Shown here one piece after another: positions 1 to 32,461 of a stretch of DNA of 32,461 nt. Origin of the DNA: Gemmatimonadales bacterium (GTDB taxonomy: Bacteria > Gemmatimonadota > Gemmatimonadetes > Gemmatimonadales > GWC2-71-9). The translations under genes were made by a program, and so were the position numbers. Under the pieces are notes generated by a model. The model had not been told where the DNA came from, ran no database searches, and was given only the letters and a program-made list of their open reading frames with translations. Numbering within the stretch: position 1 is the first letter of the stretch; the number at the start of each line of letters is the position of its first letter. Location of the stretch: the NCBI GenBank assembly GCA_025928955.1, contig JAICNA010000006.1, forward strand, positions 1 to 32,461, read 5' to 3'.

Positions 1-449
1 CCGTCATCGATCAGGTGGCGCACTTCCCAGCCGCCGGCAGTGAGGACGTCGGCAATGATCCTCCGATGGCACCGCCACCAGACGGCTTCCGCGCACATCA
101 CCGCAAGCCGCGACGCGTTCGCGGCATCGGCGAGCGCGCGCAGCCCCCCTTCGAACTCCGCGGTGCTGACATGGTCGGCATACCCGCGGAAGGCGGCATT
201 CTTCCATCCGGTATTCGGCGAATCGCGAAGAGGGGTGCGCCGGCCGCCCAGGGCCGGCAGCGCGAGGTACCGGATTCCGCTCGCCTGCAGGCTTCCGGCG
301 AGCGACTCCGCGCTGAAATGCGGGAATCGCTTCGAGCCGGGGAAGCGACGCACGTCCGCCACCGCCTCGATGGCGTGTGCGCCGAGGAGCCCCAAGAACT
401 CGTCGAGGGTGCGCGTCGAATGTCCGACCGTCCAGATGCTGCGCGCCAC
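1..449 (-). CDS. DUF488 family protein (3' end cut by window edge)
   Basis: This gene is not in the ORF track as a minus-strand protein; I read it from the reverse complement. The frame opens with a GTG at 449 and runs without a stop to the window edge, giving about 149 codons. It begins with the DUF488 signature 'IWTVGHSTRTLDEF', continues with 'ADVRRFPGSKRFPHF', and carries the C-terminal 'MCAEAVWWRCHRRIIAD' with its conserved Cys and CHR. DUF488 proteins are small (about 150 aa) and of unknown biochemical role, so nearly the whole protein is present. The GTG lies one base after the stop of the DUF4112 gene (TGAGGTG), so the two are probably translationally coupled. The plus-strand ORFs drawn over this region are antisense shadows. 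Confidence 0.85.
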   Translation of the reverse strand, partial: MARSIWTVGHSTRTLDEFLGLLGAHAIEAVADVRRFPGSKRFPHFSAESLAGSLQASGIRYLALPALGGRRTPLRDSPNTGWKNAAFRGYADHVSTAEFEGGLRALADAANASRLAVMCAEAVWWRCHRRIIADVLTAGGWEVRHLIDD

Positions 450-450
450 C

Positions 451-969
451 TCAGAGTGGGCCTCGCCCGCTCGAAATGAGCTCGAACAGCTTGAGTCCGA
501 CCATCACGGCCAGCGCACCGGCAACGACGACGAGGAGCACGAGCCCCACGCCGAGGCCGACGAGCAGCTTTCGGCTCGAGCGCCGCGCTACGTCGGGCGC
601 CACGGCATGCTGCTCGAGGAGCCTCATGTTGCGGTTGTTGGCCTTGAACGCCACGTCGAAGAGATCGCCGAGAATCGGCACGGCGCCGACGAGCGCCTCG
701 ACACCGACGTTCGTCACCATCCGCGCGAGCACCGGGCCGGGAGCACCGAGCCGCGCTGCTTCGTAGATGAAATAGGCGGATGCGATGGCACCGGCGAAAT
801 CGCCGACCCCGGGCACGAGCCCCACGATCGCATCGAGCCCGAACCGGATGTTCGTTCCCGGGATGCGGAAGCGGCTGTCCAGGAGGCGCGCAGCGGCGCG
901 CATGCGATCGAGCCGCGCATCACCGACTGCAACATCAGGTACGCGCACCGGCTTGCCGGGTCTGGTCAT
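451..969 (-). CDS. DUF4112 domain-containing membrane protein
   Basis: A 172-residue protein. The central segment 'RFGLDAIVGLVPGVGDFAGA', followed by a hydrophobic stretch and 'VGAVPILGDLFDVAFKANNRN', is the typical DUF4112 pattern: two glycine/proline-rich hydrophobic hairpins and then the NxRN motif. A strong transmembrane segment follows near residues 137-162 (LVGLGVGLVLLVVVAGALAV). The function of the family is unknown, and a membrane location is inferred from the hydrophobic segments. The ATG at 969 begins 9 bp after the stop of the upstream GNAT gene, and the stop lies one base before the DUF488 start, so it sits inside a co-transcribed string. Confidence 0.88.
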   Translation of the reverse strand: MTRPGKPVRVPDVAVGDARLDRMRAAARLLDSRFRIPGTNIRFGLDAIVGLVPGVGDFAGAIASAYFIYEAARLGAPGPVLARMVTNVGVEALVGAVPILGDLFDVAFKANNRNMRLLEQHAVAPDVARRSSRKLLVGLGVGLVLLVVVAGALAVMVGLKLFELISSGRGPL

Positions 970-978
970 GTCCGCTCC

Positions 979-1539
979 TCAGCCTGCAATGTGCGGTGCC
1001 GCGCGCTCGAACTCGTCGCGCACGAGCCCATAGACTTCGAGATCCTCGTGCACGCCCCACTTGAGCACGTGCCCGCGAAGAGTGCCTTCGTGCCGCATCC
1101 CGAGCTTCTGCATCACCCGGCCCGACGCGGGGTTCCGGACCAGGTGGCGCGCGAAGACCTTGTGCAGCCCCATCGCTTCGAAGGCGTGGCGCACCGCAGC
1201 CGCCGATGCCTCGGTGCAGTAGCCCCGTCCCCAGTACGCCATCCCCGTCCAGTAGCCGAGCTCGGCTCGCCGGTGCTCCTGGTCGATGGCGAGACCGACG
1301 CAGCCGACGAGCGTGCCGTCCGTCCGTAAGGTGACGGCGAACACCCGCGACTCCCCACGCTCGAACGCCCCTTCGTGGGTCGCGATCCATGCCTCCGCCA
1401 TCGAGCGGTCGTACGGATGCGGGATCGAGAGCGTGTTGGCGGCGATCTCGCGCGCGCCGACGAGCGCCGTCACGCCTTCCGCATCGTCCGAGGTGAACGG
1501 CCGCAGGATGAGCCGCTCGGTCTGGAGCGTCGGTCGCAT
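979..1539 (-). CDS. GNAT family N-acetyltransferase (RimJ/RimL type)
   Basis: Predicted acetyl-CoA-dependent N-acetyltransferase of the Acetyltransf_3 (RimJ/RimL) group. The start is placed at the ATG at 1539 (MRPTLQTERLILRPF) because family members begin with this 'TERLxLRPF' strand. The ORF-track start at 1614 adds a low-complexity extension upstream of it. This gives 186 aa. 'YWTGMAYWGRGYCTEA' is the acetyl-CoA-binding loop (GRGY) and 'RNPASGRVMQKLGMRHEG' is the typical C-terminal helix and strand. The substrate cannot be read from sequence; relatives acetylate ribosomal protein N-termini, other proteins or small amines. A 61-bp gap separates it from the small membrane protein upstream. 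Confidence 0.88.
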   Translation of the reverse strand: MRPTLQTERLILRPFTSDDAEGVTALVGAREIAANTLSIPHPYDRSMAEAWIATHEGAFERGESRVFAVTLRTDGTLVGCVGLAIDQEHRRAELGYWTGMAYWGRGYCTEASAAAVRHAFEAMGLHKVFARHLVRNPASGRVMQKLGMRHEGTLRGHVLKWGVHEDLEVYGLVRDEFERAAPHIAG

Positions 1540-1600
1540 GCTCGACGATAGGGGGGTGACGGTCGGGTCGGAAGGTCCGGGCCGGCTTCGCTCCGGCGCG

Positions 1601-1837
1601 TCAGCGCCGGCCATGCGGCTGCCGGAGCGCCGCGAGCCGCGCCTCGCGGAGGCGGCGCAGGCCGATCAGCACCACCACCAGCGTCGCGACGGTCCAGACC
1701 GCTGCGAACACGATCCGGGTGCGCGGCGAGGCGTTGCCGAAGCCGCCGAAGGTGTACGCGCCGATGGCCAGGATGTCGATCGCCAGGACGCCGAGCACGA
1801 GGCGCAGCAGCTCGCCGCGCGGAGTTGTCTCACTCAT
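1601..1837 (-). CDS. Small two-TM membrane protein, unknown function
   Basis: No family recognised. With the ATG at 1837 (MSETTPRGELLRLV) it is 78 aa, with two hydrophobic helices (about LLRLVLGVLAIDILAIGAYTF and IVFAAVWTVATLVVVLIGL) and a basic Arg-rich C-terminus, as expected for a small inner-membrane protein. The ATG lies inside the end of the EEP-nuclease gene (8-bp overlap), which suggests translational coupling. The longer ORF-track start at 1861 would overlap the nuclease gene further and adds no hydrophobic content, so it was not used. Confidence 0.6.
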   Translation of the reverse strand: MSETTPRGELLRLVLGVLAIDILAIGAYTFGGFGNASPRTRIVFAAVWTVATLVVVLIGLRRLREARLAALRQPHGRR

Positions 1838-3002
1838 CGTCGTTCCAGATGAAATCGGCAATCAGCGGAAGATGATCCGAGCCGAGGTCGGCGCCCACTT
1901 CCGCGCGCACCGCGCGCAGCTCTCCCGTGGTCAGGACATGGTCGATCCGCACGCGGAACCACCGGAGCACGCGGGTGCCGCCGTATCCGAAGCCGGCGGT
2001 CTCGAACGCATCGTCGAGGTGATCCCAGTACTGCCGGAAGATCGCGCTTTCCTGCGGCGTGTTGAAGTCGCCCGCCACGAGCGCAGGCGTGCCGCCCTGG
2101 ATCACCCAGTTCGAGGCTCGGCGGGATGCCACCTCGCGCATCTCGAGATTGGCGGCGAGGAGCCGCGAGTCACGCCGTTCACGCAGGACCTCGAGACCTC
2201 GGCCGGGGGTATCGAGGTGCAGGTTCGTGAAGCGGAGCATCCTGCCGCCGACGTCGAGCGTGTAGCGGACCACCGACCCCGCCCAGCCGAGCTCGCCGAT
2301 GCGCCAGGCCGGGAGCGAGTCCACCTGCACGATCGGGAAGCGGGAGATGAGGCAGAGGCCGGCATGCGCGTGGGTGGCGAGGGCGTCGAGCTCGCGCACG
2401 CCCTGGGCTGCGACATCCGAGCACTCCTGCAGCGCCACGATGTCCGCCTCCCAAGTCGCGAGCGCGGTCTCGAGCGTTCCGGGCACGCCGAGCGCGCTGC
2501 CCCCCTGGATGTTGAACGTGACTACCCGCAGGTCCGGCTCGCGCCGCGGGGCCGTGATCGCCCCCGCCGCGAAGCCCATCACCGGACCCGCCAGCACGAC
2601 TGCGGCGCCGAGGAGCGGCACGAGCGCGCGCGGCAGGATGGCGAGCGCGAGCGGGACGAGCGCGATGAGCGGGAGGAGGAGCGCCCAGCGGGGACCGAAG
2701 AGCAGCAGCGTCGCCGGCCACCAGCGGTCGCCGAGGCCGTAGAGGAAGGGCCAGGCGACGATGGCGGCGACACACCAGCTCACGGATGCGCGCCAGAGCG
2801 AGCGGCGGGCGCCCTCGCGCACCGGCCTGAGCGCCCAGGCTCGCACTCCGCGGAGCAGGTGCCGCAGGCGGTGCCTCGCGCCGGCCGGTCGTGCCCCGCG
2901 CACGCGCAGAACGCGGCCACATCGGCAGCGGATCGAGTGGCCTACGACCGAATCATCGACCCTGAGCTTCCGTCCACAGCGGCAGGTGAGCGAGAGGCTC
3001 AT
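1830..3002 (-). CDS. Membrane-anchored endonuclease/exonuclease/phosphatase (EEP) protein with N-terminal zinc ribbon
   Basis: A 390-residue protein using the ATG at 3002; the ORF-track extension to 3236 is out-of-frame sequence of mgtC. Residues 1-33 form a CxC...CxC zinc-ribbon-like module (C7, C9, C26, C28). Three hydrophobic helices follow at about 72-90, 96-122 and 127-149. From residue 157 on there is an EEP-fold domain with the usual metal and catalytic motifs: 'VVTFNIQGG' (Asn164), 'IVALQE' (Glu193), 'GDFNTP', 'RIDHVL' and a final 'GSDHLPL'. EEP enzymes hydrolyse phosphodiesters or phosphomonoesters (nucleic acids, phosphoinositides, sphingomyelin); soluble-domain topology and substrate cannot be decided here. 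The start is 25 bp from the mgtC stop, and the 3' end overlaps the small membrane protein gene. Confidence 0.85.
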   Translation of the reverse strand: MSLSLTCRCGRKLRVDDSVVGHSIRCRCGRVLRVRGARPAGARHRLRHLLRGVRAWALRPVREGARRSLWRASVSWCVAAIVAWPFLYGLGDRWWPATLLLFGPRWALLLPLIALVPLALAILPRALVPLLGAAVVLAGPVMGFAAGAITAPRREPDLRVVTFNIQGGSALGVPGTLETALATWEADIVALQECSDVAAQGVRELDALATHAHAGLCLISRFPIVQVDSLPAWRIGELGWAGSVVRYTLDVGGRMLRFTNLHLDTPGRGLEVLRERRDSRLLAANLEMREVASRRASNWVIQGGTPALVAGDFNTPQESAIFRQYWDHLDDAFETAGFGYGGTRVLRWFRVRIDHVLTTGELRAVRAEVGADLGSDHLPLIADFIWNDDE

Positions 3003-3027
3003 CGGAGCCGTCGGGCGGAAGGCGGAG

Positions 3028-3528
3028 TCAGTCGCTCTCCCAGCCGGTCGGCCGCTGGCGTCCCTTGAGCACGCGCGTGGCGATGTTCTCGATGGGCCCG
3101 CCGAAGAGGAGCGCGGCGAGCGTGAGGAGGAGACCGATGACCGCGGAGCGCCACATCCCGGCACCGAACGCCACCGCAATGCAGGCCGTGACCCAGACCG
3201 AGGCCGCCGTGGTGAGGCCCTGTACCGCGCGCGCATCCGGCAGCTTGAGGATCACGCCGCCACCGATGAAGCCGATCCCGGTGATGACGCCTTGGATGAC
3301 GCGGCTCACCGAGTCGGGGTTGAACGTTCCCGGAAGCGCCGCGATCTCCATCGTGACGAGCGTGACGAGGCACGCGCCGATCGCCACGAGCCCGTGGGTG
3401 CGCACGCCGGCCGGCTTCCCGCGCAGCTCGCGGTTGATGCCGAGCACGAATCCCGCGAGCATCGCCGCGGCCAGCCGCGCGAAGACTTCGTCGTTGCCGC
3501 CTACCAGATCTGCGAGCTGGGTTCCCAC
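3028..3528 (-). CDS. MgtC/SapB family membrane protein
   Basis: A 166-residue hydrophobic protein with the core MgtC motifs 'LAAAMLAGFVLGINRELRGK', 'GVRTHGLVAIGACLVTLV' and 'GVITGIGFIGGGVILK', and about five membrane segments. It is the short SapB-like form without the C-terminal soluble ACT-like domain of Salmonella MgtC. MgtC-type proteins are linked to survival at low Mg2+ and control of the F1F0 ATPase in pathogens; in environmental bacteria the role is unclear. The start is GTG at 3528, preceded by a purine-rich 'GAAAGGATC' ribosome-binding site. It lies 10 bp after the tryptophan 2,3-dioxygenase stop, so it may simply ride on that transcript. Confidence 0.92.
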   Translation of the reverse strand: MGTQLADLVGGNDEVFARLAAAMLAGFVLGINRELRGKPAGVRTHGLVAIGACLVTLVTMEIAALPGTFNPDSVSRVIQGVITGIGFIGGGVILKLPDARAVQGLTTAASVWVTACIAVAFGAGMWRSAVIGLLLTLAALLFGGPIENIATRVLKGRQRPTGWESD

Positions 3529-3538
3529 TGCGATCCTT

Positions 3539-4321
3539 TCAGCCGCGTTCGGCGCCCTGAATCAGGTTGCGGGCTTCCCAGAGCTCGGGGAAGACCCGGC
3601 GTGCCACGGTTCCACGGAGGTACGATGCCCCGTCGCTGCCACCGGTGCCGGGGCGCCCGCCGATGATGCGCTCCACCATCTGCACGTGCCGCATGCGCCA
3701 GAGCGTCACCATCTCGTCGAAGTCGAGCAGCGCCTCGGCGAGGAGAAAGAGCTCCATCTGCGCCGCCGCACTCCGGTAGAGCGAGGCGACACCTTCGGCA
3801 TCGGCGGTGAAGCCGCGGCGGACGAGCAGGTCGTGAAAGGCGGCACGGAGCGTCCGGCCCCCGAGGCGGCGCTCGAGGCGCGCCCGCTGTGCCGAGCCGC
3901 GCTCGTACGACTCGAGGTACCGAGGCTCGGCCAGGCCGGCGAGGAATTCGATCTCGCGGAACTGCGCCGACTGGAACCCGCTCGCGGGCATGAGGTGATC
4001 GCGAAAGGCGAGGAAATCCATCGGCGTCATCGTCTCGAGCACGGCGACCTGCGCCACCAGCACGCGCTGGATCTCGTGGCAGCGCCGGAGGAGGCGGAGT
4101 CCGCCGAGGACGTCGTCGCGGTCGAGATGGGTGACGATCGCATCGAGCTCGTGCAGGAGCTGCTTGAACCAGAGCTCGTACACCTGATGGATGATGATGA
4201 AGAGCGTTTCGTCGTGCTGCGCAGGATCGGAACGGAGCTGCTGGAGCGCGGTGAGATCGTCCACGCGCAGATAGCCGCCGTAGCTGAGCTTCTGTTCGCT
4301 GTCGGGCCGGCCGAAGGGCAT
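3539..4321 (-). CDS. kynA: Tryptophan 2,3-dioxygenase (TDO)
   Basis: Heme enzyme that inserts O2 into L-tryptophan to give N-formyl-L-kynurenine, the first step of the kynurenine route. The ATG at 4321 gives 260 aa, close to bacterial TDOs; the ORF-track start at 4441 lies inside the SGNH gene. Visible hallmarks are 'LFIIIHQVYELWFKQLLHEL' with active-site His45, 'FRDHLMPASGFQSAQFREIE' with substrate-binding Arg107, and 'RMRHVQMVERIIG' with the proximal heme ligand His212, followed by 'GTGGSDGASYLR'. It is the last catabolic gene of the minus-strand operon, 16 bp after the SGNH hydrolase. Finding TDO on the same strand as the anthranilate-CoA genes ties the cluster to tryptophan rather than to free anthranilate alone. 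Confidence 0.96.
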   Translation of the reverse strand: MPFGRPDSEQKLSYGGYLRVDDLTALQQLRSDPAQHDETLFIIIHQVYELWFKQLLHELDAIVTHLDRDDVLGGLRLLRRCHEIQRVLVAQVAVLETMTPMDFLAFRDHLMPASGFQSAQFREIEFLAGLAEPRYLESYERGSAQRARLERRLGGRTLRAAFHDLLVRRGFTADAEGVASLYRSAAAQMELFLLAEALLDFDEMVTLWRMRHVQMVERIIGGRPGTGGSDGASYLRGTVARRVFPELWEARNLIQGAERG

Positions 4322-4337
4322 CGAGGCTAATCCGGGA

Positions 4338-4988
4338 TCAGGAAGAGGGAAAGATGGCGTGCGTACCGAGTGCCGCCAGTGCATGCGGAAGCGCGAGCTC
4401 CGCCCAGCGCGCGTACATGGCGCCGGCCGGGTGCAGGCCATCCGCGGCGCTCAGGTGCGGCGCACCTGCCGCGAGCCGCGACGCGGGCAGCACGTCGACG
4501 TAGCGTGCGGCGGCGCGCCCGGCCTCCTCGCGATTCACGCGGTTGAACTGCTCGATCTCGGCCGCGATGCGCGCGCGATCGCGCCCCTCCGCGAACGGCG
4601 TGACGCCCCAGTCGGGAATCGCGAGGACCAGCACGCGACCGGGGGCGCCGCCCGCGAGATTCACGGCCCTCGCGAGCAGCGTCCGGAACTGGTCACGGTA
4701 CTCGGCGAGGCTCCGGCCGCGATACTGGTTGTTCACGCCGACGAGGAGGGAAACCAGGTCGTACGGCGGGCGGAGGTGCGCCGAGTCGATGCCCGCCTGC
4801 AGCTCGTCGGTCGTCCAGCCCGTCGTCGCGACGATCTCGGGGTGCGCGACCCGGACTCCGCGAAGCGCGAGCAGCCGGACCAGATGATCGGGCCAGCGCT
4901 CCGCTGCCTCCACCCCTTCGCCGATCGTGTAGCTGTCGCCGAGCGCGAGAAACCTGAAGGCCTGCGGCTCGGTGCGCGATGACGTCAT
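4338..4988 (-). CDS. SGNH/GDSL-type hydrolase
   Basis: A 216-residue cytoplasmic-looking esterase-type hydrolase (no signal peptide). Block I is 'FLALGDSYTIGEG' with nucleophile Ser19, block III is 'VGVNNQY' with Asn86, and block V is 'DGLHPAG' with Asp183 and His186. The ATG at 4988 overlaps the stop of the alpha/beta hydrolase by four bases (ATGA). Family members hydrolyse esters, thioesters or acetyl groups. Here it sits directly before tryptophan 2,3-dioxygenase in a cluster with no canonical KynB-type formamidase, so a role in N-formylkynurenine deformylation or in thioester hydrolysis is conceivable. That is inference from position only. Confidence 0.9.
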   Translation of the reverse strand: MTSSRTEPQAFRFLALGDSYTIGEGVEAAERWPDHLVRLLALRGVRVAHPEIVATTGWTTDELQAGIDSAHLRPPYDLVSLLVGVNNQYRGRSLAEYRDQFRTLLARAVNLAGGAPGRVLVLAIPDWGVTPFAEGRDRARIAAEIEQFNRVNREEAGRAAARYVDVLPASRLAAGAPHLSAADGLHPAGAMYARWAELALPHALAALGTHAIFPSS

Positions 4989-5797
4989 TCCGCGTGCCGC
5001 GCGAGGAAATCGAGGGTCGCGGCGCGGCAGAGCCCGGGCTGGTCGGCCCACATGTCGTGCGTCGCGTCCGGGACCCGCACCCGCTCCACGTGCCGCAGCG
5101 TGCGGGCCAGGAGGTCGTCGACGAAGCGATGGAGGGGAACCGTCCGGTCCGCGCTGAGCATGAGCGCCGGCATGCGGAGCGCGGCGACGTCCTCGGCCGC
5201 CAGCCAGGGCCAGGGGTCCTCCGACACGGTGAAGGCTTCCCAGTCCCGCGCGTTGCGCATGACCCGCTCGCGAACCCGGTCGGGGAGACGCGCGAAGGTG
5301 CCCTCGCCCACGAAGTAGTCGGTGACGTACTGCATCGCTTCTTCCGGGGCGTGGCGCCGGAAGGCATCGCCTGCGGGGTGCCACATCTCGGCGAGGAAGC
5401 GATCCCAGCCGGCACGCCCCTGCGGATGCTCGCGCGCCCAGGGGAGGAGCGGTGGTTCCGCGAGCGTGAGCGTTCGGACGAGCGTGGGGTGGGCAACGGC
5501 GCAGAAGAGCGCCGCCACGCCGCCGATCGAATGCGATACGAGGTGCACCGGTCCGAGCTCGAGCGCCGTCAGCAGCTCGGCCAGATCCTCCCCGTCGGTG
5601 CGTGCCGAGTAGTCCGGAACGATCGGGCCGTTCCGGTTCGGCTCCGCGTAGCGCCGACTGTAGGCGATGACGAGGTGCCGCTCGGCGAACGCCGCCAGGT
5701 GCGGCGTCCAGTAGGTGAGATCGTTTCCGCCGCCGTGCACGAGGACGACCGGCTCGCCGGCGCCGCTCTGCACGTAGTGCAGTGCCGCCCGGCTCAT
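4985..5797 (-). CDS. Alpha/beta-fold hydrolase
   Basis: A 270-residue alpha/beta hydrolase. The oxyanion-hole motif 'LVHGGGND' lies near residue 20, the nucleophile elbow is 'LVSHSIGGV' (Ser90), and the acid and base are Asp217 (MLSADRTVP) and His247 (PDATHDMW), giving an intact triad. I chose the ATG at 5797 (MSRAALHYVQSGAG) because the fold begins there; an in-frame ATG six codons upstream at 5815 is also possible. The stop overlaps the SGNH start. In this operon it could be the kynurenine formamidase (mammalian AFMID is an alpha/beta hydrolase) or a hydrolase acting on a ring-opened CoA intermediate. Sequence alone does not separate these options. Confidence 0.9.
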   Translation of the reverse strand: MSRAALHYVQSGAGEPVVLVHGGGNDLTYWTPHLAAFAERHLVIAYSRRYAEPNRNGPIVPDYSARTDGEDLAELLTALELGPVHLVSHSIGGVAALFCAVAHPTLVRTLTLAEPPLLPWAREHPQGRAGWDRFLAEMWHPAGDAFRRHAPEEAMQYVTDYFVGEGTFARLPDRVRERVMRNARDWEAFTVSEDPWPWLAAEDVAALRMPALMLSADRTVPLHRFVDDLLARTLRHVERVRVPDATHDMWADQPGLCRAATLDFLARHAE

Positions 5798-5831
5798 GCA
5801 TGCGATCCGGCTCATCCGGCGGCGTGCGCGC

Positions 5832-6701
5832 TCACGCGTCCCCGTCCCAGCGATAGAAGCCTTCGCCACTCTTCCGCCCGAGTTTCCCCTCCGACACCAT
5901 GCGCCTGAGCAGCTCAGGCGCCCGGAACACTTCGCTGCCGAGCGCCGTGTGGAGATGGTCGGCGATGGCGAGCCTGACGTCGAGCCCGACGATGTCACCG
6001 AGGCGGAGCGGACCGATGGGGTGGTTGTAGCCGAGCTCCATGGCGCGATCGATGTCCGCGGCCGAAGCGACCCCCGCCTCGAGCATGCGCACCGCCTCGA
6101 GCCCGAGTGCCAGGCCCAGGCGACTCGTCGCGAACCCGGGGGAGTCCCGCACGACGATTGCGGTCTTGCCCAGCGACTCGGCAAACGCGCGCGCGGCCTC
6201 CACGGCCGTGTCCGACGTCGCGGCGCCGCGCACGATCTCGACGAGGCGCATCGCGGCGACGGGGTTGAAGAAGTGCATGCCGACGACGCGCTCAGGACGG
6301 GGGACTGCCGCGGCGATGTCGGAAATGGAGAGCGACGAGGTGTTGCTGGCCAGGATGGCGTGCGGCGGTGCCGCCGCATGGGCGGCGGTGAAGAGCGACC
6401 GCTTGAGCTCCATCCGCTCCGGCACCGCCTCGATCACGAGGTCCGCCCCGGCCGCCGCGGATTCGAGCGCCGGAAACGTGGTGAGGCGGGCAAGGCCGGC
6501 GTCACGATCCGCAACCGAGAGCTTCTTCCGCTCGATCGCCGCGGCGAACGATTCGGCGATGCGATCGTGCGCGGCGAGCAGGGCGTCCCGGTCGGCGTCG
6601 GCGAGCGCCACCTCATAGCCGGCGGCCAGCGCAACGTAGGCGATCCCGTGTCCCATCGTGCCGGCGCCGATGACGGCCACACGGCGGATCGCCGACGTCA
6701 C
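5832..6701 (-). CDS. 3-hydroxyacyl-CoA dehydrogenase (NAD-dependent)
   Basis: Oxidises an L-3-hydroxyacyl-CoA to the 3-ketoacyl-CoA with NAD+. The N-terminal Rossmann domain starts with 'VAVIGAGTMGHGIA' (residues 8-21). The conserved 'ASNTSSL' and 'GMHFFNPVAAM' carry the catalytic His143 region. The C-terminal helical domain has 'MELGYNHPIGPLRLGDIVGLD' and ends 'GRKSGEGFYRWDG', standard for the HBD/PaaH group. The length of 289 aa fits single-function enzymes. The start is taken as the GTG at 6701 because it makes a GTGA overlap with the thiolase stop. In the pathway it probably works just before the thiolase on the ring-opened dicarboxyl-CoA. Confidence 0.94.
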   Translation of the reverse strand: MTSAIRRVAVIGAGTMGHGIAYVALAAGYEVALADADRDALLAAHDRIAESFAAAIERKKLSVADRDAGLARLTTFPALESAAAGADLVIEAVPERMELKRSLFTAAHAAAPPHAILASNTSSLSISDIAAAVPRPERVVGMHFFNPVAAMRLVEIVRGAATSDTAVEAARAFAESLGKTAIVVRDSPGFATSRLGLALGLEAVRMLEAGVASAADIDRAMELGYNHPIGPLRLGDIVGLDVRLAIADHLHTALGSEVFRAPELLRRMVSEGKLGRKSGEGFYRWDGDA

Positions 6702-7894
6702 TCGCACCGCTCCACCACGACGGCGATGCCCTGGCCGACGCCGATGCACATCGTGGCCAGCCCATACCGGCCGCCGCTCCGACGGAGCTCGTGCACGAGC
6801 GTCGTGAGGATGCGCGACCCGCTGGATCCGAGCGGATGCCCGGAGGCGATCGCGCCGCCGTTCACGTTGACGCGCGCCGGGTCGAGGCCCAGTTCGCGAA
6901 TGCAGGCGATGGCCTGGGCTGCGAACGCCTCGTTCAGCTCGATGAGCGCGAGGTCCTCGACCGCGAGGCGCGCGCGCGTGAGCGCCTTCCGCGTGGCGGG
7001 AACCGGCCCGATGCCCATGATCTCGGGCGGCACCCCGGCGACGGCGCTCGCCAGGATGCGCGCCATGGGGCGCAGTCCCCCCGCTGTCGCGGCCGACCGG
7101 CTCATCACGAGAAGCGCACTCGCGCCGTCGTTGATGCCGCTCGCGGAGCCTGCGGTGACGGTTCCTCCTTCGCGGAACGCGGGCCGGAGCCTGCCGAGCG
7201 ATTCGACCGTCGTATCGGGGCGCGGGTGCTCGTCGGTCGAGACGACGATCTCGCGGCCGCGCTCCCGCACCGTGACCGGTACGACCTCGCCGGCGAAGCG
7301 GTCCGCTGCCTGGGCGGCGGCCGCACGGCGCTGGCTCTCGTGCGCGAAGCGGTCCTGCTCCTCCCGCCCGATCCCATACCGCTCGGCGACATTCTCGGCC
7401 GTCTCACCCATCGAGACGGTCCAGTGTGGGGGGAACGCAGGGTTCGTGAACCGCCAGCCGATCGTCGAGTCGGCGAGCGACGGCGCCGAGCGCGGAAACG
7501 GCGTTTCGGGCTTGAGCATCACCCAGGGCGCGCGCGACATGCTCTCGACGCCGCCGGCGATGAAGCATTCGCCCTCGCCGGCCCGCACGGCCTGCGCAGC
7601 GCTCGCCACGGCCTGCAGGCCCGAGCCGCAGAGCCGGTTCACCGTCTGCCCCGCGACTTCCACGGGGAGGCCGGCGAGGAGAAGCGCCATCCGCGCCACG
7701 TTGCGCGAGTCTTCGCCGGCCTGATTGGTGCAGCCGAGGATCACGTCCTCGATCCGGGTGGGATCGACGCCGCTTCGCGCCACGAGGGCGCGAATGGCGT
7801 GCGCCGCGAGGTCGTCCGGCCGCACGCGCGCGAGCGCGCCGCCATGCCGGCCCACCGGCGTCCGGACCGCATCCACGATGACCGGATCATTCAT
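6698..7894 (-). CDS. Acetyl-CoA acyltransferase (thiolase, PcaF/PaaJ-like)
   Basis: A 398-residue degradative thiolase that cleaves a 3-ketoacyl-CoA with CoA to release acetyl-CoA. The acyl-accepting cysteine is in 'VNRLCGSGLQAV' (Cys89), the catalytic His is in 'ASGHPLGSSGSR' (His353), and the second cysteine is in 'TMCIGVGQG' (Cys383). The overall layout resembles beta-ketoadipyl-CoA thiolases, which fits a last step on a C6/C7 dicarboxyl-CoA intermediate, but substrate length cannot be decided by eye. The ATG at 7894 lies eight bases inside the RidA gene, and the stop overlaps the 3-hydroxyacyl-CoA dehydrogenase start (GTGA). Confidence 0.95.
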   Translation of the reverse strand: MNDPVIVDAVRTPVGRHGGALARVRPDDLAAHAIRALVARSGVDPTRIEDVILGCTNQAGEDSRNVARMALLLAGLPVEVAGQTVNRLCGSGLQAVASAAQAVRAGEGECFIAGGVESMSRAPWVMLKPETPFPRSAPSLADSTIGWRFTNPAFPPHWTVSMGETAENVAERYGIGREEQDRFAHESQRRAAAAQAADRFAGEVVPVTVRERGREIVVSTDEHPRPDTTVESLGRLRPAFREGGTVTAGSASGINDGASALLVMSRSAATAGGLRPMARILASAVAGVPPEIMGIGPVPATRKALTRARLAVEDLALIELNEAFAAQAIACIRELGLDPARVNVNGGAIASGHPLGSSGSRILTTLVHELRRSGGRYGLATMCIGVGQGIAVVVERCE

Positions 7895-8297
7895 CCGCGA
7901 TCACCGCAGTGGCCTCGATCTCGACCAGCGCGAGCGGCTCGAGGAGGCCGGCGACGATCACGAGCGACATCGCCGGATAGTGGCGGCCGATGACGGTGCG
8001 ATACGCCTCGCCGATCTCGCGGCGGCGCTGCTCGTACTCCTTCCGCTCGACGACATACCAGGTGAGCCGCACGAGGTGCCGCGGCTCGGCTCCCGCCGCG
8101 CGCAGCACGGCGACCACGTTCTCGAGCGCCCGGCGCACCTGGCCCACCATGTCGTGCGCCTCGAACGTCTGCGTGGCCGGATTCCAGCCGGTCTGGCCGG
8201 CCACGCTCACGATGCGCCCGCGCGCGCTCACTCCATTCGCATAGCCGGATGGCGGAAGCCAGCCCTCGGGCTGGATGATGCGGTGCTCCTCGCTCAC
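7887..8297 (-). CDS. RidA/YjgF-family protein
   Basis: A 136-residue Rid-fold protein ('IVSVAGQTGWNPAT', 'VRRALENVVAVLRAAGAEP', 'LALVEIEATAVI'). Rid proteins hydrolyse reactive enamines or imines, and the related AmnD-type protein deaminates 2-aminomuconate, so a family member in an amino-aromatic pathway makes sense. However, the arginine that binds the imino acid carboxylate in RidA (Arg105 of E. coli, in 'PARS') appears to be Met here ('YPAMSLV'). The canonical 2-iminopropionate deaminase chemistry is therefore doubtful. The start is GTG at 8297, overlapping the ligase stop as GTGA. A ring-derived enamine with a CoA thioester instead of a free carboxylate would not need that Arg; this is inference. 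Confidence 0.92.
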   Translation of the reverse strand: MSEEHRIIQPEGWLPPSGYANGVSARGRIVSVAGQTGWNPATQTFEAHDMVGQVRRALENVVAVLRAAGAEPRHLVRLTWYVVERKEYEQRRREIGEAYRTVIGRHYPAMSLVIVAGLLEPLALVEIEATAVIADE

Positions 8298-9940
8298 GCA
8301 CCCTCCTCGCGCAGCACGAAGCGCTGCAGCTTGCCGGTGGCCGTTCGCGGGAGGGCGGTGACGAACTCGACCTGCCGCGGATACTTGTGCGGCGCGATCT
8401 CCCGCTTGACGTGGTCCTGCAGCTCCTTCGCCATCGCCGGCCCCGGCTCGTGGCCCTCACGCAGGACCACGAACGCCTTGACGACCTGGCCGCGCTCCTC
8501 GTCCGGCACGCCCACCACGCCGCATTCGGCGACGGCCGGATGCTCGAGGATCACGCTCTCCACCTCCGGACCGGCGATGTTGTGCCCCGACGAGATGATC
8601 ATGTCGTCGGTGCGCGCCTGGTAGACGAAGTAGCCGTCGGCATCGATCACGTACGAATCGCCGGTGATGTTCCAGCCGTTCTGCACGTAGGCGCGCTGCC
8701 GCTCGACGTCGTCGAGGTAGCGGCATCCGGTCGGGCCCCGTACGGCAAGGCGGCCGATGGCACCCTGCGCCACGTCGTGGCCGTCCTCGTCGACCACCCG
8801 TGCGTCGTAGCCGGGCACGGGCTTTCCGGTGGCGCCGGGCTTCATCTCGGCGGGCCGTGCGCTGATGAAGATGTGGAGCATTTCGGTGGAGCCGATCCCG
8901 TCGATGATGCGGATGCCCGTGGCGCGCTCCCAGGCCTCGAACGTAGAGGCAGGCAGCGTCTCGCCCGCGGAGACGCACTTCCGGAGTGTCGGCACGCCTT
9001 CGGTGCCGAGCAGTGGAAGCATGGCGCGATACGCCGTGGGCGCCGTGAAGCTGATCGTGGCCCCGAAGTCACGGATGCCCTGCAGGAGGTGGGGTGGCGC
9101 GGCCTGCTCGAGCAGCACGGCGCTCGCGCCGATCCGCATCGGAAAGAGCACGAGTCCGCCGAGTCCGAACGTGAACGCCAGGGGCGGGGAGCCGCAGAAG
9201 ACGTCGTCGGGGCCCGGCTCGAGGATGTGCGGCGGAAAGCAGTCGCAGATGGCCAGCACGTCGCGGTGGAAATGCATCGTGCCCTTTCCCTTGCCGGTCG
9301 TACCGGACGTGAACGCGATGAGCGCCACATCGTCGGCCGCGGTGTCGACGTTCCGGAAGGTGGGCGGGCGCCGCCGCATGAGCGACTCGAGCGAGTCCGC
9401 CGCATCGCTGTTGAAGCAGACGACGCGGGCGTTCGCTCGCGCGGCGCCGGTGCCGGTGCGCTCCATGCCGGCGCGGCAGTCGCCCTCGAGCCGGGCATCG
9501 GTGAGGGCGAGGCTGATCGCGGCGCGGTCCGCCGTGTAGCAGATCTCGCGCGGGCGGAGGAGTGGCATGGTGCAGACCACGACGCCCCCTGCCTTCAGCA
9601 CCGCGAACCAGCAGGCGACCATCATCGGATTGTTCGGTCCGCGGAGCAGGACCCGCCCACCCGGGACGAGACCGAGATCGGTGACGAGGACGTTGGCGAT
9701 CCGGTTCGCGCGCTCGAGCAGGTCGCCGTAGGTCCAGACGCCGCCGGGAAAATGGAAGAGTGGATCGTCGCCGTGGCCCTTCGCGACCATCGCGTCGAGC
9801 AGCTCGGTGGCGCAGTTGAGGCGCGGAGGATAGGCGAGCCCCGCCGCGCGGTCGTAGCGCATCTCGGGCCAGAGGACGCGGGGCGGGAGCCGGTCGCGGC
9901 AGAACGTGTCCACGTGCCCCGACGGGACGCGGGCGGTCAT
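8294..9940 (-). CDS. abmG: 2-aminobenzoate-CoA ligase (anthranilate-CoA ligase)
   Basis: Adenylate-forming enzyme predicted to convert anthranilate, ATP and CoA into 2-aminobenzoyl-CoA. It is 548 aa from the ATG at 9940, the usual length for this class. Motifs in order are the P-loop '[16 protein letters not shown]' (about 210-225), '[11 protein letters not shown]', 'NITGDSY', '[19 protein letters not shown]' and the C-terminal '[12 protein letters not shown]' with catalytic Lys537. The 'STEMLHIF' and '[11 protein letters not shown]' signatures are those of benzoate/2-aminobenzoate-CoA ligases. Substrate choice is supported mainly by the adjacent AbmA-type monooxygenase/reductase; benzoate or salicylate cannot be excluded. 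ATGA overlaps with the dehydrogenase upstream and GTGA with RidA downstream indicate one translation unit. Confidence 0.9.
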
Positions 9941-11097
9941 GCGCGCTCCAGGAGCTGCGCCGCGATCACAAGGCGCTGGATCTCGCTCGTGCCCTCGTAG
10001 ATCCGGAGTGCCCGGATCTCGCGGTACAGCCGCTCGACCGGAGCGCCCGACACGACGCCGAGGCCGCCGAACAGCTGCACGGCATCGTCGATGACGCGCT
10101 GCGCCGCTTCCGTGGCGTGGAGCTTGGCCATCGCGGCCTCGAGTGTCACGCGCTCGGCGCCCATGTCCTTCGTCCAGGCGGCCCGGTAGACGAGCAGCGC
10201 GCTCGCGTCGATGGCGGTGGCCATGTCGGCGAGGCGTGCCTGCGTGAGCTGGAAGCCGGCGAGGGTGCCGCCGGCCACGCTCCGTGCCCGACAATGCGCG
10301 GTCGCCTCTGCGAGCGCGCGACGCGCCATCCCGGTGGCCGCGGCGCCGACCGTGGCGCGGAAGACGTCGAGAGTCCCGAGCGCGACGCGGAGGCCCTTGC
10401 CGGCGTCACCGACGGCGGCGTCGGCCGCGACACGGCATTCCCGGAAGGCAATCGTTCCGAGCGGGTGCGGGGCGATGACGTCGATCCGCTCCGTGACGGA
10501 CAGCCCCGGATTGTCGGCGTCCACCATGAAGGCGCCGAACGCGCGCTCGCCCAGGTCGGGGGTACGGCAGAAGACCACGTAGTGATCGGCGATGCCGGCA
10601 TTGGAGATCCACGTCTTCTCGCCGTCGATGACCCAGCCGTCGCGGTCACGGCGTGCCGCCGTGCGCATCGCGGCGACATCGCTCCCCGCGTCCCGCTCGG
10701 AGAGTGCGAAGGCCGCGATCCGGCGTCCATCGGCCACGTCGGGGAGGTACCGCCGGCGCTGCGCATCGGTGCCGTACAGGGACAGCGGCCCGGTGCCGAG
10801 GCCCTGCAGCGCAAAGCAGAACTCGACGAGCGGATCATGACGTGCGAGCGTCTCACGGATGACGCAGAGCGACCGGACGTCCACCCGCTCGCGCACTCCA
10901 CCGTACGCGGCGGGCACGACGTGGCGCAGCCAGCCGGCCTCGCCGAGCCGCTGCACGTGGGCGCGGCAGCGCGCATCGAGATCGTCCGCGTGCGCGGCAC
11001 CGGCGAGCTCGCGCGTGGCCCAGGCCTCCACGTCGGCACCGAGGGTGCGGTGGCTCTCGTCGAAGAACGGCCAGGCGAGATGGGCGTGCGGCTGCAC
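9937..11097 (-). CDS. Acyl-CoA dehydrogenase
   Basis: FAD enzyme that alpha,beta-dehydrogenates an acyl-CoA. The start is GTG at 11097, which shares one base with the crotonase stop (TAGTG); the ORF-track start at 11445 lies inside the crotonase gene. This gives 386 aa. '[15 protein letters not shown]' (about 130-144) and '[14 protein letters not shown]' are the FAD-binding strands. The catalytic glutamate is kept in '[12 protein letters not shown]' (Glu368), and 'QLFGGLGVV' is the C-terminal signature. In the anthranilate pathway it would act on a non-aromatic cyclic or ring-opened CoA ester made after the AbmA reaction. The electron acceptor (ETF) is not encoded in the window. Confidence 0.94.
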
Positions 11098-11903
11098 TAG
11101 TCGCCCTCGAACTTCGGCGCCTGCTTCGCGACGAACGCGCGGTACGCCCGGGAGAAATCCTCCGACTCCATCAGCTCCGCCTGGACCTCCGCCTCGTAGT
11201 CGATCGCCTCGTCGATCCCCATGTCCCACTCCTCGTGCAGCGCGCGCTTGGTGGCGGCATGCGCGAGCGTCGGGCCCGCGGCGAGCGTGCGGGCGAGCTC
11301 GACCGCCGCCGGCAGGAGACCCTCGGGCTCGGCGAGCCGATTGTAGAAGCCCCAGCGCTCGGCTTCGACGCCGTCCATGAAGCGGCCGGTGTACAGCAGC
11401 TCGGCGGCGCGGCCGTGCCCGACGATGCGGGGGAGCATGGCGCACGCGCCCATGTCCGCGCCGGAGAGCCCGACGCGCACGAAGAGAAACGCGACGCGGC
11501 TCGCGGGGGTGCCGATGCGCAGGTCGGAGGCCATGGCGAGGATCGCCCCGGCGCCGGCACAGACCCCGTCCACCGCGGCGACGATCGGCTGGGGGCAGGC
11601 GCGCATCGCATGCACCAGCTCGCCGGTGAGGCGCGTGAACGCGATGAGCTCCTCGTCGCAGCCGTCTTCCTTCAGCTGTACCAGCGGCCCGATGATCTCG
11701 TGCACGTCCCCGCCGCTGGAGAAGTTGCCGCCCGCGCCGGTGAGCACGACCGCGCGGACGTCCGGGTTCTCGCGCAGCGCCCAGAAGGTGTTCGCCAGCT
11801 CGCGATACGACTCGAAGGTGAGCGGATTCTTCCGCTCGGGCCGGTTGAGCGTGATCGTCGCGACGCGCTCCTCGAGCGACCAGAGAAAGTGCTTCGGATT
11901 CAT
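11097..11903 (-). CDS. Crotonase-superfamily protein (enoyl-CoA hydratase/isomerase-like)
   Basis: A 268-residue crotonase fold with the first oxyanion loop '[15 protein letters not shown]' and the second '[21 protein letters not shown]'. Aligned by eye to rat mitochondrial enoyl-CoA hydratase, the two catalytic glutamates (Glu144, Glu164) fall on Ile121 and Arg143. The later '[18 protein letters not shown]' keeps an Asp (Asp150) that occurs in a crotonase subgroup with altered chemistry. It may therefore not be a simple hydratase; isomerisation or hydrolytic C-C cleavage of a cyclic 1,3-diketo-type CoA ester are possibilities. The ATG at 11903 follows the SDR stop by 16 bp, and its stop overlaps the acyl-CoA dehydrogenase GTG. 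Confidence 0.9.
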
Positions 11904-11919
11904 CCGCGGTCTCGCGCCA

Positions 11920-12698
11920 TCATACCTCGCCCCCGGAAACGGGAATCACCCGGCCGTTGATCGCGTCCGCCGAGGGCGCCGCGAGCCAGGCGACCACGTG
12001 CGCCACTTCCTCGGGGCGAATGATCGTGCCTCGGGGATTGTGCCGGATCACCATCGCGCGCGCCTCCGCGGCGCTCTTCCCGAGACCGGTCATGATGTTC
12101 TTCTCGGCCTGGATCGACATGCCGGACTCGGTGTAGCCGGGACAGACGGCATTCACCGTGATGCCCGCCTTGCGCACCTCGGCCGCGAGCGAGCGCGTCA
12201 ACCCGACGAGCGCGTGCTTCGAGGCGCTGTACGCCGTGATGCGGCCATACCCCTTGAGGCCGGCCATCGAGGCAACGTTGACGATCCGGCCGCCTTTCGC
12301 GTCGAGCATCGCCGGCAGGACTTCGCGGATGCAGGCGACGGCCCCGAGGAGGTTCACGGCGAGCGCCTCGTTCCAGACCTCCGGCGTCGTCTCCATGAAC
12401 GGGGCCGCCGTGGCAGTTCCGGCGTTGTTCACGAGGAGCCAGGGGCGGGGAAACCGGTCCCGCGATTCCGCGAACGCCGCCGTGACGCTCGCCGGATCGG
12501 CCACGTCGCACGCGATGGCGAGCACCTCGGACGTCTTCTTGCGAAGCGCGACGGCATGCGCGCCGAGCGCCGCGGCGTCGCGCCCCATGAGCGTGAGCGT
12601 GGCTCCCTGCGCGGCGAGCTCGGCGGCGATCGCGGCGCCGATCCCCCGGGCGCCGCCGGTCACGATCGCGTGCCGGCCCGAGAGCGGAAGCGAGAGTG

Positions 12699-12702
<4 letters not shown>
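11920..12702 (-). CDS. Short-chain dehydrogenase/reductase (SDR)
   Basis: A 260-residue classical SDR. The cofactor loop is '[16 protein letters not shown]' (residues 15-30), followed by 'LVNNAGTA', the catalytic triad region '[27 protein letters not shown]' (Ser, Tyr and Lys all present) and '[12 protein letters not shown]'. It would oxidise or reduce a hydroxyl/keto group with NAD(P). With both an SDR and a 3-hydroxyacyl-CoA dehydrogenase in the operon, one plausible split is that the SDR handles the ring ketone/alcohol formed by AbmA and the other handles the ring-opened chain. The start ATG at 12702 overlaps the AbmA stop by four bases, so its production is tied to that enzyme. Confidence 0.93.
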
Positions 12703-15007
<2,305 letters not shown>

Positions 15008-15008
<1 letters not shown>

Positions 15009-16177
15009 CAGAGGAGTCCCGACACGGGATTCGGCTCGCCCTCGGCGAAGCGCGAGGGCCTGAGCGGCGTCGTATCGAGCGTCGTGGCGCGGCCCTCGGT
15101 GATGATCTCGGCGAGGAGGTGGCCAAGCGCGGGCGCGTGCATCACGCCGTGGCCCGACGAGCCGTTGATGAAATAGAAGTTGCCGCACTCGGGCGCGGGA
15201 CCGAGGATCGCGTGCTTGTCCGGGGAGACTTCGTAGAGCCCGCCCCATGCGCCGCTCCGGTCGAGCGGAACGCCGGCCAGGACGGGCACACGCGCGGCGG
15301 CCTTCGCGGCCACCTCGTCGATCCACGGCGTTTCGACGCGGCAGTCGTACGGGTCCGCCGCGGATCCGGGTGTCGGCCACGCGAGCAGCACTCGCCCGTC
15401 GCGCACCCGTAGATGGAAACCGTCGCCGGCAAAGATCGTCATCGGCATCCCGGCAGGAAGGAGGTCACAGGGCATGGTCGGGACGATGCAGCGCCGGAGC
15501 GGCTCGATCGGCAGCGGGGCCCCCGCGAGCGCAGCCACACCCGCCGCCCAGGCGCCCGCCGCATTGACCACCGCACCCGCCTCGATCCGCCCGCGCGTCG
15601 TCCGCACCGCGGTGATACGAGTCGTCCCCGGCGCGCCCTTGCGCTCGAACCCCGTGACCTCCGTTTCCCACATGGTGCGAGCGCCGCGGCGGCGGGCGTC
15701 GGCGAGATACCCGGCGAGCATCGCCAGGGGGCGGATGAATCCATCGGTGGGACACCAGGCGCCTCCTGCGATTCCCTGAGGCGACAACGCCGGATTCAGC
15801 TGGAGCACTTCCGCCGCGTCCACCTCGCGCGACTCGAGCAGGCCGGCCGCGTGCTGGACCGGCAGTCCACGACGCAGCTCCGCCAGTTCCCATTCGGTTC
15901 CGGCGACCCAGAGGTAGCCTGCGGGCAGGTATCCGGGATCGGCACCGACTTCATCGGGAAAGCGGCGCAGCTTCTCGCGGGTGAGGAGCGAGAGTCGGAC
16001 ATTGATCGCGGTGCCGTACTGCGCCCGGTACCCGCCTGTGGCCCGGCCGGTACTGCCCTCGCCGGGTCCCGCACCGCGATCCACGATGACGATATCGCGC
16101 CAGCCGCGCGTGGCGAGGTGCCAGGCCACGCTCGCGCCGACGACGCCGCCTCCCACGATGACGATCGGGCCGTCCAT
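15008..16177 (-). CDS. DAO-family FAD-dependent oxidoreductase
   Basis: A 389-residue flavoprotein of the D-amino-acid oxidase/glycine oxidase/sarcosine oxidase group. The dinucleotide-binding motif is '[21 protein letters not shown]' at residues 5-25. '[13 protein letters not shown]' follows, then '[17 protein letters not shown]' and the C-terminal '[19 protein letters not shown]' that closes the FAD site. Such enzymes oxidise C-N bonds of secondary or primary amines to imines. Being second in the anthranilate operon, joined by one-base TGATG overlaps on both sides, it may act on an amino-bearing intermediate or on a related N-substituted aromatic; no specific substrate can be named. No signal peptide is seen. 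Confidence 0.9.
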
Positions 16178-16596
16178 CACGCCGGCGTGAAGATGTGCTC
16201 GGGGTTCCGGAAACTCTTGAACTCGAGCGCGTTGCCGCTCGGATCGAGGAAGAACATCGTGGACTGCTCGCCCGGCTGCCCCTCGTACCGCACGCGCGGC
16301 TCGATGATGAACTCGATCCCTGCGGCGCGCACACGCGCGGCAATGGCCTGAAAGCGATCCCATTCGACCACGGCGCCGAAGTGGGGCATGGGCACGGCGA
16401 TGCCATCCACCTTGCCGGCATACACCGTCGGTGCCGGGGCGCCGGTCGTGTGCGCCGAGATCTGGTTGCCGAAGAAATCGAAATCCACCCACGTCTCGGT
16501 ACTGCGCCCTTCGGTGCAGCCGAGCACGCCTCCATAGAAGCGACGGGTCGAGTCGAGATCCTTCACGAAGAAGGCAAAGTGAAACGGCTGGGGCAT
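16177..16596 (-). CDS. VOC-superfamily protein (glyoxalase/dioxygenase fold)
   Basis: A 139-residue vicinal-oxygen-chelate protein beginning MPQPFHFAFFVKDL at the ATG at 16596, preceded by an AGGAG ribosome-binding site. Two beta-alpha-beta-beta-beta units are recognisable ('RRFYGGVLGC', then 'MFFLDPSGNALEFKSF'). Likely metal ligands are His6, the His in 'VPMPHFG' and the Glu in 'NALEFKSF', so a divalent-metal enzyme is plausible. VOC proteins include glyoxalases, epimerases and ring-cleaving dioxygenases. It is the first gene of the tightly coupled catabolic string (70 bp after queG), which suggests a real pathway role, but the reaction is unknown. The ORF-track start at 16728 extends back into queG and was rejected. 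Confidence 0.9.
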   Translation of the reverse strand: MPQPFHFAFFVKDLDSTRRFYGGVLGCTEGRSTETWVDFDFFGNQISAHTTGAPAPTVYAGKVDGIAVPMPHFGAVVEWDRFQAIAARVRAAGIEFIIEPRVRYEGQPGEQSTMFFLDPSGNALEFKSFRNPEHIFTPA

Positions 16597-16666
16597 AGGC
16601 TCCTGCGGTGGGAGAGCGTCGCGACCTGCGAAAGATGTCGCCAGTGACCCGCCGGATGGAAGGCGG

Positions 16667-17617
16667 CTACTCGCTCCGGGCTTTCCGGCTCGCGAGCGCC
16701 GCGCGCACGTTCCGCTGCATGCCGGCAAGGCCGGGCCGCGCGAACGGGGTCTCCCCGAAACGCCCGGCGAACTCGGCTTCGTCCATTCCTTCGAACGTGT
16801 CGGACGTGATCGGCCGGGCCGCGCGAGGGAGATAGGAGGGAATCGCGGTCTCCGCGGCGAACTTCACGTTCCACGGGCAGACGTCGTTGCAGACATCACA
16901 CCCGAACGCCCAGCCGTCGAGGCGCTCCTCGAGCGCTTCGGGAATCGGGCCCTTCTGCTCGATCGTGAGGTACGAGATGCATCGCGTGGCATCGAGGAGT
17001 CTCGGCGCCACGAACGCCCCAGTGGGACAGGCGTCGAGGCACCGCGTGCATGATCCGCAGCGATCGCCTTCGAAGGGAGCATCGGGCTCCAGCTCGAGAT
17101 CGGTGAAGACGGACCCGATGAAGAAGAACGAGCCGGCCCCGGGGCGGACGAGCATCGCATTCTTCCCGATCCAGCCGAGTCCGGCGCGCTGCGCCAGCTC
17201 GCGCTCGGGAACAGGCCCGGCATCGGCGTACGTGCGCGCATGCAAGGCGCCGGCACCGAGCAGGCGGCCGGCGAGTTCCTCGAGCCGACGGCCAATCACG
17301 TCATGGTAATCGGTCGCAAGTGCGTAACGCGCGACGCGGAGCGGGTCTGGGTCCCCTGATTCCGGGTCGGCCGCCGCTTCTTCGTTGTAGTAGTAGTTAT
17401 CCAGAACAACAATGATGGAGCGCGCGGCGCGATCGATGAGCCGCGGATCCTTCCGCTTCCGGGCCTGCCGGTTGAGGTAGCGCATCGTCCCGCCGTATCC
17501 GCGGGCGAGCCACTCGTCGAAGAACGCAGCTCGCTCGGACGGTGCGGGGGTGGTGATGCCGCAGGCGAGGAAGCCAAGCTCATCGGCCCACTGCTTCACG
17601 GCGAGCGACGAAATCAT
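16667..17617 (-). CDS. queG: Epoxyqueuosine reductase QueG
   Basis: Cobalamin and [4Fe-4S] enzyme that reduces epoxyqueuosine to queuosine in tRNA. The catalytic Asp lies in 'TYADAGPVPERELAQRAGLGWIGKN' (Asp132), a near-diagnostic stretch. Two ferredoxin-like clusters follow: 'CGSCTRCLDACPTGA' (Cys187, 190, 193, 197) with Cys213, and 'CDVCNDVCPWN' (Cys240, 243, 247). At 316 aa it is the short form without the C-terminal HEAT repeats of some homologues. The ATG at 17617 overlaps the NADH dehydrogenase stop (ATGA). No other queuosine gene is in the window. It has no obvious link to the catabolic operon downstream, which starts 70 bp beyond its stop. Confidence 0.95.
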   Translation of the reverse strand: MISSLAVKQWADELGFLACGITTPAPSERAAFFDEWLARGYGGTMRYLNRQARKRKDPRLIDRAARSIIVVLDNYYYNEEAAADPESGDPDPLRVARYALATDYHDVIGRRLEELAGRLLGAGALHARTYADAGPVPERELAQRAGLGWIGKNAMLVRPGAGSFFFIGSVFTDLELEPDAPFEGDRCGSCTRCLDACPTGAFVAPRLLDATRCISYLTIEQKGPIPEALEERLDGWAFGCDVCNDVCPWNVKFAAETAIPSYLPRAARPITSDTFEGMDEAEFAGRFGETPFARPGLAGMQRNVRAALASRKARSE

Positions 17618-18927
17618 CGCGCTCCGGCCTCCAGCGCCGGCTCGGCATCCGCCGACCGGGGCGCGGTCGGCATATGAACGGGCCGGTCATAGGTGATGAG
17701 GCGTGCTCCGCGCGAATAGGTGAAGTAGGAGATTGCCCACTCGAGCAGCACGAGGACGCGGTTGCGGAAGCCGATGAGGAAGAAGATGTGAATGAAGATC
17801 CACAGGAGCCAGGCGATGAACCCCGAGAAGTGCGCCTTTCCGATGTCCGCGACGGCACGTCCCCGGCCGATGACGGCGAGCTGTCCCTTGTCGAAGAAAT
17901 GGAACGGGGGGCGGGGGCCCGGGGTAGCGGCCGATGTCTCCCGCCGGATCACGGACCCCGCATACTTCCCCATCTGAATCGCGACGGGGCAGGTGCCCGG
18001 GAGGAGCCGACCCTTGTCGTCGAAGGCCGCTGCGTCTCCGAGCACGAAGACTTCGGGATGACCGGGCACGGTGCTGTCCTGCGCGACCGGAACCCGACCC
18101 TGTCGGTCGAGCGGGACGCCGAGCGTCTTGAGCAACGGACTGGCGACATTGCCGGCGGCCCAGATGACCGTTCTGGCCGGGGTGTATTCGCCGGAGCTTG
18201 AGGTGACACCGTCAGGACGGATATCCGTCACCATCGTATTAGTGCATACGTCGACCCCCAGCCGCTCAAGGGTCTGCTGCGCCTTCTCGCTCAATTCCGG
18301 CGGATACGCCGGCAGCACCCTCGGGCCACCTTCCATCACGATCACCCGCGCGCTCCGCGGATTGATGTTCCGGAAGTCCCGCTCGAGCGTGTAGGACTTG
18401 ATCTCGGCGATCGCGCCCGCCACTTCGACGCCGGTCGGACCGGCGCCGACGATCACGAACGTGAGCAGCGCTTCCCGCGCAGCGGGATCGGGCTCCTGCT
18501 CCGCACGTTCGAACGCGAGGAGGATCCGTCGCCGCACCACGAACGCGTCCTCGAGCTCCTTGAGTCCCGGCGCCAGCGGCTCCCACTCGTCCCGGCCGAA
18601 GTAGGAATGTCGCGCTCCCGTCGCGACGATCAGGTAGTCGTAGGGCAGCGACCGCCCCGAGACCAGGTGCACGCTCCGTGCGCCGAGGTCGATGGCCTCG
18701 GCCTCGTCGAGCAGCACCTCCGTATTCCGGTTGTTGCGCAGGACCGACCGGATCGGCGACGCGATGTCCCCCGGGCTCAGCGCCGCCGTTGCCACCTGGT
18801 AGAGCATCGGCTGGAAGACGTGGTGATTGTGCCGGTCCACCAGGGTCACCGATACCCGGGCCTTCCGGAGCGCCTTGGCGGCATTGAGCCCGGCGAAGCC
18901 GCCGCCGAGAATCACCACGCGTTTCAC
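17614..18927 (-). CDS. ndh: Type II NADH dehydrogenase (NDH-2)
   Basis: Single-subunit, non-proton-pumping NADH:quinone oxidoreductase. I use the GTG at 18927 (VKRVVILGGGFAGLNAAKAL), which forms a GTGA overlap with the upstream small gene and starts right at the FAD-binding strand; the ORF-track GTG at 18951 lies eight codons further up. This gives 437 aa. The FAD motif is 'GGGFAGL', the NADH motif 'FVIVGAGPTGVEVAGAIAE', and the third FAD contact 'VFVLGDAAAF'. The C-terminus has an amphipathic/hydrophobic membrane anchor ('FIAWLLWIFIHIFFLIGF'), as usual for the family. It re-oxidises NADH at the inner membrane and could serve the NADH-producing catabolic genes nearby. Confidence 0.92.
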   Translation of the reverse strand: MKRVVILGGGFAGLNAAKALRKARVSVTLVDRHNHHVFQPMLYQVATAALSPGDIASPIRSVLRNNRNTEVLLDEAEAIDLGARSVHLVSGRSLPYDYLIVATGARHSYFGRDEWEPLAPGLKELEDAFVVRRRILLAFERAEQEPDPAAREALLTFVIVGAGPTGVEVAGAIAEIKSYTLERDFRNINPRSARVIVMEGGPRVLPAYPPELSEKAQQTLERLGVDVCTNTMVTDIRPDGVTSSSGEYTPARTVIWAAGNVASPLLKTLGVPLDRQGRVPVAQDSTVPGHPEVFVLGDAAAFDDKGRLLPGTCPVAIQMGKYAGSVIRRETSAATPGPRPPFHFFDKGQLAVIGRGRAVADIGKAHFSGFIAWLLWIFIHIFFLIGFRNRVLVLLEWAISYFTYSRGARLITYDRPVHMPTAPRSADAEPALEAGAR

Positions 18928-19208
18928 AGGTGCATCGTCTCCCGGCGCCACCGCGCGAAGCGGATCACGTCTTCTGCCGGCGGCACCGCATCCTCACTCG
19001 CGTACGCCGTGTACATGCGCCAGCGGAGGTAGGTGCGGTCGGGAAGCGGCAGGAAGGGGGGCTGGCGCCACCAGTCGCGCCGGCGGAAGGCCCAGCCCGT
19101 CCGGAGCAGATCCACGGCGAGCCGGGGATTCACCAGCGCTCGCAGCGCGAGCTTTCCGGTGAGCGCGCGCCACGAGCCGGCGTAGCGGGGATCGAGGGGT
19201 GCGGGCAT
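18924..19208 (-). CDS. Small conserved-looking protein, unknown function
   Basis: A 94-residue protein with no family I recognise. It is rich in Arg, Trp and Leu ('LLRTGWAFRRRDWWRQPPF', 'YLRWRMYTAYASED') and ends with a mixed-charge tail; no transmembrane segment or cysteine motif is visible. The ATG at 19208 is the first gene of the minus strand after the divergent promoter region. A GGAGG sits 13 bases upstream of the ATG and a TAGAAT box lies between them, so leader length is uncertain. Its stop overlaps the NADH dehydrogenase start, so the two are probably made together. Confidence 0.65.
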   Translation of the reverse strand: MPAPLDPRYAGSWRALTGKLALRALVNPRLAVDLLRTGWAFRRRDWWRQPPFLPLPDRTYLRWRMYTAYASEDAVPPAEDVIRFARWRRETMHL

Positions 19209-19250
19209 TCCGAATTCTAACCTCCCCGAACCCGGGATATATTCACCACC
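19209..19250. promoter_or_regulatory. Divergent promoter region (42 bp) with -10-like boxes close to both starts
   Basis: Only 42 bp separate the divergent ATGs. On the plus strand a TATATT lies at 19238-19243, seven bases before the kynureninase-like ATG, a spacing typical of leaderless transcripts. On the minus strand TAGAAT lies about seven bases before the other ATG. No good -35 is visible for either. The boxes stand out because the surrounding DNA is very GC-rich. Transcription starts have not been measured, so this is a prediction. Confidence 0.45.
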
Positions 19251-20399
19251 ATGACGCTCGCCTCACCCGGAGCGGTGAAGACGTATCGGGACGAGTTTCC
19301 GATCTTCCGGCACTCGACGTACCTCAACAGCTGCTCCCTCGGCGCGCTCAGCGTGCGGGCACGGGCGCGGGTGAACGAGTGCCTCGATCTCTGGGAGAAC
19401 CGGGGCGCGCCTGCCTGGTACGAGATCTGGTGGGCGGCGCTCGCCGACCTCCGAACCCGCTACGGCCGGATCGTCGGGGCGGCCGGCGAGGAAATCGCTC
19501 TCCACCCGCACATCTCGGCTGCGCTGTCGGTCGTCGGCGAGTCGCTCGACTACGGCACCCGGCGAAAGGTCGTCGTCACCAGCCTCGACTTCCCGACGAT
19601 CGGCTATCAATGGATGGCCAAGCGCCAGGCCGGGGTCGAGGTCGTCGTCATCGAGAGTCCGGACGGCGTCCGCGTACCGCTCGAGCTGTTCGAGCGCGCG
19701 GTGGACGACCGCACGGCACTGGTGGCTACGAGCCACGTCTTCTTCACCAGCGGCGCCATCCAGGACGTGGCGGCGATCGCCGAGATGGCCCACCGCAAGG
19801 GGGCGCTCTGCCTGGTGGACGGCTACCAGGCCGCCGGCCAGCTGCCGGTGGATGTGAAGGCGCTAGGCGTCGACTTCTACTGTGGTGGGGGGCTCAAGTG
19901 GCTCCTCGGCGGGACGGGCGTCGCATTCCTCTACGCAGCGCCGGACGTGACGCCGAAGCTCTTCCCGCGAGTCACCGGATGGTTCGCCCATCGGGAGCAG
20001 TTCCGGTTCGACACGCGGAGCCTCGAGCTGCACGCCGATGCCCGGCGGCTCGAGCTCGGCACGCCGCCGATCATGCCGGTCTACGCGCAGCGCGGCGGGC
20101 TCGAGATTCTCGAGGAGCTCGGCAGCGAGGCCATCCGCCGGAGGACGGCGGAGCTGACGGAGGACCTGATCGAACTCGCCGAGGCGCATGGCCTCCGGCC
20201 GCGCGTCGCGCCGGTGGCAGCGGAACGCTCCGCGATCGTCATGCTGCCGAGCGACGATCCGCACCGCGACGTCGCGATGCTCGCCGCCGCCGGGATCGTG
20301 ACCGACGCCCGTCCGGGACACGTCCGCGTCTCCCCATACTTCTACAACGTGCCCGACGATCACCGGGCCCTCATCGAGCACCTGACGCGTGAACGATAA
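19251..20399 (+). CDS. kynU: PLP-dependent class V enzyme, probable kynureninase
   Basis: A 382-residue fold-type I PLP enzyme of the aminotransferase class V/kynureninase family. 'HVFFTSGAIQDVAAIAEMAH' and 'LVDGYQAAGQLPVDVKALGVDF' carry the cofactor Asp190. The Schiff-base lysine is in 'GGGLKWLLGGTGVAFLY' (Lys216), where kynureninases have a similar K-Y/W-L-N/G-G-G/T pattern. Kynureninase cleaves L-kynurenine to anthranilate and alanine, exactly the missing link between the TDO and the anthranilate-CoA ligase coded on the other strand. By sequence alone a cysteine desulfurase-like or isopenicillin-epimerase-like enzyme cannot be excluded, so the symbol is tentative. It is probably leaderless and is the first gene of the plus-strand operon. 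Confidence 0.75.
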   Translation: MTLASPGAVKTYRDEFPIFRHSTYLNSCSLGALSVRARARVNECLDLWENRGAPAWYEIWWAALADLRTRYGRIVGAAGEEIALHPHISAALSVVGESLDYGTRRKVVVTSLDFPTIGYQWMAKRQAGVEVVVIESPDGVRVPLELFERAVDDRTALVATSHVFFTSGAIQDVAAIAEMAHRKGALCLVDGYQAAGQLPVDVKALGVDFYCGGGLKWLLGGTGVAFLYAAPDVTPKLFPRVTGWFAHREQFRFDTRSLELHADARRLELGTPPIMPVYAQRGGLEILEELGSEAIRRRTAELTEDLIELAEAHGLRPRVAPVAAERSAIVMLPSDDPHRDVAMLAAAGIVTDARPGHVRVSPYFYNVPDDHRALIEHLTRER

Positions 20400-21213
20400 G
20401 AAGCGGCGCCCATCGGATCAGCAGCGCCGGCCAACGCAGGACGAGCAGCTGCTCGAGGGGCCGCAGCGCGAAGGGCCGGATCCGATCTTCCACTCGGATC
20501 CGTGGCTCGTGCTCCGGATCATGGGCGAGTTCGTGTGGGGCTTCGACAACCTGGCCGACGTGAGCGACGGCGTGTCGATCTTCGGCTCGGCGCGGACGCC
20601 GCCGCACGACCCGCATTACCAGCATGCGGTCACGACCGCGCGGCTCCTCGCGGAGGCGGGAATCCCGGTGATCACCGGCGGCGGGCCCGGCATCATGGAG
20701 GCGGCGAACCGTGGGGCCGAGGAGGGAGGCGGGCTCTCGATCGGCTGCAACATCGAGCTGCCGTTCGAGCAGGGCTCGAATCCGTACCTCGACCGGAGCC
20801 TCAATTTCAAGTTCTTCTTCGTCCGGAAGACGATGTTCATCAAGTACGCGACGGCGTTCGTCGTGTTTCCGGGCGGCTTCGGCACCTTCGACGAGCTCTT
20901 CGAGGCGCTCACGCTGATCCAGACCGGCAAGATCAAGCACTTCCCGGTGATCCTGTTCGGAAGCACCTACTGGGGCGGGATGGTGGAGTGGCTCACGCGC
21001 ACCGTCGCCGCGGAACGGAAGATCAGCGAGAACGACCTCAACCTCTTCCACGTGACCGACGATCCGGAAGAGGTGCTCGAGATCGTGAAGAGCACCCGGG
21101 AGACGAAGCCGGAGCTCCGCAAGCGCGAGGCGAAGGGCAAGGACCCGGCGGTGATCGGCGAGCAGCCGACGGTGCCGGATGCACGGCCGGCGCCGGCGAA
21201 GCGGCCCGAGTAG
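20389..21213 (+). CDS. LOG-family protein (TIGR00730 type; nucleotide 5'-monophosphate phosphoribohydrolase-like)
   Basis: A 274-residue Rossmann-like LOG protein. The hallmark motifs are 'ITGGGPGIMEAANRGAEEGGG' (about 96-115) and 'VFPGGFGTFDELFEALTLIQ' (PGGxGTxxE, residues 161-169). LOG proteins cleave cytokinin or other nucleoside monophosphates to base and ribose 5-phosphate; many were misnamed lysine decarboxylases. An N-terminal charged extension of about 55 residues and a Lys/Pro/Ala-rich C-terminal tail flank the domain. The GTG start at 20389 lies 11 bp inside the kynureninase-like gene, so translation is coupled. Any link to tryptophan breakdown is unproven. Confidence 0.9.
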   Translation: MNDKKRRPSDQQRRPTQDEQLLEGPQREGPDPIFHSDPWLVLRIMGEFVWGFDNLADVSDGVSIFGSARTPPHDPHYQHAVTTARLLAEAGIPVITGGGPGIMEAANRGAEEGGGLSIGCNIELPFEQGSNPYLDRSLNFKFFFVRKTMFIKYATAFVVFPGGFGTFDELFEALTLIQTGKIKHFPVILFGSTYWGGMVEWLTRTVAAERKISENDLNLFHVTDDPEEVLEIVKSTRETKPELRKREAKGKDPAVIGEQPTVPDARPAPAKRPE

Positions 21214-21270
21214 GAGTCGGAACGGGGAACGGGGCAGAGGGACCGGCAAAGGCATGCGAGAGGAAACGGG

Positions 21271-22442
<1,172 letters not shown>

Positions 22443-22446
<4 letters not shown>

Positions 22447-23963
22447 CCGCCCCTTCGACGGCAGCGATCGCGGTTCCCCCGACCCGCGCATACGCCTGGT
22501 ATGCGCTGGGCCTCCTCACGTTCATCAATCTCCTCAACTACCTCGATCGCAACGTCATCTTCGCGCTCTTCGAGCCGATCAAGGCCGATCTCGCGCTGAC
22601 CGACGCGCAGCTCGGCTGGCTCGGCTCGGCGTACGTGCTGGTCTTCTCGCTCGCGGCGCTGCCGTTCGGCGTGATGAGCGATCTCCGCTCGCGCCGTGCC
22701 GTGATCGCGTTCGGCGTGGCGTGCTGGAGCCTGTTCACGGTCCTGAGCGGGATGGTGGAGAGCTATGCGCAGCTCTTCATCTGCCGCGCCGCGGTCGGCA
22801 TCGGCGAGGCGGCGTTCGGCGCGGCGGCGGCCTCGCTCGTCGCCGACTACTACGCGAAGCGCGGCCGCTCGATGGCCATGGGCATCCTCGCGGCCGGGCT
22901 CGTGCTCGGCGGCGGGCTCGGCATCTGGCTCGGCGGGCAGCTCGGCGAAGCGTACGGGTGGCGCGTCGCCTTCATGGTCGTCGGGGCGCCGGGCTTCGTG
23001 TGCGCGATCCTGGCAGCGCGGCTCAGGGACCCCACGCGCCACCATCCGCCGATCGCGCTCCGGCCGTACGTCCGCGAGATGAAGGAGCAGGGCCTGTCGA
23101 TCTTCCGGCAGTTCTTCCCGACGATCATCGGCACCGTGCTGGGTGGCGCCGCGGCGGTGGTGCTCGACCGCCGCTTCGGCGCGACCAGCCGCATCGACGC
23201 GGCGGCGTTCTCGATCGTCGCGGGCCTCGGCTTCGCGCTCAACATCGCGCTCTGGGTGCGCCAGATCCGCGCGAACCGGATCGACGAGACGCCGTTCGGC
23301 GGACAGATGACCGGCGCGATCGAGGGAATGCTCGGCTCGGCGCGCGCCGTGCTGCGCACCCCGACGCTGGTGTACGTCTTCATCGGCGGAGCGCTCATCT
23401 CGTTCGGGATGAACGGGCTCGTCGGGTGGGCGCCGACTTTCGTCTCGCGCACGCTCGGCATGTCCACGGCCGCCGTGTCGGATCTCCTCGGCTGGCGGCT
23501 GCTCTTCTTCGGCGCGCTCGGAACGCTCGTCGGCGGGGGCCTCGCAGACTGGCTCCGGGCCCGCACCGAGGCCGCGCGTGTCATCACGGTCTCGGCGGGC
23601 ATGCTCATCGGCGGCGCGCTGTCCGTATGGCTGCTGCTGAGCCGGGACGTGGCGCTCTTCGCGCCGCTCTTCGCCGCGGCGGTCTTCTTTCTCACCTGGT
23701 ACAACGGGCCGATCGTCGCGTCCATCTTCGACGTCGTTCCCGCGCGCATCGGCGCGACGGTGGCCGGGACCTACTACCTCTTCATTCACCTGGTGGGTGA
23801 CGCGGTCGCGCTGCCGCTCATCGGCGCACTGTCCGATCGCTTCGGCATCGATCGCGCCGTGCTTCTCCTTCCCATGGTCTCGATGCTGGGCGGGGTGATC
23901 GTGCTCTTCGCGGTAAGGACGGTTCGGGGGGACATGGAACGGCTGGTGGCGGAATCGGCATGA
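22443..23963 (+). CDS. MFS transporter (spinster-like)
   Basis: A 506-residue major facilitator with twelve predicted helices. The first helix and loop '[19 protein letters not shown]' and the A-motif-like '[18 protein letters not shown]' place it in the spinster-like/aromatic-acid-transporter part of the superfamily. '[22 protein letters not shown]' is the typical fourth/fifth helix segment. The translation start is GTG at 22443, sharing GTGA with the upstream stop. Its substrate is unknown: position after the polyamine-type enzyme suggests a cationic substrate, while the wider cluster would allow tryptophan, kynurenine or anthranilate. It is the last gene of the plus-strand operon. Confidence 0.92.
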
Positions 23964-24313
23964 TGCAGCGGCGGGTTCAGACGCACGGCTGAGCTTCACG
24001 GAATCGCGAACCGCGAAACCACTGCGAAATCGCGGAAGAGTTCGGGTACGTGTGGGCAAACGGCGGGCACGAAAACACGAAACAACGAAAGGCTCAATCC
24101 AGTGGAGCAACGGAGCGCTATTCCACAGGATCCTTCCGCGGTTTTCGTTCATTTTCGTGGTTTCGCGATTCCACGTGAGCGTTGCATGCGAGTCGAAGCC
24201 CTGCAATGCAACGATCGCTGCGACGGCCCCGCCGTGACCCGCCCCACAGGGCACCGAGGGGGATGAGGTTAGATTACAGCGTCCGCCCAGAGTCTTCCGC
24301 TGCCGAGGTCGTC
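23964..24313. other. 350-bp gene-free stretch holding an inverted-repeat element
   Basis: No credible gene is seen here. The long antisense ORF (22305-24254) and short plus-strand ORFs lack codon bias and family motifs. The stretch contains the inverted-repeat element described separately, is locally richer in A/T than its surroundings (runs such as CGAAAACACGAAAC), and ends with a possible upstream region for the 77-aa gene. A TAGATT box near 24270 could be a -10 element, but no -35 matches it. Confidence 0.6.
23997..24175. repeat. MITE-like element with about 43-bp imperfect inverted repeats
   Basis: The left arm (23997-24039) begins CACGGAATCGCGAACC and ends CGCGGAAGA. The right arm (24132-24175), read on the opposite strand, begins CGTGGAATCGCGAAACC and ends CGCGGAAGG. 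The arms share the GGAATCGCGAA, CGAAA and CGCGGAAG blocks with a few mismatches and shifts. The roughly 90-bp centre has internal CGAAA-type direct repeats and a short GTGGA/TCCAC hairpin. No coding capacity and no clear target-site duplication are visible. It could be a non-autonomous element, a large intergenic hairpin or a relic of one. Confidence 0.55.
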
Positions 24314-24547
24314 ATGAGTCGCCATCCAGTTCATCAGCTCCACCTGCACCATCGGGGACGTGCCTTCCACTTCGTCGCGTATGACGGCGAGCCCGCGAAC
24401 GTTGCCCGCGGGAAGGATGCGGTGCCCGCGACCTGGTTCCTGATGGCGTCCGGGAAGCGCTGGGCCGTGATGGAAGTCGCCAATGCGCCCGAGGCGGAAC
24501 GCGACACCCAGTTCACGGAGTGGCTCGACCAGAACGTGTTCGCCTGA
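24314..24547 (+). CDS. Small hypothetical protein (77 aa)
   Basis: The start is set at the ATG at 24314 (MSRHPVHQLHLHHRGRAFHF), with a GAGGT ribosome-binding site eight bases upstream; the ORF-track start at 24182 runs through non-coding sequence. The protein is His-rich at the N-terminus, has a compact beta-rich look ('VPATWFLMASGKRWAVMEV') and ends 'TQFTEWLDQNVFA'. I recognise no family. A perfect 8-bp hairpin follows its stop, supporting a single-gene transcript. Confidence 0.6.
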   Translation: MSRHPVHQLHLHHRGRAFHFVAYDGEPANVARGKDAVPATWFLMASGKRWAVMEVANAPEAERDTQFTEWLDQNVFA

Positions 24548-24558
24548 ACCGCGTCACG

Positions 24559-24580
24559 GGGCCGGCAATCACGCCGGCCC
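24559..24580 (+). terminator. Hairpin after the 77-aa gene (terminator-like)
   Basis: GGGCCGGC and GCCGGCCC form a perfect 8-bp stem around the loop AATCAC, starting 11 bases after the stop codon. No T-run follows, so intrinsic termination would be imperfect; the hairpin could instead protect the 3' end. Confidence 0.5.
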
Positions 24581-24625
24581 TGCCGTACGATCCACACGCA
24601 GCACCCTTCTCCCACGTTCGACACT

Positions 24626-24643
24626 GCCCGCACCCTTGCGGGC
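24626..24643. other. Short hairpin in the leader of the DUF1330 gene
   Basis: GCCCGCA and TGCGGGC pair perfectly around a CCCT loop, 27 bases before the DUF1330 ATG. It could be a second terminator stem or a leader structure. Nothing else points to regulation. Confidence 0.3.
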
Positions 24644-24670
24644 GCCGCACCTCGCGCCGGGGGAATCCGC

Positions 24671-24976
24671 ATGCCCGCGTACATCGTGGTCCAGATCGAC
24701 GTGAAGGATCCGCACGCATACGAGGAGTACAAGGCCCTCGCACCGCCCTCGATCGAGGCCTACGGCGGCCGGTACATCGTGCGCGGCGGCGAGGTGGAAA
24801 CACTCGAGGGAAGCTGGAGCCCGACACGGCTCGTCATCCTCGAATTCCCCGACAGGGCGCGGGCGCGGGCGTGGTGGGAATCCACCGAGTACGACGCTGC
24901 AAAAGCGCTGCGACAGCGCGCGGCAGCGACCGAGATGATCCTGGTGGAGGGCCTCCCGGGAGAACGACGGCTCTGA
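24671..24976 (+). CDS. DUF1330 domain-containing protein
   Basis: A 101-residue protein that matches DUF1330 along its whole length: 'YIVVQIDVKDPHAYEEYKALA' at the start, then 'YGGRYIVRGGEVETLEG' and 'RLVILEFPDRARARAWWESTEY'. This is a ferredoxin-like dimeric alpha/beta-barrel fold of unknown activity. The ATG at 24671 has a GGGGGA motif upstream. It is followed after one base by the GTG of the DUF3052 gene, so the two form an operon with the membrane protein behind them. Confidence 0.93.
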   Translation: MPAYIVVQIDVKDPHAYEEYKALAPPSIEAYGGRYIVRGGEVETLEGSWSPTRLVILEFPDRARARAWWESTEYDAAKALRQRAAATEMILVEGLPGERRL

Positions 24977-24977
24977 C

Positions 24978-25403
24978 GTGGCCGGCTACAGCTCGACTCC
25001 GCTGGTCGCGAAGCTCGGGATCAAGCCCGATACGCGCGTCGCATTCCGGAATGCACCGGACGGCTTTCGCGCGATGCTCGAGCCCTGGCCGGAGGGTGCG
25101 ACCGTGGCCGGAGGGCGATCGAGCGCGCTCGACGTCATCGTGCTGTTCGTCGAGCGAGCCGCGGTGCTCGAGAAACAGTTCCAGCCGGCCGCGCGGGCGC
25201 TCGTTCCGGATGGCGCGCTCTGGGTGGCATGGCCGAAGAAAGCTTCGGGGGTGACAACCGACCTGACCGAAGATCGCGTACGCGCCATCGGGCTCGCGGC
25301 CGGGCTCGTCGACGTGAAGGTCTGCGCGATCGACGCCACCTGGTCAGGCCTCAAGTTCGTCGTGCGCCTCGCGGATCGCGCCGGGCGGACCCGTCCGCCA
25401 TGA
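24978..25403 (+). CDS. DUF3052 family protein
   Basis: A 141-residue protein starting with GTG (MAGYSSTPLVAKLGIKPDTRV), the typical DUF3052 opening. The central 'DVIVLFVERAAVLEKQF' and the segment 'GALWVAWPKKASGVTTDLTEDRVR' followed by 'GLVDVKVCAIDATWSGLKFV' are the conserved core. The family is widespread in actinobacteria and other soil bacteria; its function is unknown. It lies one base after the DUF1330 stop and overlaps the next start by four bases (ATGA). Confidence 0.9.
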   Translation: MAGYSSTPLVAKLGIKPDTRVAFRNAPDGFRAMLEPWPEGATVAGGRSSALDVIVLFVERAAVLEKQFQPAARALVPDGALWVAWPKKASGVTTDLTEDRVRAIGLAAGLVDVKVCAIDATWSGLKFVVRLADRAGRTRPP

Positions 25404-25795
25404 CGTCGCGGCCGATCCTTCTCGCCACCGCGTTCGCCTTCGGGCTCGCGGGGCTCGCGCTCCTCTTCGCCCCCGACGAAATGCTGCGGCTTCTCGGCGT
25501 CGCCGAGGCGCCGGACGGAATGAGCGCCTTCGCGCAGCTGCTCGGCGCCGCATGGATCGGTCTCGCCTACGGCAACTGGACAGCGCGCGGACTGGCGGTG
25601 GGGGGAATTCACGGGCGGGCGATCGTCATCGGCAACCTCATGCACTCGACGATCGGCGCCCTGGTGCTGGCGCGCGAGGCCATCGGCGGTGCGTCCGTCG
25701 TCTTGTGGCTCGTCGCAGCCGGTCTCGCGACGACGGCCGTCGCCTTCGGGTGGCTCATGCGGAACCCGCCGGTGGCAGCGCTCCCGCGGAGCTAG
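25400..25795 (+). CDS. Four-TM membrane protein, unknown function
   Basis: A 131-residue protein from the ATG at 25400; the ORF-track start at 25229 lies inside the DUF3052 gene. Four hydrophobic segments are visible (near residues 5-25, 43-62, 72-92 and 98-118), with Gly/Ala-rich helices such as 'LLGAAWIGLAYGNWTARGL'. No signature I can name. The start overlaps the DUF3052 stop. The stop overlaps head-on with the stop of the minus-strand HD gene: both TAG codons are read from the palindrome CTAG. Confidence 0.75.
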   Translation: MTSRPILLATAFAFGLAGLALLFAPDEMLRLLGVAEAPDGMSAFAQLLGAAWIGLAYGNWTARGLAVGGIHGRAIVIGNLMHSTIGALVLAREAIGGASVVLWLVAAGLATTAVAFGWLMRNPPVAALPRS

Positions 25796-26397
25796 TCCCG
25801 ACGCGGGTGCTCCGCGTCCTCCGCGCGCCGCGCCGTCTCCGCGTCGAGGCGCTCGCGAATCGCGACGAGGAGCGGGTCGTTCGCCGTATGGCCCCGGCCG
25901 TAGGCGAGGTTGAAGCGATAGTCGAAGCCGATCGGGTTTCTTCCCTGGGTGTGCTGCAGGATCGTCTCGAGCTTGTCGAGGCCCTTCGCGATGCGGGCTT
26001 CGGGCGAGGCGCCCAGCTCGTAGTCGTCCCAGAGCGCCAGGATATCGGCGCGGAGCGGGGCGGGAAGCGGCGCGAGGAGTTCGAGAAGGTCGGCGCGCTC
26101 CTCCGCCGACTTGCTGCCTTTCTGGTCGGGTGCCGGAATGTCGCCGCCGATGGCCTCGCCGAGATCGTGGATGAGGCAGATACGCAGCAGTCGGCCGAGA
26201 TCGACGGCCGGGTCCCGCCCATAGAGCACCATCGCCATCAGGCAGAGCCGCCAGGTGTGCTCGGCGACGCTTTCCTGCTCCCCCTCCGAGGTCCAGCCGC
26301 TCCGGCGCACGGTCTTGAGGCGCTCCGCGCTGCGCAGGAACGCGAGAATGCCGTCGAGGTCGGCCGCGTCCGCGCCCTGCGGCCTCTGCGCGCTCAT
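25792..26397 (-). CDS. HD-domain phosphohydrolase (YfbR/HDDC2-like)
   Basis: A 201-residue HD-fold metal-dependent phosphohydrolase. The metal ligands are visible as His47 ('ESVAEHTWRLCLMAM'), the His77-Asp78 pair ('CLIHDLGEAIGGDIPAP') and a later Asp in 'AKGLDKLETILQH'. The 'EHTWR' and 'HDLGEAxxGDI' pattern is that of YfbR/HDDC2-type 5'-deoxynucleotidases, which remove phosphate from (deoxy)nucleoside monophosphates. The ATG at 26397 overlaps the previous small gene by four bases. The C-terminus is Arg/Glu-rich. Confidence 0.92.
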   Translation of the reverse strand: MSAQRPQGADAADLDGILAFLRSAERLKTVRRSGWTSEGEQESVAEHTWRLCLMAMVLYGRDPAVDLGRLLRICLIHDLGEAIGGDIPAPDQKGSKSAEERADLLELLAPLPAPLRADILALWDDYELGASPEARIAKGLDKLETILQHTQGRNPIGFDYRFNLAYGRGHTANDPLLVAIRERLDAETARRAEDAEHPRRD

Positions 26398-26681
26398 CGC
26401 GGGTCGAAGCCGCCGAGCGCGAGAGTCCGCTCGTATTCCTGCCGGATGGCGACGGTGCCGATCTCGGAGCCGTCGTCGAGGATGATGCGGTCAGGAATGC
26501 CGTCGGAGTGATGGAGCATGGCCATCGCGAGCTGCATGGCCCTCGCGGCGCTCTCGCAGGCGATCTCGATGCTCTTGCCCTCTCGCGAGGCGATGAGCCG
26601 GGCGGGCGCTCGCATGTCGTGCGGCTCGGAGCCGTCGGCCTCGCGCCTTGCCTGATCGTGGCGGGGAAGTTGTTCGGTCAT
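26394..26681 (-). CDS. Small hypothetical protein (95 aa)
   Basis: No family recognised. The N-terminal 20 residues are charged. The rest looks like a compact alpha/beta domain ('SIEIACESAARAMQLAMAML', 'PDRIILDDGSEIGTVAIRQEYE'). The ATG at 26681 begins a short two-gene unit with the HD hydrolase, joined by ATGA. No cysteine, signal or membrane motif is present. Confidence 0.6.
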   Translation of the reverse strand: MTEQLPRHDQARREADGSEPHDMRAPARLIASREGKSIEIACESAARAMQLAMAMLHHSDGIPDRIILDDGSEIGTVAIRQEYERTLALGGFDPR

Positions 26682-26759
26682 GGATGGCTCCAGACTGGGA
26701 CGAACGCGAGATCCGCAGCTGCATAGCGGCTGATCGCTCCGCCATCGCGCGCCTTCCGC

Positions 26760-26787
26760 AAATAGAAACGCCCCCGTGCGGGGGCGT
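26760..26787 (-). terminator. Intrinsic terminator of the L,D-transpeptidase-like gene
   Basis: Read on the minus strand, ACGCCCCC and GGGGGCGT pair perfectly (8 bp) around a 4-base loop and are followed by TTTCTATTT. It lies 23 bases beyond the stop codon at 26811. This is the clearest rho-independent terminator in the window. Confidence 0.85.
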
Positions 26788-26810
26788 CCAGATGGGGCGC
26801 TGCGGCCGGT

Positions 26811-27515
26811 TCAGCGGCTCGCGAGGTGCGTCTCGAATTCAGGGGCCGCGGAGGGATGATAGGAGAAGACAACCGATCCATCCTTGATCATGTCGATGAT
26901 GCGCGCGGAAGCGGCGGGGCTCAGGGCAGGGCACCCCTGGCTCCGGCCCAGGCGGCCGAGCTGCGCGATGATCCCCTCGTTCACATAATCCGCGCCGTGG
27001 ACGACGATGGCCCGGTCGAACGCCAGGTCGTTGAGCCCCGCATCCAGGCCATGGAGCCGGAGCGACTTGCCATGCTTCCCGGTGTACGTCTTCCCCGTCA
27101 CGAACGTGCCCAGGCTCGACTGGTTGCTCCCGGCCCGGTTCGAGAAGGCGGTGGCCACATCCCCGCCCGTCCGATTTCCATGGGCCACCAGTTCCCGTTC
27201 GAGGACAGTCCCCTTCTCGGTATCCAGCACCCAGAGGCGACGCTCCCGGGAAGGGAGGCTGTAATCGATGACGGTGAGGAGGGGGCTGGACGAACGTCCC
27301 TCGGCGAGGACTCGCGCATGGGCCCGGAGCGCGAGATCGAGGACTTCGTTCCGGAGACCGGCCGCGGCGGCATTGGCTGCCAATGCGGCAGCCCCGACGT
27401 CGACCGAGTCGGTAACTACAGTAGTGACAGGCACATAGGCGTCCGCCGGTGCCGTCGGGATAGTCAGGAAGAGCGCGACCATTGCCGCGGCACATCGTAG
27501 AACGCGCTGGGTCAC
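26811..27515 (-). CDS. Secreted murein L,D-transpeptidase-like protein (YkuD_2 type)
   Basis: A 234-residue exported protein with a signal peptide at residues 1-26 (basic start, then AAAMVALFLTIPTAPADA). The catalytic region has 'GSNQSSLGTFVTGKTYTGKHGKSLRLHGLD', 'AIVVHGADYVNE' and 'GRLGRSQGCPALSP', with His and Cys in the HG...SxGCPA arrangement of L,D-transpeptidase-like cysteine enzymes. Such proteins are thought to act on peptidoglycan, but this subfamily is little characterised. The start is GTG at 27515 with AGGTAGG just upstream. A strong terminator follows the gene. Confidence 0.88.
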   Translation of the reverse strand: MTQRVLRCAAAMVALFLTIPTAPADAYVPVTTVVTDSVDVGAAALAANAAAAGLRNEVLDLALRAHARVLAEGRSSSPLLTVIDYSLPSRERRLWVLDTEKGTVLERELVAHGNRTGGDVATAFSNRAGSNQSSLGTFVTGKTYTGKHGKSLRLHGLDAGLNDLAFDRAIVVHGADYVNEGIIAQLGRLGRSQGCPALSPAASARIIDMIKDGSVVFSYHPSAAPEFETHLASR

Positions 27516-27619
27516 TACCTACCTCACAGGATCCGGGTACCGGAACAGGTTAACCAGAGGGTGCTTTTCAGAGCAAGCGGTGGGCCAGAATCCGGTGATC
27601 CGGGGCACGCCTCGAGCGC

Positions 27620-27922
27620 TCAGGCTCGCCCGCGGATCTTGGCGAACCACCACCTCAGGCCAACGAAGAGAAAGCGCCAGTCCTTGAAGAACTCCGGGGG
27701 CTTCCCCTCGAAGGCATGGCCCACGAACTGGAAAGCCCAGCCGACCACGAAAAGGGTCAGTGGAACGGGCCAGAACCCCTCGATGAAGATCGCCACGATG
27801 AAGAGCGGCACGGAGAGGGCAATCAACGGGATCCCGATGGTATGGCAGATCCGATTGACCGGGTGCTGGTGGCTCTCGGCGTAACGCGAGATCCATTCGC
27901 TCATGGGCCTGTTGCCGAGCAC
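27620..27922 (-). CDS. DUF962 (Mpo1-like) membrane protein
   Basis: A 100-residue protein with the DUF962 pattern: 'YAESHQHPVNRICHTIGIPLIALS', two hydrophobic segments, then 'VGWAFQFVGHAFEGKPPEFF'. The His residues in 'SHQHPVNRxxH' and 'GHAFEG' match those proposed to bind iron in yeast Mpo1, a dioxygenase that alpha-oxidises 2-hydroxy fatty acids. Bacterial homologues are uncharacterised. The GTG at 27922 follows GGGAGG by four bases; the ATG at 27904 (MSEWISRY) is an alternative. The ferritin-like gene ends 14 bp upstream. Confidence 0.9.
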   Translation of the reverse strand: MLGNRPMSEWISRYAESHQHPVNRICHTIGIPLIALSVPLFIVAIFIEGFWPVPLTLFVVGWAFQFVGHAFEGKPPEFFKDWRFLFVGLRWWFAKIRGRA

Positions 27923-27936
27923 GGGGCCTCCCAGGC

Positions 27937-28368
27937 CTAGGGCCAGCGCGCCAGCATCTGGCGCAGCTCATCGCGATGATTCGTCTCGTCCGCGATGATA
28001 TCGTCGAACTGCACGACGAGGCCGTGCTCGCCTGCCTTTTCCGCCTGGCTCCGCCGCTTCACGTAGCGTGCAAGCGTCGCCACCTCGGCGTCGAGGGCCT
28101 TCTGGAGCATCTCCTTCGCCTCGAAGACCACGGGTACCGGAGCCGGCTCCGCCACAGGCGTTCCGCCGAGCGAGGAAATCTTGTCGGCGAGGATCTGGGC
28201 GTGCATCAACTCTTCCGGGATCTCGCTTGCGAAGAACGCGCGCAGCTCCTGACGGTAGGGGCCCTGCACCATGCTGGCATAGAGGCGGTACATGATCACG
28301 GCCTGAAACTCGCCGCGCAGGTCCTCGTTCAGACCATCGATGAGTTCCTGTCGTCCATCGTGTTTCAT
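27937..28368 (-). CDS. Ferritin-like di-iron protein (bacterioferritin/DPS-like)
   Basis: A 143-residue four-helix-bundle protein. The start is the ATG at 28368, with AAAGGAG 8 bases upstream; the ORF-track start at 28440 is not supported. Di-iron ligands are readable as Glu20 ('LRGEFQAVIMYRLY'), Glu53 and His56 ('IPEELMHAQIL'), Glu95 ('DAEVATLARY') and Glu128 with His131 ('ADETNHRDEL'). This is the E, ExxH, E, ExxH set of ferritin-like proteins. It probably binds or oxidises iron or protects against peroxide; cage assembly is not readable from sequence. It starts a short run with DUF962 and the transpeptidase-like gene. Confidence 0.9.
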   Translation of the reverse strand: MKHDGRQELIDGLNEDLRGEFQAVIMYRLYASMVQGPYRQELRAFFASEIPEELMHAQILADKISSLGGTPVAEPAPVPVVFEAKEMLQKALDAEVATLARYVKRRSQAEKAGEHGLVVQFDDIIADETNHRDELRQMLARWP

Positions 28369-28491
28369 GCGCTCAGCTCCTTTGCGGCACGCGGGATCCG
28401 GCCGGAGTTGGGGTGGGAATGGTGGAGGCGAAATCTGCACCGCGCGGCCCGGACGCGGCGTGATACAGGTCCGGAATCACGGGATCCGACG

Positions 28492-29106
28492 TCAGTCGAC
28501 GACTTCGAACGCGGCTTCGGCGCGCTCGATGAGCCCCCGCTCGATGCCCGGCCATTGGTCGCGCGCACGACCCTCCGGCCGCAGGTCCGCGACGGGCATG
28601 GGCAGCCCGCGCCCCGGCTCGAGATAGAAAATGATGAACTCGTGCTTCCGGTCATCCGAAACCACGCGGACATATCGGCTCACGATCCAGTCGGTCCCTG
28701 CCGCGATTCCTCGCTGCTCGAGGAAGCGCACCATTTCCGGGAGCCGGAAGAGATCCCAATCGGGGAGCGGCCACGTCTGATGAAGGTACTCGTGGGTGCC
28801 GAGCCGGGTCATCCGGAGCCGGGGGTAGTCGAAGGTATGGTCGTTCGCGGGAAGGAAGTGCTCGAAGTGCACGATGAGTGCGCGGCCGAGCCGTCCCTCG
28901 ATGATTTCCCCGAACAGATGCTGTTCGGCGCGGGCCCGCCCGCCCACATCGAGGTCCAGCCGGCCGAGATAGCCGAGCGTCGGGTCGACGGTGACGGACA
29001 CGCGTGGCAGCGTGTCGGACCGGATCGTCTGCTCGACGCGGCGCTGTCCCGCGAGCGGGGAGACGGCTCCGATCTGCAGTATGAGCACGAGCGGCAGGAT
29101 GCGCAT
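28492..29106 (-). CDS. Secreted hypothetical protein
   Basis: A 204-residue protein with an N-terminal signal peptide (MRILPLVLILQIGAVSPLAGQ). No family recognised. The mature part is a mixed alpha/beta domain with 'VTVDPTLGYLGRLDLDVGGRARAEQ', 'VHFEHFLPANDHTFDYPRLRM' and 'YLHQTWPLPDWDLFRLPEM'. I chose the ATG at 29106 because the signal peptide starts cleanly there, although the nearest GGAG lies 24 bases away. A GTG at 29142 would fit another GGAG better but adds twelve residues before the signal. It stands alone between gaps of 123 and 58 bp. Confidence 0.65.
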   Translation of the reverse strand: MRILPLVLILQIGAVSPLAGQRRVEQTIRSDTLPRVSVTVDPTLGYLGRLDLDVGGRARAEQHLFGEIIEGRLGRALIVHFEHFLPANDHTFDYPRLRMTRLGTHEYLHQTWPLPDWDLFRLPEMVRFLEQRGIAAGTDWIVSRYVRVVSDDRKHEFIIFYLEPGRGLPMPVADLRPEGRARDQWPGIERGLIERAEAAFEVVD

Positions 29107-29164
29107 GGCGAAGGTCGCGGGAAGGGGATTCTCCTTTGACACCGACCATCGGCTCCCGGTTGCG

Positions 29165-29971
29165 CTAGGACAGCGGCGCGCGGGGCGGCTTGTACTCCGT
29201 GACTTCACCGACCGATTCGAAGCCGAGCCTCTGGTACACCGCGACGGCGCCCGGAGCGGCCTGAAGCCCGGCGTGCAGGGCGCCTTCCATCCTCGCCCCG
29301 ACGAGCATGTGCCGGAGCAGCGCGCCGGCGTAACCCCGCCCGCGCCAGTACTCGAGCGTGGACACGTTGTAGATGCCGGCGATCCCGGCTGCGATCGTGA
29401 CTTCCGCGGCTGCGACCGCGACGCCCTGCAGATACGCGACGAAGAAGCGAAGCGGCGACTCGCCGCCGAGCAGCTCGGGCGCGGCGGTCTCGTAGAAGTG
29501 CAGCACGTCCTGGTCGGGCGGGCTCCAGTTCGCGGCGTTGATCGCAGCGAACTCCCGCAGCTGGGCGGACGTCTCCGCCCGGCGCACATCGAGCTTGTCG
29601 GGAAGCGGCTCAGGCAGGACGCGCGCGATATCCGCCGACATCACCGTCTCGCTTTCCGCGACCTCGAGGCCGAGCCGCGCGAGCGTGCTTCCGAGGCCGG
29701 CCGGGGTGTCCGCGGGGCTCACCCACCATGAGAACGGCCGGCCGCGCGACCGGAACCACTCGATGCCCTCGGCGCTTCGGGCCTCCGCGTCGGCGGGATC
29801 GAGTCGAGTACGGCAGACGAGATTGAACGTGTCGGTGGCGAGGCCGGAGTCGACCAGTACGAAGCCGAGATCGTCGCGCACCGTCATGCCCGGAACCCGC
29901 CGCTGAATCCAGCCGGCGTGCACGGCCATGTTCTCGTCGAGCGCTTCGAGCAGCGCCGGGCGGTCAATCAT
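29165..29971 (-). CDS. GNAT family N-acetyltransferase (two-domain)
   Basis: A 268-residue protein. The C-terminal half is a GNAT domain with 'IYNVSTLEYWRGRGYAGALLRHML' (acetyl-CoA loop RGRGYA) and 'AVAVYQRLGFESVGEVTEY'. The N-terminal half ('MIDRPALLEALDENMAVHAG', 'FSWWVSPADTPAGLGSTLARLGL') looks like a degenerate or substrate-binding GNAT-like domain. The substrate is unknown. The ATG at 29971 overlaps the stop of the 67-aa gene upstream (ATGA). Confidence 0.88.
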   Translation of the reverse strand: MIDRPALLEALDENMAVHAGWIQRRVPGMTVRDDLGFVLVDSGLATDTFNLVCRTRLDPADAEARSAEGIEWFRSRGRPFSWWVSPADTPAGLGSTLARLGLEVAESETVMSADIARVLPEPLPDKLDVRRAETSAQLREFAAINAANWSPPDQDVLHFYETAAPELLGGESPLRFFVAYLQGVAVAAAEVTIAAGIAGIYNVSTLEYWRGRGYAGALLRHMLVGARMEGALHAGLQAAPGAVAVYQRLGFESVGEVTEYKPPRAPLS

Positions 29972-30171
29972 CCGCGATAGGCGTCGAGCGAGATGTTGAG
30001 GTCGCGCCGGAGATCGGCATCGCCGCGGAGCAGCTCCTCCCAGGTGATCTCGTGGCCGCGACGCCCTCCCTTCGGCGTGATCTTCACCCCTTCGGGAGTG
30101 ATCGTCACCGTGTAGAGCTTCTCACCGAGCTCCAGCTCACGCCTGATCGTCTTGTCGAGTCGGGTCGGCAT
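29968..30171 (-). CDS. Small hypothetical protein (67 aa)
   Basis: A basic N-terminus followed by a beta-hairpin-like core ('KLYTVTITPEGVKITPKGGRRGHEITWEELL') and a helical end. It resembles small DNA- or protein-binding domains in composition, but no family is recognised. It overlaps the Nudix gene by 35 bp in another frame and the GNAT start by four bases. The continuous coupling supports it as a real gene. Confidence 0.6.
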   Translation of the reverse strand: MPTRLDKTIRRELELGEKLYTVTITPEGVKITPKGGRRGHEITWEELLRGDADLRRDLNISLDAYRG

Positions 30172-30664
30172 GTGCCCTGCCTTCGCGCTTGAGGTTCTCG
30201 AGCACCGCGAGGAGCCGGTCGACGAGCTCGGCCTGTGCCGGATTCAGCTTCCGGCGCGCGGCGTCCGGTCCGAACCAGTCGCAGCGATCCACCTCGGGGA
30301 ACGTGACCCAGCGGCCGGAGCGGGGTGGCCACTCGGTCTTCATCGTGTTGCTCACGACCGCCGCGGGATCGAGGTCGCCCTCGGCGGCCCAGGCGTGCAC
30401 GGTCTTTCCCGCCTTCTGGCGCACCGAGCCGAGTGAGACGAACGGGCCCGCCGGCGAGGCACCGGTTTCCTCGGTGAACTCGCGGCGCGCCGCGTCGAGC
30501 AGATCCTCGTCGGCGTCGGGGACTCCCTTCGGAATGGTCCATGCCCCGTCATCACGCCGAGCCCAGAAGTGGCCGCCGGGATGCGCGAGGAGCAGCTCGA
30601 CCCCCGCGGGCGTCCGGCGGTAGAGGAGCAGCCCTGCGCTGACGGCCGAACGGCGCTCGGGCAA
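30137..30664 (-). CDS. Nudix hydrolase
   Basis: A Nudix-fold hydrolase that splits nucleoside diphosphates linked to another group. The box GX5EX7REUXEEXGU is perfect: 'GVPDADEDLLDAARREFTEETGA'. The flanking 'AWTIPKG' and 'VTFPEVDRCDWFGPDAARRKLNPAQ' are typical of the small MutT-like family starting 'SAGLLLYRR'. I place the start at a TTG at 30664 (LPERRSAVSAGLLLYRR), two bases after the lipoprotein stop; the ORF-track start at 30799 lies inside the lipoprotein gene. About 175 aa. The start codon is unusual, so it deserves checking. Confidence 0.85.
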   Translation of the reverse strand: MPERRSAVSAGLLLYRRTPAGVELLLAHPGGHFWARRDDGAWTIPKGVPDADEDLLDAARREFTEETGASPAGPFVSLGSVRQKAGKTVHAWAAEGDLDPAAVVSNTMKTEWPPRSGRWVTFPEVDRCDWFGPDAARRKLNPAQAELVDRLLAVLENLKREGRAHADPTRQDDQA

Positions 30665-30666
30665 GC

Positions 30667-31107
30667 CTACTGCGCGCGGAAGCGCGCCACGAGTCCGGCG
30701 GCGTCGAAGAGATCCAGCGTCGAATCGCGCCGCTCGAAGCGGATCACGCGCTCGAGCGCCGAGGCGTACGCACGCTCGACCTCCATCCCATCGGTGCACG
30801 CCATCATCGTCATGGCGAGCGGGCCAAGGCGGAGCGAATCCCCGGACACCGCAAAGGGTCCACCCATCGAGTTGCAGCCCGAAAAGCCGCCCGCGTTTCC
30901 ATCAGGCGAGAAGCGAAGGTCGGGCCTGCGCCCGCCATTGCCGGCGATGTTCGGTGTCCCGGGAAGAGATTGCAGCACCCAGAGCGGGCCGACAAGGGCG
31001 GCGGTGCCTGCCGGGGCTGCGTCGGCATCGGGGGGAGTCGTATCGGAACCACCCCCCTGCGCGCAGGCTGCGAGGAGGATGACGAACAGCGGGAGCCGAA
31101 TGCGCAC
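30667..31107 (-). CDS. META-domain (HslJ-like) lipoprotein
   Basis: A 146-residue lipoprotein: GTG at 31107, signal 'RIRLPLFVILLAAC' with a lipobox ending at Cys14 or so, then a low-complexity linker. A META domain follows: 'LVGPLWVLQSLPG', 'RFSPDGNAGGFSGCNSMGGPF' and 'LRLGPLAMTMMACTDGMEVERAY'. META proteins such as E. coli HslJ are heat-inducible and linked to stress or novobiocin resistance; the molecular role is unclear. The two conserved Cys may form a disulphide. Its ribosome-binding site lies in one arm of an inverted repeat (see separate entry). Confidence 0.9.
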   Translation of the reverse strand: MRIRLPLFVILLAACAQGGGSDTTPPDADAAPAGTAALVGPLWVLQSLPGTPNIAGNGGRRPDLRFSPDGNAGGFSGCNSMGGPFAVSGDSLRLGPLAMTMMACTDGMEVERAYASALERVIRFERRDSTLDLFDAAGLVARFRAQ

Positions 31108-31112
31108 GATCG

Positions 31113-31180
31113 CTCCAGGTTTGTCGAACCCTGAATCAACGGTATCCCGGGGCGGGCGCAATACCCGGGTAAACCTGGAG
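31113..31180 (-). promoter_or_regulatory. Inverted repeat covering the RBS of the META lipoprotein gene
   Basis: CTCCAGGTTT (31113-31122) and AAACCTGGAG (31171-31180) are perfect 10-bp arms. In the minus-strand transcript the downstream arm contains the GGAG Shine-Dalgarno, five bases before the GTG. Between the arms are two CCCGGG palindromes and a near-matching GGTAT/ATACC pair, so a longer hairpin is possible. It may be an RNA leader that hides the start or a DNA operator; which one is not decidable here. Confidence 0.5.
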
Positions 31181-31266
31181 GGCCGTGGACAGCGCGTGTC
31201 GGCACGAACCGGGACGCGATGAGGAAGAACCAGGCACGCCAGGCCGGGCCCTTCCCCATCGACGCT

Positions 31267-32220
31267 TCAGCGCCCCCAATCGGCGTCCGCGCGGGCCATA
31301 CTGCCCGAAAACTGAGTGACAGGAGTGGGGTCGTTGACGTCCCGATTGGTGACCATCAGGATCCCGGTGCTGCTGGTCGTATACGCCAGCCGTAACGCAT
31401 CGGGTGACCAGGTCGCGGCTCTCGCTCCCTCCGCGAAGAGCCAGTCAAACGGAATGACCAGATTGCGCATCCGCAGATCGAAGCCCTCGTTGTAGACGAG
31501 TCTGGTTCCATCGGGCGAGAACGCCGGGTGGTAACAGTTGGTGGCGCAATCGAACATGCGAGCTGAACCAGATCCGTCGGCGTTCATGATGGCGATGCCG
31601 GACGCGCCATAAGGCTCGCCGAACGTACTCGCATACACGATCTGCGAGCCGTCGGGCGACCAGCTCGGGTGCCGGTCGTCGCCGAGCGCGTTCGTGAGCC
31701 GCGTAACGCCGCTTCCGCTTGCGTTCATCACGTAGACTTCCCAGTAATCCGGCCCGTTGGGAATCGCAGAGAATGCGATTTTCCGGCCGTCCGGGGACCA
31801 GGCGAGATCGGCGATGCCGATGGTCTTGGCCTCGAGATTCGTGAGCTGCCGGATACCGCTTCCATCCCGGTTCATCGAGAAGATTTCGACGCCCTCGCCC
31901 CGGTGGCTGATGAACGCCAGCTTCTTCCCGTCCGGTGACCAGCTCGGCGTGTGATCGGTGCCGGTATTGAAGGTGATCCGCCTCAGGTTGCTGCCGTCTT
32001 CCGCCACCGTGTAGATCTCGTGATCGCCCGTCACGCCGTGACTGAACGCGATGAGGCCGCGCGTTGGTGCACTCTGGGGCCGGCCGCCGACCGCGGAGGT
32101 GATGGCCGGGACCGCGGACGGCGACAGGGGCTCTGCACCGTCGGCGCACGCGCCGGCCGTCATGGCGACGAGCGCGAGCAGGCACGCAGCGGAGCGCGCC
32201 GTGAGCAGTTGGGTTTGCAT
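31267..32220 (-). CDS. Secreted PD40/TolB-like beta-propeller protein
   Basis: A 317-residue exported protein with a signal peptide and a nearby Cys ('LLALVAMTAGACADG'), a weak lipobox candidate. The mature part is made of PD40-type repeats: 'SPDGKKLAFISHRG', 'SPDGRKIAFSAIPN', 'SPDGSQIVYASTFG', 'SPDGTRLVYNEG' and a diverged 'SPDALRLAYTTSS'. Together with 'GLIAFSHGVTGDHEIYTV', this fits a six-bladed propeller like the TolB C-terminal domain. Such proteins are usually protein-interaction scaffolds in the periplasm; none of its partners is encoded next to it. A clear AAGGAGA ribosome-binding site precedes the ATG. Confidence 0.92.
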   Translation of the reverse strand: MQTQLLTARSAACLLALVAMTAGACADGAEPLSPSAVPAITSAVGGRPQSAPTRGLIAFSHGVTGDHEIYTVAEDGSNLRRITFNTGTDHTPSWSPDGKKLAFISHRGEGVEIFSMNRDGSGIRQLTNLEAKTIGIADLAWSPDGRKIAFSAIPNGPDYWEVYVMNASGSGVTRLTNALGDDRHPSWSPDGSQIVYASTFGEPYGASGIAIMNADGSGSARMFDCATNCYHPAFSPDGTRLVYNEGFDLRMRNLVIPFDWLFAEGARAATWSPDALRLAYTTSSTGILMVTNRDVNDPTPVTQFSGSMARADADWGR

Positions 32221-32250
32221 CGGGATTCTCCTTCAGTCAGTCGGGTTGAA

Positions 32251-32273
32251 GGCCGGCGAATGCATCGCCGGCC
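32251..32273 (-). terminator. Hairpin between the partial gene and the PD40 gene
   Basis: GGCCGGCGA and TCGCCGGCC form a perfect 9-bp stem with a 5-base loop, 13 bases beyond the stop of the partial gene. Only a weak T-run (TTCAACC) follows. Probably a terminator-like or mRNA-processing hairpin between the two genes. Confidence 0.55.
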
Positions 32274-32286
32274 CGTTGTGATGCGA

Positions 32287-32461
32287 TCAGTCGGCTTCGA
32301 GCGTGAGCTCGAACTGCTGCCCCGCCACGCGGTAGGTCGTGACGATCGTTGACCCGTCTACGGCGCCCGCATACGTGGACTCGTCGAGCTCAGAAACCAG
32401 CGAGATGGCGCCGCCGCTGATGCTGTAGCTGCCGAGGTCGCCGGCGTCGTACGCGTCGCCG
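32287..32461 (-). CDS. C-terminal fragment of an unknown protein (5' end cut by window edge)
   Basis: An open frame enters from the window edge and ends with TGA at 32287, giving the last 57 residues: '...GSYSISGGAISLVSELDESTY', then 'YRVAGQQFELTLEAD'. The alternating small/hydrophobic pattern (S-Y-S-I-S-G-G-A-I-S-L) looks like beta-strands of a lipocalin-like or secreted barrel domain. Similar C-termini are common in small lipoproteins, but the family cannot be named from this piece. It is not in the ORF track because the start is missing. Confidence 0.6.
   Translation of the reverse strand, partial: GDAYDAGDLGSYSISGGAISLVSELDESTYAGAVDGSTIVTTYRVAGQQFELTLEAD

What the first reader, a model, noticed from the sequence alone, without database searches (positions are those of the whole stretch)
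3539..20399. Near-complete tryptophan to 2-aminobenzoyl-CoA catabolic locus across two divergent operons
TDO (3539-4321) and the AbmG/AbmA-type pair (8294-9940, 12699-15008) are on the minus strand, and a kynureninase-like enzyme starts the plus-strand operon (19251). Together they predict tryptophan to N-formylkynurenine, kynurenine, anthranilate and 2-aminobenzoyl-CoA, followed by dearomatisation and a beta-oxidation-like set. The 2-aminobenzoyl-CoA route was defined in Azoarcus evansii and only its first steps are well characterised, as far as I know. Linking it physically to tryptophan breakdown with a full set of lower-pathway candidates is the strongest system-level signal here.
Basis: partly seen in the sequence, partly recalled or inferred. 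Interest (0 to 1): 0.75.

Follow-up and report, generated by a model that had tools for sequence, protein, structure and literature searches.

The report
Tryptophan-dioxygenase-linked anthranilyl-CoA breakdown operon
A bacterium of the Gemmatimonadota carries, in one run of genes, the first enzyme of tryptophan breakdown and a known oxygen- and CoA-dependent pathway that destroys anthranilate; the linkage is real and recurs in other bacteria, but the gene proposed to join the two halves (a kynureninase) is probably something else.

Summary
The core observation holds. The AbmA-SDR-ECH-ACAD-ligase-RidA core recurs across phyla. In 72 same-family genomes TDO and AbmA co-occur strongly (24/25 against 14/47, p = 3.5e-8), and trees show the linkage arose at least three times. 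The gene at 19251 scores 105 bits against a kynureninase cut-off of 246, lacks three active-site residues, lies outside the kynureninase clade, and belongs to a conserved block (QueG-NDH2 <> this gene-LOG-DHS-MFS) that is more frequent in relatives without TDO. No KynB formamidase is in the assembly. This is a tryptophan/anthranilate operon of a known kind with two unassigned steps; the SGNH hydrolase beside TDO is a formamidase candidate. Sister lineages carry another divergent PLP enzyme after TDO, a possible unrecognised kynureninase. The tryptophan route through AbmA is already named in the literature as incompletely understood.

The parts
3539..4321 (-). TDO, tryptophan 2,3-dioxygenase (260 aa)
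   Evidence: PF03301 207.8 bits; heme ligand and substrate residues kept against X. campestris TDO; gene bounds
4338..4988 (-). SGNH/GDSL hydrolase; candidate N-formylkynurenine formamidase (inference)
   Evidence: PF13472 82 bits; catalytic Ser/Gly/Asn/His blocks present (GDSYT, TTGWT, GVNNQ, DGLHP); in the same family found only in the TDO subclade and always beside TDO
4985..5797 (-). alpha/beta hydrolase, lower-pathway hydrolase or thioesterase (role inferred)
   Evidence: PF12697 56.3 bits; also follows RidA in an AbmA cluster without TDO, locus L147
5832..6680 (-). 3-hydroxyacyl-CoA dehydrogenase
   Evidence: PRK09260 332 bits, below its cut-off of 429
6698..7894 (-). thiolase, 3-oxoadipyl-CoA-thiolase-like
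   Evidence: PRK09050 567 bits, cut-off 605; TIGR01930 above cut-off
7887..8297 (-). RidA-family protein; proposed deaminase of the ring enamine (inference)
   Evidence: PF01042 72 bits; found with AbmA in 51 of 63 loci that extend far enough
8294..9940 (-). AbmG-type anthranilate(benzoate)-CoA ligase
   Evidence: best solved relative 4wv3 anthranilate-CoA ligase E 1e-91; TIGR02262 358 bits, cut-off 375
9937..11097 (-). acyl-CoA dehydrogenase
   Evidence: PF00441 152 bits; with AbmA in 51 of 63 loci
11097..11903 (-). enoyl-CoA hydratase family protein
   Evidence: PRK08258 433 bits, cut-off 330; with AbmA in 58 of 63 loci
   Evidence: open frame with SDR motifs; homologues beside AbmA in 55 of 63 loci
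12699..15008 (-). AbmA/ACMR: 2-aminobenzoyl-CoA monooxygenase/reductase type fusion
   Evidence: PRK08255 1239.7 bits, cut-off 1078; FAD-monooxygenase plus OYE domains
15008..16180 (-). FAD-dependent amino-acid-oxidase-like protein; membership in the pathway doubtful
   Evidence: PF01266; close homologues in TDO-less relatives G023, G029, G033
16177..16596 (-). VOC/glyoxalase-fold protein; membership doubtful
   Evidence: PF00903 50.2 bits; shared with L130 at 78%
   Evidence: TIGR01814 105.1 against cut-off 246.4; missing active-site residues; separate clade; conserved block independent of TDO

Best explanation
The minus-strand genes 3539-15008 form one operon for aerobic use of tryptophan and anthranilate by the 2-aminobenzoyl-CoA route. 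TDO opens the indole ring. Two unassigned steps give anthranilate. The ligase makes 2-aminobenzoyl-CoA. [quoted passage not shown] RidA probably removes the amino group by hydrolysis of this enamine, and SDR, hydratase, dehydrogenases and thiolase open the ring and shorten the chain. The SGNH hydrolase next to TDO is the best candidate for the formamidase. The kynureninase is not identified; the gene at 19251 is only a weak candidate. Shown here: gene content, order, family membership, co-occurrence and repeated linkage. Inferred: all substrates, the RidA step, the formamidase and the order of the lower steps.
For: TDO and AbmA families and residues. Neighbouring genes abut or overlap by a few bases. 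The AbmA-SDR-ECH-ACAD-ligase-RidA core recurs in loci of several phyla. TDO is present in 24 of 25 AbmA-bearing relatives against 14 of 47 without AbmA. TDO lies in the same cluster in close relatives L128 and L129 and directly after AbmA in other same-family genomes. TDO and AbmA trees give at least three different pairings, so the linkage was assembled repeatedly. Literature: cells grown on anthranilate contain a C7H8O4 CoA ester that may be the deaminated cyclohexanedione-carboxyl-CoA, and two anthranilate-CoA ligases were confirmed (PMC3534580).
Against: No recognised formamidase and no kynureninase above cut-off in the assembly; no kynureninase above cut-off in the closest relatives G041 and G066 and no PF04199 in G041 and G034, although these assemblies are incomplete. 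The ligase is just below the benzoate-CoA-ligase family cut-off. Family names alone do not separate salicylate from anthranilate: NCBI calls AbmA's family salicylyl-CoA 5-hydroxylase/oxidoreductase.
Confidence: 0.72

Rival explanations
1. One reading: the gene at 19251 is the kynureninase, so the two divergent gene groups together encode a near-complete pathway from tryptophan to 2-aminobenzoyl-CoA.
For: Best solved relative is P. fluorescens kynureninase 1qz9, E 2.4e-31. It keeps the PLP lysine, Asp201, Phe129, Trp256 and the C-terminal arginine region. It is the only kynureninase-like gene found in this assembly, and related enzymes with the same Leu-Lys motif lie near TDO and AbmA in Actinomycetota locus L075 and near AbmA in L081.
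Against: 105 bits against a cut-off of 246, tied with SufS. Asp132, His204 and Tyr226 are replaced by Ile, Gln and Leu. It lies outside the kynureninase clade, whose support is 100/98. Orthologues occur in 29 of 34 same-family genomes without TDO and 21 of 38 with it. The conserved neighbours are QueG, NDH2, LOG, DHS and MFS. The predicted fold fits SufS and kynureninase equally.
Confidence: 0.18
2. The cluster degrades salicylate (or another 2-substituted benzoate) rather than anthranilate; TDO is an unrelated neighbour.
For: NCBI names the AbmA family salicylyl-CoA 5-hydroxylase/oxidoreductase, and the ligase belongs to the wider benzoate-CoA-ligase family.
Against: TDO co-occurs and co-localises with AbmA repeatedly. 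A RidA-type protein sits with AbmA in 51 of 63 loci, which fits an amino substrate. The closest solved relative of the ligase is an anthranilate-CoA ligase.
Confidence: 0.07
3. Kynureninase is bypassed: the FAD oxidase at 15008-16180 oxidises kynurenine and a hydrolase splits the resulting 2-aminobenzoylpyruvate to anthranilate and pyruvate.
For: An oxidase of the amino-acid-oxidase family and two hydrolases lie in the run; G034 has VOC, oxidase, SGNH hydrolase and TDO together without AbmA.
Against: Close homologues of the oxidase occur in TDO-less relatives G023, G029 and G033, and in G041 it is on another contig.
Confidence: 0.03

Closest known systems
2-aminobenzoyl-CoA (abm) pathway of Azoarcus evansii, described by Schuhle et al. 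2001 as cited in PMC4539516
   Same: Ligase plus monooxygenase/reductase fusion, with breakdown by beta-oxidation-like enzymes.
   Different: Here TDO is part of the same gene run, with an SGNH hydrolase beside it; the organism belongs to Gemmatimonadota.
kynBAU anthranilate pathway of aerobic tryptophan breakdown (from memory: Kurnasov et al. 2003)
   Same: TDO starts the route and anthranilate is the expected intermediate.
   Different: No KynB (PF04199) and no kynureninase above cut-off were found here.
TDO-KynU-AbmA loci of Maricaulis, Niveispirillum and Mameliella found here (L036, L053, L011, L078)
   Same: TDO next to the same AbmA core.
   Different: They carry canonical KynU-type genes beside TDO (the Mameliella one passes the cut-off with 279 bits); the window does not.
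Same-family clusters with AbmA, TDO and a divergent PLP enzyme (L134 to L142)
   Same: AbmA and TDO adjacent, SDR-RidA-ECH-ACAD core.
   Different: Different AbmA and TDO clades, and a TDO-linked PLP enzyme that the window's genome lacks.

Membership tests
Tryptophan 2,3-dioxygenase | Pfam Trp_dioxygenase above gathering score | tested here: met
   207.8 bits, cut-off 34.9
Tryptophan 2,3-dioxygenase | NCBIfam equivalog TIGR03036 above cut-off | tested here: not met
   230.5 bits, cut-off 390.7: a divergent TDO
Tryptophan 2,3-dioxygenase | Heme ligand and substrate-binding residues | tested here: met
   F51, H55, R117, H240, T254 kept; Y113 is Phe
2-aminobenzoyl-CoA monooxygenase/reductase (AbmA) | Fusion of FAD monooxygenase and OYE-type reductase, PRK08255 above cut-off | tested here: met
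   1239.7 bits, cut-off 1078; both domains present
2-aminobenzoyl-CoA monooxygenase/reductase (AbmA) | Activity on 2-aminobenzoyl-CoA | not testable with these tools
   needs enzyme assay
Anthranilate-CoA ligase (AbmG) | Aryl-CoA ligase most like characterised anthranilate ligases | tested here: inconclusive
   top solved hit 4wv3 anthranilate-CoA ligase, benzoate-CoA ligase close behind; TIGR02262 slightly below cut-off
Anthranilate-CoA ligase (AbmG) | Preference for anthranilate | not testable with these tools
   needs enzyme assay
Kynureninase (gene at 19251) | TIGR01814 above cut-off | tested here: not met
   105.1 bits, cut-off 246.4
Kynureninase (gene at 19251) | Active-site Asp132, His204, Tyr226 | tested here: not met
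   Ile, Gln, Leu instead
Kynureninase (gene at 19251) | Groups with kynureninases in a tree | tested here: not met
   kynureninase clade 100/98 excludes it
Kynureninase (gene at 19251) | Co-occurs with TDO or AbmA | tested here: not met
   negative with TDO p 0.0096, none with AbmA p 0.43
KynB kynurenine formamidase | PF04199 in the genome | tested here: not met
   none in the 78.5% complete assembly

The most novel reading that the evidence does not exclude
In this Gemmatimonadota family the link between TDO and the anthranilyl-CoA pathway runs through enzymes not yet recognised: an SGNH hydrolase as N-formylkynurenine formamidase in the window's subclade, and in sister genera a divergent PLP enzyme (only Pfam KYNU_C sees it), next to TDO in 24 of the 25 genomes in which it was found, as a new kynureninase type.
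Probability: 0.35. Interest if true: 0.55.

Novelty: new member of a known kind. Interest (0 to 1): 0.4.

Why it matters
The lower part of the 2-aminobenzoyl-CoA pathway is an open question: a 2022 pathway-annotation study omitted tryptophan breakdown via anthraniloyl-CoA monooxygenase/reductase for lack of knowledge (PMC9007349). A small conserved set of genes (SDR, hydratase, acyl-CoA dehydrogenase, RidA) that follows AbmA across phyla gives a short list of enzymes to assay, and suggests that RidA does the deamination. The repeated independent joining of TDO to this cluster supports tryptophan as a main natural source of its substrate. The missing kynureninase and formamidase mark where new enzyme families may be found.

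Tried and rejected
The frame 11900-12511 (203 aa) is a shadow frame; the real gene is the SDR at 11920-12702. The FAD oxidase at 15008 as a pathway member: close homologues occur in TDO-less genomes. Fold comparison of the 19251 protein: SufS and kynureninase tie, so uninformative. Promoter and terminator scan between the two gene groups found nothing above shuffles. Solved-structure search with the SGNH hydrolase found no relative. Literature searches found no paper in the held library with 2-aminobenzoyl-CoA, tryptophan and kynureninase together, and none of the four papers holding both 'kynurenine formamidase' and 'GDSL' looked like a report of such an enzyme from its title and abstract (not read further). 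TIGR01814 misses some distant relatives in genome searches (G041 has a 74% orthologue of 19251 that it did not list), so absence of canonical KynU rests on canonical members scoring far higher (279-441 bits).
Full report
What was checked. The window is contig C223 of a 2.77 Mb, 78.5% complete assembly. Its close relatives are Gemmatimonadota: locus L004, 73% identical in AbmA, comes from a Gemmatimonadales genome.

The minus-strand run. Gene calling by codon usage gives a packed series: VOC 16177-16596, FAD oxidase 15008-16180, AbmA 12699-15008, SDR 11920-12702, ECH 11097-11903, ACAD 9937-11097, ligase 8294-9940, RidA 7887-8297, thiolase 6698-7894, 3-hydroxyacyl-CoA dehydrogenase 5832-6680, alpha/beta hydrolase 4985-5797, SGNH hydrolase 4338-4988, TDO 3539-4321. 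Neighbours overlap by a few bases or are separated by at most 34, which suggests one transcript.

Identity of the pathway genes. TDO matches Pfam at 207.8 bits, is a divergent member by NCBIfam (230.5 against 390.7), and keeps the distal histidine, the heme-ligand histidine, and the arginine and threonine that bind tryptophan in X. campestris TDO (residue roles from general knowledge). AbmA passes the curated cut-off of the bifunctional family PRK08255 and holds both the FAD-monooxygenase and the OYE domain. That family's NCBI name says salicylyl-CoA, so the name alone does not settle the substrate. The best solved relative of the ligase is an anthranilate-CoA ligase.

Conservation across phyla. 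A scan of species genomes with AbmA gave 80 loci. Of 63 loci with at least 6 kb downstream, ECH occurs in 58, SDR in 55, ligase in 52, ACAD in 51 and RidA in 51. TDO lies within the fetched stretch in ten loci, among them Maricaulis, Niveispirillum, Mameliella, Limimaricola, an Acidobacteria genome and an Actinobacteria genome; several also have a KynU gene there. Of 20 AbmA-bearing genomes tested, 16 have a TDO somewhere.

Co-occurrence within the family. Among 72 same-family genomes, AbmA or clear fragments of it are in 25. TDO is in 24 of these and in 14 of the other 47 (Fisher p = 3.5e-8). Related genomes are not independent, so the p-value is indicative. The trees help: the window's TDO groups with those of G041, G066 and G034 (98), while its AbmA groups with genomes of another family in the order and with G041 and G066 (99). 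The other same-family clusters have a different TDO clade (99) and a different AbmA clade (100). Proteobacterial loci have a third TDO clade. An Acidobacteria locus (L059) pairs the second TDO clade with a proteobacterial-type AbmA. The linkage has thus been assembled at least three times.

The gene at 19251. Four tests go against kynureninase. Score: 105.1 bits against a cut-off of 246.4, tied with SufS. Residues: Asp132, His204 and Tyr226 of the P. fluorescens enzyme are Ile, Gln and Leu, while the PLP lysine, Asp201, Phe129 and Trp256 are kept. Tree: it and its orthologues form their own clade (100/100) outside the kynureninase clade (100/98). Distribution: orthologues at 56% identity or more are in 50 of 72 same-family genomes, in 29 of 34 without TDO and 21 of 38 with it (p = 0.0096, a negative association), and are unrelated to AbmA (p = 0.43). 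Its neighbours QueG, NDH2, LOG, DHS and MFS are kept in relatives that have neither TDO nor AbmA, for example L153, L155 and L156. It also shows no cysteine of the SufS type in its C-terminal loop (ARPGHVRVSP; motif from general knowledge), so it is probably not a cysteine desulfurase either. Its function is open. A predicted model fits SufS and kynureninase equally well. A residual case for kynureninase remains, because no better gene is in the assembly and because related enzymes lie near AbmA, in one case with TDO, in two Actinomycetota loci.

What stands in for the missing steps. Other same-family genomes place a different PLP enzyme after TDO. A search of 37 genomes found it in 25, and in 24 of these it follows TDO on the same strand, nearly always at once and in one genome after about 1.1 kb (coordinates). 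Pfam sees only the kynureninase C-terminal domain in it (35.9 bits, cut-off 27); NCBIfam does not name it; it keeps His204, Tyr226 and the lysine. It is absent from the window's genome and from G041, G066 and G034. In these four the TDO gene is instead next to an SGNH hydrolase with its catalytic blocks intact, and no PF04199 formamidase was found in G000, G041 and G034. Among the same-family genomes searched, the SGNH hydrolase was found only in this subclade (G066). Against it as a dedicated formamidase: G105, of another family, has a homologue but is not among the genomes with a TDO match. I give the SGNH formamidase about one chance in three.

Mechanism. [quoted passage not shown] In Arthrobacter, two anthranilate-CoA ligases were confirmed, and a CoA ester of a C7H8O4 acid, possibly cyclohexanedione-carboxyl-CoA, was seen only in anthranilate-grown cells (PMC3534580). 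RidA proteins hydrolyse enamines and imines (general knowledge), so RidA is a sensible agent for that deamination; this is inference. The rest of the lower pathway is inferred from family membership only.

Novelty. The combined route is named in the literature, as one omitted from an annotation tool for lack of knowledge (PMC9007349), and Cupriavidus metallidurans has been annotated with both kyn and abm genes (PMC8879955). I therefore file the locus as a new member of a known kind. The interesting remainder is the set of unassigned middle steps and the conserved gene list for the lower pathway.

Noticed in passing
L136:10725-11924 and relatives (L134, L135, L138, L139, L142): Divergent PLP enzyme after TDO in 24 of the 25 same-family genomes where it was found; only Pfam KYNU_C recognises it. 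Possible new kynureninase type.
   Followed up: partly
window 19251-23963: Block of class V PLP enzyme, LOG-family protein, homospermidine/deoxyhypusine-synthase-like protein (PRK00770 above cut-off) and MFS transporter, with QueG and NDH2 divergent, kept across the family irrespective of tryptophan genes; function unknown.
   Followed up: partly
L128:10370-11827 and L129:10467-11930: An aromatic-amino-acid-decarboxylase-like PLP enzyme sits inside the AbmA cluster of the two closest relatives, between ligase and acyl-CoA dehydrogenase; absent from the window.
   Followed up: partly
L130:9906-12888 (genome G034): VOC, FAD oxidase, SGNH hydrolase and TDO stand together next to QueG without any AbmA genes, as if the AbmA cluster had been inserted into, or lost from, this site.
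   Followed up: partly
L132:8963-12726 and L133:16707-19872: A protein with pyruvate-ferredoxin-oxidoreductase and DUF6537 domains, of the kind found in indolepyruvate oxidoreductases (from memory), lies directly upstream of AbmA in one genus of another family in the order.
   Followed up: no
L189, L190, L191: In a third family of the order, a relative of the 19251 gene lies next to a PF04199 (KynB-like) gene.
   Followed up: no
window 3028-3528: MgtC-family membrane protein gene directly downstream of TDO on the same strand.
   Followed up: no

Follow-up and report, generated by a model that had tools for sequence, protein, structure and literature searches.

A candidate serine-type kynurenine formamidase of the SGNH hydrolase family encoded next to tryptophan 2,3-dioxygenase in a Gemmatimonadales bacterium

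The window, by which we mean the whole stretch of 32,461 nucleotides analysed here from the genome of a Gemmatimonadales bacterium, carries a minus-strand gene array that ends in a gene for tryptophan 2,3-dioxygenase and, on the plus strand, a kynureninase-like gene. The features on which the analysis draws are the following:

3539..4321, minus strand: tryptophan 2,3-dioxygenase (TDO), 260 aa (PF03301, E 2e-61)
4338..4988, minus strand: SGNH/GDSL hydrolase (SGNH), 216 aa, candidate kynurenine formamidase (Lipase_GDSL_2, E 9e-24)
4985..5815, minus strand: alpha/beta hydrolase (ABH), 276 aa (Pfam Abhydrolase_6/1)
5832..6707, minus strand: 3-hydroxyacyl-CoA dehydrogenase, operon member
6698..7894, minus strand: 3-oxoadipyl-CoA-type thiolase, operon member
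7887..8297, minus strand: RidA-type enamine/imine deaminase
8294..9943, minus strand: benzoate-CoA-ligase-type enzyme, presumably a 2-aminobenzoate-CoA ligase (TIGR02262, E 3e-107)
9937..11091, minus strand: acyl-CoA dehydrogenase
11097..11903, minus strand: enoyl-CoA hydratase (NF006107, above cut-off)
11920..12687, minus strand: short-chain dehydrogenase
12699..14981, minus strand: FAD monooxygenase fused to an NADH:flavin oxidoreductase, presumably a 2-aminobenzoyl-CoA monooxygenase/reductase (PF01494 and PF00724)
19251..20399, plus strand: divergent kynureninase-like class V PLP enzyme (TIGR01814, 105 bits)

The array is compact from the monooxygenase/reductase fusion through to TDO, with gaps of at most 16 nt and many overlapping genes. 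The stop codon of ABH and the start codon of SGNH overlap in the tetranucleotide ATGA, and 16 nt separate SGNH from TDO; an in-frame ATG at position 5797 offers an alternative start for ABH. An earlier note on this DNA had described an alpha/beta hydrolase and an SGNH hydrolase directly before TDO, fused by ATGA and with intact catalytic residues, and the coordinates, motifs and overlap all bear this description out. The genes upstream match the aerobic 2-aminobenzoyl-CoA pathway described for Azoarcus evansii (PMC4539516), so that, taken together, the genes of the array read as a path from tryptophan through anthranilate to central metabolism. On either side of it, an MgtC-family gene lies 10 nt past TDO (3028-3528), as a gene of this family also adjoins TDO in the related genome G139 (L176), and the stretch ahead of the operon (15008-16608) encodes a DAO-type FAD oxidoreductase and a glyoxalase-family (VOC) protein, both of which are kept in G139.

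TDO itself is matched by PF03301 at 208 bits, against a cut-off of 34.9, and by TIGR03036 at 231 bits, under the equivalog cut-off of 390.7. It fits the family model in two stretches, a pattern shared by most TDOs of the sister family but not by most of those in its own family. The kynureninase-like gene likewise falls below the equivalog cut-off of its model, TIGR01814, which stands at 246 bits. Its best solved relative is the kynureninase 1qz9, however, so the encoded protein may still work as a kynureninase, and a 70% identical gene lies near the SGNH-TDO pair of G139. This gene likely encodes the kynureninase that would act in the step after the formamidase. A 43% relative directly adjoins TDO in another genome (G082, L347).

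A formamidase is required between these two enzymes, and bacteria that have TDO and lack KynB have no obvious gene for one. KynB was reportedly defined in papers from 2003. The earlier note saw no KynB-type formamidase at the locus and suggested checking the rest of the genome for kynB; a search with PF04199, the model for KynB-type cyclases, gave zero matches in the window's genome, so that the statement stands for the assembled part, the assembly being 78.5% complete. At this level of completeness, the absence of KynB from this genome is by itself weak evidence. Neither SGNH nor ABH matches PF04199 or TIGR03035. Three further genomes with an SGNH-TDO pair (G099, G139 and G181) are likewise missing from the set of genomes of the order in which PF04199 has a match, with G099 and G139 listed at zero.

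The SGNH protein matches PF13472 at 85 bits, against a cut-off of 32.9, and carries the catalytic residues of the superfamily, with Ser19 in GDSYTIGE, Gly57, Asn86, and Asp183 and His186 in DGLHP. Across 35 homologues, S19, N86, D183 and H186 are invariant and G57 is nearly so. An AlphaFold2 model of high confidence (pLDDT 91.5, pTM 0.89) has a standard SGNH fold, and the nearest structures found with Foldseek are Axe2, GDSL lipases/esterases and TesA, at identities of about 14-26%. These solved neighbours belong to esterases and thioesterases, with no kynurenine formamidase among them, and a search of PDB sequences returned no similar chain. Judged by eye, the protein has no apparent signal peptide. 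Four conserved, family-specific residues (Tyr20, Trp58, Gln88 and Trp195) could line an aromatic pocket.

Four genomes from three genera have SGNH directly adjoining TDO: the window's own, G099, G181 and G139. The order TDO-SGNH-ABH in G099 and G181, two genomes of another genus, is the same as in the window. In G139, which represents a third genus, SGNH-TDO is kept and ABH and the anthranilyl-CoA operon are absent at the locus, where the genes run in the order seen in the window (LDC, the 70% kynureninase-like gene, NDH, queG, VOC, DAO, SGNH, TDO, MgtC); SGNH and TDO thus remain together even though all genes between the window's DAO and SGNH are missing. Since TDO-SGNH-ABH recurs in a second genus, and a third has SGNH-TDO in the absence of ABH, the grouping of a hydrolase with TDO is not a matter of chance.

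The distribution of SGNH relative to KynB was then compared across the 72 sister-family genomes that have TDO. The KynB query was the protein beside TDO in G001, which scores 190 bits with TIGR03035 against a cut-off of 223; KynB was counted at 160 bits or more, together with two partial genes, one in two pieces (G064) and one at a contig end (G172). This revealed 11 genomes with SGNH only, 51 with KynB only, 10 with neither and none with both (Fisher p=1.2e-7). Expressed differently, KynB is present in 0 of 11 SGNH-bearing and 51 of 61 SGNH-less genomes, a replacement pattern that is not absolute in other phyla. When counted by genus, the level at which phylogeny was allowed for, the corresponding numbers (both, SGNH only, KynB only, neither) are 0, 4, 18 and 4 (p=0.0047). 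Wherever the TDO region of a KynB genome was mapped, KynB adjoins TDO, and coordinates place the two side by side in about 35 genomes; no KynB was found in those TDO regions of SGNH genomes of the sister family that were examined. SGNH in this family is not linked to tryptophan genes and sits in two other conserved contexts. Six near-complete genomes of the family have SGNH without TDO; as TDO is also missing from 16 of 67 KynB-bearing genomes, SGNH is no different from the accepted enzyme in this respect. Seven genomes of one genus (g52: G032, G052, G090, G128, G146, G160 and G164) have KynB, and none of the seven has a detectable TDO.

These counts bear on a different explanation, in which an unlinked or unassembled enzyme carries out the deformylation (a KynB encoded in the 21% of the genome absent from the assembly, an AFMID-like protein or another amidase) and SGNH, as an esterase or thioesterase, is linked to TDO by chance. 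The incompleteness of the window's assembly leaves room for such an enzyme, and the ten sister-family genomes that have TDO and neither KynB nor SGNH make further formamidases in the group probable. In G084, which is one of the ten, a larger cyclase is encoded about 3 kb away from TDO (L189, G084:C70; a 261 aa frame matching PF04199 at 137 bits), which may represent yet another formamidase. Nevertheless, PF04199 is listed in none of the four genomes in which SGNH adjoins TDO, and an unrelated esterase would not be expected to exclude KynB or to adjoin kynureninase in another phylum. We therefore regard this explanation as rather unlikely. Two further loci (L196, G069:C10, and L195, G063:C153) hold an array of TDO, KMO-like, kynureninase-like and amidohydrolase genes, in genomes with no PF04199 or SGNH match.

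Outside the order, a scan of contigs from named genomes identified at least 577 confirmed SGNH relatives, with most of the best 80 belonging to Bacteroidota, Chloroflexota and Xanthomonadales; no homologue was found in annotated plasmid records. At 12 Bacteroidota loci, the SGNH homologue lies immediately upstream of a kynureninase gene on the same strand, overlapping it or at most 4 nt away (L257:6572-9898, L218, L225, L232, L251 and others). Of the ten kynureninases scored, eight exceed the equivalog cut-off of TIGR01814 and two reach 223 and 244 bits against 246. The homologue thus adjoins TDO in four genomes and kynureninase at 12 loci of a separate phylum. In the SGNH gene tree, one supported branch splits the kynureninase-adjacent proteins from the other labelled groups, with unlabelled Bacteroidota sequences among them, while the TDO-adjacent proteins do not resolve as a single clade.

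In a subset of 50 genomes with SGNH, 31 have TDO and none has a protein that reaches the TIGR03035 cut-off. Seven contain KynB-like proteins above 100 bits, five of them in Chloroflexota, and these may be real KynB proteins, given that the G001 KynB beside TDO also scores under this cut-off. All 13 Xanthomonadales genomes of this subset have TDO, and none of the 13 has KynB at the TIGR03035 cut-off, the sole match to this model being a 54-bit stretch in one genome.

The Bacteroidota with an SGNH-kynureninase pair differ in that TDO is absent, as judged by PF03301, and in that their SGNH proteins appear by eye to start with lipoprotein or signal sequences. In L257, moreover, an amino-acid-permease-like gene, identified by eye, lies directly upstream of the pair, and organisms such as this one could possibly salvage external N-formylkynurenine. 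The same features would fit an SGNH that belongs to the pathway but whose chief substrate is a related compound with a formyl or acyl group, such as N-formylanthranilate or the formylkynurenine residues of extracellular peptides. The window's group and the Xanthomonadales speak against this, having TDO, which supplies N-formylkynurenine as a substrate, and many homologues that begin at the SGNH domain with no signal peptide apparent by eye. A main role on such a compound is, in our judgement, most improbable.

Turning to ABH, its catalytic motifs are intact (HGGG, SHSIGG, LSADRTVPLH and DATHDMW), in three genomes it is the second gene ahead of TDO, and eukaryotic kynurenine formamidases are themselves serine-triad enzymes (PMC4243253), so that it might have been expected to act in the manner of AFMID or BNA7. 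Moreover, one sister-family genome (G066) has TDO and ABH and shows no match for KynB or SGNH at the thresholds applied. However, among the ABH relatives detected at 1e-30 in 25 of 201 genomes of the order, the best in the sister family (51%; G116, G066 and G120) end a RidA/CoA-ligase/ACAD/ECH array that lacks TDO and SGNH and that extends to the monooxygenase in G116 and G066, placing them within the anthranilyl-CoA operon and away from TDO. Furthermore, G116 and G120 have KynB beside TDO in addition to ABH, while G139 has TDO and SGNH with no ABH-family member above threshold. Sequence relatives of ABH among solved structures at 1e-6 are MCP hydrolase, bromoperoxidases and epoxide hydrolases, and include no kynurenine formamidase. 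Because ABH is found with the anthranilyl-CoA operon in the absence of TDO, and alongside KynB, it is better explained as a part of ring degradation. We accordingly rejected ABH as the main candidate and consider it very unlikely to be the formamidase; it probably takes part in degrading the anthranilyl-CoA ring, perhaps in hydrolytic ring opening or in a thioester step. In genus g28 (L059:10021-10764 and L060:5617-6351), an extra enoyl-CoA-hydratase-like gene, which the window does not have, lies between ABH and the 3-hydroxyacyl-CoA dehydrogenase gene.

According to the earlier note, one or other of these hydrolases might serve as a non-orthologous formamidase. For SGNH this idea gains support from its adjacency to TDO or kynureninase in unrelated lineages and from its exclusion of KynB in the sister family; for ABH, the association with the anthranilyl-CoA operon and the coexistence with KynB weigh against it. 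Taken together, gene order, motifs, predicted fold and phylogenetic distribution make it likely that the SGNH gene at 4338-4988 encodes a serine-type kynurenine formamidase that is neither orthologous nor otherwise related to KynB, with the substrate and chemistry of the protein inferred from these lines of evidence. In the pathway that this suggests, TDO would open the indole ring of tryptophan to give N-formylkynurenine. Ser19 of SGNH, activated by His186 and Asp183, would attack the formamide carbon, with Gly57 and Asn86 forming the oxyanion hole, and the enzyme would release kynurenine first and then formate through hydrolysis of a formyl-enzyme. The candidate kynureninase (19251-20399) would convert kynurenine to anthranilate, which the upstream operon would turn into its CoA ester and degrade, with ABH acting as part of the CoA operon and not in the formamidase step.

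We found no report of an SGNH/GDSL kynurenine formamidase in the freely readable literature that was searched. Whether the family as a whole constitutes an overlooked class of kynurenine formamidases, widespread in Xanthomonadales, Bacteroidota and others and supplying the missing deformylation step of tryptophan catabolism and of tryptophan-to-NAD synthesis in lineages without KynB, we judge from the genomic pattern to be an evenly balanced proposition. If true, it would add an unrelated fold to the enzymes known to deformylate N-formylkynurenine, would simultaneously close a gap in the pathway of many genomes (at least 577 homologous stretches) and would correct the annotation of proteins that are now called only 'SGNH/GDSL hydrolase'.

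The window can be compared with several known systems. As in the aerobic 2-aminobenzoyl-CoA pathway of Azoarcus evansii (PMC4539516), its operon contains a CoA ligase, a flavin monooxygenase/reductase and beta-oxidation-type genes upstream, but here the CoA genes are united in a single array with TDO and two hydrolases. KynB (PF04199/TIGR03035; structures in PMC4243253) shares with SGNH the proposed reaction and the position in the pathway, and adjoins TDO in sister-family genomes where SGNH is absent. KynB is, however, a binuclear zinc enzyme, whereas SGNH has a Ser-His-Asp arrangement, another fold and mechanism, and no PF04199 match. Known SGNH/GDSL hydrolases (TesA, EstA, Axe2 and the Rv0518-family GDSL lipase) have in common with SGNH the fold, the four motif blocks and the catalytic residues, yet these are esterases, thioesterases or lysophospholipases, whereas the window's protein is a proposed formamidase. 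Finally, the eukaryotic kynurenine formamidases (AFMID, yeast BNA7 and Drosophila KFase) resemble SGNH in their serine-type chemistry and in the proposed substrate, but have an alpha/beta hydrolase fold in place of the SGNH fold; ABH has the fold of these enzymes but not the genomic pattern.
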